Assembly: GCA_026693065.1 (NCBI GenBank)
Contig: JAPLNA010000210.1
Span: 1-38,566 of the forward strand
Direction of reading: 5' to 3'
DNA: 38,566 nucleotides
Source: Planctomycetota bacterium
GTDB taxonomy: Bacteria > Planctomycetota > Phycisphaerae > SM23-33
Of the stretch, positions 1 through 38,566 are shown piece by piece. The position numbers and the translations under genes were made by a program. The notes under the pieces were generated by a model. The model saw only the letters and a program-made list of their open reading frames with translations, was not told the DNA's origin and did not search any database. Each line of letters opens with the position of its first letter. Positions within the stretch are counted from its first letter, which is position 1.

Positions 1-288
1 CCCCCCCCCCCGCGAGTTTAGCGGCCGACGGCACGTCGGCCCGTTGGCCGAAGAACCACCCGTCTCTTCAATTGTCCAAGAGCGCCCCGCCCTCATCGGC
101 GGGGAAAAACACAACACCCCCTCTATAATACAGGCGATTTCACAACCCCGCAGCGCCGACTTTTCCCGGAATACCCGTTTTGCCTATTCATAACCCGTTT
201 CAATTTAGCGATTTATCAAATCCGCCCATTTCGTCACAATTCTCAACTACACGACTTATGACGTCCCACGATCCCGGAATCGGGCCGA
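1..288. other. non-coding left edge
   Basis: No supported gene. Positions 1-11 are a pure C run. Positions 23-41 hold a perfect 7-bp inverted repeat (GGCCGAC, loop GGCAC, GTCGGCC) with no T run beside it, so it is not a convincing terminator. From about 105 to 262 the sequence is clearly more AT-rich than the rest of the window and contains TATAATA at 124-130 on the plus strand, but no -35 box at proper spacing. It may be a promoter or spacer region for a gene beyond the left edge. Confidence 0.4.
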
Positions 289-1527
289 TCAGTAGTTGTC
301 GATCGTGGCCTTGACGGTCTCATACCAACGGGTCAGACGCTGCGGTTCGTTGCGGACCGTCGTGATATCCTTGAGAATGAAGGCGCACGGCGTGCCGCTG
401 GCGGCCGTCGCCCGGAGCGTCGCCTTGACCTCGTCCACCACCAGCCTGCCCTCGAACGCGTCCATGGCCACAAAGGACGGATTGTTCTTCCGGGCCATCA
501 CGAAATCGCGTCCCATGCTCTCGGCCGCCATCTCCACCTGCGCCCAGGGGCTCACCGAGATCATGCGGACGTTGCGGATCTTGCGGATGATGTCGATCTT
601 CCGGTGCAGAGGTTCGCAGCAGCCGTAGTTGACCAGCCCGAACCGCTCGAAATAGGGCTTGAGATAGGCGATCTCGAACTCGTCGTGCATGGCCGGGGAG
701 ACCTCCGAGAAGATCTGCGCCGCCCCGGCGGCCCAGCAGTCCTTGGCCCGGACGTGAGCGGGGTCGAACCCGGGGGCGGGCAGTTCATCGCAGTAAGCGC
801 CCACGCAGTGGATGGTGCCCGGTTCCGGCTCCAGCAGGCTCTGCTGCTCCAACTGGTCCAGCGCGTCCATTTCGATCTCCATCAGGCGCCGCATCAGGCG
901 GTGCAGGAACTCCGGCCGATCGGCCAGGTCGTACAGCACCGGCGTCGCGCCCCGCCAGAAGACGATCCGGTCCCAGATGGCCGCCCAGATGCTCGCGCCG
1001 GACATCTTGATCGGAAGGATGTCCCCCACCAGGTCGCCGATGAGCTTCTCGCGGTTGGCCGTCGCTTCGGCGTCGAAGCGGATGGTCACGTTCTTCAGCC
1101 GCGCCAGGGCGTCATCGTCGGCCAACTGGTCCATGTACAGATGGGTCTGGGCGCCGGAGTGCAGGGCATCTTCGGCACTGCCTCGGCTCTCGACGCCGAT
1201 GTCCGTGCTGGAATAGACCTTGGGCACCTGGAGAAACGGGTAGAAGGCCATGTCGGCCGGGAAATGCTTCCACTTGTACAGGGCCGTCAGCATGCCGCAT
1301 TCCAGATGCTGCAGGAACGGGTCCTCGCACCGGCCGGTCAACTCGTCGTCGACGTTCATCTCGTGCCAGGGGATCTGGTCGATCATCACCATCGGCCGGG
1401 CCGGCTTGAGCCCGTTGAGCCGCTGCCAGTCCTCTATCGTCCGGCGGTGGACGTCCAGTTGGGCCACCTGCTGATACCGGCGGGCGAGTTCCCGAAACCG
1501 CTGCCTGTCCTGCTGACTGATCGACAT
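289..1527 (-). CDS. uroporphyrinogen decarboxylase (URO-D)-like protein
   Basis: This 412-residue protein resembles the broad URO-D-superfamily group that is common in Planctomycetes, Verrucomicrobia and Firmicutes and is separate from housekeeping HemE. Visible support is the late segment YGCCEPLHRKIDIIRKI followed by a conserved ISVSPWA-type strand, which is characteristic of these proteins. Relatives with known function are corrinoid-linked methyltransferases (MtaA/MtgB type), but no corrinoid protein is encoded nearby, so the substrate is unknown. The start at 1527 is chosen because CAGGAGAT lies just upstream of MSISQQDRQR. The frame stays open further upstream, but that part is low-complexity and lacks protein character. 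No signal peptide or membrane segment is seen, so it is probably cytoplasmic. It stands alone, 382 bp downstream of the lipoprotein gene. Confidence 0.8.
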   Translation of the reverse strand: MSISQQDRQRFRELARRYQQVAQLDVHRRTIEDWQRLNGLKPARPMVMIDQIPWHEMNVDDELTGRCEDPFLQHLECGMLTALYKWKHFPADMAFYPFLQVPKVYSSTDIGVESRGSAEDALHSGAQTHLYMDQLADDDALARLKNVTIRFDAEATANREKLIGDLVGDILPIKMSGASIWAAIWDRIVFWRGATPVLYDLADRPEFLHRLMRRLMEIEMDALDQLEQQSLLEPEPGTIHCVGAYCDELPAPGFDPAHVRAKDCWAAGAAQIFSEVSPAMHDEFEIAYLKPYFERFGLVNYGCCEPLHRKIDIIRKIRNVRMISVSPWAQVEMAAESMGRDFVMARKNNPSFVAMDAFEGRLVVDEVKATLRATAASGTPCAFILKDITTVRNEPQRLTRWYETVKATIDNY

Positions 1528-1909
1528 ACCGATCTCCTGCCTCTGGGCGGGCGGCGGTGCGCCTCCCGCCGCGCCATCCTCTTCTTCCTGCCGACGCGCG
1601 CCGGGATTCCGTCCCGGCCCGCGCCCGGACAGTACCCCCAGCCCGTGGTCAAGACAAGAGCAAACCCGACCAGCCACCCCGCAGGCTCCGATCTGCTCGA
1701 CCCGGGGACACAGTGCTTGTCTCCCGAGATCAGTATGGCGCTCACCAATCACATGTGCGTATCTCGATAACCGACCCGCGCAGGACGCGGAGGAACCGGT
1801 CCGCCGAAGGCGGATTCCCCCGGACCCCCATCCCCGGCCCACACACGCCACAACAACGGAACCCCCGATCCGCGCGCGACTCCCTGATGGAGTTTTCGGG
1901 AAGGACAGG
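1528..1909. other. 382-bp intergenic region with a small hairpin
   Basis: No credible gene in either direction. A perfect hairpin at 1800-1814 (TCCGCC, loop GAA, GGCGGA) is flanked by GGAA and TTCC, forming a small imperfect cruciform. A similar hairpin (GCCGCC, GGAA, GGCGGT) occurs at 4578-4593. No T tract follows either. The 5' leader and promoter of the URO-D-like gene must lie here, but I could not pick a convincing -35/-10 pair. Confidence 0.4.
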
Positions 1910-2461
1910 TCAGTGGCGCGACACGTAGCGGCCATACAACACTTTCGACCCATGCACGACATATCCAAACGACCATCGATCGGTGTGGTGCCTGACGCCA
2001 AAGATGCTCCCGACCTCGTCCGAATGGTGTTCCAGTGGTTCTTTCCAGCAGTAGATCCACACACGACACGCGTCGAAGCTTTGGGGCCCTCGGAGTGCGT
2101 CCTCGGACGACCTCTTGAAGTCCTCGAAGATGAAGGGATCGAGATTCGTCACCATCGAACGGAATTCGCCCACGGCCATAACCATCTCCGGTTTGCCGAC
2201 CATGGCCTCGAGTTGCATTGTTGAGATCGCCTGCGTCGGATCGTTTCCCAATTTGTCGGCGGTACGGGTCGCCACCAAGTGCTGCCACACCGACTCAGAA
2301 TCTACCCCATACTCACAACCGCAGCCCGAAGCCAAGGCGAACAAGGCAACACCACTCACCAGGACGCGCCCCAAGAACATCATGGGGTTCTTATAGCGCC
2401 GAACATATCCATGGGCCCGACACCGTATGCCAAGGTAGTCCCGCAGTGGTTTCCTTTTCAT
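1910..2461 (-). CDS. hypothetical lipoprotein
   Basis: This 183-residue protein is not one I recognise. Its basic N-terminus is followed by a hydrophobic stretch (VLVSGVALFALASGC) ending in a lipobox-like L-A-S-G-C with Cys47, so it is probably an envelope lipoprotein. The mature part is soluble. It contains a VGKPEMVMAVGEF segment faintly like the start of SmpA/BamE-type domains and ends in a strand-like FGYVVHGSKVLYGRYV. The start at 2461 has AAGGA eight bases upstream. The methionines at residues 27-28 (2383) would give a more usual signal peptide length but have a poor ribosome site. Base composition is less GC-rich than its neighbours, which may indicate transfer or weak selection. Confidence 0.6.
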   Translation of the reverse strand: MKRKPLRDYLGIRCRAHGYVRRYKNPMMFLGRVLVSGVALFALASGCGCEYGVDSESVWQHLVATRTADKLGNDPTQAISTMQLEAMVGKPEMVMAVGEFRSMVTNLDPFIFEDFKRSSEDALRGPQSFDACRVWIYCWKEPLEHHSDEVGSIFGVRHHTDRWSFGYVVHGSKVLYGRYVSRH

Positions 2462-2593
2462 GTCGTCGTTCCTTGTGCTCTTGGCGGAATAGGGTCGGCC
2501 ATAGATATCCACACTTGGGATTTATGGTCCCGGTACTTATGCCCCCAGGGGCAGAGAAAAGTATGCGTCCAACTACCGCGATAAACGTTCGGG

Positions 2594-3643
2594 TCATCGC
2601 ATGTCCAGCTCATCGTCTGAGGGCAGGGGGTGGAGGGCCGAGGCCGGGTGGGTCTGGTACCAGTAGGCGACGCTGGAGTAGTCGTCGCGGCGGGGACGGT
2701 GGCCGTGGGGGGTGAAGTGCATGTTCTGGAGGAGCATGCGGAAGTCGGTGGAGAAGTGGATCGGGTCCGGGATGTGCCAGCGGTAGAGCATGAAGCGAGG
2801 CTGGTAGTTGTAGCGGGGCTCCGGGCCGCCCAGGAAGGCGTACATGCCGGCGTAATGGCCGGAGTAGGGCTGGTATTTGGCGACGTCGCTGTCGTATCCG
2901 AAGGCGTAGGAGCCGCAGAAGTAGTCCTCGGTGCCGGTGTAGTTGATCGAGGGATGGATATCGCCGTCGATGTACATCTTCATTTCGCCTTCGACCCAGC
3001 AGCCGTTGCTGCCGTTGACGCCGGCGAACAGGGCCACGCCGGCGAAATGGCCTTTCCCGCGGATCCCGTCGATGACGGTATACCCGCGTTCAGGAGAAAC
3101 GGGCCGTTCCTGGCGGTAGGAGGCGTGGAAGAAGCCGGCGTCTTCGGGCAGGGCGGTCTTCTTGCCCGTGATCATGTAGAAGGTCGCGCGGTTCTCGGAG
3201 GGCGAGCGGTTTTCCAGGGTGATCTTCACGTGCTGGCGGAAGGGCATGGGCCAGTAGCAGTTGAGCCCGCGACACGGGGCGGCCAGGACGACGGCGGAGT
3301 TCAGCGTGGGGAAATTACCGGCTGAGTCCTTGACGGTTTCGGTGAAGCCGTAGCCGAAGAACGCGCCCAGGGGCGATTCGATCGAGGGGTTTGCCTGGCC
3401 GTCCCAATAGACTCGCAGGATGAAATTCCAGCCGACGTCTCCGCCGAACCACATGCTCTGGATGACGCCCGGGCCGTCCGTGTCGGCCAGGACGAGCGTT
3501 TCGCCGGGGGCGACGATCCGGGCGGGGGAGAGTTTTTCCCAGGGCTTGCCCTTGGAACCGCCGCCCTTGGCGCCGGTGGGGTTCTCGGCGGAGAAGGCAA
3601 AGCTGGTGGCGTCCTGAATCCTGGCGAGTCCGTCCAGAAACAT
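2594..3643 (-). CDS. GH172 / DUF2961 family glycoside hydrolase-like protein
   Basis: This 349-residue protein belongs to the DUF2961 family, now CAZy GH172, whose characterised members act on alpha-D-fructofuranosides and D-arabinofuranosides. Visible hallmarks are WFGGDVGWNF, FYMITGKK, CWVEGEMKMYIDGD and GTEDYFCGSYAFG. Glu218 (in WVEGE) and Glu239 (in GTEDYF) are 21 residues apart, the spacing I recall for the two catalytic glutamates of the family, so it is probably active. The start at 3643 has GAGGGAGA upstream. No signal peptide is seen, so it is probably cytoplasmic, though some family members form oligomers and act on imported saccharides. It is divergent from alkD, sharing a 192-bp intergenic region. 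The substrate cannot be predicted from this sequence. Confidence 0.85.
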   Translation of the reverse strand: MFLDGLARIQDATSFAFSAENPTGAKGGGSKGKPWEKLSPARIVAPGETLVLADTDGPGVIQSMWFGGDVGWNFILRVYWDGQANPSIESPLGAFFGYGFTETVKDSAGNFPTLNSAVVLAAPCRGLNCYWPMPFRQHVKITLENRSPSENRATFYMITGKKTALPEDAGFFHASYRQERPVSPERGYTVIDGIRGKGHFAGVALFAGVNGSNGCWVEGEMKMYIDGDIHPSINYTGTEDYFCGSYAFGYDSDVAKYQPYSGHYAGMYAFLGGPEPRYNYQPRFMLYRWHIPDPIHFSTDFRMLLQNMHFTPHGHRPRRDDYSSVAYWYQTHPASALHPLPSDDELDMR

Positions 3644-3835
3644 GGCAGCGTCTCCCTCTGTGTGGCCTGGCCCTGTCCGGGGTTTCCGGAAGGCCTTTCG
3701 CCGACGAAGGCCGTCAGCGGTTTCCATGATCGTATCTGGCCTGCGTGCCGTGGCAAGCATTTTCACCGATGAGTCATCCCGCCGAGCGAACCCTGGGGTA
3801 AACCCCGGATTGGCCTTGGGCCGATAGGGTACTCC

Positions 3836-4558
3836 ATGACACGATCCACCGACATGCTGCGGCAACTGAAGGATGAGATGGCGGGGACGGCCGATCCGGA
3901 GAAGGCGAGGCTGCTGGCCGGGTTTTTCAAGACGGGGCCGGGGGAGTATGGGGAGGGGGATGTGTTTCTGGGAATCAACGTGCCCGGGCAGAGGGAGGTG
4001 GCGAAGAAGTACAAGGGACTCTCCCTGGCCGCGGTGGGAAAACTGCTGAAAAGTGGGATTCATGAGCACAGGCTGACGGCGCTGATCATTCTCACGGGCC
4101 GGTATGGAAAGGCCGATGCGGAAGAGAGGGAGAGGATTTTCGAGTTCTATCTGGCGAATGCCGGGCGGATCAACAACTGGGACCTGGTGGACGTGTCGGC
4201 CCCGAATATCGTGGGGGAGTTTCTCCTGGCCAACCGCGGCCGACGGGGGGTACTGGGGCGGCTGGCGCGGTCAAAGAACCTGTGGGAGCGGCGGATCGCC
4301 GTGCTGGCGACGGGGGCGTTTATCCGGGCCGGGCAGTTCGGGCCCACGCTGCGAATCGCGAAGATGTTGCTGCGGGATGAGCACGACCTGATTCACAAGG
4401 CCATCGGGTGGATGCTGCGAGAGGTGGGCAAGCGGGATCAGGCGGCGGAGGAGGGGTTTCTGGCCAAACAGGCGGCGGTCATGCCGCGGACGATGCTGCG
4501 GTACGCGATCGAGCGGTTTTCGCCAAGGAGGCGGGCGCAGTACATGGGCCTCCGGTGA
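3836..4558 (+). CDS. AlkD-type DNA alkylation repair protein
   Basis: This 240-residue protein is an all-alpha HEAT-like DNA glycosylase of the AlkD family, which removes positively charged alkylated purines such as 3-methyladenine and 7-methylguanine. Key family motifs are intact: NWDLVD with Trp115 and Asp119, LWERRIAV with the Arg pair 152-153, and KAIGWMLREVG with Trp192. These match the DNA-contacting tryptophans, the catalytic-site Asp and the Arg known from the Bacillus cereus enzyme. The start at 3836 has an AGGG seven bases upstream; Met7 is a possible alternative. It appears to be a single-gene unit. It is followed by a hairpin at 4578-4593 without a T run. Confidence 0.92.
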   Translation: MTRSTDMLRQLKDEMAGTADPEKARLLAGFFKTGPGEYGEGDVFLGINVPGQREVAKKYKGLSLAAVGKLLKSGIHEHRLTALIILTGRYGKADAEERERIFEFYLANAGRINNWDLVDVSAPNIVGEFLLANRGRRGVLGRLARSKNLWERRIAVLATGAFIRAGQFGPTLRIAKMLLRDEHDLIHKAIGWMLREVGKRDQAAEEGFLAKQAAVMPRTMLRYAIERFSPRRRAQYMGLR

Positions 4559-4734
4559 GAGTCTCGGCGTTTGTAGTGCCGCCGGAAGGCGGTTCCCGCT
4601 TCGGCCAATTCCGGCGGCGTTCCCCAGGCGGCGTGCATTCCGGGCTCGGGTGATCGCTGGACAAGTTTTGGCCGGAATCGACCGATATACAAGCATAGGA
4701 TTCCGTGGCAGTGCGGACGCGGAAGGAATGGCTC

Positions 4735-5169
4735 ATGGACTGGCTGGACATCTTGATGGTCGAGGACAACGGGGGTGACGTGGTCCTGTTGGACGAGGCG
4801 TTCGCGCGGACGGGGATCGCGCATCGCGTTCACGTGGCCACCGACGGGGTGGAGGCGCTGGCCTACCTCCGCCGCCAGGGCCCCTACGCCGACGCGCCGC
4901 GCCCGGACGTGATCGTGCTGGATCTGAAGATGCCCCGCAAGGGCGGGCGGGAAGTGCTGGCGGAACTCCTGCCGGACACGGACCTACAGGCGATTCCCGT
5001 CGTGGTGCTGAGCAGTTCGCAATCGGAACTGGAACTCATCAAACATCAGGTGCCGGCGGAGCATTGCATCGCCAAGCCGTTCAGTTTTGAAGGCTACCTG
5101 CAGATCGCCCGCTTCATCGGCTCGCTGGGCCGGCCGGCGACCGGGCAGGGCGCCGGGGCCAGGCCCTGA
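4735..5169 (+). CDS. single-domain response regulator (Rcp1-like)
   Basis: This 144-residue protein is one receiver domain and nothing more. The acidic pair Glu10-Asp11, phospho-acceptor Asp63 (VLDLKMP), Ser93 and Lys114 (AKPF) are all present. The GP-x-x-D-x-PRPD loop before the phosphorylation site is typical of the Rcp1/phytochrome-partner subgroup. Such proteins take a phosphate from a separate histidine kinase and act by protein contact. No kinase lies next to it. The start at 4735 has AAGGA eight bases upstream; a GTG 30 bases earlier (4705) is the alternative. The Gly/Arg/Ala-rich tail after residue 130 looks disordered. Confidence 0.9.
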   Translation: MDWLDILMVEDNGGDVVLLDEAFARTGIAHRVHVATDGVEALAYLRRQGPYADAPRPDVIVLDLKMPRKGGREVLAELLPDTDLQAIPVVVLSSSQSELELIKHQVPAEHCIAKPFSFEGYLQIARFIGSLGRPATGQGAGARP

Positions 5170-5202
5170 CAGGCCGCGGGAGATTCCCGGGCCGGGGAGG
5201 GT

Positions 5203-6903
5203 TCACGGGGTGCGGCCGGGCTGGTAGATCTGGCGGATCTCCGCCGCGGACAGGGCGCATCGGAAGATCATCACCTCGTCGATGGTTCCGTGGACGGTGA
5301 AGTGGTTTCCCCAGTCGACGCCGAAGAGTTTCCCGCCGCCCAGGTGGACCGGGGCCTTGTCGGAGCGGAGCGGGCCGGCGTATTTCTCGGCCCCCTCGAG
5401 CCGTCCGTTCACGTAGAGCTTCACGGCGGCCCCGTCGTACGTGCCGGCCAGGTGGACCCACTGGCCCGGGACGAGCTTGGCCGCGGCGACGACGGTCTTG
5501 CCCCCGCCGCGCTGGGGATCGGTGGCGTTGCCGACGTGAAACAGGGGCGGGCCCGACTTGGCGTAGCCCAGGCAGAACGCGGGGTTCATCCATAGGTCGT
5601 CGCCCTTGTTGACGATAATCCCCCACTCGTTGCCGTACCCGCCGGGGGCGAAGGAGGCGAGATTGACCCACACGGCTACGGTGAGGGCCTCGCGGATCTC
5701 CAGGGTGGCGCTGTTGGGGACCGTGATGTGCTGGCTGCTCCCGCTGAGGCTGTAGCCGCCGCCCTTCTTGCCCTTGGCGGCGTACTGGGCGCCCACGACC
5801 GCGCCGTGGTTGCCCTTGCCGCTGGCGTCGGACACCTTGGCGCCTTCGTCCTTGTCGAACGCCAGGTGCAGGACGAGGTTCGCCGCCGCCCGCCGGCTGA
5901 GCGGGTCGACCTGCGCCAGTTCCTTGTCGATCTTCGCCAGCAGCGACGTGCCCTTGAGGCGGGCGACGTCGTGGTCGGCGTGTAGCTCGAGGAAGCGTTC
6001 GCCACAGGCCTTGGCCCGCCCCAGGAGCACGCCCTTACCCGCGGGGGAGGAAACCTTCTCGGCGAGCTCGGGATACCAGTTGGCCAGTTCCCAGCAGGCC
6101 GACTCGGCCAACTCCCCCACGGGCCTGGCCGCCAGCGGAAGATAGGTGCGGAACTTCGCGTCCAGGTCGTCGCTCAGGAGCTTAGCAGCCTCGGCGGGGT
6201 CGTCGGCCTCGCCCAGGTAGGCCAGGATCAGGCTGGTCCGGGTTGGGACGCTCTTTGGGCTGTCCTTGAGCCGCTTTCTGAGATTGGCGAGTTTCGCCTC
6301 CAGCTCGATGGCCGCAGTGGTCTGCTTGATCTTGTCGGAGACCTCGCCGGCGCGGGCGGGGGCGGCGCCTTTGGCGACTTCCACGGCCTTGTTGTAACTG
6401 GCCAGGGCGTTGGTGAGCGCCCCGGCGGCGGCCTGTTCGTCTCCGGCGGCCAGCCACAGATCGATCAGCTCCTCGCCCAGCCGCTTGCGGTCGGCGCGGG
6501 GGCTTCTTGTGAAACGAAGTTCGGAGGCCTCCAGGATTCTCTTCTGGGCGAGGGCCTTTTTGTCCGGGGCGGCCTCGCCCAGGAGTTTCATCGCGTCGAT
6601 GGCGACCGAGTACCCGGTGGGCTCTTTCATGCCGAACTCGTAGGCCTTCTCGCAGAGCAGGGCCTGGAAGTCCGGTTGTTTTCCGACGCCCTTGGCGGCG
6701 TCGAGGAGTTTGGCGGCGAACTTGACGGAGGCCCCGCCCCCGGCCGCCAGGACGGTTCTCTCCTCTTCGCCGAAGACGGCCTTGTAATCGGCGGGTGCGT
6801 CGGCCAACACTCCAGCGGACAGGCCCAGAAACGCCCATCCCGCTACCGCCCAAATGAGAGTTGATCGGGTCAGTTTCGTGCCCTTTCCATATCGCCGCGC
6901 CAT
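5203..6903 (-). CDS. exported helical-repeat protein with C-terminal LamG domain (paralogue 1)
   Basis: This protein is about 566 residues long. After a signal peptide (hydrophobic WAVAGWAFLGLSAGVLA) comes a module of about 330 residues that is alpha-helical and TPR-like (ALTNALASYNKAVEVAKG, LILAYLGEADDPAEAAKLL). It is shared with the next two genes upstream. The C-terminal 200 residues are a LamG/concanavalin-A-like domain: LVLHLAFDKDEG, GKGNHGAVVG, WVHLAGTYDGAAVKLYVNG, IDEVMIFRCALSAAEI. Such domains usually bind carbohydrate or protein at the cell surface. The start is uncertain. ATG 6903 has no ribosome site. CTG at 6873 aligns exactly with the ATG and GTG starts of its paralogues and has GGAAAGG upstream. 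It is the last gene of a three-gene minus-strand tandem. TATAAT lies at 6927-6922 upstream. Confidence 0.8.
   Translation of the reverse strand: MARRYGKGTKLTRSTLIWAVAGWAFLGLSAGVLADAPADYKAVFGEEERTVLAAGGGASVKFAAKLLDAAKGVGKQPDFQALLCEKAYEFGMKEPTGYSVAIDAMKLLGEAAPDKKALAQKRILEASELRFTRSPRADRKRLGEELIDLWLAAGDEQAAAGALTNALASYNKAVEVAKGAAPARAGEVSDKIKQTTAAIELEAKLANLRKRLKDSPKSVPTRTSLILAYLGEADDPAEAAKLLSDDLDAKFRTYLPLAARPVGELAESACWELANWYPELAEKVSSPAGKGVLLGRAKACGERFLELHADHDVARLKGTSLLAKIDKELAQVDPLSRRAAANLVLHLAFDKDEGAKVSDASGKGNHGAVVGAQYAAKGKKGGGYSLSGSSQHITVPNSATLEIREALTVAVWVNLASFAPGGYGNEWGIIVNKGDDLWMNPAFCLGYAKSGPPLFHVGNATDPQRGGGKTVVAAAKLVPGQWVHLAGTYDGAAVKLYVNGRLEGAEKYAGPLRSDKAPVHLGGGKLFGVDWGNHFTVHGTIDEVMIFRCALSAAEIRQIYQPGRTP
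6041..6504 (-). repeat. near-identical tract, copy A (paralogue 1)
   Basis: Aligned by eye to 7787-8250 at a constant offset of 1746, the two tracts differ at 8 of 464 positions. The 40 bases on the low-coordinate side differ at 9 positions, and the first 33 bases beyond the other end differ at about 9. The step is sharp at both ends, suggesting recent gene conversion within the tandem pair. Confidence 0.8.
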
Positions 6904-6921
6904 GAAGGACAGTATACCGGC

Positions 6922-6927
6922 ATTATA
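6922..6927 (-). promoter_or_regulatory. candidate -10 box upstream of paralogue 1
   Basis: TATAAT on the minus strand, followed by GCCGG. The same context (TATAATACCGG) occurs upstream of paralogue 3 at 10391-10386, with the same distance to the aligned start codon. No good -35 box is seen in either case. Transcription from it would begin near 6915, leaving about 12 nt before ATG 6903 or about 42 nt before CTG 6873. Confidence 0.45.
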
Positions 6928-6957
6928 CCTGTGGGGGGAACAAGGGGCTGAAAGGAG

Positions 6958-8619
6958 TCACGGGGCCATGGAGCCTTGTTGCAGGTAGATCTGCCGGATC
7001 TCCGCGGCCGACAGGGCGCATCGAAAGACCATGACCTCGTCGATGAGTCCGTCAGACCCGGTTCCGGTGCGGGTGTCCTGGTGGGCCATGATCCGGAGGT
7101 CCTGGGCGATTTCCAGGACGGGGCCGCCGTTGCCTTCGCTCGCGATAGTGTAGCCGCCGGTCTCCTTGCCGTCGACGTACAGCTTGATCTTGTTGCCCGG
7201 GCCGCGGGCCTCGTCGTAGGAGAAGGCCACGTGGCGCCATTCGTTGGGCTTGATCGGGCGCGAGGGGGAACTGTACCGCAGGTACACTTCGCGGGCCTGC
7301 CCGAAGATGACGTCCAATCCGCTGCCCGGACCGGCCGTGAAGAAGAACTGCCCCGCGTAGGCCATCCCCCCATGGTAATTGCTGAGGACGGCCACGTTCT
7401 GCCCCCGGACGTAGACCCACGCGCAGACGCTGAACTGCCCCTTGACCTTGAACAGTGTGCCGGGCACCAATTCGATGTAGTCCTTCTTTCCGTCGAAGTC
7501 GTAGGCCCCGCCGGCTTTGCCGTGGGACGTCCAGGTCGCTCCGTAGACCATGCCGTGATTGCCGTTCCCGCTCTTGTCGAGAACCTTGTTTCCCTTCTCG
7601 TCAAAGGTGTAGTGTACGAGGAGGTTCGTCGCCGCGTGCGAGCTCAGGGGGTTGGCGGCGCTCAGCGCCTTGTCGATCTTCTCCAGCAATACCGTGCCCT
7701 TCAGCCGTGTGGCGTCCGGGTCGGTGTGTAGCTCCAGAAACCGCTCGCCGCAAGCCCTGGCCTTGCCCAGGAGAACGCTCTTACCGGCGGGGGAGGAGAC
7801 CTTCTCGGCGAGCTCGGGATACCAGTTGGCCAGTTCCCAGCAGGCCGACTCGGCTAACTCCCCCACGGGCCTGGCCGCCAGCGGAAGATAGGTGCGGAAC
7901 TTCGCGTCCAGGTCGTCGCTCAGGAGTTTGGCCGCCTCGGCGGGGTCGTCGGCCTCGCCCAGGTAGGCCAGGATCAGGCTGGTCCGGGTGGGGACGCTCT
8001 TGGGGCTGTCCTTGAGCCGCTTTCTGAGATTGGCGAGTTTCGCCTCCAGCTCGATGGCCGCAGTGGTCTGCTTGATCTTGTCGGAGACCTCGCCGGCGCG
8101 GGCGGGGGCGGCGCCTTTGGCGACTTCCAGGGCCTTGTTGTAACTGGCCAGGGCGTTGGTGAGCGCCCCGGCGGCGGCCTGTTCGTCTCCGGCGGCCAGC
8201 CACAGATCGATCAGCTCCTCGCCCAGCCGCTTGCGGTCGGCGCGGGGGCTTTTGGCCAGGCGAAGCTCGCAGGCCTCGAGGATTCTCTTCTGGGCAAGGG
8301 GCTTCTTGTCCGGGACGGCCGAAGCCAGGAGCTTCATCGCGTCGATGGCGGAGGAGTATCCGGCGGGTTCCTTCATGCCGAACTCGTAGGCCTTTTCGTA
8401 GAGCAGGGCCTGGAAGTCCGGCTGTTTTGCGACGCCCTTGGCGGCGTCGAGGAGCTTGGCGGCGAAGTCGGCGGAGGCCCGGGCCCCGCCGGCGAGAACG
8501 GATTTCTCCTCTTCGCCGAAGACGGCCTTGTAATCGGCGGCCGGGTCGCCCAGCGCTCGCGCGGATAAGCCCAGAACCACCAGTCCCGCCACCACCCAAC
8601 TAATGCTTGATCTGGTCAT
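6958..8619 (-). CDS. exported helical-repeat protein with C-terminal LamG domain (paralogue 2)
   Basis: This protein has 553 residues and the same layout as its downstream neighbour: a signal peptide (SWVVAGLVVLGLSARALG), a helical module of about 330 residues, then a LamG domain (LLVHYTFDEKGNKV, SGNGNHGMVYG, FSVCAWVYV, WRHVAFSYDEA, IKLYVDGKETGG, IDEVMVFRCALSAAEI). It is probably extracytoplasmic with a carbohydrate- or protein-binding C-terminus. The start at 8619 has GGGAAGGA about eight bases upstream. Only 29 nt separate it from the stop of paralogue 3, so the two are probably co-transcribed. The middle of the helical module is nearly identical at DNA level to paralogue 1, while the LamG halves have diverged strongly. 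The ligand is unknown. Confidence 0.88.
   Translation of the reverse strand: MTRSSISWVVAGLVVLGLSARALGDPAADYKAVFGEEEKSVLAGGARASADFAAKLLDAAKGVAKQPDFQALLYEKAYEFGMKEPAGYSSAIDAMKLLASAVPDKKPLAQKRILEACELRLAKSPRADRKRLGEELIDLWLAAGDEQAAAGALTNALASYNKALEVAKGAAPARAGEVSDKIKQTTAAIELEAKLANLRKRLKDSPKSVPTRTSLILAYLGEADDPAEAAKLLSDDLDAKFRTYLPLAARPVGELAESACWELANWYPELAEKVSSPAGKSVLLGKARACGERFLELHTDPDATRLKGTVLLEKIDKALSAANPLSSHAATNLLVHYTFDEKGNKVLDKSGNGNHGMVYGATWTSHGKAGGAYDFDGKKDYIELVPGTLFKVKGQFSVCAWVYVRGQNVAVLSNYHGGMAYAGQFFFTAGPGSGLDVIFGQAREVYLRYSSPSRPIKPNEWRHVAFSYDEARGPGNKIKLYVDGKETGGYTIASEGNGGPVLEIAQDLRIMAHQDTRTGTGSDGLIDEVMVFRCALSAAEIRQIYLQQGSMAP
7787..8250 (-). repeat. near-identical tract, copy B (paralogue 2)
   Basis: Partner of 6041-6504, with 8 mismatches in 464 positions counted by eye. 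It encodes the central part of the helical module, from LGEELIDLWLAAGDEQ to the stretch ending in WYPELAEKVSSPAGK. Almost all protein residues there are the same in both copies. Confidence 0.8.
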
Positions 8620-8648
8620 TCTCGTGTCCTTCCCATGTCGCCCAAGGG

Positions 8649-10337
8649 CTATTTCAAGTCCACGGCAACGCGGAACCCGTAGCTGCCGTGCCGACTGCCG
8701 GGCGAGTTCCCGTTGCGGCGCGCGGACCGACAGAACAGCGGATTGCCGTACCAACTGCCGCCGCGCAGAACACGAAGCGTGCCAGAAGCCACCCCTTGCG
8801 TGTCACGGGTTCCCGCATTTGCGTAAGAGTCTGCAAACCAATCGCTGCACCATTCCCACACGTTCCCGTGCATGTCGTATAGGCCCCAGGCATTGGGCTT
8901 CTTCTGGCCAACCGGATGAGTCCTGCCGCCGCTGTTGGCACTGGACCACGCATAATTGCCCAGGTCGGCGTCCTTGTCGCCAAAGCCGAACCTGGTTTTT
9001 GTTCCCGCACGGCAGGCGTATTCCCACTGGGCCTCCGTCGGCAATCGTACCTTCTTGCCCGTCTTGGCCGAAAGCTTCTTGTCGAACTCGACAGCATCAT
9101 TCCACGAAACCTGTTCCACCGGATTCTTCGCGTCCTTGAAGGCACTGGGGTTGTTGCCCATGACGGTCTGGTACTGATCCTGCGTTACCTCGTCGAACAC
9201 CCCCATGTAAAACGGCTTGATGATCGTCACCACCCGCTGAGGGCCTTCGTTGGGTAAGCGGTCATCCTCAGTCCCAGGGCTCCCCATTACGAAATTTCCC
9301 GCCGGGATCAGGACCAGCCGCATCGCTACGCCTTTGCCCAGCTCCAACGTGATAAACTTGGAGAACTCCGGACCAGCCTTCTCCATCGCCTTGGCGATCA
9401 TCTCCCGCAACTTCGTCACCTTCAGCCGGGCGGCATCCTGGGCCGTGTGAAGTTCAAGGTATCGCTCGCAACATGCCAGGCCTTTGCCCAGGAGCACGCC
9501 CTTCCCGTTCGGCGAGGCCTTCTCGGCAATCTCCGTATACCAGTTGGCCAACTCCGGACAGGCCGCTTCCTCCAGGTCCGCCACGGGTTTAGCCGAAAGA
9601 GGCACGTAGGTGCGGATCTTCTCGTCCAGGTCGTCGGTCAGGAGCTTGACGGCCTCCGCGGGGGTGTCGAACTCCCCAAGGTACGCCACGATCAGATTCG
9701 TCCGGGCGGCCGCGCTCTTGGGATTCTCTTCCAGTTTCTTCCTGAGATCGGTGAGTCTCTTCTTGCCTTCCGCGCGGATGGTAATCTGGTGGATCTTCTC
9801 CTTGATGTCCTCGGCCTGCCCGAAATTCGCCCGGTTGGCGACTTCCAGAGCCTTGTTGTAGGAGGCGATGGCATCCGCCCCCTGCTCGGCGGCCGCTTGT
9901 TCATCTCCCCTGGCGACCAGAAGATCCACCAACTCTTTGCCGAAACGCTCGCGTTCGGCCACGGGGCCTTTGGCAAAACCAAGCTGGAGGGCCTCTATGC
10001 GTTTTCCTACAGCCGACCCTTTCTGGTCCGGCGCGACCACTGCAAGGAGTATCGTGGCGTCGATGGCCGTCTGATATCCGGAGGGATCCTTCATGCCAAA
10101 GCCGAACGCCTTCTCGCAGAGCAATACCTGAAGGTCTTTCTGCTCGCCCAGGACCTTGGCGTCCTTGAGGAGTGCGGCGGCGTATCCTGCCTGGGCCTGG
10201 GGTCCTTTGTCGATGGCGGCCTTCTCCTCCTTGGAATACAACTCGTCATACGTTTCCTTCGCGCCCGCCGCCGCTCGAGAGGACAGACAAAGAACCACCA
10301 TTCCCGCCGCCGCCCAAAGGAGGGCTAATCTGGTCAC
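8649..10337 (-). CDS. exported helical-repeat protein with C-terminal FGE/SUMF1-like domain (paralogue 3)
   Basis: This protein has about 562 residues. Its signal peptide and helical module are homologous to the two LamG paralogues (RTNLIVAYLGEFDTPAEAVKLLTDDLDEKIRTYVPLSAKPV), but the C-terminus is a formylglycine-generating-enzyme-like sulfatase-modifying-factor fold. Family motifs are IPAGNFVMGSP, NPVEQVSWNDAV, RLPTEAQWEYACRAG, GLYDMHGNVWEWC and RVLRGGSWYGNPLFCRSARR. True FGE needs two copper-binding cysteines in the last motif. Here the first position is Gly and only the second Cys remains, so formylglycine formation is unlikely and a binding role is more plausible. The GTG start at 10337 has GGAAAGG upstream and aligns with the ATG start of paralogue 2. 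ATG 10367 in the same frame is the alternative. It is the first gene of the tandem. Confidence 0.85.
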   Translation of the reverse strand: MTRLALLWAAAGMVVLCLSSRAAAGAKETYDELYSKEEKAAIDKGPQAQAGYAAALLKDAKVLGEQKDLQVLLCEKAFGFGMKDPSGYQTAIDATILLAVVAPDQKGSAVGKRIEALQLGFAKGPVAERERFGKELVDLLVARGDEQAAAEQGADAIASYNKALEVANRANFGQAEDIKEKIHQITIRAEGKKRLTDLRKKLEENPKSAAARTNLIVAYLGEFDTPAEAVKLLTDDLDEKIRTYVPLSAKPVADLEEAACPELANWYTEIAEKASPNGKGVLLGKGLACCERYLELHTAQDAARLKVTKLREMIAKAMEKAGPEFSKFITLELGKGVAMRLVLIPAGNFVMGSPGTEDDRLPNEGPQRVVTIIKPFYMGVFDEVTQDQYQTVMGNNPSAFKDAKNPVEQVSWNDAVEFDKKLSAKTGKKVRLPTEAQWEYACRAGTKTRFGFGDKDADLGNYAWSSANSGGRTHPVGQKKPNAWGLYDMHGNVWEWCSDWFADSYANAGTRDTQGVASGTLRVLRGGSWYGNPLFCRSARRNGNSPGSRHGSYGFRVAVDLK

Positions 10338-10385
10338 GTTTATGCCCTTTCCGCGTCGCCGCCGCATGCCAAGGGGCGCCCCGGT

Positions 10386-10391
10386 ATTATA
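10386..10391 (-). promoter_or_regulatory. candidate -10 box upstream of paralogue 3
   Basis: TATAAT on the minus strand followed by ACCGG, the same context as at 6927-6922. A TTGACC lies upstream at 10409-10404, but the 12-bp spacing is too short for a standard sigma-70 promoter. Initiation near 10379 would leave about 42 nt before the GTG start. Confidence 0.45.
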
Positions 10392-10467
10392 CGCCACAGG
10401 GCAGGTCAACCGTGAGGCCCGCCTGAAAGAGTAGACGCTCGGGGGGGCGGGCAGGTTCCCGCTGGTG

Positions 10468-11370
10468 TCAGCCGAATCGCCCGGTGACGTAGTCTTCGGT
10501 CTGCTTCTTGAAGGGGCGGGTGAAGATCACGCGGGTGTCGTCGTACTCGATCAGGTCGCCCATGCAGAAGAAGGCTGTGCGGTCGCTGACTCGGGCGGCC
10601 TGCTGCATGTTGTGCGTGACGATCACGATTGTGTAGGCGTCCTTGAGGCCGACGATGAGTTCCTCGATCTTGCCCGTGGCGATGGGATCCAGGGCCGAGC
10701 AGGGCTCGTCCATCAGGAGTACCTGGGGGCGCGTGGCGAGCGTGCGGGCGATGCACAGCCGCTGCTGCTGCCCGCCCGAGAGGGCCAGGGCGGATTTGCC
10801 CAGGGAGTCTTTCACCTCGTCCCACAGGGCCGCGTCGCGGAGGCAGTTCTCGACCAGCCCGTCCAGCGCCCCGCCCCGGACGCCCTGCAGCCGCGGGCCG
10901 TACGCGACGTTGTCGTAGATGGTCTTGGGGAAAGGGTTGGGCTTCTGGAACACCATGCCCACCTGCTGGCGGAGGTTGACGAGGTTGACGCGGGGGTCGT
11001 AGACGTTGACGCCGTTGACGTTGAGCGAGCCGTGGGCGCGGGTGTGGGGGATCAGGTCGTTCATGCGGTTGATGCTGCGGAGGAAGGTGCTCTTTCCGCA
11101 GCCGCTGGGGCCGATGATGGCCGTCACCGACCGCGGGCGGATGTCCATGCAGATGTCCTTGACGCCGGCCTTGGGGCCGTAGAAGAGGCTGAAGCGTTCA
11201 GCCCGGATGACGGCGGGGGGCGGTTCGGCGTGGGAGCCGGCGGCGGGGGCGTCGGTCTGTGAGCCGATGTCCTGGGCGAGGGTGAGGCCCTTGAGGCGTT
11301 TGTCGGCGGGGGCGTCGGGTTGTTGGAGGGTGAGCATGTCTTGGCTCCGGGTTGGGATCAGGGCGGTCAT
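10468..11370 (-). CDS. pstB: phosphate ABC transporter ATP-binding protein PstB
   Basis: This 300-residue ATPase powers high-affinity phosphate import with PstA, PstC and PstS. Walker [10 protein letters not shown] is at residues 87-95, the signature LSGGQQQR near 198-205 and Walker [13 protein letters not shown] near 218-229. The Pst-specific [19 protein letters not shown] and [19 protein letters not shown] segments are clear. An unusual N-terminal extension of about 55 residues, rich in Ala and Pro, precedes the domain. Met12 could be the start instead, but GAGG lies six bases before 11370. Its start is eight nt after the pstA stop, so it is the last gene of pstSCAB. No phoU follows in the window. 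Confidence 0.95.
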
Positions 11371-11378
11371 GGGGGCCT

Positions 11379-13004
11379 CTATTGTCCGCGAAGTGCGCGG
11401 GACATTCTCGCCCGCAGGACGATGGCGGCGACGTTCAACACGAGCACGATGCCCACGAGGGTCATGACCATGCCGAACTGGTTATGCGGGGCGAGCATGG
11501 CCATCTTGTCGCCGACGGCCATGTCGTGGCTGCTGTAGGAGAGGGTGCGGGTGGGCTGGGCGAGGGAGGTCGGGACGGCCCCCATGGCCACGCCGGCGGT
11601 GAAGAGGATGGGGGCGGTTTCGCCGGCGGCGCGGCTCATGGAGAGGATCAGCCCGGTGAGGACGCCGGGCATGGCGGCCGGGAGGGTGACGGAGAGGAAG
11701 CAGCGGAAACGGCTGGCGCCCAGGGCGAGGGCGGCTTCCTTGTAGGCGCGGGGGACGGCGCGGATGGCTTCCTCGCTGGCGCGGATGATGACGGGCAGGA
11801 CCAGCAGGGCCAGTGTCAGCGAGCCGGCCAGGATGCTCGAGCCCTTGAATCCGAATTTGGGCAGGAGGTAGATGACGAAGAAGGCCATGCCGAAGAGACC
11901 GAAGACGATGCTGGGGACGCCGGCGAGGGTGTTGACGAACATTCGGAGGGAACGGGTGGCGAAGGAGTCTCCGGCGCACTCGACGAGGTAGGCCGCCGCG
12001 ATGACGCCCACCGGCAGGGCGAAGAGGATGGTCAGCACGGTGATCAGGAGGGTGCCGAGGATTTCGGGCCCGACGCCGCCGAAGTAGTGCCCGCTCGAAC
12101 TGCCGTCGTCGATGACATACTGCCAGTAGAACGTCCACTGGGGGCGGAGCATCGCGTGGATGTTGTCGCGGACGAAGGGGAAGAGCCTGGCCAGCGGGGT
12201 GCCGGCGAATTGCGTTTCGCGGGGGATGCGGGTTCTGGTGAGGGTTTGGCCTTCGGCGGGGGCGGTCCACGATTCGGCCCAGAGGAGCCGGTCGAGGTGG
12301 TGGAGGGCGTTGTCCCAGCGGGTGGCGCCGTACTGGTCCATCATCACGGGGGGCAGGCGTTCCCCGGGCCTGGGGCCCAGCAGGCCGCGGAGAGACTCCT
12401 TCACCTGCTGGAGGCTTTCGGCGTATTCCCCCCGCTGGCTCAGGAAGACGGTGGCCAGCGTCTTGCGATACCGACGCTCCAGGTCGAAATAGGTGAAGGC
12501 GACGGTGCCTTTGAGGGCGTCGTCCTCCACGTGCCGGAGGACCTTGTCCAGGCAGGCGAGGGCCTGTTCCTTGGTGGGGGCCTGGAAGGCTTCCAGGAGA
12601 TCGTCACGCAGTTCCTTGGAGAGGGCCTTGAGGTCCGCCGTCTGGTCGGCGGGCAGGTCGCGATGGGCGATCTGCGAGCCGAACTCGCGGTGGAGTTGGC
12701 GAACCTGGGTCTGGAACTCGGAGGTGTCCAGCCCGGCGGCGAAGGCGTCGAGGATCTGGTAGGCCTGTTGGCGGAGGGCGGCGGAGGCGTCGATCTCGCC
12801 CCGGAGGGCGGCGCTGTCGCCGCGGCCGAACTGGTCCAGTTGCAGCTTGCGGAACTCGACCGTGCCGCGGAAGAGGACCGCCCCGCCGCCTTGCCAGAGC
12901 ATCGGCAGCAGGATGCCCAGCAGGGCCGCCACGATCAGGGCCACCGAGAGCAGCCCCAGCCAGGTGAAGAGCTTGTCGGCGGCCTGTCGCAGGGGGATGT
13001 TCAT
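11379..13004 (-). CDS. pstA: phosphate ABC transporter permease PstA, long form
   Basis: This inner-membrane subunit of the phosphate importer has 541 residues, against roughly 280-300 for the E. coli type. One membrane helix (residues about 14-37) is followed by a hydrophilic, largely helical insert spanning about 40-305. Then comes the usual permease core starting at [20 protein letters not shown]. The coupling loop is present ([23 protein letters not shown]), as is the [17 protein letters not shown] helix typical of PstA. Long PstA proteins with an extracytoplasmic region between the first helices are known in several phyla. The start codon overlaps the pstC stop (ATGA), indicating translational coupling. 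Confidence 0.93.
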
Positions 13005-13978
13005 GCCTGGCCCCCCGACGCCCGCCGGGAGCGGGCCAGCAGGAACTCGGTGAACAGGTTGAGCAGGAGGGAGAAGCTCAGCAGGATCAGCCCCATGGCG
13101 AACAGGGCGTGGTAGTGGGTGGAGCCCTTGGGCGTTTCGCCCATTTCGCCGGCGATGGTGGCGGTGATCGTGCGGACGGACTGGGTCAGGTCCCACCAGG
13201 GGGAGGGGACCTGGGTGGCGTTGCCGCAGGCCATCCAGACGAGCATCGTTTCGCCGATGGCCCGCATCATGCCCAGCACGACCGCGGCGATGATGCCGTT
13301 GTGGGCGGCGGGAATGACGACCTGGATCATGGTCTCCGCCCGGGTGGCGCCGCAGGCGTAGGAGGCTTCGCGGAGCTCGCGCCCGACGGCCCAGAGAGAA
13401 TCCTCGGCCACGCTGACGATCGAAGGGATGGCCATCACGGCCAGCATGATCGCTCCGTTCAGGGCGTTGACGCCGGTGGAGAGGCCCAGGTGAGTCTGCA
13501 TCCACGGGGCGACGACCTTCAGGGCGAAGAAGCCCATCGCGACGGAGGGGATGGCCGCCAGGATTTCGATGATGGGCTTGACGGCCTGGCGGACGCGGAA
13601 GGGGACGACGTCGCTCAGGACGACGGCCGTCAGGATGCCCACGGGCACGGCCACCACCAACGCCCCGGCCGTGACGATGAACGTCCCGAAGACCGAGGCC
13701 ATCATGCCGAAGCGGGGAAGGTTGACCTGATCTTCGGGGGTCCACTTCGTGCTGGTCAGGGCCTCGCCCACGCCCCGCGTCTGGATGAACGGCCAGGCGT
13801 CGCGGACGATGAACACGAAGATCAACCCCACAGCCAGTACGGAGGTGGCGGTGACGAGCTGGAGGGCGATTCGCCCGGCCCGGGCGAGCAGCCACCCGCT
13901 CCAGTTCTGGGCGGGCGTCAGCAGCAGCGGACGGGTGAACCCGCCCACGGCCGTCGGGGATTGTACCGCGTGGGTCAT
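13001..13978 (-). CDS. pstC: phosphate ABC transporter permease PstC
   Basis: This 325-residue partner permease of PstA has about six membrane helices. Visible markers are FGTFIVTAGALVVAVPVG, the IPSVAMGFFALKVVAPW segment characteristic of PstC, the EAA-type coupling loop (WAVGRELREASYACGATRAE) and ARAIGET-like MMRAIGETMLVWMACG. The N-terminus is moderately long before the first helix. The gene begins 19 nt after the pstS stop and overlaps pstA by four bases at its end. The upstream ribosome site is weak (GGAAAG). Confidence 0.94.
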   Translation of the reverse strand: MTHAVQSPTAVGGFTRPLLLTPAQNWSGWLLARAGRIALQLVTATSVLAVGLIFVFIVRDAWPFIQTRGVGEALTSTKWTPEDQVNLPRFGMMASVFGTFIVTAGALVVAVPVGILTAVVLSDVVPFRVRQAVKPIIEILAAIPSVAMGFFALKVVAPWMQTHLGLSTGVNALNGAIMLAVMAIPSIVSVAEDSLWAVGRELREASYACGATRAETMIQVVIPAAHNGIIAAVVLGMMRAIGETMLVWMACGNATQVPSPWWDLTQSVRTITATIAGEMGETPKGSTHYHALFAMGLILLSFSLLLNLFTEFLLARSRRASGGQA

Positions 13979-13997
13979 CGGTTCCGGCTTTCCGGGC

Positions 13998-14846
13998 TTA
14001 GTAACTGGTCACGGGCACGAAGCCCTTGGCCTCGATGATTTCCTGCCCCTTCTCGCTCAGGTAGAAACTGCAGAAGGCGTGCACGATCGACCCGAGGTTC
14101 GGGTAGCCGTTGGTGAACAGGAACAGCGGACGGCTGAAGGGATACTCGCCCGACTGGATGGTCTTGCGGCTGGGGGCCACGCCGTTCATCTTCAAGGCCT
14201 TGACCTTCTCGTCCACGAAGCCCAGCCCGACGTAGCCGATGGCCCCTTCGGTTGTCGAGACCCGGCTGTGGGCCTGGGGGTTGGAGTTGACGTACTCGAC
14301 CTTGTCGGCCATCGTGTCCTTGCCCATCACGAAGTGGGTGAAGGACTCATAGGTGCCCGAGGAGGTGTCGCGGCTGATGATGACGATGGGCATGTCGGCC
14401 CCGCCCAGTTCCTTCCAGTTGGTGATCTTGCCGGAGTAGACGCCCTTGACCAGCTCGCTGGTCAGGCCCCTGACGGGGTTGGAGGGGTGGACGACGACGC
14501 AGACGCCGTCCATCGCGATGGCGTGGGCGACGGGGATGACGCCCTTTTCGGCGGCCTTCTTGAATTCCTCGGGCTTCAGAAAGCGGCTGCTGGTGGCGAT
14601 CTGGCAGCGCCCGTCGATCAGGGCGGCCAGGCCGTCGCCGCTGCCGGTCTTCTTGACGGTGATCGCCACGCCGGGGTGGAGCTTCTTGAAGGCGGTGGCG
14701 AACTCATCGGCGATCGGGCCGACGGTCGTGGACCCCTCGATCTGAAGGGTGGTTTCCTTCTCGCCCTCGCCGACGGCCGCCCCGGGCATCCCGCACAGAA
14801 CCGCCGCCACCATAACCGCTACCGCCGCTCGCCAGGTCGTCTTCAT
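13998..14846 (-). CDS. pstS: phosphate-binding protein PstS
   Basis: This 282-residue exported phosphate receptor delivers phosphate to PstCA. It has a Sec signal peptide (AAVAVMVAAVLCGMPGAAVG) and PstS motifs: IEGSTTVGPIADEFA near the N-terminus, KKTGSGDGLAALIDGRCQIA, SRDTSSGTYESF and EGAIGYVGLGF. These supply the phosphate-binding Ser, Thr and Gly backbone loops. The start at 14846 has AAGGAGAG seven bases upstream; the frame is open for another 15 codons without signal-peptide character. It is the first gene of the operon, under a likely PhoB-type operator at 14919-14951. Confidence 0.95.
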   Translation of the reverse strand: MKTTWRAAVAVMVAAVLCGMPGAAVGEGEKETTLQIEGSTTVGPIADEFATAFKKLHPGVAITVKKTGSGDGLAALIDGRCQIATSSRFLKPEEFKKAAEKGVIPVAHAIAMDGVCVVVHPSNPVRGLTSELVKGVYSGKITNWKELGGADMPIVIISRDTSSGTYESFTHFVMGKDTMADKVEYVNSNPQAHSRVSTTEGAIGYVGLGFVDEKVKALKMNGVAPSRKTIQSGEYPFSRPLFLFTNGYPNLGSIVHAFCSFYLSEKGQEIIEAKGFVPVTSY

Positions 14847-14907
14847 CGGATACTCTCCTTCGTTTGGGTTCCTGTCATCGCAACCATTCATGGTTCTTCT
14901 CCGTACC

Positions 14908-14951
14908 AGTATCCCGGGGGCCTATTAAGTGAACGTTGCGGGCATATTAAG
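14908..14951 (-). promoter_or_regulatory. candidate Pho box and -10 for pstS
   Basis: On the minus strand the 11-mers CTTAATATGCC (14951-14941) and CTTAATAGGCC (14929-14919) match at 10 of 11 positions and start exactly 22 bp apart, two helical turns. They are separated by another 11 bp (14940-14930). PhoB-family regulators bind direct repeats with an 11-bp period, so this fits in spacing although not in the E. coli consensus. GATACT at 14913-14908 could be the pstS -10. The region also lies upstream of the divergent phoB-like gene and may control both. Confidence 0.5.
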
Positions 14952-15003
14952 ACCGCGCTAGTTCGGTTCCCCTTCATTGCGGGGCTTTTCGGGGGGCTGT
15001 AAA

Positions 15004-15726
15004 ATGCCATGCATGTCGAAGAAGCGAATCGTGCTCGTCGAAGATGAACGCGACATGGCCGACCTGGTGGCCGTGCGGTTGCGGCGGGAGGGGTACAAGG
15101 TCGAGGTCGCGCACGACGGGATCGACGCCCTGGCGCTGGTGCAGTCCGAGCCCCCGCCCGACCTGGTCGTGCTGGACATCATGTTGCCGGGCATGCCCGG
15201 CACGGAAATCGCCGCCAAGCTCCGGGATGACCCGCGAACCGTCGGCGTGCCCATCATCATGCTGACGGCCAAGAGCGAGGAGAGCGACATCGTCGTCGGG
15301 CTGAAGTTCGGGGCCGACGACTACGTGACCAAGCCCTTCTCCATGGCGGTGCTGACGGCGCGGGTGGACGCGTTGCTTCGCCGGACGGCCACCCCGTCGA
15401 CGCCGGAGAAGGCGTTCCGCCAGGCCGGGCCGCTGCGGATCGACCACCAGCGGTACTCCGTCGAGCTCGACGGAAAGCCGCTCACGCTGACGCTGACGGA
15501 GTTCCGGCTGCTGGCGGCGCTGGTGGCCGCCAAGGGGCGAGTGCTCAGCCGAAACCAACTGATGGACCAGGCGATCGGGCTGGACGTGATTGTCAGCGAC
15601 CGGAACATCGACGTTCACGTCACGATGCTGCGTCGCAAGCTGGGCAAGGCCCGGGACGTCATCGAGACGGTCCGGGGGGTCGGATACCGCTTCGCCGCCG
15701 ACACCGGCGAGCAGGACGAGTCATGA
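15004..15726 (+). CDS. phoB: PhoB-like winged-helix response regulator
   Basis: This regulator of the OmpR/PhoB family is about 240 residues long. The receiver domain has the acidic pair Glu13-Asp14, phospho-acceptor Asp58 (VVLDIMLPG), Thr88 and Lys110. The winged-helix DNA-binding domain spans about 145-235, with TLTEFRLLAALVAAKGRVLSR, SDRNIDVHVTMLRRKLG and IETVRGVGYRF. Its position divergent from pstSCAB and overlapping the phoR-like kinase supports control of phosphate starvation genes. ATG 15004 follows GGGGGG at seven bases; ATG 15013 (MSKKRIVLVEDE) is an equally natural protein start. Confidence 0.9.
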   Translation: MPCMSKKRIVLVEDERDMADLVAVRLRREGYKVEVAHDGIDALALVQSEPPPDLVVLDIMLPGMPGTEIAAKLRDDPRTVGVPIIMLTAKSEESDIVVGLKFGADDYVTKPFSMAVLTARVDALLRRTATPSTPEKAFRQAGPLRIDHQRYSVELDGKPLTLTLTEFRLLAALVAAKGRVLSRNQLMDQAIGLDVIVSDRNIDVHVTMLRRKLGKARDVIETVRGVGYRFAADTGEQDES

Positions 15727-17495
15727 AACCCGGCAGCACGTTCCTCAAACTGTTTCTGGACAACCTGCTGGTCATGGCCGCCGTAATCGCCCTGGCCGGG
15801 GTGTTCACGTACCGCCAGTTCGACGCCAAATACCAGGCCGAGACGCGTCAGCACCAGGATCGGCTGGCCCACGCGGCGGCGGAGCATCTCCGCGCCCTCT
15901 GGCCGCTGGACCAGGCGGGGGTGGACCGGGTCTGCAAAGCCCTGTTCCGGGATGCGGACATACGGGTGACCGTCGTCGCCGCCGACGGGGCCGTCCTGGG
16001 GGAAAGCGACGCCGATCCGACGAGGATGAGCAACCACCGCACGAGCGACCGTCCGGAGATCCTGTCGGCCCTGTCGGGCCAGGCCGGGCGGGACGAGCGA
16101 TACAGCGAGACGCGGGGGGTTGCGTTCCGGTACGTGGCCTTGCCCTTGACGTACCAGGGGCAGGTGGTGGCGGCGGTCCGCCTGGCCACCCCCGTCAAGA
16201 CCATCGCCGAGGGCGAAACGTTCATTCGCGACACGATTCTCGTTTCGGCCGCTCTGGGCGCCGTCAGCGCCGTCGTCGGAGGGCTGCTGGCCAGTTGGAT
16301 GTGGTACGCCCCGCTGCGGCGGATCACCCGGACGGCGAGGCAGATCGCCTCGGGCGACTTGTCGGGCAGGGCGGACATGTCCGGCCCGGGCCGGCTGGCG
16401 GAACTGTCCGCCGCCCTGAACGAAACGCGCGACAGCCTGGGGCGGCATCTCGGGCGGATTGCCTCGCAGCACCAGGACTTCTCCGCCGTCCTGGCGACCC
16501 TCCAGGAAGGCGTTATCGCCACGGACGAACGAGGGCGCATCGTCCTGATGAACCAGGCCGCCGGGGAGCTGCTGTCGGTCCAGGCCGACCAGGCCGTCGG
16601 GCAGCCGCTGGCGTCCGTGGTGCGATCGCTGGATATTCTGGAAAGCCAGGAGCACGTGATGAGCGAGGGCGGGCCGGTTCGGCGGCAGTTCGAGATCGGC
16701 CCCCCCGCCGCCCGCCGTATCCTGGATCTCCGCGCCACCAGCGTGCCCCCGGGGCCCAGCCGCATCCGCTGCCTGCTGGTGATGCGGGATGTGACGGAGC
16801 TGGCGCTGGCCGGGGCGATGAAGGCCCAGTTCGTCGCCAACGCCTCCCACGAACTCCGCACCCCGCTGGCGACGATCCGGGCGGCGGTGGATTCCCTCGT
16901 CGCCGCCGACCCCGGCGACGCCCCCGAGGCCGCCAAGCTCGTCGGCATCCTCGACCGCCACGTCACGAGGCTGGAGGACATGACCAAGGACCTGCTGGAC
17001 CTTCACCTGGCCGAGTCGGCGAAGGTTCCCCTGCGGCTGCAGGAGATCCCGCTGGGCGAGCTGGCCGAGTGGGCGCGGGGGCAGTTCGCCTCGGCGGTGC
17101 AGGAGAAGTCTCTGGCGTTCGTGACGACGGCCGGGCAGGGGGAGCATGCGATCCGCTCCGACCGCAAGCTGCTGGAGCTGATCCTCCGCAACCTGCTGGA
17201 CAACGCGATCAAGTTCACGCCCTCGGGGGGGAAGGTGGAGTGCGTCCTGGAGCCTGCCGGGGCCGGGGCGACGATCCGCGTCAGCGACACCGGCTGCGGG
17301 ATCAGGCCCGAAGACCGCCCGCGGGTGTTCGAGCGGTTCTATCAGGGCGACGCCGCCCGGAGCGGAGAGGGCAAGGGACGGGGCACGGGGCTGGGGCTGG
17401 CCATCGTCAAGCACGCCGCCGAGCGCCTGGGCGCCCGGATCGACCTGCAAAGCCGTCTGGGCCAGGGCACGACCGTGACGGTGTCGGTCCCCTGA
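15723..17495 (+). CDS. phoR: PhoR-like sensor histidine kinase
   Basis: This membrane kinase has 590 residues and is translationally coupled to the regulator by an ATGA overlap. The domain order is: membrane helix (about 10-30), an extracytoplasmic region of about 140 residues, a second helix (about 171-195), HAMP (about 196-245), PAS (about 250-360), HisKA with phospho-acceptor His376 in NASHELRTPL, then HATPase_c. The ATPase carries an N box (LRNLLDNAIKFTP), G1 (DTGCGI), F box (FERFYQ) and G2 (GTGLGLAI). This is the PhoR/PnpS layout with a large sensory region. It probably senses phosphate status with the Pst transporter; no phoU gene is seen here. Confidence 0.9.
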   Translation: MKPGSTFLKLFLDNLLVMAAVIALAGVFTYRQFDAKYQAETRQHQDRLAHAAAEHLRALWPLDQAGVDRVCKALFRDADIRVTVVAADGAVLGESDADPTRMSNHRTSDRPEILSALSGQAGRDERYSETRGVAFRYVALPLTYQGQVVAAVRLATPVKTIAEGETFIRDTILVSAALGAVSAVVGGLLASWMWYAPLRRITRTARQIASGDLSGRADMSGPGRLAELSAALNETRDSLGRHLGRIASQHQDFSAVLATLQEGVIATDERGRIVLMNQAAGELLSVQADQAVGQPLASVVRSLDILESQEHVMSEGGPVRRQFEIGPPAARRILDLRATSVPPGPSRIRCLLVMRDVTELALAGAMKAQFVANASHELRTPLATIRAAVDSLVAADPGDAPEAAKLVGILDRHVTRLEDMTKDLLDLHLAESAKVPLRLQEIPLGELAEWARGQFASAVQEKSLAFVTTAGQGEHAIRSDRKLLELILRNLLDNAIKFTPSGGKVECVLEPAGAGATIRVSDTGCGIRPEDRPRVFERFYQGDAARSGEGKGRGTGLGLAIVKHAAERLGARIDLQSRLGQGTTVTVSVP

Positions 17496-17537
17496 CCGTT
17501 TCTTCGCCGGTCGCCGCCTCGGAGCGGCGCGTGGGCG

Positions 17538-17951
17538 TCAGCCCTGTTCGTGGCAGCGGCAGAACGAGCCGGTCGGTTGCAGCGTGCCCTCGAGAAGGCC
17601 CTGCAGGGCCTGGTCGGCGGTCATCTCGCCGATGGCGGCGACCATGGGGCGAACCCCGGCGGCGGCCAGCTCCTGCGCCGCCCGCCCGCCCATCCCGCCG
17701 CACAGCATCGCCTGGCAGTCGCTCAGGGCCGTAACCACCTGGGCGTGACTGTGCGAGGCGTCGTGATGGTGTTCGTGGCCGTCCTCGCCCCCCTTGCACA
17801 GCCCCTGGGCGTGCGGCGTAAAGGTGTTGTCGCGCACCTCGCGCGAAACGATCTTGTTCCCGTCATCCAGGGTGTAGACAACGAAACAGGTGCTGCGCCC
17901 GAAATGGGCCGAGACGGCCACGCCGTCCGTTGAGGCAACCGCGATCTTCAT
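17538..17951 (-). CDS. NifX/NafY-type dinitrogenase FeMo-cofactor biosynthesis family protein
   Basis: This 137-residue protein belongs to the NifX/NifB-C-terminal/NafY fold, which binds iron-sulfur or metal-cluster precursors. It opens with MKIAVASTDG and SAHFGRSTCFVVY, the standard family start. It ends in GGMGGRAAQELAAAGVRP and a CRCHEQG tail. A histidine-rich insertion at residues 57-69 (GHEHHHDASHSH) and Cys22, 52, 79, 84, 131 and 133 suggest metal binding. No nitrogenase gene is present, and such orphan proteins are common outside nitrogen fixers. It starts 31 nt after the DUF134 gene stop, with CAGGAGAC upstream, so the two form an operon. Confidence 0.88.
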   Translation of the reverse strand: MKIAVASTDGVAVSAHFGRSTCFVVYTLDDGNKIVSREVRDNTFTPHAQGLCKGGEDGHEHHHDASHSHAQVVTALSDCQAMLCGGMGGRAAQELAAAGVRPMVAAIGEMTADQALQGLLEGTLQPTGSFCRCHEQG

Positions 17952-17982
17952 TGTGAGTCTCCTGGCCGGTATTCCGGCCCCA

Positions 17983-18513
17983 TCATTGGTCCTGTGGGTT
18001 GTCGGTGGAAATCGGTCCGTGTGCCCGGCCTCCGTGGAGGCAGCGTCCGCGGCCCCGGCCGGGGCCTCCGCCTCGCCCGCCCTGACAGCCACGCCCGCCC
18101 CGGTCGTCGGGATGCCGGTGGACGTCCGCCCCGCCGCACCCGGGGCACCGGACCGGCCGCCCGCCCCCAAAGGGGACTTCCCATTCCTGTTGGCACTGGG
18201 CGCACTGGAACTTCCGCATTCGGGCCATTTCGATCACTCCGCCTTCAATTCGGAGGGCCTTGCCTTTGACCAGCATCTCGGCCACCTTCTTCCGGGCCGA
18301 TTCGACGATCCGGCCGAACGTCTGCCGCGACACGTTCATGAGCCCGGCCGCTTGCTCCTGGTAGAGGCCCTCCAGGTCCGCCAGACGCAAGGCCTCCAGC
18401 TCGTCCACCGACAGAACGACCTCTTCCAGGTCCGCGCACCGCACGCCGGCGGGCTTGAACAGCCCACGCGGCGGCGAGGCGGCGACTCTCCGGCAGCAGA
18501 TCGGTCTGGGCAT
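17983..18513 (-). CDS. DUF134 family DNA-binding protein with extra zinc-ribbon and Gly-rich tail
   Basis: This 176-residue protein is a DUF134 helix-turn-helix protein: MPRPICCRRV at the N-terminus, VVLSVDELEALRLADLEGL, then YQEQAAGLMNVSRQTFGRIV, a sigma-4-like helix-turn-helix. Family members commonly sit beside NifX-like proteins, as here. Typical members are about 100 residues. This one adds a CAQC-CPGC four-cysteine ribbon (Cys104, 107, 123, 126) and a Gly/Arg/Cys-rich tail. It probably regulates its own operon or senses metal or cluster status. The start at 18513 has GAGAAGAAGG upstream, and a strong promoter lies at 18563-18535. Confidence 0.88.
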   Translation of the reverse strand: MPRPICCRRVAASPPRGLFKPAGVRCADLEEVVLSVDELEALRLADLEGLYQEQAAGLMNVSRQTFGRIVESARKKVAEMLVKGKALRIEGGVIEMARMRKFQCAQCQQEWEVPFGGGRPVRCPGCGGADVHRHPDDRGGRGCQGGRGGGPGRGRGRCLHGGRAHGPISTDNPQDQ

Positions 18514-18534
18514 GGACCTTCTTCTCCACGCCCA

Positions 18535-18563
18535 TTATTAGCATATGCCCATAACGAGGTCAA
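18535..18563 (-). promoter_or_regulatory. sigma-70-type promoter of the DUF134-NifX operon
   Basis: On the minus strand TTGACC (18563-18558) and TAATAA (18540-18535) are separated by exactly 17 bp. Transcription would start about 15 nt before the DUF134 start codon. The spacer contains GGGCATATGC, which may hold an operator. Confidence 0.7.
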
Positions 18564-18628
18564 GGGGATTCTGGCGGATTGTCATCCCGACGGACAGGGC
18601 CTTCGGGTTGCCAGGCCGGGGAATTCTC

Positions 18629-18657
18629 TTGGAATCGGGGGCGCACTGTGTTAGTAT
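18629..18657 (+). promoter_or_regulatory. promoter of the arsR-type operon
   Basis: TTGGAA (18629-18634) and TAGTAT (18652-18657) are separated by exactly 17 bp. The expected start, near 18664, falls inside the palindrome that begins at 18657, so a bound repressor would block initiation. Confidence 0.7.
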
Positions 18658-18674
18658 GTGAGCATACACTCACA
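18657..18674 (+). promoter_or_regulatory. ArsR-type operator palindrome
   Basis: TGTGAG, a six-base spacer CATACA, then CTCACA: a perfect inverted repeat overlapping the end of the -10 box and the start site. A second overlapping dyad, TATG-TGAG-CATA, spans 18655-18666. Position and symmetry fit autoregulation by the ArsR-family protein whose gene starts at 18688. Confidence 0.65.
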
Positions 18675-18687
18675 AAGGCGTGGAACC

Positions 18688-19014
18688 ATGAATCAGCAGA
18701 CCCTGAGACTGTACGAAATGAAGGCCCAGATCATCCAGGCGGTCGGCCAGCCGATCCGCCTGGCGATCCTCGATTTCCTCAAGGACGGCGAGCAGTGCGT
18801 CTGCGACATCGCCAAGGCCGTCGGGGCCGAACGGTCCAACGTCTCGAGGCACCTGACGGTTCTGCTGAACGCCGGCATCCTGGAGTGCCGCAAGGACGGG
18901 CTGAAGATGATCTACTCGCTTCGGACGCCCTGCATCATGAACTTCTTCTCCTGCGTCGCCGACGTGCTGAAGTCGCAACTGGCGAAAAACAACCGGGTGC
19001 TCCAGAAACTGTAA
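18688..19014 (+). CDS. ArsR/SmtB-family metal(loid)-responsive repressor
   Basis: This 108-residue winged-helix repressor has the family core from QPIRLAILDFLKDG through NVSRHLTVLLNAGILECRKDG. It carries Cys37 and Cys39 in EQCVCDIAKAV, the alpha-3 site used by arsenite-sensing ArsR proteins (CVCDLC in E. coli), but lacks the third cysteine of that motif. Cys67, Cys82 and Cys89 could complete a site. A thiol-binding ligand is therefore likely, but arsenic is not proven. The start at 18688 is chosen because the operator and start site lie immediately upstream. It is the first gene of the long redox/metal operon, 75 nt before the next gene. Confidence 0.9.
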   Translation: MNQQTLRLYEMKAQIIQAVGQPIRLAILDFLKDGEQCVCDIAKAVGAERSNVSRHLTVLLNAGILECRKDGLKMIYSLRTPCIMNFFSCVADVLKSQLAKNNRVLQKL

Positions 19015-19089
19015 AGCGTCTCTCATTTGCCCCAGTACGTGAGTGCGGAATCATATAGGCACAAGGCGCAGACCAGAAAGGACATCGAC

Positions 19090-19509
19090 ATGGCTGAATG
19101 CTGCGGAAAGAACAAGGCGAAGGCGCCGGGCGAATCGTGTGGCTGTGAAAAGAAGGAGACCGTTCTGCTCTACGCCTGCTCGGGCGGCGCCAACGTCGCG
19201 GAGGTCGCCGATCAGGCCGCCCGCCAACTGACGTCCCAGGGGTCCGGCTCGATGTTCTGCCTGGCCGGGATTGGCGCGGGGATTCCGGGCATGATTCAGA
19301 CCGCTCGGGACGCGGACGTGAACCTTGTCATCGACGGTTGCCCGATGGACTGCGGCAAGAAGGTCTTCGACAAGGCCGGCCTGACCAACTACGTCCAGAT
19401 CAAGGTGACCGACCTGGGCATCGAGAAGGTCAAGGTGGCTCGGGCGACGGAGGAGCAGGTGGCCACGGTGGTAGCCAAGGCGAAGGACGTCCTGGCCGCC
19501 GGACGGTAG
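19090..19509 (+). CDS. DGC-domain putative zinc-binding protein
   Basis: This 139-residue cytoplasmic protein is of the DGC family, named for an Asp-Gly-Cys motif, here at residues 82-84 followed by Cys88. Other cysteines are Cys4, 5, 17, 19, 30 (YACSGGANV) and 57, many of them in a Cys/Lys-rich N-terminal leader (AECCGKNK, SCGCEKK). Function is unproven in the family, which is often found next to ArsR regulators, thioredoxins and permeases, as here. It probably binds a soft metal through thiols and hands it on. The start at 19090 has AAAGGAC upstream. The next gene follows after 13 nt. Confidence 0.82.
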   Translation: MAECCGKNKAKAPGESCGCEKKETVLLYACSGGANVAEVADQAARQLTSQGSGSMFCLAGIGAGIPGMIQTARDADVNLVIDGCPMDCGKKVFDKAGLTNYVQIKVTDLGIEKVKVARATEEQVATVVAKAKDVLAAGR

Positions 19510-19522
19510 GAGCGAGGCTGCC

Positions 19523-19756
19523 ATGAAGACACTGCAGATCCTGGGGACCGGGTGCCCCAAGTGCAAGAAGCTCGCCGAGAATGCCGAAGCGGCCGCCAAG
19601 GCCATGGGCATCGAGTATGCCATCGAGAAGATCTCGGACCTCAAGGAGATCATGAAGTTCGGCATCATGATCACCCCGGCGCTGGTGGTGGATGGCGAGG
19701 TGAAAGTTGTCGGCAAGGTGCCCGATGCCGAGGCCATCAAGGCGATGCTGAGGTGA
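19523..19756 (+). CDS. thioredoxin-like small redox-active disulfide protein
   Basis: This 77-residue mini-thioredoxin has active site CPKC at residues 11-14 directly after the first strand (MKTLQILGTGC). The cis-proline loop ITPALVVDGE and the helix PDAEAIKAML are present. It lacks a signal peptide, so it should act in the cytoplasm. Members of this group (often called redox-active disulfide protein 2 or thioredoxin-fold MTH895-like) are recurrent neighbours of DUF318/ArsP permeases. It probably reduces a disulfide in the permease, the DGC protein or CcdA. AGGAGCGAGG precedes the start. Confidence 0.88.
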   Translation: MKTLQILGTGCPKCKKLAENAEAAAKAMGIEYAIEKISDLKEIMKFGIMITPALVVDGEVKVVGKVPDAEAIKAMLR

Positions 19757-19818
19757 TCCTGTTGCGGTCAACGGTTCATCGCTGACAAGGTCCAGTACGG
19801 ACGGAAAGGAGCCCTGCG

Positions 19819-20286
19819 ATGGAGAATCCACTGTTACCAAGGCCCTGCATGGGCGCGATGTTCGTCGTACCGGGTTTGGCTTTACTCCTGATCGCCGGCT
19901 GTCAGCAATCGTCGGGGGTACACCTCACGATCCCAGCCACCGGCTCGCCGCGTCTTGTGGATCTTGGCCTGACCTTCTGTCTCCCTTGCGCGTTGATGGC
20001 GCCGGATCTTGAAGAACTGAAGAGGGAATACGCCGGTCGGCTTGAGGTCGATTTCATCGACACCCTCAAGAATCCCGACGCGAAGACGCAGTACAACGCG
20101 CCCTTCTGTGCCACCCAGATCTTCCTCGATGCATCCGGGAAGGAGTTGTCCCGGCACGTCGGGTATTACTCGAAGAAGGACATCCTGGCCAAGTGGAAGG
20201 AACTGGGCGTGGACCTGGACGCCCCGCCGCCACAGCGGCAACCCGGGAGCGTCGCCCCGGCCAATCGGACCAGCTCGGGCGGATGA
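19819..20286 (+). CDS. thioredoxin-family lipoprotein
   Basis: This 155-residue protein has a signal sequence ending in a lipobox (LLLIAGC, Cys28) and a thioredoxin domain with active site CLPC at residues 54-57. The domain keeps PRLVDLGLTFCLPCALMAPDLEELKREY, but the usual cis-Pro loop reads FCATQIFLD: alanine stands where the sister proteins have Ile-Pro, and proline is missing. An additional Cys lies in that loop. Reduced substrate specificity or a modified redox role is possible. The Pro/Gln-rich tail is disordered. It should face the outside of the cytoplasmic membrane and receive electrons from the CcdA-type protein. AAAGGAG precedes the start. Confidence 0.85.
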   Translation: MENPLLPRPCMGAMFVVPGLALLLIAGCQQSSGVHLTIPATGSPRLVDLGLTFCLPCALMAPDLEELKREYAGRLEVDFIDTLKNPDAKTQYNAPFCATQIFLDASGKELSRHVGYYSKKDILAKWKELGVDLDAPPPQRQPGSVAPANRTSSGG

Positions 20287-20377
20287 CGCCGGTGCCTGCT
20301 GCGTCATCGTGTGCCGACGAAGGACAAGAGTGGCGACCTGGCGGGCGAGGCGGTCGTCATGAACCAAGGAAATCAGG

Positions 20378-21799
20378 ATGAATTGGATTTTGGCACAGTG
20401 TCCATGCAGCGGTGGCGGCGGCGTTTCCGGCGGCATACCCGCGTGGATCATCCTGACGGCGACTTTCGGTCTGTGGCTGCTGATCAGCCTCATCTGGTAT
20501 AGGAAAGGTGCATCAACCATGAGCAAGGTAGGCAAGATCGCCATCGTCGTCGTGCTGGCCGCTGCGGTCATTGGCGTAGTCGTCATGAAGAAACGCAGTA
20601 CCTCATCTCCCGCCACACAGCCGACCAGCCAGACGGCCAGCGGCCTGCCGCGCCTGGTCGATCTGGGGTCCACCACATGCGTCCCCTGCAAAATGATGGC
20701 CCCGATCCTGGAAGAACTGGAGAAGGAATACGCCGGGCGGATGCGGGTGGAGTTCATCGACGTGAACCAGAACCCCGACGCGGCCAAACCGTTCGGCATC
20801 CAACTGATCCCCACGCAGGTGTTCTTTGACGCCTCCGGCAAGGAGCTTTGGCGGCACAAGGGCTTCATATCCAAAGAGGACATCCTGGCCAAGTGGAAGG
20901 AATTCGGCGTGACGTTCGCCGACGCGCAGACGGCGGCTTCGCAACCGGCCAGTGCTCCGGTGGTTGAACGGCTGGCACCGGCCAAGGCCGATACCCGGGC
21001 CAAAGACGCCGTCTGCTACCTGTGCGACAAGGACATCGACGCCAAGACGCTTGTGGTCGTGAAGACAGACAAGGGCGACGTGCGGCTGTGCAGCCCGCAC
21101 TGCTTCTTCATCATGTACTCCTGCCTGACCGAGGACAAGACGGGATTCGAGCAGAAGGTTTCCGTCACGGACTGGGGCACGGGGAAGGCGATTCCGGCGA
21201 TGGAGGCGACCTACCTGTACGGCTTGGACGTCAAGACGGGGCGGCCGACGATCAAGGCGTTCGGAGACAAGGACGCCGCCGATAAGGAACTGAAGGCATC
21301 GGGCGGAAGCCTGATCGCCTGGCAGATCGTGCAGGAGAAGGAACTGGAGAACCGGTGCGGATTCTGCGACCGGGCCTGCTACCCCGCGGATTCGGCGAAG
21401 GTGGCCGTCGGCGGGGTGAACACGTTGGGCTGCTGCTCTCACTGTGCGTTGGGCGTGGCGGCCCGCACCGGCAAGGATATCGAGGTCCACGAACGGGATC
21501 GCCTCACCGGCGAGGAAATCGTCATCAAGACCGCGGGAGGCAACGTCGCCTCCCTCCAGCCGGGCACGGCCGTTGGGTGGTTCGGCCTTCGCCAGGGGCC
21601 CGACGGCCAGTACGTCTCGGCCGGTTGTTTCCATCAGGGTTTCTTCGCCAGCCCGGACAATCTCAAGACATGGTTGGAGCAGAATCCCCTGGAGACCGGC
21701 AGGCTCATCACCATCCAACGGGCTCTGGCGGACAAGATGAAACTCAGCCCGCAGCAGATTCAGAAGGCGTGCAAGATGGGCCAGTGCGCCCCCAAGTGA
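20378..21799 (+). CDS. membrane-anchored thioredoxin fused to two cysteine-rich NosL/MerB/TRASH-like modules
   Basis: This 473-residue protein has a hydrophobic helix at 21-41 and a second at about 52-70, with a basic loop (YRKGASTMSKVGK) between them. Both ends are therefore predicted outside. The thioredoxin domain (90-178) has active site CVPC at 101-104 and cis-Pro in LIPTQVFFD. After an Ala/Pro linker comes a Cys module with CYLC (213-216) and CSPHC (238-242), then VTDWGTGKAIPAMEATYLYG, which resembles NosL. A second module follows with CGFCDRAC (327-334) and CCSHC (352-356), then GCFHQGFFASPDNLKTWLEQ, reminiscent of the NosL/MerB fold, and a C-terminal Cys465/Cys470 pair. A copper or soft-metal chaperone coupled to disulfide chemistry is the likely role. 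The second start at 20519 (Met48), with GGAAAGG upstream, would remove the first helix. Confidence 0.78.
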   Translation: MNWILAQCPCSGGGGVSGGIPAWIILTATFGLWLLISLIWYRKGASTMSKVGKIAIVVVLAAAVIGVVVMKKRSTSSPATQPTSQTASGLPRLVDLGSTTCVPCKMMAPILEELEKEYAGRMRVEFIDVNQNPDAAKPFGIQLIPTQVFFDASGKELWRHKGFISKEDILAKWKEFGVTFADAQTAASQPASAPVVERLAPAKADTRAKDAVCYLCDKDIDAKTLVVVKTDKGDVRLCSPHCFFIMYSCLTEDKTGFEQKVSVTDWGTGKAIPAMEATYLYGLDVKTGRPTIKAFGDKDAADKELKASGGSLIAWQIVQEKELENRCGFCDRACYPADSAKVAVGGVNTLGCCSHCALGVAARTGKDIEVHERDRLTGEEIVIKTAGGNVASLQPGTAVGWFGLRQGPDGQYVSAGCFHQGFFASPDNLKTWLEQNPLETGRLITIQRALADKMKLSPQQIQKACKMGQCAPK

Positions 21800-21873
21800 C
21801 GAGACCCCGTCTAACCGTTACAGAAGACAATCTCTCCGTCATGGTCCCAGACCAAGAAGAAATGGAGACGTTT

Positions 21874-22833
21874 ATGCGTAACCAATGGTGCTGGCGTCTG
21901 GTAGTCCTTGCCGTCGTGTGCATTGCCCTGTCGTACAGCCAGGGCTGGACACCCTCGCTCGAAGCGGCGGAGCCGGCTACCCGGCCCGCTGGTGACAGGC
22001 CGCTTGTGAACGATGCGTATCCCGGCCTCGCTTCGGCAGGGCTGCTGGGCGCCCGAGTGAGCGAACTGCCCGCCGGCGTTCTGGTCCGGGCCGGAGACCT
22101 CACGTTCACCCAGGCGAACCTCGACGCCGAAGTTGCCAAGGCCCCGCCGCCCGTCCAGGACCAGCTCAAGAAGAACGGCTTCTTCCTGATGGAGCAGATG
22201 GTGACGAAAGCCCTGCTGGCGAAGGAAGCCGGGGCGGATGCCGGCAAGTCGGTCTCGGGCATGGATGAACGCGCCCTGGTTCAAGGCTACCTCGGCAAAC
22301 TGGCCGAGAAGGTGACGGTCAGCGACGACGAGATTGCCGAGTTCTACAAAAACAACAAGGACGCTGTGGACGGAGCGCCGCTGGAGAAGGTGAAGCCTCA
22401 GATCGCCGTGTATCTGCGGCAGCAGAAGCAGCAGGAACTGGTGGCTCGGCATGTCAGGACCCTGGGACAGCGCACCACCATCGAAGTCGCGGCCGCGTGG
22501 GGCAAGGAACAGGCGGTAGCAGCCAAGGACAACCCCGTGGACAAGGCCCGCCGTAGCGGCAGGCCGTCGCTGGTGGACTTCGGCTCCCAGGGCTGCCGGC
22601 CGTGCGAGATGCTCGCGCCGATCCTGGAGACCCTCAAGACCAAGTACGAGGGCAAGGCCAACGTTGTGTTCGTTTCCGTGCGGGAAGAGCAGATCCTGTC
22701 CTCCCGCTACGGCATCCAGGCCATTCCCGTGCAGGTCTTCTTCGACAAGGACGGCAAGGAAGTCTTCCGCCACGTGGGCTTCTTCCCCCAGGATGAAATC
22801 GAAAAGCAGATGGCGAAGATGGGGGTGAAGTAG
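21874..22833 (+). CDS. SurA-N-like helical domain fused to thioredoxin
   Basis: This 319-residue exported protein has an N-terminal hydrophobic segment (LVVLAVVCIALSYSQG) that is a signal peptide or anchor. Residues 68-200 resemble the helical chaperone part of SurA/PrsA foldases (GVLVRAGDLTFTQANLDAEV, MEQMVTKALLAKEAG, VTVSDDEIAEFYKNNKD, VKPQIAVYLRQQKQQELV). The parvulin isomerase domain expected next is absent. In its place is a thioredoxin domain with active site CRPC (241-244) and cis-Pro in IQAIPVQVFFD. It may hold an unfolded partner while exchanging its disulfides. The start at 21874 has GGAG seven bases upstream; ATG 21841 and 21862 are in frame. The stop abuts the CcdA start codon. 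Confidence 0.82.
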   Translation: MRNQWCWRLVVLAVVCIALSYSQGWTPSLEAAEPATRPAGDRPLVNDAYPGLASAGLLGARVSELPAGVLVRAGDLTFTQANLDAEVAKAPPPVQDQLKKNGFFLMEQMVTKALLAKEAGADAGKSVSGMDERALVQGYLGKLAEKVTVSDDEIAEFYKNNKDAVDGAPLEKVKPQIAVYLRQQKQQELVARHVRTLGQRTTIEVAAAWGKEQAVAAKDNPVDKARRSGRPSLVDFGSQGCRPCEMLAPILETLKTKYEGKANVVFVSVREEQILSSRYGIQAIPVQVFFDKDGKEVFRHVGFFPQDEIEKQMAKMGVK

Positions 22834-23532
22834 ATGGAGCAACTTTTTACAGCCTTGACCCGCGCCGTGGAGGGCGCCCCCGCGATTGCGCTGGGGGCGG
22901 CGTTCGTCTGGGGCGTTCTCAGCGTGCTGCTGAGCCCGTGCCACCTGTCGAGCATCCCGCTGATCGTCGGGTTCGTCAACGGACAGGGAGTTTCGACGGC
23001 CCGGCGGGCGTTCCTGGTCTCCCTCGCCTTCGCGGCGGGGATACTGACGACCCTCTATGCCATTTGCTACATCACCTACCAGATCGGAGGGATGATGGGC
23101 GATCTGGGGGCCTGGGCGAATTACCTCGTCGCGGGCGTCTTCTTCCTGGCAGGCCTGGTCCTGCTGGACGTGATCGCCCTACCCTGGTCGGGGCCGGGGC
23201 AAGTCGGCATGAAACGCAAAGGTCTGCTGGGGGCCTTCCTCCTGGGCCTGGTCTTCGGCGTCGCCCTGGGGCCCTGCACCTTCACCTACATGATCCCCCT
23301 GCTGGCCGTCACGATCTTCAAACCCGACGCCGCGCCGGTCTGGAGCGGGCTGCTCCTGGGCGTCTACGGCGTCGGGCATTGCGCGGTGATCGTCCTGGCC
23401 GGCACGAGCACCGGATGGGTGCAGGCGTATCTCCACTGGAACGAGAAGTCCAGGGGGGCGGTGATCCTCAAGAGAATCTGCGGCCTGCTGGTGCTGGCCG
23501 GCGGAGTGTATCTGATCTACCTGGCGAAGTGA
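22834..23532 (+). CDS. CcdA/DsbD-type transmembrane electron transporter
   Basis: This 232-residue integral membrane protein has about six helices. It carries the duplicated active-site signature of the CcdA/DsbD-beta family: LLSPCHLSSIPL with Cys36 and ALGPCTFTYMIPLL with Cys148. These two cysteines form the disulfide that passes electrons from cytoplasmic thioredoxin to proteins outside the membrane. Three exported thioredoxin proteins are encoded just upstream in the same operon and are the obvious acceptors. It starts directly after the preceding stop codon with no gap and ends two nt before the permease gene, so it is tightly co-translated. Confidence 0.92.
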   Translation: MEQLFTALTRAVEGAPAIALGAAFVWGVLSVLLSPCHLSSIPLIVGFVNGQGVSTARRAFLVSLAFAAGILTTLYAICYITYQIGGMMGDLGAWANYLVAGVFFLAGLVLLDVIALPWSGPGQVGMKRKGLLGAFLLGLVFGVALGPCTFTYMIPLLAVTIFKPDAAPVWSGLLLGVYGVGHCAVIVLAGTSTGWVQAYLHWNEKSRGAVILKRICGLLVLAGGVYLIYLAK

Positions 23533-23534
23533 CC

Positions 23535-24605
23535 ATGAGCTCAACCGACGAACCCGCCTGCTGCCCCGCCAAGCCCGCCAAACCCGCGCCCCGCGCGAGC
23601 ACGTGGGTCCTGGCGGGCCTCCTCGCCGTCGGCGCGTGGGTCGGGCTCTACGTCTGCCTCGAGCCCCTCGCCACGTGGGTCACCGGGTCGCTGCTGCACC
23701 TGGACCGCGGGGGGCGCCTGGGGCGGGCCGTCGAGTTCTTCCTCTTCGAGACCCCCAAGGTGCTCCTGCTCCTGACGGCCGTCGTCTTCGGCGTGGGGGT
23801 CATCCGGTCGTTCTTCACGCCCGAACGCACGCGGCGAATCCTGTCCGGGCGGCGGGAATCGGTGGGCAACGTGCTGGCGGCCGGGCTGGGCGTCGTCACC
23901 CCGTTCTGCTCCTGCTCGGCCGTGCCGCTGTTCATCGGGTTTGTCACCGCCGGCGTGCCGCTGGGGGTGACGTTCTCGTTCCTGGTGGCCGCCCCGATGG
24001 TCAACGAGGTGGCCCTGGTGTTGCTGTGGGGGCTGTTCGGGTGGAAGGTGGCGGCGATCTACACGGGCACGGGGCTGGCGATCGCCGTCCTCGCCGGGTG
24101 GACCATCGGGCGGATGAAACTGGAGGCGTGGGTCGAGCCCTGGGTTTACCAGGCCCAGGTAAACGCCCCCGCCCCGGACGAAAAAAACACCTGGGGCGGA
24201 CGCATGCGTCTGGGCCTGGACGCCGTGCGGGACATCGTGAGACGAGTGTGGCTGTTCGTGGTCCTGGGCATCGCCGTCGGGGCGGGCATTCACGGCTACG
24301 TGCCCGAAAACTTCCTGGCCTCCATCATGGGCAAGGACGCCTGGTGGGCCGTGCCCGTCGCCGTGCTCCTGGGCGTGCCGATGTACTCCAACGCCGCCGG
24401 CATCATCCCCGTGGTGCAGGCCCTGCTGGGCAAAGGGGCGGCCCTGGGCACGGTGCTGGCGTTCATGATGTCCGTCATCGGCCTGTCCCTGCCGGAGGCG
24501 ATCATCCTCCGCAAGGTGCTGACGGTGAAACTGATCGCGGTCTTCTTCGGCGTGGTGGCCGTGGGGATTCTGATTGTGGGGTACGTGTTCAATCTGATTA
24601 TGTGA
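23535..24605 (+). CDS. ArsP/DUF318-family permease (SO_0444-type efflux transporter)
   Basis: This 356-residue permease has about eight to ten membrane helices. The family hallmark is TPFCSCSAVPLFIGFVTAGVP (Cys125 and Cys127 in a helix break), with MVNEVALVLLWGLFG and the second-half repeat GVPMYSNAAGIIPVVQALLGKG. Characterised relatives export trivalent organoarsenicals (ArsP) or are linked to copper/zinc efflux (SO_0444). The short N-terminus carries a Cys-Cys pair (residues 9-10) facing the cytoplasm, which could receive a thiol-bound ligand. It is the last gene of the ArsR-led operon. It ends 11 bp from the stop codon of the convergent RND gene, leaving no room for a terminator. Confidence 0.88.
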   Translation: MSSTDEPACCPAKPAKPAPRASTWVLAGLLAVGAWVGLYVCLEPLATWVTGSLLHLDRGGRLGRAVEFFLFETPKVLLLLTAVVFGVGVIRSFFTPERTRRILSGRRESVGNVLAAGLGVVTPFCSCSAVPLFIGFVTAGVPLGVTFSFLVAAPMVNEVALVLLWGLFGWKVAAIYTGTGLAIAVLAGWTIGRMKLEAWVEPWVYQAQVNAPAPDEKNTWGGRMRLGLDAVRDIVRRVWLFVVLGIAVGAGIHGYVPENFLASIMGKDAWWAVPVAVLLGVPMYSNAAGIIPVVQALLGKGAALGTVLAFMMSVIGLSLPEAIILRKVLTVKLIAVFFGVVAVGILIVGYVFNLIM

Positions 24606-24616
24606 AGGGCGGCGTG

Positions 24617-27600
24617 TCAGTCGACGGTCCCGGCCACGCCGTGGCCGGGCCTTTGGGAGTAGAGAAGAGAGTAGACTACGGGGATTACGAGCAGGGTGAA
24701 GACCGTCGAGGCCAGCAGACCGAAGATGAGCGCCCAGGCCAGCCCGGAGAAGATGGGGTCGGTGGCGATGGGCAAGGCCGACAGCATGGCCACGCCGGCT
24801 GTCAGGAGGATCGGGCGGAGGCGCACGACGCAGCTTTCGATGATGGCTTCTTTCAGGCTCCGCCCTCGGCCCAGCGACAGGTGAACGAAGTCCACGATGA
24901 TGATGGAGCTTCGCGTCACGATGCCGGCCAGGGCGATCATGCCGATCATCGCGGTGGCGGTGAAGAACGTCGGGTTGCCGAACCCGCCCACCGTGCCGCC
25001 TGACAGCACGTTGAGCAGCCAGAAGCCCGGCATGATGCCGATGATCGTCAGCGGGATGGCCATCATCACGATCAGCGGAATGGCGAAGCTCTTGGTCTGG
25101 TGCACCAGCAGGATGTAGATGGCGATCAGGGCGGCGATGAACGCCAGGCCCATGTCGCGGAAGACGTCCAGCGTGAGTTTCCATTCGCCTTCCCCGAGGA
25201 AGCTGACGTCGATTCCGGGGGCGAGAGCCCAGGGAATGCCGCCTCCGTTGGCCAGGAAAGTGCGGCTGCGAATCGCGCGCGGCGGATTGTCGGAGACGAA
25301 CCCGGCGGCGCTCTTGGCGGCGTCGGGCGCTCGGTCTTTCGCCTGATCGGCCTGGATGTCCATGACGGCGTCGGCGGGGGGTCGGCCGGCCATTTCCGCC
25401 AGCACGTACATCACCGGGCGGAGGTTCTTGTGATAGATCGTCTGGTCAGCCGCGAGGGTCTCCCACCGCCCCAATTCCGCCAGCGGAACCATCGAGCCGT
25501 TGGCGCCCTTGACGAACACCATCGCGAGGTCTTCCGTGCTCGACCGCATGGGGCGCCCCAGGCGAAGGTCGATCAACAGCGGGTTGCGCTCGCCGGGTTG
25601 CTGCACGGTCCCGACGGGGGCCCCGGCCAGCAGCATCTGCTGCGTGCGGGCGATCTCCTCCACCGACACGCCGTGCAGGGCCGCCTTCTCCTGGTCGGGC
25701 ACGAACCGGTACTTCACCTGCGCCGCCTCGGTCATGTCGTCGACGTCCACCACGCCCGGCTCCCGCGCCAGCCGGCGATGCACGACGCCCGCCGCGGCGA
25801 CGAGGTCGGCGTAGGGGGTGCTCTCGCGGCCGTACACTTCCGCCACCACCGTCGAGAGGACCGGCGGACCGGGCGGGGCCTCGACGATCTTCAGCCGCGC
25901 CCCGTGCCGCCGGGCGATGTCCGTCAGGTCGTTCCGCAGGCGGAGCGTGAGGGGGTGCGTCTGGAGAGGCCGCTCCTTGCGGTCGACGAAGTTGATCTGG
26001 ACGTCGGCGACGTTGGGCCCCTGGCGGAGGTAGAAGTGGCGGACCATGCCGTTGAAGTCCATCGGGGCGGCCAGGCCGACGTAGGACGTGAAGTCGGTGA
26101 CCTCGCTCACGCCGGCGAGGTATCGCTCGATCTCGCCGACGGCGGCGTCGGAGCGTTCGAGCGTTGTGCCGTTGTCGAAGTCCAGCACGAGTTGCAGGTC
26201 GCTCTTGTTGCCGTCGGGCAGCATCTTCAGGGGGACGATCCGCATCATCGCCATGCCGGCGGCGAGCACGAGCAGCAGGCCCATGAGGGCCAGGAACGCC
26301 CACCCGGCCCGGCGGGTCTTGAGCAGAAGGCCCATGACGGGCGAGAAGAGGCGGTAGAGCAGCGTGGCTTTGACGTCGCCGGCGCCGTGAGCGCCCGCGC
26401 CCGGGGCGTGCGAGGAGGCCCCCAGCTTGTTGTATCGGCGTTTGAGAATGTGATACGTCAGCCAGGGCGTGATCGTGAACGCCACCACCATGGACATGAG
26501 CATCGTCACGGGCACGTTGAGGGCCATCGGTCGCATGTACGGGCCCATCATGCCCGAGATGAAGAACAGGGGCAGAAAGCTGGCGATGACGGCCAGCGTC
26601 GCGGTGATCAGGGGCGGTCGGATTTCGCTGACGGCCTCCAGGACGATGGGGCGGGTGGCCTTGCGGCGAAGGAAGAAGTGGCGGACGATGTTCTCCACGT
26701 CGACGATCGGGTCGTCCACAAGCAGCCCCAGCGAGAGGATCAGGGCGAACAGCGTCACGCGGTTGATCGTCAGCCCGGCCAGGAGATTGACGCCCAACGT
26801 CAGTCCGAACACGACGGGGACGGCCAGGGCGACGATCAGGCTCTCCCGCCAGCCCAGGGCCACCGTCAGCACCGCCACCGCCAGCACGAGCGCCACGCCG
26901 AGGGCCTCGATCAGGTCGTTGACCTTGTCGTTGGAGTTCAGCCCGGTGTTGCGGGTGACGACCATCTCGACGTTGGCGGGTACGACGTCGGTCTTGAGTT
27001 TGTCGGCGGCGGCGAGAATGCTCTGGGCGACCGTGACGGCGTTGGCGCCTTTCTTCTTGGACAGGGCGATCGTGACGGCGGGCTGGCTGACCGAGGGGGC
27101 GTCCTTCGGGCCCGAGGCCTCGCCGATCAGCGAACCCGTCGTGCCTGCCCGCTCGGAAAACCCCCGGGCCGGGCCCCACCCGTGACGAACGTAACTGGAG
27201 ACCTCGTCTGGGCCGTCCACCACGTCGGCGACGTCCTTCAAAAACACCGGGGCGTTGTTGAACACCCCGACGACGAGTGGGTGCAGGTCGGCGGCGCTGG
27301 TGAAGACCCGCCCGGATTCGACGGTGAAGACGGCGTCGGCCTGGGTGAACTGGCCGGCGGTCACGCGGACGTTGGCGCCGGCGACCGCGCGTTGGATTTC
27401 CAGGGGGGAGACGTTGTAGCCGCGCATCCGCTGGCGGTCGAGGTGCACCTGGACCTTGCGGGGCTGTCCGCCCACGATGTAGGCCCGGGAGACGTCCTGG
27501 ACCGCCGAGAGCCGGGCGACGACCTCCTCGGCGATCCGCCGAAGGGTGTACGGGCTGTTGTCCGGGCTGGTGAGGGTCAGGTTGACGATGGGCACGTCGT

Positions 27601-28063
27601 CGATCTCGACGGGCTTGACGACCCAGGCCACCCCCGGCGGAGCGAGGGGGCGGTTCTCCTCGATCGTCTTGGAGAGCTTGACCAGGCTGCGTTCGCGGTC
27701 CTCGCCGACGTAGTACCGCACGGTGATGATGGCCTGGCCTTCCCGCGACATCGAGTAGACGTATTCGACCCCGTCGATCTGATACAGGATCTTCTCCAGC
27801 GGGGTGGCGACCAGCCGCTCGACCTCGGCGGCGGGCAGCCCGGGCGCGCTCACGTACACGTCCGCCATCGGCACGACGATCTGCGGGTCTTCCTCGCGCG
27901 GGGTGACGGTGACGGCCGTCAACCCGATCGCCACGGACAGGATCAGCAGGATGATCGGCAGGTTGCTGTGCAGGAACGACCGGACGATGCCGTTGGTCCA
28001 CCCGTGCTGGGCGTGATCGGCCAGAGATTCCGTGGTCGGCGTCTTGTCGGGGTCAGCGGTCAT
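24617..28063 (-). CDS. RND-family efflux pump inner-membrane protein
   Basis: This 1148-residue protein of the AcrB/MMPL superfamily has twelve expected membrane helices with two large extracytoplasmic loops. Visible marks are NLPIILLILSVAIGLTAV (first helix), TPREEDPQIVVPMADVYV, the proton-relay segment GLLVDDPIVDVENIVRHF with its Asp-Asp pair, and GIVTRSSIIIVDFVH in the second half, where AcrB's relay lysine is replaced by Arg as in several RND subfamilies. The substrate is unknown. The start at 28063 has CAGGAG seven bases upstream and overlaps the end of the adaptor gene by 11 nt. No outer-membrane TolC-type gene is in the window. Confidence 0.92.
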   Translation of the reverse strand: MTADPDKTPTTESLADHAQHGWTNGIVRSFLHSNLPIILLILSVAIGLTAVTVTPREEDPQIVVPMADVYVSAPGLPAAEVERLVATPLEKILYQIDGVEYVYSMSREGQAIITVRYYVGEDRERSLVKLSKTIEENRPLAPPGVAWVVKPVEIDDVPIVNLTLTSPDNSPYTLRRIAEEVVARLSAVQDVSRAYIVGGQPRKVQVHLDRQRMRGYNVSPLEIQRAVAGANVRVTAGQFTQADAVFTVESGRVFTSAADLHPLVVGVFNNAPVFLKDVADVVDGPDEVSSYVRHGWGPARGFSERAGTTGSLIGEASGPKDAPSVSQPAVTIALSKKKGANAVTVAQSILAAADKLKTDVVPANVEMVVTRNTGLNSNDKVNDLIEALGVALVLAVAVLTVALGWRESLIVALAVPVVFGLTLGVNLLAGLTINRVTLFALILSLGLLVDDPIVDVENIVRHFFLRRKATRPIVLEAVSEIRPPLITATLAVIASFLPLFFISGMMGPYMRPMALNVPVTMLMSMVVAFTITPWLTYHILKRRYNKLGASSHAPGAGAHGAGDVKATLLYRLFSPVMGLLLKTRRAGWAFLALMGLLLVLAAGMAMMRIVPLKMLPDGNKSDLQLVLDFDNGTTLERSDAAVGEIERYLAGVSEVTDFTSYVGLAAPMDFNGMVRHFYLRQGPNVADVQINFVDRKERPLQTHPLTLRLRNDLTDIARRHGARLKIVEAPPGPPVLSTVVAEVYGRESTPYADLVAAAGVVHRRLAREPGVVDVDDMTEAAQVKYRFVPDQEKAALHGVSVEEIARTQQMLLAGAPVGTVQQPGERNPLLIDLRLGRPMRSSTEDLAMVFVKGANGSMVPLAELGRWETLAADQTIYHKNLRPVMYVLAEMAGRPPADAVMDIQADQAKDRAPDAAKSAAGFVSDNPPRAIRSRTFLANGGGIPWALAPGIDVSFLGEGEWKLTLDVFRDMGLAFIAALIAIYILLVHQTKSFAIPLIVMMAIPLTIIGIMPGFWLLNVLSGGTVGGFGNPTFFTATAMIGMIALAGIVTRSSIIIVDFVHLSLGRGRSLKEAIIESCVVRLRPILLTAGVAMLSALPIATDPIFSGLAWALIFGLLASTVFTLLVIPVVYSLLYSQRPGHGVAGTVD

Positions 28064-29168
28064 GGGCTGGCTCCTGCGGGCCGGCGAGGGCGACCTTTTC
28101 ACCGGGCTTGAGGCCCGAAAGCACCTGGACGTAGGACTTTCCCCCGGCCTCGATCGGCTGGCCCAGTTGGACGTAGCGTCGCTCCGGACCGTTCGCGCCG
28201 GCCATGTCCACCATCGTCAGTTGTCCCACCTGCACGACCGCCGCCGGGGGGATCACCAGCACCCGCTTGTCCCCCAGGGGCACGAGGAGCTTGGCGTACA
28301 TGCCCGGGCGGACGCCGGCGTGGCAGGGGCCGACCACCTTGACCTGGAAGGTCCGCGTGACCGGGTCGGCCTGCGGGACGATCTCGCTGACCGTTCCCTC
28401 GCAGGCGGCCCCGAGATCCTCGAGGTAGACGCCGATCTTCTGCCCGGTCTTGAGGTTCTTCATCAGTCCCTCGCGGACGTTGGCGATGAGCTGCATCTTG
28501 TCATACAGGCTCACCAGCACCTGCCCCGGGGCGACGGTGTCGCCCACGTCGGCCCGCTTGTCGATCACGACGGCGTCGCCGGGGGCGAGGATCCGGGTGT
28601 ACTCCAGGTTCATCGCCGCCTCGTCGACGGCGCGCTGGGCGGCGAGGGCCTCGGCCTGGGCGCCCTCGAAACGGTACTTGGCGTTGTCGGCCTCGGTCAC
28701 CGTGGCGGCGCCCTTGGCGACGATGTCCTTGATGCGGTCGTAGGTCTTGGCGGCGTCGTCCCGGGCGGCCTGGGCGCTCTTGAGCTTGGCCTGGGCCATC
28801 TCCTTCCGGTTCTGCCAGGTCGAAGAGTCCAGCCTCACCAGCAGGTCGCCCTTGTGCACCTCCTGCCCGGCGGTGACGTTCATCTCGACGACCTTCTCGG
28901 GCTCGCGGACCTTGGCCGCCAGGGCCGTCTCGTGAAGCGGGCGGATCGTGCTGGGGGCCTGTTCCACCTCCGGCACGCTGACGAATACCGCCTCGACGAG
29001 CGAGGCCGCCGGGGCGGACGCGGGCCTGTCACTCCCGCCCGCCCGCGGGGGCACCTTGGGGGTGAACGCCCCGTCCAGGTACAGCATCAGCACGACGATC
29101 AGGGCGCCCAGCGCCCCCACGAGTGCGATCTTCAACAGCCATTTCGCCGCCTTGGGCCAGAGTTTCAT
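28053..29168 (-). CDS. RND efflux periplasmic adaptor (membrane fusion protein)
   Basis: This 371-residue adaptor links the RND pump to an outer-membrane channel. It has an N-terminal anchor helix (LLKIALVGALGALIVVLMLYL), a lipoyl-like half-motif (AAKVREPEKVVEMNVTAGQEV, HKGDLLVRLDSS), a helical hairpin of about 70 residues rich in Ala/Lys/Glu, the second lipoyl half (ILAPGDAVVIDKRADVGDTV), a beta-barrel domain and the membrane-proximal domain. The start at 29168 has GAGG eight bases upstream; the ATG at 29195 adds nine residues without merit. It is the first gene of the pump operon. Confidence 0.92.
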   Translation of the reverse strand: MKLWPKAAKWLLKIALVGALGALIVVLMLYLDGAFTPKVPPRAGGSDRPASAPAASLVEAVFVSVPEVEQAPSTIRPLHETALAAKVREPEKVVEMNVTAGQEVHKGDLLVRLDSSTWQNRKEMAQAKLKSAQAARDDAAKTYDRIKDIVAKGAATVTEADNAKYRFEGAQAEALAAQRAVDEAAMNLEYTRILAPGDAVVIDKRADVGDTVAPGQVLVSLYDKMQLIANVREGLMKNLKTGQKIGVYLEDLGAACEGTVSEIVPQADPVTRTFQVKVVGPCHAGVRPGMYAKLLVPLGDKRVLVIPPAAVVQVGQLTMVDMAGANGPERRYVQLGQPIEAGGKSYVQVLSGLKPGEKVALAGPQEPAHDR

Positions 29169-29278
29169 GTTCCATCCTCGTCGCAGACCGGCCACTCCGG
29201 GCCCGGTCCTGTCAAAAGGTTCGATCCGGAGCCGGGCCGAAGGTTACAATGCGTTGTCGATAGTATCGGGAATATCCA

Positions 29279-29917
29279 TTGCCACCGACCACAGATAACC
29301 AACTCGTCCAACAGGCCCGGGCCGGGGAGTTCCAGGCCTTCGAGCTCCTCGTGTCCCGCCACGAGGGGCCGCTGTATGCCGCCGCATGGCATCTTACGCA
29401 CAATCATCACGACGCCCAGGATGTTGTGCAGAATACGTTCCTTTCGGCGATGGAACATCTGGGGTCGTTCCGGGAGGAGTCTTCGTTCGCGACGTGGATC
29501 ACGCGGATCGCGTTGAACTTCGCGTTGAAGGTTCTGCGAAGCCGGAAGCAGCGGGCCACCGTGCCGCTGGAGGCCCCCGACGGCGAGGGCCAGACCGTGC
29601 CTGTGCCCGAGTACATCGCCGACTGGACCACCGACCCCGCCCGGACCGTCCAGCGGCGGGAGTTGCGGGCCATCCTGGACGAGGCGGTGGCGCAATTGCC
29701 CGAGGGCCAGCGGCTCGTCTTCGTGCTGCGGGACGTGCAGGGGCTGAGCGTGCGGGAGACGGCCCAGGCGCTGGACCTGACGGAGGGGAACGTCAAGGTG
29801 CGTCTGCTTCGCGCCCGCCTGGCGTTGCGGGAAGTATTGACGAGGCGATTCGGCGACCCGGCCACCCGCCGGCAGCCCCACGTGCACGACCACGCGTCGG
29901 CGGAGGACAAGACATGA
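29279..29917 (+). CDS. ECF-type RNA polymerase sigma factor
   Basis: This 212-residue sigma factor has a region 2 at about residues 20-90 (FELLVSRHEGPLYAAAWHLT, DAQDVVQNTFLSAMEHL, FATWITRIALNFAL) and a region 4 at about 135-190 (QLPEGQRLVFVLRDVQGLSV, ETAQALDLTEGNVKVRLLRAR). The only possible start before these domains is TTG at 29279, because an in-frame stop lies 18 bases upstream, so a non-ATG start is used. The C-terminal tail is His-rich. The stop overlaps the ATG of the anti-sigma gene (ATGA). A TACAAT at 29245-29250 could be a -10 box, but no good -35 was found. The target genes cannot be told from this window; the thioredoxin downstream is a candidate. Confidence 0.9.
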   Translation: MPPTTDNQLVQQARAGEFQAFELLVSRHEGPLYAAAWHLTHNHHDAQDVVQNTFLSAMEHLGSFREESSFATWITRIALNFALKVLRSRKQRATVPLEAPDGEGQTVPVPEYIADWTTDPARTVQRRELRAILDEAVAQLPEGQRLVFVLRDVQGLSVRETAQALDLTEGNVKVRLLRARLALREVLTRRFGDPATRRQPHVHDHASAEDKT

Positions 29918-30186
29918 AATGCCAGGACCTGCTCAAGATACTCAACGAGTACGTGGACGGCGACATTGACCCCGCCGTCTGCCAGGAACTGGAGAAGCAC
30001 CTGGCCGGGTGCAACCCCTGCAAGGTCGTCATCGACAACATTCGGAAGACCGTCTCGCTGTACAAGAACGATCAGGTCTATGAACTGCCCCTGGATTTCA
30101 AACAGCGTCTGCACCAGGCCCTGCAGGACAAGTGGAAGAAGCAGGGCTCGCCGCCGTCCGACAAACCGGAAGGCCAGGGGAGCTGA
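29914..30186 (+). CDS. zinc-finger anti-sigma factor (ZAS type)
   Basis: This 90-residue cytoplasmic protein carries the anti-sigma zinc motif His29-x3-Cys33-x2-Cys36 (HLAGCNPC), with Cys3 and Cys23 nearby. It has no membrane helix, so it is a soluble RsrA/ChrR-like type rather than a transmembrane anti-sigma. RsrA-type proteins release their sigma factor when the zinc-binding cysteines are oxidised, and a thioredoxin gene follows 84 nt downstream, so a thiol-stress circuit is a reasonable inference. The start at 29914 overlaps the sigma-factor stop by four bases. Confidence 0.87.
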   Translation: MKCQDLLKILNEYVDGDIDPAVCQELEKHLAGCNPCKVVIDNIRKTVSLYKNDQVYELPLDFKQRLHQALQDKWKKQGSPPSDKPEGQGS

Positions 30187-30270
30187 TCCGGGGGTTTTCG
30201 TGTAACCTTTCCGCCCGCCGTGGATCGAACTTTGTGCAGGCCCGCGCAAGGGCCCCGCAGGAGAAGAACC

Positions 30271-30612
30271 ATGAGCAACGCTTTGGAAGTCACGGCGGAA
30301 ACCTTCGAGGCCGAAGTCCTTCAATCCCCCGTCCCGGTCCTGGTCGATCTGTACGCCGACTGGTGCATGCCCTGCAAGATCATGGGCAAGGCGCTGGAGG
30401 CCCTGGCCCCGGACCTGGAAGGGCGGGCGAAGATCGTCAAGATCAACGTGGACCGGGAGCCCGAACTGGCGGCGGCGTTTCGCGTGTCGAGCATTCCCAT
30501 GCTCGTGCTGTTCAAGGCCGGCCAGGTCGTGGACCAGGCCCTGGGCGCCCTGCCCCAGACGGCGATCCTCGAGATGATCGAGAAGGCGCTGGCGGCCCAG
30601 TCGGTGCGGTAG
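30271..30612 (+). CDS. trxA: thioredoxin
   Basis: This 113-residue cytoplasmic thioredoxin has active site WCMPC (Cys32 and Cys35; the common form is WCGPC, so Gly is replaced by Met). The cis-Pro loop SIPMLVLFKAGQVVDQ and the C-terminal helix are present. The start at 30271 has CAGGAG upstream, and there is no signal peptide. It follows a sigma/anti-sigma pair and precedes a DUF6132 gene by 32 nt. In SoxR- or RsrA-like systems a thioredoxin resets the oxidised anti-sigma factor, which would suit this order. Confidence 0.93.
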   Translation: MSNALEVTAETFEAEVLQSPVPVLVDLYADWCMPCKIMGKALEALAPDLEGRAKIVKINVDREPELAAAFRVSSIPMLVLFKAGQVVDQALGALPQTAILEMIEKALAAQSVR

Positions 30613-30644
30613 TTCCGGCCCGGACCGGCCGGAAGGAGACGAAC

Positions 30645-30821
30645 ATGATACTCAGAGTGATCCTGGGCTTACTGATCGGCGGCGGGCTCGGCGCCGTCAC
30701 CGGATACTACGGGCAGTGCTCTTCCGGCACGTGCCCGCTGACCTCGACCTGGTGGCGCGGCGCGATCTACGGCGGGGTCATGGGGCTCATGGTCGCGATC
30801 AGCATGTGGCGCAACCACTGA
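30645..30821 (+). CDS. DUF6132 family small membrane protein
   Basis: This 58-residue protein has two membrane helices (MILRVILGLLIGGGLGAVTGYY and GAIYGGVMGLMVAI). Between them is the family motif GQCSSGTCPLTSTWW with two cysteines that would lie outside the membrane. The function of the family is unknown. It is often encoded next to thioredoxin and rhodanese genes, which suggests sulfur or thiol chemistry. AAGGAG lies upstream of the start. Confidence 0.85.
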   Translation: MILRVILGLLIGGGLGAVTGYYGQCSSGTCPLTSTWWRGAIYGGVMGLMVAISMWRNH

Positions 30822-30831
30822 GCCGCCACGA

Positions 30832-32232
30832 CTACTTGTGGAAATAGGTGACCGTCTTGACCTTCTGCCATGAGCCGCGAGTGAAATCGGGGACCTTCAC
30901 GGGCATGCCCTGGTTCTCGACGGACTTCTCGGACAGTTCGATGAGGGAGGACCACTCGGCCGCGTCGTAGACGTCTTCGTCGAGGGGCAGGCCGTTGCGG
31001 AGGCAGTAGACCAGGCGGTAGTCCATGATGAAGTCCATGCCGCCGTGTCCGCCGACCTTCTTGGCCTTCTCGCCGACTTCCTTCACGATGGGATGTTCGT
31101 ACTGGGCCAGGAGCGCGTCCATCTTGTCCTTGGGCATGAACTCGTGGGCGGAAGGCTCGAGGGCGATGCCCTGGAGGGGCCATTTCTGGGCGAAGCCCTT
31201 CGTGCCGCTGACCATGTGGATGCGGCTGTAGGGACGCGGGTTGGCCACGTCGTGCTGGACCATGATCGTTTTGCCGCCCTGGGTCTTGACCACGGTGGTG
31301 TTCATGTCGCCGCACTGGTACGTCCGTTTGGCGTAGTCCGACGTCTCGCCGAATTTCTCCCGGGCGTACTCGGTCATGCCGAACTGATTGCTGGAGATGG
31401 AAACGAGGTACTCCATCCGGTCGCCCCGGTGGATATTCATGATGTGGCATATGGGGCCAAGCCCATGCGTCGGGTACAGGTTGCCGTTGCGGGCCTGGTT
31501 GTGCCTGAGCCGCCACATCTGCCAGTACGACCCCTTCTCGTCGAAGTTCATTCCCCGCAGATCGTGGATATACGCCCCTTCGCCGTGGACGATCTGCCCG
31601 AACAGGCCCTTCTGGGCCATGTTGAGGGTGGCCATCTCGAAGAAGTCGTAATTGCAGTTCTCCAGTTGCATGCAGTGCTTGCGGGTGCGTTCGGAGGTTT
31701 CGACCAGTTGCCAGCATTGCTGGAGCGTCAGGGCGGCGGGGACTTCGACGGCGGCGTGTTTGCCGTGTTCCATGGCGTACACGGCGATGGGTGTGTGCAG
31801 GTCCCAGTGAGTGCAGACGTAGACGAGGTCGACGTCGTTCCGTTGGCAGATCGTTTTCCAGTCGTCCGGGCCGGTGTAGCCGTCGGCCTTGGGCAGGCCG
31901 CGTTCCTTCAGGACGTTCTGGGCCTTCTCGACGTTGGCAGGCACGACGTCGCAGAGGGCGACGATCTTGACGCCCTCGATGTAGGAATAGCGGTTCACCG
32001 CCTCCGACCCTCGCATGCCCAGCCCGATGAAGGCGACGCGGACGGTCTCGATGGGCGGGCAGCGGAGCTCGATGACGTCCGTCTGGCCCGGGGGGCGTGG
32101 GGGCGTGGGGGAGACCTCCCGCGCACCGAACCCGCCCGGACCCGGGAGGGTGGGCGGCGTCGTGCAGTTGGCGGCCACCGTCGCAAGGAAGCACAGCGCA
32201 AGGACGCGGAACGACGTGGTGAGGCTCTTCAT
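30832..32232 (-). CDS. GH109/Gfo-Idh-MocA-type exported lipoprotein
   Basis: This 466-residue protein has a signal peptide ending in a lipobox-like V-A-A-N-C (Cys23) and a Pro-rich linker. The NAD-binding Rossmann motif GLGMRG is at residues 70-75. Further motifs are KHAAVEVPAALTLQQCWQLVE, NCNYDFFEMATLNMAQKG and PTHGLGPICHIMNIHRGD, which match the GH109 group of NAD-dependent glycosidases (founding activity alpha-N-acetylgalactosaminidase). The cofactor stays bound through an oxidise-eliminate-reduce cycle. Export with a bound nucleotide is common in annotated Planctomycete relatives, though usually by the Tat route; here no twin Arg is seen. The start at 32232 has AGGAGAA upstream. It lies 14 nt after the aldo/keto reductase gene, so it is co-transcribed. 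Confidence 0.85.
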   Translation of the reverse strand: MKSLTTSFRVLALCFLATVAANCTTPPTLPGPGGFGAREVSPTPPRPPGQTDVIELRCPPIETVRVAFIGLGMRGSEAVNRYSYIEGVKIVALCDVVPANVEKAQNVLKERGLPKADGYTGPDDWKTICQRNDVDLVYVCTHWDLHTPIAVYAMEHGKHAAVEVPAALTLQQCWQLVETSERTRKHCMQLENCNYDFFEMATLNMAQKGLFGQIVHGEGAYIHDLRGMNFDEKGSYWQMWRLRHNQARNGNLYPTHGLGPICHIMNIHRGDRMEYLVSISSNQFGMTEYAREKFGETSDYAKRTYQCGDMNTTVVKTQGGKTIMVQHDVANPRPYSRIHMVSGTKGFAQKWPLQGIALEPSAHEFMPKDKMDALLAQYEHPIVKEVGEKAKKVGGHGGMDFIMDYRLVYCLRNGLPLDEDVYDAAEWSSLIELSEKSVENQGMPVKVPDFTRGSWQKVKTVTYFHK

Positions 32233-32246
32233 GTCGGTTCTCCTCT

Positions 32247-33266
32247 TCAGGCGAACAGGTGCCCGGGTTTGTTGTAGGCCAGCAGGGCGTCGCTGTGGTG
32301 GAGGGCCGCCTGCAGCGACTGGCGTTCGGCCTCCGTCATGGGCCCGAAGCGGTAGCAGACTTCCAGGTTCTGGCGGAGTTGCTTGTGGTCGTAAATGCCG
32401 TTGGTGGCGACGTGGATCGGCAGGGAGAGGGCGTAGCGGAGGAGTTTTTCGGGGGAGGCCTTGCCCGCCCCCTCGCCCACGAGCACGCCCGGAAGCCCCT
32501 CGACGCCCTTGCGGTCGTATTGCGGCGTCCCGCCCATCACCTTCATCGCGACGATGCCCAGGTTCTGCTTCCGGGCGACCGGCAGGAGCGTCTCTTCGTA
32601 CTCGCGACGCTCCTTGGTGGGGTTGAAGGTCGTCAATAGGGTGTCGAATTCGTACATTTCGATAGCCTGCTTCAGGCACGCGGCCCCGGCGTGGCCCGTC
32701 ACGCCGATGAATCGGATGACCTTCTGGTCGCGGAGTTTTCGCAGGAGGGTGTATACGCCGTCGGGTTTGCCCAGGGCGGCCAGGTCGTCGGTGGGCATGA
32801 GGCAGTGGACCTGGAGGCAGTCGAGGTGGTCGGTCTGGAGGAGCTTCAGGCTGGTCTCGATGTCCCGCATGGCCTTGTCGGCGGTGCGTTCGAGGGTCTT
32901 GGTGGCCAGGTAGACGTCCTTCCGCCGTTTGCCGATGGCCTTGCCGTATCGGCGTTCGCTGTTGCGGGGGTCGTCCTTTCGGCCGTACATCGCCGCCGTG
33001 TCGAGATAGGTTATGCCCGCGTCGATGCAGTCGTTGACGAACTTGACGGCCAGGTCGTCGTCGGGCAGGTCGGTCATGGCGCTCTGCCCGCCGAGGGCGA
33101 GGATGCTGACGGTGGCGCCGGTCTTCCCCAGGACGCGTGTGGGCATGGTGCCGGCGGGCCTGCTGGTCACGAGTGCCGCCCCGGCGGCGACCCTCGCCAT
33201 GGCGGCCCCGGCGGCGCCGGCGGCGGCGAGCTTCAGGAATCCCCTTCGTGACATGTCCTCGTTCAT
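32247..33266 (-). CDS. Tat-exported aldo/keto reductase
   Basis: This 339-residue protein begins with a twin-arginine signal (SRRGFLK at residues 6-12 followed by AAAGAAGAAMARVAAGAAL). The aldo/keto reductase barrel follows: YLDTAAMYG with the catalytic Asp and Tyr, VYLATKT with Lys, and CLQVHC with His, so the tetrad is intact. The NADPH-binding C-terminal part is somewhat short and Arg-poor. The start at 33266 has AAGGAG upstream. It is in one operon with the GH109-like gene downstream and probably handles an oxidised sugar derivative outside the membrane. It could share a saccharide pathway with the ABC importer upstream, but a REPIN-like repeat lies in between. Confidence 0.9.
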   Translation of the reverse strand: MNEDMSRRGFLKLAAAGAAGAAMARVAAGAALVTSRPAGTMPTRVLGKTGATVSILALGGQSAMTDLPDDDLAVKFVNDCIDAGITYLDTAAMYGRKDDPRNSERRYGKAIGKRRKDVYLATKTLERTADKAMRDIETSLKLLQTDHLDCLQVHCLMPTDDLAALGKPDGVYTLLRKLRDQKVIRFIGVTGHAGAACLKQAIEMYEFDTLLTTFNPTKERREYEETLLPVARKQNLGIVAMKVMGGTPQYDRKGVEGLPGVLVGEGAGKASPEKLLRYALSLPIHVATNGIYDHKQLRQNLEVCYRFGPMTEAERQSLQAALHHSDALLAYNKPGHLFA

Positions 33267-33354
33267 GGCAGCTCCTTCGAACAAGATGATACCCGCCGGC
33301 GCGGGGCATAGTCAAATACGGTCCGATGCCCGAGGCGTGACCGCCGTTGTCGGA

Positions 33355-33456
33355 CGCGGGTGCCGTGGTTCGCGGCGCAGCCGCAACCACGTCCCTATGA
33401 CCTCCGGCAGATCGAGCGGTGTGGTTGCGGCTGCGCCGCAAACCACGGCACCCGCG
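33355..33456. repeat. REPIN-like pair of inverted hairpins
   Basis: Two 36-bp arms (33355-33390 and 33421-33456) are inverted copies with one mismatch, separated by 30 bp. Each arm is itself a hairpin: GTGGTT, one bulged base, GCGGC, a three-base loop GCA, GCCGC, AACCAC (33365-33390), and the mirror image at 33421-33446. A short hairpin with a bulge, paired with an inverted copy, is the layout of REPINs/BIMEs. No T tract follows, so simple terminator function is unlikely, although it sits between the ABC permease stop and the next operon. Confidence 0.8.
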
Positions 33457-33499
33457 CCCGGGGTGGGCATCGGGGTCGGAACGGGGGAGGCGGGTTCCT

Positions 33500-34690
33500 C
33501 TACAGGGCGCCGCGGCGTTTTTTGCCGAGGGTGTCGGCCAGGACGGCCAGCAGGAGGGTGGCGCCGATGATGAGTTCCTGGGCGTTGGTATTGATGCCCA
33601 GGAGGGTCAGGGCGCTGAGGATGATGGCCATGAGGATCGAGCCCAGGAAGGCCCCGAGCACGGTGCCCTCTCCGCCCTGGAGGCTGGCCCCGCCGATGAT
33701 GACGGCGGTGATGACCTGGAGTTCCAGCCCGACCCCGGCGGTGACGGAGGCGCTGCCCAGGCGGGCGGTCATGATCACGCCGGCGGCGGCGGCCAGCAGG
33801 CCCGTCAGGGTGTAGTTGAAGATCTTGATGCGGTCCACGCGGATGCCCGAGAGGATGGCGGCCTTTTCGTTGCCGCCGAGGTAGTAGTTCTGGCGGAAGA
33901 AGCGGCTGCGTCGCAGGAGGACGTCTCCGGCGGCCACCAGGACGAGGGAGATGAGGATGGGGAACTGGATGCGGGCGCCGCCGGGCAGGACGAGCCCGCC
34001 CTGCCCGATCACGGTGAAGGCCGTCGGAAGGTCCGAAACGTTCTTGCCGTTGGTGACCAGCAGGAGCAGGCCCCGCACGATCTGCATCATGCCCAGGGTG
34101 GTGATGAAGGGGTTGATGCCGACGCGAGCGACGATGAGCCCGTTGGCCGCGCCGACGGAGGCCCCGGTCGCCAGGCCGACCAGGAGGGCCAGCACCACGC
34201 CCAGGACGGCCGGGCCCGGGAGGGCGGGGCAGAGGCGTGTGAGGACCAGGGCCGCTGCCGCCCCGGCCAGCCCCGCCGTCGCCCCCACCGACAGGTCGAA
34301 CCCGCCCGAAACCAGCAGCACCGTCATGCCGATGGCGATGATCGCCTGGAGGGAGACGGCCAGCAGGATGGCCGACAGGTTCGTCCAGCCGAGGAAGACC
34401 TCGGAGGCGTCGGCCATGAAGGCGAAGGCGGCCAAGACGATCAGGAAGATCATGAGTTCGCGGACGCGCGCCATCGCCCGCCGCGCCGCCAGGAATACCC
34501 CCGCGCCCGCCAGCAGGGCCGACAGGGTGAAGGGCATCGCCAGCGGCAGGCCCAGGGCCTCCGACAGGACGATCTCCTGGAGAAAGCCGCCCGAGACGGG
34601 GCGGACGACCCCGAGGGCTCGCAGGACCAGCAGGGCGACGAAAACCCCCGCGCCGGCGGCCGTCATCACGATTCCCAGTTTCTTACGCAC
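33500..34690 (-). CDS. sugar-type ABC transporter permease (RbsC-like)
   Basis: This 396-residue membrane subunit is of the branched-chain/ribose permease family, with about ten helices. Family segments include NLSAILLAVSLQAIIAIGMTVLLVSGG, FDLSVGATAGLAGA, GAANGLIVARVGINPFITTLGMM and ITAVIIGGASLQGGEGTVLGA. The N-terminus has two additional hydrophobic stretches before the core, making it longer than E. coli RbsC (about 320). The start is GTG at 34690 with CAGGAG upstream, 22 nt after the ATPase stop. It is the last gene of the transporter operon. Confidence 0.93.
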   Translation of the reverse strand: MRKKLGIVMTAAGAGVFVALLVLRALGVVRPVSGGFLQEIVLSEALGLPLAMPFTLSALLAGAGVFLAARRAMARVRELMIFLIVLAAFAFMADASEVFLGWTNLSAILLAVSLQAIIAIGMTVLLVSGGFDLSVGATAGLAGAAAALVLTRLCPALPGPAVLGVVLALLVGLATGASVGAANGLIVARVGINPFITTLGMMQIVRGLLLLVTNGKNVSDLPTAFTVIGQGGLVLPGGARIQFPILISLVLVAAGDVLLRRSRFFRQNYYLGGNEKAAILSGIRVDRIKIFNYTLTGLLAAAAGVIMTARLGSASVTAGVGLELQVITAVIIGGASLQGGEGTVLGAFLGSILMAIILSALTLLGINTNAQELIIGATLLLAVLADTLGKKRRGAL

Positions 34691-34712
34691 GGGCTCTCCT
34701 GAAAGTCGGTTC

Positions 34713-36203
34713 TCACGTCACTCCGGCGGCGCAGGCGATGACGTTTTCCTCGGTGGCCTGATCGGCGGCGAACTCGCCGGCGAGGCGCCCCTGGCGCATC
34801 ACGAGCACGCGGTCGGACAGGCCCAGCACCTCGAGCAGGTCGCTGGAGATCAGCACGACGCCCACGCCCGTGGCGGCCAGGTCGCGAAGCAGCGTGTAAA
34901 TCTCGCTGCGGGCGCCCACGTCCACCCCGCGCGTGGGCTCGTCCACGATGAGCACCTTCGGGCCGATGCCCATCCACATCGACAGCAGCACCTTCTGCTG
35001 GTTGCCCCCCGAGAGGTTCCGCACCTGCTGGTCCAGGCCGGGGCAGACGATGTGGAATTTCGTGCGGGCGGCGTCGGCGAAGGCGTCGATGGCCCTCTCG
35101 TTCATCCACCCGGCCCGGGAGGCGAAGCGCCCCAGGCTGGGGGCCACGCAGTTGTCGCGGATGGCCATTTGCAGGAACAGCCCCTGCTCCTTGCGGTCCT
35201 CGGTGAGGTAGCCCACGCCGGCGCGGACGGCCTCTCGCGGCGAGCCCAGGTGCAGCGGCCGGCCGTCGAGGGCGATTTCGCCGGCGACGAGCGAGTCGGC
35301 CCCGACGAGGGCGCGCCCCAACTCCGTCCGCCCCGCCCCGACCAGCCCGGCCAGGCCCAGGATCTCACCCCGACGCAACCCAAAGCTGACGTCCTGGAAT
35401 CGCCCGCCGCTCGCGCCGCGAACGCAGAAGTATTCAGGCCCCACCTCGTGCGACCGGCGGCCGTACATGTTGGAAATCTCCCGACCCACCATCATCCGCA
35501 CGAGCGATTCCTCTGTGGCCCCGGCGGCCGGGCAGGTGCCCACGTGCCGACCGTCGCGCAGGACCGTCACGCGGTCGGCGACGCGGAAGATCTCCGACAG
35601 GTGGTGGCTGATGTAGATGAAGCTGGCGCCGCGGGCCTTGAGGCCCTCGATGACGGCGAAGAGCCGCCCCGTGTCGGGCCCGGTGAGCGAACTGGTCGGT
35701 TCGTCGAGGATGAGGACCTTGGGGTTATGCGAGATGGCCTTGAGGATCTCGATCACCTGGCGGCGGGCCATCGAGAGGGCGGCCACCGGCGTGTCCGGGT
35801 CCAGGTCGAGGTCGAACATCGCCAGCAGGTCGCGGGCCTGTTGGTGCAGCCGGCGGCGGTCGATCAGGTTCCATCGCCCGACCGGCTGACGGTTGGCCAG
35901 GAGGTTCTCAGCCACCGAGAGGTTGGGCGCGAGGGAGAGTTCCTGGAAGACGACGCTGATGCCGGCGAGGGCGGCCTGGTGGGCGTCGGTGAAGGACACC
36001 AGGCGGCCCTCCAGTTCGATCGTGCCCGAGTCGGGCTTCTGGATGCCGCCCAGGATGTGCATCAGGGTGCTCTTGCCCGCCCCGTTCTCGCCCACGAGGG
36101 CGTGAACCTCCCCTCGCCGGACGTCCAGGTGCACCCCGTCCAGGGCGCGGACGCCCGGGAACGTCTTGACGATGTCGCGAACCTGGAGGACGAGATCGGG
36201 CAT
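34713..36203 (-). CDS. sugar-type ABC transporter ATP-binding protein (RbsA-like)
   Basis: This 496-residue protein has two ATPase domains in tandem. The first has Walker A GENGAGKST near residue 39 and Walker B VLILDEPTSSLTG. Its signature reads LSMARRQ instead of LSGGQ, as is usual for the first half of this family. The second has the degenerate Walker A GLVGAGRTE and the signature LSGGNQQK with VLIVDEPTRGVDVG. It energises import of a monosaccharide-like solute. ATG 36203 lies 20 nt after the stop of the nearest binding protein. Its first 30 codons are duplicated as a remnant at 37349-37255. Confidence 0.94.
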   Translation of the reverse strand: MPDLVLQVRDIVKTFPGVRALDGVHLDVRRGEVHALVGENGAGKSTLMHILGGIQKPDSGTIELEGRLVSFTDAHQAALAGISVVFQELSLAPNLSVAENLLANRQPVGRWNLIDRRRLHQQARDLLAMFDLDLDPDTPVAALSMARRQVIEILKAISHNPKVLILDEPTSSLTGPDTGRLFAVIEGLKARGASFIYISHHLSEIFRVADRVTVLRDGRHVGTCPAAGATEESLVRMMVGREISNMYGRRSHEVGPEYFCVRGASGGRFQDVSFGLRRGEILGLAGLVGAGRTELGRALVGADSLVAGEIALDGRPLHLGSPREAVRAGVGYLTEDRKEQGLFLQMAIRDNCVAPSLGRFASRAGWMNERAIDAFADAARTKFHIVCPGLDQQVRNLSGGNQQKVLLSMWMGIGPKVLIVDEPTRGVDVGARSEIYTLLRDLAATGVGVVLISSDLLEVLGLSDRVLVMRQGRLAGEFAADQATEENVIACAAGVT

Positions 36204-36223
36204 GGGTTGGCTCTTGGAAGTCG

Positions 36224-37240
36224 CTATTCCTGGCTCCCGGGGCCTGTGGCCGGACGGCCTGGCCTCGAGCGAACGAAGTTCGAGCAGTTGTCCTTGTCGA
36301 TGATGACCACGCCGACATCCACGCTCTTGGGCACGCCGCCGATGCCGGGCCTGGCCTTGTCGCTGGAGATCCTCTGGGTGTTGTTGCGAAGGCCATACAG
36401 GATCTGCACGGCGTGGAAGGGCATCAGGGCGGTCTGCCTCGCCACGCCGGCCTGGATCACGCCGTCCTGGATGTACTGGATCGTCTGGCGGCTGTGGTCC
36501 AGGACGACGATCTTGACCTGGCCGGCTTTTCCGGCTTCCTTGACGGCGACGGCCGAGCCGACGCTGCCGTCGACCTCGATACAGCCGAAGCCCGCCAGGT
36601 CCGGGTGCAGTTGGAGCAGCGAGCTGGTCGCCTGGGCGGCCTTGATCGGGTCCGACTGCGTGTTGCCCTCGGCCACGAGCTCGATCTGGGTGTTTTCCGC
36701 GATGGCCTGCTTGAAGCCCTGACGGCGTTCCTCGAGGTTGGGCTGCCCGGGCTTGTAAAGCAGGGCGACCTTGCCTTTGCCGACGATCTGGGCGAGTTTC
36801 TTGCCGACCTCGTAACCGGCTTTGACTTCGTCCACGCCCACGAACGCGACCCGCCGGGAGCCGGGCAGATCGCCGTCCACCGTCACCACCGGGATGCCCG
36901 CGGCGACGGCCTTGTCGATGATCGGGATCAACGACGCATCGAAACCCACCACGACCAGCCCGGCGGGCTTTCGGGCGATGGCCTGCTCCAGGGCGTCGGC
37001 CATGAGGGCCATGTCGTAACCGAGCGGGCCGACGTAGTCGGTCTGGACGCCCAGAGCCTCGCCCGCGTGCTTCATCCCCAGCCTGTGGTCGTGGAAGTAA
37101 TCCAGCCCGCCCAGGGCGGAGACCTCGATGTAGAGTTGGTCGGGATGGGCCTGCTTGTCCCCCGCCACCGGCATGCAGGAGGGCAGGCCCATCGCCGCCA
37201 GCGCCACCGCCGCACACATGACGGTCGAGAGCTTATGCAT
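36224..37240 (-). CDS. sugar ABC transporter substrate-binding lipoprotein, copy 1
   Basis: This 338-residue protein is of the ribose/galactose-binding type (periplasmic binding protein family 4). The signal sequence ends in LPSC (Cys22), an imperfect lipobox. The binding domain shows DYFHDHRLGMKHAGEALGV, KPAGLVVVGFDASLIPIIDKAVAAGIPVVTVDGDLP and the hinge and second lobe through VGVVIIDKDNCSNFV. It is a close paralogue of the gene upstream, with many identical stretches, so the two may bind related ligands. The start at 37240 has GGAGG nine bases upstream. The last codons of the ATPase remnant overlap this start. Confidence 0.93.
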   Translation of the reverse strand: MHKLSTVMCAAVALAAMGLPSCMPVAGDKQAHPDQLYIEVSALGGLDYFHDHRLGMKHAGEALGVQTDYVGPLGYDMALMADALEQAIARKPAGLVVVGFDASLIPIIDKAVAAGIPVVTVDGDLPGSRRVAFVGVDEVKAGYEVGKKLAQIVGKGKVALLYKPGQPNLEERRQGFKQAIAENTQIELVAEGNTQSDPIKAAQATSSLLQLHPDLAGFGCIEVDGSVGSAVAVKEAGKAGQVKIVVLDHSRQTIQYIQDGVIQAGVARQTALMPFHAVQILYGLRNNTQRISSDKARPGIGGVPKSVDVGVVIIDKDNCSNFVRSRPGRPATGPGSQE

Positions 37241-37349
37241 GAGAAGGTCCTCCCTGCTCGCCGCGGGCGTCCAGGTACACGCCGTCCGGGGGCCGAACGC
37301 CCGGGAGCGCTTTGACGAAGCGGCGAACATGGGAAACAAGATCGGGCAT
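37233..37349 (-). pseudogene. 38-codon remnant of the ABC ATPase gene start
   Basis: Reading from ATG 37349, the frame MPDLVSHVRRFVKALPGVR continues to DGVYLDARGEQGG and stops at 37233. It matches the true ATPase N-terminus (MPDLVLQVRDIVKTFPGVR) at 19 of the first 29 residues. DNA upstream of both ATG codons also matches, including the roughly 20-nt gap from the preceding binding-protein stop. Homology ends near 37255, before the Walker A motif. It is therefore a truncated duplicate. The remnant stop overlaps the start of binding protein copy 1, so it might still be translated as a coupling leader. Confidence 0.85.
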
Positions 37350-37368
37350 GGGTCGGCTTGTGGGCTCG

Positions 37369-38454
37369 CTATTTCTGGGCCTCGGGCTGGGTCGTTGGCC
37401 CCGTGGCCGGGGCGCTGGCGGGAGCACTGGCGGGTCGGGTGGCCGGGGCGGCGGGCGGGGTGGCCGCGGCGCGGACGAAGAGCGAGCAGTTGTCCTTGTC
37501 GATGATGATCACGCCGGTGTCGACGGTCACGGGCGCGCCGCTGACGCCGGCCTTGGCGTTGTCTGTGGAGATGGGCGCGGGATTGTTGCGAAGGTTGTAC
37601 AGGATCTGCACGGCGTAGAAGGGCATCAGGGCCGTCTGCTGGGCCACGCTGGCCTGGATCACGCCTTCCTGAATGTACTTGAGCACCTCGCCGCCTCGGT
37701 CCATCGAGACGACTTTGACCTGGCCGACCTTGCCGGCCTCTTTGACGGCGGTGGCCGAGCCGGCGCCGCCCTCGGCCTCGATGCAGCCGAAGCCCGCCAG
37801 GTCCGGGTGCAGTTGGAGCAGGGAGGCGGCGGCCTGGGCGGCCTTGATCGGGTCGGACTGCGTGTTGCCCTCGTCCACGAACTCGATCTGGGGGTTTTCC
37901 GCGAGGGCCTTCTTGAAGCCCTGGCGGCGTTCCTCGAGGTTGGACTGGCCGGGCTTGTAGAGCAGGGCGACCTTGCCCTTGCCGACGACCTGGGAGAGCT
38001 TCTTGCCGATTTCGTACCCGGCCCGGACGTTGCCCGTGCCCACGAACGCCACTCGCCTGGACTGGGGCAGGTCGGCGTCCACCGTCACCACCGGGATGCC
38101 CGCGGCGACGGCCTTGTCGACGATCGGGTTGAGCGAGTCCTCGAACCCCACCACGACCAGCCCGTCGGGTTTGCGGGCGATGGCCTGCTCCAGGGCGGTG
38201 ACCATGGCGGACATGTCGTAGGTGGCCGGGCCCACGTAGTCGGTCTGCACGCCCAGGGCCTTGCCGGCCAGTTCCATCCCGAGCTTGTGGTCGTAGAAGT
38301 AGTCCAACCCGCCCAGGGCGGAGACCTGGATGTAGAGCTGGTCGGCATGGGATTGCTTCTCGCCGGTCATTCGCTTGCAGGAGGGCAAGGCCGTCGCCGC
38401 CAGAATCGCCAGGGCCACCGCCGCCGCACGCACGAGGTTCGAAGGTTTACACAT
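37369..38454 (-). CDS. sugar ABC transporter substrate-binding lipoprotein, copy 2
   Basis: This 361-residue paralogue of the downstream binding protein has a signal sequence ending in TALPSC (Cys26). The core is nearly colinear: DYFYDHKLGMELAGKALGV, KPDGLVVVGFEDSLNPIVDKAVAAGIPVVTVDADLP, GVIIIDKDNCSLFV. Ligand-contact stretches differ (MDRGGEVLKYIQ against LDHSRQTIQYIQ in copy 1), hinting at a changed specificity. The C-terminal 35 residues are a Pro/Ala/Thr/Gln linker absent from copy 1. The start at 38454 has AAAGGAG upstream. It is the first gene of the transporter operon, with a promoter at 38516-38488. Confidence 0.93.
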   Translation of the reverse strand: MCKPSNLVRAAAVALAILAATALPSCKRMTGEKQSHADQLYIQVSALGGLDYFYDHKLGMELAGKALGVQTDYVGPATYDMSAMVTALEQAIARKPDGLVVVGFEDSLNPIVDKAVAAGIPVVTVDADLPQSRRVAFVGTGNVRAGYEIGKKLSQVVGKGKVALLYKPGQSNLEERRQGFKKALAENPQIEFVDEGNTQSDPIKAAQAAASLLQLHPDLAGFGCIEAEGGAGSATAVKEAGKVGQVKVVSMDRGGEVLKYIQEGVIQASVAQQTALMPFYAVQILYNLRNNPAPISTDNAKAGVSGAPVTVDTGVIIIDKDNCSLFVRAAATPPAAPATRPASAPASAPATGPTTQPEAQK

Positions 38455-38487
38455 GGAACGCTCCTTTCACAGGGTTGACAGGCCCAG

Positions 38488-38516
38488 ACTGTACCCGCCC
38501 GGGGCGAACGGGACAA
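38488..38516 (-). promoter_or_regulatory. candidate promoter of the sugar ABC operon
   Basis: On the minus strand TTGTCC (38516-38511) and TACAGT (38493-38488) are separated by exactly 17 bp. The expected start, near 38481, leaves a leader of about 27 nt that contains the AAAGGAG ribosome site. Confidence 0.6.
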
Positions 38517-38566
38517 GCCCGACGGCCTCTGACTTGCCCCATCCCCAGTTTCAGCGAGCAAGAGCC

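Follow-up and report, generated by a model that had tools for sequence, protein, structure and literature searches.

A 38,566-nucleotide stretch of planctomycete DNA, referred to throughout as the window, carries between positions 18688 and 24605 eight tightly spaced genes, all on the + strand, which judging by their sequences probably form an arsenic-type resistance operon led by ArsR (Table 1). It is best read as an arsenic operon of the known CcdA/thioredoxin/ArsE kind with one new component: the fifth protein is a membrane-anchored thioredoxin-NosL-MerB fusion, named TNM here, whose architecture is described by no family model or paper found. The explanation favoured here, to which we would give about an even chance, is an arsenic-responsive operon that would export reducing equivalents, with TNM as a new periplasmic, thiol-rich effector.

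Table 1. Features of the operon, with positions in the window.
Feature	Position	Strand	Evidence or remarks
ArsR operator TATGTGAGCATACACTCACAAA	18655..18676	+	ends 11 bases upstream of arsR start
arsR, ArsR/SmtB-type repressor	18688..19014	+	NF033788 78.9 bits, cut-off 55
DGC-domain protein, Cys-rich N terminus	19090..19509	+	PF08859 1.6e-29
Cytoplasmic mini-thioredoxin, CPKC	19523..19756	+	TIGR00412 (MTH895/ArsE family) 104.7 bits, cut-off 62
Thioredoxin lipoprotein, lipobox LIAGC, CLPC	19819..20286	+	PF00085 2e-6
TNM	20378..21799	+	QCPC-transmembrane extension, second membrane anchor, thioredoxin (CVPC), NosL-like and MerB-like modules
Exported protein: signal peptide, SurA-like helical domain, thioredoxin CRPC	21874..22833	+	PF00085 5e-13
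CcdA/ArsG-like membrane carrier	22834..23532	+	SPCH and GPC motifs each place a Cys within the membrane
ArsP-type permease (ArsP_1)	23535..24605	+	PF03773 239 bits, cut-off 32.3

Gene order, regulation and arsenic linkage

Profiles and coordinates bear out the gene set described in an earlier note on this DNA: eight genes on one strand with an ArsR operator, a DGC-domain protein, thioredoxins with CPKC, CLPC, CVPC and CRPC sites, a permease, and gaps of 0 and 2 bases among the last three genes. That note had named a lack of conserved gene order in relatives as a result that would refute it; the order was found, so that this test did not refute the claim, and the association of the genes is far beyond chance. 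The core of the 22-bp operator is an inverted repeat, TGTGAG-N6-CTCACA (18657-18674), and the whole site matches TATGTGAGTATATWMTCACATA at 19/22 positions. Operator-like sites (at least 16/22 positions) precede arsR in about half of related operons (26/53, versus 4/530 shuffled controls), and with a leave-one-out weight matrix the window operator outscores all 60 shuffles. ArsR itself carries C36-V-C38-D and a second Cys pair; both motifs recur in the ArsR proteins of related operons, with CVC[DE] in most of them. The window thus holds the pairing by which an ars operon is recognised, an ArsR-family regulator with a CVC site and a conserved operator.

About 90 genomes of uncultured bacteria, belonging to Planctomycetota, Verrucomicrobiota and other groups, encode TNM. 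The mini-thioredoxin flanks it in 53/56 loci, ArsR is present in 51/56 and an ArsP-type permease in 45/56; the DGC protein is found in 30/56 related operons. A carrier, either CcdA-like or true ArsG and never both, accompanies TNM in 58 of the 60 loci with enough downstream sequence. ACR3, ArsM and ArsC are absent from the window operon itself, and an ACR3-ArsM-ArsP cluster is present in the host's own genome. Among 80 TNM loci, ACR3, ArsM or ArsA lies nearby in 38 and none was found within the fetched stretch in 42, many of these contigs being short; at the level of genomes, ACR3 is present in 37/43 of those with TNM versus 78/199 planctomycete genomes (p = 2e-8). These neighbours support the soft metal or metalloid substrate proposed earlier and point specifically to arsenic.

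Other genes around the operon were considered and set aside. PstS, PstC and PstA are missing from related loci and PhoR and PhoB have two and three matches there, which removes the PhoBR/Pst neighbours as part of the system; DUF134/NifX lie near the operon only in the window and one relative. We leave the convergent RND pump at 24617-29195 out of the operon; RND or adaptor genes occur in 19/80 TNM loci.

The permease carries TPFCSC, an instance of the C(S/T)C signature of ArsP and the motif of ArsP cluster 2 (PMC4435449). The earlier note called it ArsP-type, which its ArsP_1 score supports; it falls under the cut-offs for SaoE and for SO_0444-type Cu/Zn efflux (NF033936, 80 bits versus 300), and the latter identity is rejected. 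NosL-like domains elsewhere handle copper, a point against the arsenic explanation. It is distinctly unlikely that the operon deals with copper, zinc or envelope thiols in general, by means of a NosL-like metallochaperone and SO_0444-like efflux, and sits near arsenic genes only through the clustering of stress genes: the NosL-like module is present, Cys4-type motifs are compatible with zinc or copper and an SO_0444 member in Nitratiruptor responds to Cd and Cu (PMC10092412), but the permease score, the arsenic identity of the neighbours recognised by profile and the CVC[DE] site all speak against it.

A MerB fold with an altered active site

Pfam finds MerB and thioredoxin domains in 71/71 TNM members. 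The earlier note had seen a thioredoxin followed by two Cys modules, which are indeed present; it missed that the second is MerB-like (59 bits, cut-off 27), the first being NosL-like (PF05573 22 bits, just short of its cut-off of 24; E <0.001 in 8/71 members). Membrane segments lie at the N terminus, and all 20 of the 20 proteins with a QCPC extension have it in frame, so the idea that it is a separate small gene is rejected. In the AlphaFold2 model of TNM (pLDDT 90.6) the best PDB fold match is MerB2 (5c17), and TNM thereby has both the domain and the fold of a MerB lyase. The catalytic C96 and C159 of MerB are kept as C353 and C417, whilst Asp99 is replaced by Cys (C356) and Cys117 by Asp (D374) in 80/80 aligned copies. 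Further cysteines are found beyond those of MerB (a CxxC formed by C327 and C330, then C352, C465 and C470), and the invariant cysteines of TNM are present in 80/80 copies. With the Asp of the Cys96, Asp99, Cys159 triad missing from all 80 copies, ordinary organomercurial lyase chemistry is unlikely and a canonical MerB identity is rejected; TNM also differs from MerB in its fusion to NosL-like and thioredoxin domains and in its membrane anchorage. A plasmid search with TNM as single protein returned ordinary MerB only.

Could TNM still be a lyase? Under one such reading it would cleave organomercury or organoarsenic bonds, its thioredoxin freeing the bound metal, as a cysteine counterpart of the Sec-assisted organometallic (SAO) system of Clostridioides, reportedly described by Haft & Gwadz in 2023. 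The resemblance lies in a MerB-like protein, a thioredoxin-like protein and a SaoE-type permease, SaoE being the permease's best NCBIfam model, and the MerB domain and fold count in its favour. Unlike SAO, the window has Cys only, lacks selenocysteine, SaoL, SaoB, SaoC and SaoX, and adds ArsR and a CcdA-like relay, in different phyla; SaoE scores 132.8 bits under a cut-off of 325 and the SaoL model has no match in TNM. Against this reading stand also the two exchanged residues, a score of 25 bits against a MerB cut-off of 200 and the absence of MerA from 42/43 TNM genomes, and we consider it very unlikely. MerB without MerA is known, so that the missing MerA alone is insufficient against a MerB lyase. 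With MerA over its cut-off in 1/43 TNM genomes and no mer genes among the scanned TNM neighbours, a mercury operon is rejected. Just as improbable as the lyase reading is a new periplasmic MerB-fold enzyme that would work outside the cytoplasm, splitting carbon-arsenic or other carbon-metal bonds at a three-cysteine site (C353/C356/C417) which its own thioredoxin, in cis, and electrons sent across the membrane would recharge. Since the catalytic Asp is invariably lost, dealkylation has a lower likelihood, among the functions suggested earlier, than binding or hand-over.

The proposed thiol relay and its known relatives

The label CcdA-type, used in the earlier note, survives in part. The carrier has an intramembrane Cys pair across two helices, as in CcdA/DsbD (the first motif kept in 64/65 homologues, the second in 59/65), and is 56% identical to a protein annotated CcdA; the Pfam DsbD model has no match to it (one homologue scores 25.9 bits), and its best NCBIfam model is ArsG, at 42 bits versus a cut-off of 200. 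The label thus depends on weak ArsG/DsbD-type profiles, this identity and the conserved Cys pair, which together suggest a CcdA-type protein. A related carrier (56%) is located in an ars island of a Sulfuricella plasmid. The lipoprotein thioredoxin and its counterpart domain in TNM share 57% identity. The exported protein described earlier as SurA-N-like has a structure model with pLDDT 86; the likeness of its helical domain to SurA comes from weak matches only (SurA-like CBF2, 3rfw, E=0.0014) and stays weak, since the first 50 fold matches listed are thioredoxins only.

Ars operons with CcdA, thioredoxin and redox-active disulfide protein 2 have been described before, in eight instances, mostly with ArsC, and were interpreted as arsenate reductase support, with outward electron flow already considered (Castillo & Saier 2010, PMC2963123). 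The window shares with them the three redox parts in an ars setting and ArsP, ArsA or ACR3 nearby; TNM, the DGC protein and the SurA-like thioredoxin are not described there. The full set, which the earlier note thought undescribed, is new in its TNM architecture and old in its core, which is shared with PMC2963123 and ArsEFG.

An ArsEFG-like reductase seems unlikely, if less so than the alternatives above: the relay would reduce an arsenical (nitro groups, pentavalent organoarsenicals) through periplasmic thioredoxins, the carrier or permease would export the product and TNM would be the substrate-binding subunit. ArsEFG is said to have been described by Chen, Zhang & Rosen in 2019 (NCBIfam TIGR00412, NF040494, NF040495). 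The mini-thioredoxin passes the ArsE-family cut-off, the carrier is related, ArsF-like proteins recur in related operons, and ArsF follows TNM in two loci (L034 and L035), with ArsG over its cut-off in L034. Unlike ArsEFG, the window has no ArsF (NF040494) match, its carrier is far under the ArsG (NF040495) cut-off, and it adds TNM, two more thioredoxins, the DGC protein and the permease; nitroaromatic arsenicals are rare in nature, and ArsG itself retains two intramembrane Cys, which makes its exporter role questionable too.

An outward thiol relay, as first proposed, is the most natural reading of a cytoplasmic mini-thioredoxin, a two-Cys membrane carrier and exported thioredoxins. In the favoured explanation, ArsR would sense a trivalent metalloid at its CVC site and release the operator. 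The mini-thioredoxin would reduce the carrier, which in turn would reduce the thioredoxins on the periplasmic side: those of the lipoprotein, of TNM and of the SurA-like-thioredoxin protein. These would keep the many invariant cysteines of TNM's NosL- and MerB-fold modules reduced. Reduced TNM, presumably outside the membrane, may then capture trivalent arsenic or organoarsenic as it exits via the ArsP-type permease and pass it on, the recipient in many loci probably being an RND or ABC exporter.

Arsenic resistance as known so far lies mainly in the cytoplasm and inner membrane. If the relay is as it appears, metalloid handling would be powered outside by exported reducing equivalents, an extra stage of arsenic detoxification. 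TNM, with its MerB fold and Asp99 exchanged for Cys, is a concrete candidate for a mercury lyase fold turned to another element, and the question, dating from 2010, of what ArsE, ArsG and CcdA do in ars operons becomes directly testable.

The operon and its fifth protein

Eight open frames lie on one strand where the earlier note had placed its ArsR-led operon; the window that holds them is an entire contig of a 5.68-Mb draft genome. Successive genes are separated by 75, 13, 62, 91, 74, 0 and 2 bases, and profile searches identify their products as ArsR, DGC, an ArsE-family mini-thioredoxin, a thioredoxin lipoprotein, a large thioredoxin protein, an exported thioredoxin with a helical domain, a CcdA/ArsG-like membrane protein (the carrier) and an ArsP-type permease. 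The 'two Cys modules' previously read into the fifth protein are real, and Pfam now makes them NosL-like and MerB-like: MerB matches residues 342-450 at 59 bits (cut-off 27), preceded by a NosL-like stretch at 22 bits (cut-off 24). The fold that NosL and MerB have in common goes back to a duplication of TRASH treble clefs (PMC4999995). AlphaFold2 models this thioredoxin-NosL-MerB fusion (TNM) at a pLDDT of 90.6 from 71 sequences; mercury-bound MerB2 is its best PDB match, and the sole PDB match of the NosL-MerB profile.

TNM starts with a transmembrane helix, and its start is set at 20378 because of a further in-frame N-terminal extension, carrying QCPC and a second hydrophobic stretch, that occurs in 20 of 81 TNM proteins (the window's, those of related loci L057, L060, L069 and L070, and others). 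This QCPC may supply a further thiol pair outside the membrane. The remainder of TNM probably faces the periplasm, given the anchor, the lipoprotein signal of its sister thioredoxin and the CcdA-like partner.

Features of the window and of related loci
Feature	Position	Strand
Three adjacent open frames (5203-6903, 6958-8754, 8649-10409)	5203-10409	-
DUF134 and NifX-like genes	17538-18513	-
Same pair, close relative	L070:16497-17461	
Palindrome copy (19/22)	18655-18676	
Operon	18688-24605	+
TNM gene	20378-21799	+
QCPC extension	20378-20518	+
RND pump and membrane-fusion protein, adjoining permease end	24617-29195	-
Flavodoxin-like oxidoreductase, related locus	L064:7330-8064	

The three adjacent open frames have a similar N-terminal region in common, which suggests tandem duplication, and the operon has DUF134 and NifX-like genes close by in both the window and L070, in differing orientations.

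In alignment to MerB2, the MerB signature C96, D99, C117 and C159 (numbering in PMC8261052) falls on TNM C353, C356, D374 and C417. Across an 81-sequence alignment, thioredoxin C101 and C104 and MerB-part C327, C330, C352, C353, C356, D374, C417, C465 and C470 are invariant in the 80 sequences reaching them, and NosL-part C213 and H241 in all 81; conservation of C417 and C238 is partly selection, since relatives were retrieved with peptide patterns that include both; the other conserved residues lie outside those patterns. The Asp required by MerB is therefore always Cys in TNM. As each module keeps a C-x2-C ... C-x3-C spacing (C213, C216, C238, C242; C327, C330, C352, C356), C356 may be part of a zinc-type or three-thiol site.

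Distribution and linkage

The NosL-MerB alignment, run against 85,000 species genomes, turned up 90 encoding places, 80 of which were fetched, all from uncultured bins, in Planctomycetota, Verrucomicrobiota, Kiritimatiellota, Lentisphaerota, Armatimonadota, Omnitrophota and Riflebacteria, plus a Desulfovibrio bin. Phylum labels cluster in the TNM tree, yet 11 changes are needed; the window's protein groups with those of L055 and L070 (97/92). L070 repeats the window's order, running ArsR-DGC-miniTrx-TNM-SurA/Trx-carrier-permease, at 60-77% identity and lacking only the extra thioredoxin lipoprotein. Full TNM occurs in only 4 of 392 genomes of a planctomycete sample, and many more of these have mini-thioredoxin, thioredoxin, CcdA-like carrier and permease without NosL-MerB.

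Among 56 loci with at least 3.5 kb upstream, mini-thioredoxin is encoded in 53, ArsR in 51, the permease in 45 and DGC in 30. Among 60 loci with at least 2.5 kb downstream, 58 have a CcdA-like protein (49) or ArsG (9), never both; the carrier gene directly follows TNM in 34/74. An ArsF-family gene over the NCBIfam cut-off comes directly after TNM in L034 and L035, and in L034 is directly followed by ArsG, also over cut-off. ArsG is named as an efflux permease. Like the CcdA-like carriers in whose place it occurs, it retains two cysteines within the membrane (SPCP and SFCP; L034, L075, L087, L099), and for that reason it may carry electrons rather than act as an exporter. A flavodoxin-like NAD(P)H oxidoreductase with a twin-arginine-type signal lies downstream of the TNM operon at 23 loci and is absent from the window's operon.

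Arsenic context and operator

ACR3, ArsM and ArsA pass their cut-offs in neighbouring clusters, and one or more of them lies in 38/80 TNM loci. ACR3 occurs in 37/43 TNM genomes versus 78/199 planctomycete genomes (Fisher p = 1.7e-8, only indicative because the two sets differ in taxonomy), and MerA over cut-off in 1/43. Another contig of the window's genome carries ACR3, ArsM and ArsP together; on a Sulfuricella plasmid a carrier homologue (56%) sits within an ars island with ArsC, an arsenite methyltransferase and an RND pump. Most operons' ArsR has CVC[DE] and a second Cys pair. Upstream of arsR, the 22-bp palindrome TATGTGAGTATATWMTCACATA matches at 16 or more of 22 positions in 26/53 operons, against 4/530 mononucleotide shuffles. 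In some operons a second operator type, TTTGGC-N6-GCCAAA (L101, L104, L106, L121), seems to stand in for the TATGTGAG palindrome.

Known parts and a proposed route

The redox core was already described from ars operons in 2010 (PMC2963123), and the names ArsE, ArsF and ArsG are already in NCBIfam. The SAO system likewise brings a MerB-like and a thioredoxin-like protein together with a permease, SaoE, the window permease's best NCBIfam match, below cut-off. A search of mainly open-access literature found no description of the fusion; thus the redox core is known and one protein architecture, thioredoxin-NosL-MerB, is apparently undescribed.

RND, TolC or adaptor genes, present in 19/80 TNM loci, fit export across the envelope; the window's RND pump is merely a convergent neighbour. 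CcdA and thioredoxin chemistry suggests that mini-thioredoxin would hand electrons to the carrier, and the carrier to the exported thioredoxins, keeping TNM reduced. The neighbours and cysteine content of TNM suggest that it would bind trivalent (organo)arsenic and then pass it on.

Follow-up and report, generated by a model that had tools for sequence, protein, structure and literature searches.

Cleavage by RAYT enzymes occurs at a position set by a guide tetranucleotide. Several described systems resemble the element analyzed here. In Pseudomonas fluorescens SBW25 (Bertels and Rainey 2011, PMC3116915), REPINs are described as inverted REP doublets that are mostly extragenic, keep the length of their spacer and are associated with a RAYT; in classical REPINs, spacer length and hairpin capacity are reported there to matter, and sequence less so. 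Planctomycetes are also described as having REPs, with R. baltica named in PMC3733652 (Di Nocera 2013), where the GTAG elements are palindromic, carry a head at one end, form dimers and accompany tyrosine transposases. A planctomycete example, which a sequence-only reading of this locus had held to be of interest, is therefore not in itself new. Double-foot REPs of TnpAREP subclass 2.4 (Quentin 2018, PMC6006769) are described with a stem of the form GTGG...CCAC, and TIRYT elements, with GGGGWSAS repeats (PMC3733652; subclass 2.1 in PMC6006769), are HUH-Y1 transposases flanked by inverted repeats.

Here we describe an element in a 38,566-nt stretch of Planctomycetota DNA (contig JAPLNA010000210.1, hereafter the window) that we consider, with a probability of roughly 0.87, to be a REPIN, that is, two inverted REP hairpins forming one non-autonomous mobile unit. 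As the sequence-only reading had it, two inverted arms of 36 bp lie at 33355-33390 and 33421-33456 and differ by a sole mismatch, C versus T at the bulge base; they lengthen to 40 bp if two mismatches are allowed. The predicted folding of each arm as GTGGTT-Y-GCGGC-GCA-GCCGC-AACCAC was likewise confirmed, and the whole copy folds as DNA into one long hairpin of -61.2 kcal/mol (z -9.7), equaled by 0 of 200 shuffles. When up to three mismatches are allowed, the window has two matches to the hairpin pattern and 100 shuffled windows have none. Both hairpins match the family pattern without mismatch. The left (33365-33390, plus strand), with C as its one-base bulge, folds with a z of -4.0; the right (33421-33446, minus strand), with T at that position and the usual closing G replaced by A in this copy, folds less distinctly as a half (z -2.2, 8 of 200 shuffles equal). 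Between them is a 30-nt spacer (33391-33420) whose sequence differs among copies.

An alignment of 62 paired halves from the same genome located the head of the REP. Except in the loop and at the Y bulge, conservation is high through the hairpin, and it continues outward at 1.68-2.00 bits over a GGGTGCC heptamer, beyond which columns fall to 0.90, 0.49 and then at most 0.18. Because this heptamer belongs to the conserved unit, the REPIN extends over 96 bp, from 33358 to 33453, with heads outward and conservation stopping at its borders; the limits proposed earlier were 33355-33456. The left head (33358-33364, plus strand) is assigned from column conservation, the fold and the presence of the same heptamer at the head of hairpins beside RAYTs, the right head (33447-33453, minus strand) from column conservation. 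In the fold, the last C of GGGTGCC pairs with a G after the stem and GGGTGC is left unpaired, so that the four bases adjoining the hairpin are GTGC. The head implied by the sequence-only reading, GTGG, was rejected, as these bases start the stem and conservation runs on past them. SBW25 heads are described as GTGG-type (PMC2817692), in contrast to GGGTGC here. The window REP thus has neither GTAG nor GTGG directly 5' of its hairpin, where a GT[AG]G guide is placed; a sister head, GGGTGGC, leaves GTGG beside the hairpin and would satisfy that rule.

The element is one of a dispersed family. In the window's own genome (G000; 5.68 Mb in 441 contigs, 93% complete) we found 70 hairpin half-sites at up to two mismatches and none with a backwards-read control pattern. 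The repeat family postulated by the sequence-only reading therefore exists, and the outcome it had named as refuting, a unique element in a genome devoid of Y1 transposases, was not encountered, as G000 also has seven Y1_Tnp matches. Sixty-two half-sites form 31 inverted pairs, every one with its heads outward, and eight are unpaired (C64:8484, C109, C155, C206:62010, C218, C266, C299 and C331). Doublets outnumber singlets, as is characteristic of REPINs, although the approximately 31 pairs are few beside the 431 doublets reported for SBW25 (PMC3116915). All 31 spacers measure 26-30 nt, with a core identity of 0.35 versus 0.30 when shuffled; length and hairpin capacity are restricted and sequence is free, again as in REPINs. 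The window element belongs to a set of about 31 near-identical copies of a very small, probably mobile DNA element composed of two inverted hairpins. Hairpin-less GGGTGCCGTGGTTCGCC-like fragments stand in tandem beside two full REPINs (L007, before 1494; L027, after 1588).

The family is intergenic. The window copy lies between two minus-strand genes, the end of a sugar-type ABC transporter permease gene (33503-34690; PF02653, E 5e-40) and the start of an aldo/keto reductase gene (32250-33284; PF00248, E 2e-23), with a promoter-like match, by consensus only, at 33315-33286 between the REPIN and the reductase gene. Across the genome, 29 of 31 REPINs fall outside coding-like frames called with a simple home-made codon model, compared to 984 of 1550 random stretches that fall inside one. 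The other two (L014, 192-287; L044, 1506-1601) appear to lie within such frames and may be in-frame insertions or an error of the codon model.

Intergenic placement and a strong fold would also be expected of hairpins kept as RNA regulators (terminator, attenuator or mRNA stabilizer) and not as mobile DNA, and stems do show rare compensatory changes: two pairs and three cells among G000 halves, values reached by 18 and 3 of 500 shuffles, with one stem pair doubly changed and pairing kept in 2 of 31 distinct halves. The search for terminator-like sites returned none and no Rfam family matched within the window, so an intrinsic terminator and a known RNA family were both rejected. Moreover, the unpaired head is conserved as much as the stem, and the element adjoins RAYTs in related genomes. 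We regard a purely RNA-based role as the least probable explanation considered, at a few chances in a hundred or fewer, and a secondary regulatory role may accompany mobility.

Nearly as improbable is a MITE bounded by terminal inverted repeats and moved by a cut-and-paste (DDE) transposase. Inverted ends of about 40 bp, an overall length near 96 bp and numerous copies agree with such an element. Among 30 testable G000 copies, however, we saw no target duplication of 2-9 bp at seven offsets, the observed rate equaling that expected from random flank pairings, and on this ground a DDE-type MITE was rejected. Every arm is also itself a hairpin, and in relatives the same ends flank genes of HUH type, not DDE type.

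At up to one mismatch the full hairpin was found in G000 alone among 40 genomes searched, itself included, so relatives were sought by head alone. The foot GGTGCCGTGGTTNGC is present in 28 of 248 genomes of the class. Ten genomes, all of G000's own family or order, have at least four copies (G137, 117; G014, 98; G000, 64; G203, 17; G024, 15; G021 and G053, 11 each; G006, 7; G126, 5; G003, 4), and the others one or two. Foot-bearing relatives have the outer foot in common and differ in the inner stem. The REP pattern was found in no viral contig. Comparison of one REPIN of G137 with the congener G021 revealed flanks matched at 80-85%, with the GGGTGCC pair missing and other hairpins occupying the spot. 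This suggests REPIN turnover, short of proof of insertion; the single congener examined offered no clean empty site. A separate repeat of about 110-140 bp in G137 (L087, 2089-2228), matched dozens of times across G137 and G021, is unrelated to the GGGTGCC family.

Examination of the Y1 transposases of nine relatives for flanking REPs connected the family to a RAYT. In three genomes of related Phycisphaerae, such genes (in G053 and G021, and a third in G014, contig C155) adjoin REPs with the window's foot. The resulting REPtrons (L141/L161/L206, L140/L160/L207 and, for G014, L190/L208) have the window's head and outer stem, with an inner stem unlike the window's in two of the three. The flanking gene displays the hallmarks of a RAYT/TnpAREP: HUH and Y...NP motifs, a REP-transposase profile and the corresponding fold. 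Clade proteins contain P[DEN]HxH in 84 of 84 cases and Y...NP in 80 of 84, and all 14 members of a clade profile (A2) match NCBIfam NF047646, the REP-associated tyrosine transposase family. The E. coli REP transposase 4er8 was matched by sequence (E 2.5e-9), and an AlphaFold model of the L206 RAYT (pLDDT 90, 36-row alignment) was nearest to this same TnpAREP (Foldseek E 1.6e-8; Z 16.8 over 143 residues, rmsd 2.1). We read the fold matches ranked below the Y1 transposases, among them Thg1 and ribosomal S6, as sharing no more than an overall arrangement. Beside the G053 RAYT, partial 23-bp REP units form several head-to-tail repeats (L141, 1070-1180).

Unlike SBW25, G000 has no cognate RAYT in its assembly. 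A second profile of this RAYT (A1) matched 23 of 35 family genomes at E<=1e-8, and neither G000 nor G137 was among them; no cognate RAYT was found in G137 despite its 117 feet. In addition to the Y1_Tnp matches, G000 has nine matches to NF047646, all below cut-off (64.5 bits at best), and profile A2 reached 31 bits at best. The 22 loci around these transposase matches, overlaps included, contained no copy of the window's REP at up to six mismatches and no GGGTGSC hairpin. In related genomes, the RAYT-like gene anticipated by the sequence-only reading thus adjoins REPs of the same head and stem, but none was found in G000, and no Y1 locus checked there is flanked by a copy of the element, as had been envisaged. 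Consequently, the G000 REPINs are either a leftover after transposase loss or accompanied by a RAYT in an unassembled gap; a short repeat-flanked gene is likely to be easily dropped in assembly, and deletion of REPtrons has been described in known cases (PMC3733652).

Several G000 transposase loci have different repeats of their own. One Y1 transposase (L058; G000:C38, 117-1060) is flanked by AAAAAGGGGACAGGCTACTTTTT repeats fitting the GGGGWSAS motif of TIRYT elements, and its protein falls apart from the GGGTGSC clade in the tree; TIRYT elements differ from that clade in both motif and protein branch. Repeats flanking other Y1 genes (L059, C331, 1193-2094; L057, C365; L063, C43, 95-191) differ again, for example CAAGCCCCCCGCACCGCGGGGGG. 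G000 seems to harbor several REP-like systems side by side.

We then asked how the head is distributed among RAYTs at large. Among 84,980 species genomes scanned, we found 340 RAYT relatives and analyzed the best 80, nearly all from Planctomycetota. With no preset motif, GGGTGCC was the heptamer most often present in both flanks of these 80 (34, with 48 in either flank and 3 in a far control), followed by GGGTGGC (23, 35 and 3, respectively). A GGGTG[C/G]C heptamer with an adjacent perfect 6-bp stem was found near 61 of the best 80 versus 2 of 80 at about 1 kb, and in both flanks of 41. The bare heptamer occurred near 76 and far from 16 of the 80, and was wholly missing at 4. Among the 19 of these 80 loci that failed the strict tag test, several of those inspected had mismatched stems or the variants GTGTGCC (L236, L242) and GGGCGCC (L229). 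By comparison, 17 other RAYTs of the same family of genomes, of GTAG type, had no GGGTG[C/G]C hairpin (0/17) and had GTAG plus a stem in 9 of 17 cases. Outside Planctomycetota, clade RAYTs occur in a member of the Fimbriimonadaceae (L267, Armatimonadota) and in Zixibacteria (L250), possibly through horizontal transfer or misbinned contigs; their REPs have long stems and a head that is GGGTGGC or akin to it.

These data also bear on the proposition that the window element is a standard GT[AG]G double-foot REP of TnpAREP subclass 2.4, with GTGG as guide and CCAC as second foot. Its stem does start with GTGG and end with CCAC, as PMC6006769 describes for that subclass. Against this, seven to nine conserved bases lie beyond GTGG, so that here a further head precedes the stem, and stem starts vary across the clade (ATGCCC, ACCCTC, GTGGTT and others) while GGGTGSC is constant. 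GTAG plus a stem was found near none of the best 80 of the 340 RAYTs; GTGG plus a stem was found near 29 and far from 10 of the same 80, and may arise in GGGTGGC heads or GTGG-starting stems. We judge the double-foot assignment unlikely, if less so than the RNA and MITE alternatives, and retain a REPIN with a GGGTGC head.

Proteins follow the same division. In a tree of 104 sequences, a GGGTGSC group of 84 rows (support 95/81; heptamer in 79) stands apart from a second group of 17 rows (99/96), mostly GTAG. The stretch FW..G.G[YHF]DR is present in 78 of 84 GGGTGSC-clade proteins versus 0 of 17 of GTAG type, and W..[RK]..EH.. in 0 of 84 versus 16 of 17. Matching residues by eye, we read the former stretch as aligning with the part of TnpAREP that, according to PMC6006769 and PMC8266576, contacts the guide. 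C and G heads are mingled in the tree, with 19 and 17 changes that are clustered relative to shuffles; the fourth guide base has thus switched many times. Whereas GGGTGGC conforms to the GT[AG]G guide already described, GGGTGCC, with guide GTGC, is outside the rule; according to the main text of PMC3733652, R. baltica-type REPs have the tetranucleotide GTAG, as opposed to GTGC or GTGG within GGGTGSC here. The main text of PMC6006769 contains no GGTGCC, GTGC was absent from the main texts of PMC6006769 and PMC8266576, and GGGTGCC as a REP head was not found in the open-access main texts searched. GGGTGCC strings in published REP tables proved to be chance matches within GTGG-headed REPs of Stenotrophomonas.

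Movement of the REPIN is predicted by analogy with work on TnpAREP and IS200/IS605. The RAYT, an HUH single-strand nuclease, would bind the single-stranded REP hairpin, read the unpaired head GGGTGC, with GTGC beside the hairpin, as the guide for choosing its cleavage site, and excise and reinsert the REP pair as single-stranded DNA without target duplication. Somewhat short of even odds, we tentatively propose that a RAYT lineage centered on Planctomycetota, with an inserted FWQxGGGYDRN, uses a shifted guide (GGGTGC, with GTGC in place of GTAG/GTGG) and a different cleavage dinucleotide, and that at least two genomes of the order, G000 and G137, keep their largest REPIN populations after transposase loss. 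A shifted guide would be expected to bring a different dinucleotide; comparison of C and G heads revealed no clear head-dependent difference, position +1 being G in 95% and 94%, respectively, followed mostly by T or C.

A RAYT branch whose fourth guide base changes back and forth between C and G, alongside a matching protein change that appears to lie next to known guide contacts, would constitute a natural test of guide-directed cleavage. Furthermore, the large REPIN populations of G000 and G137, with no cognate RAYT detected in either genome, bear on whether REPINs persist through benefit to the host or through mere copying by the transposase.
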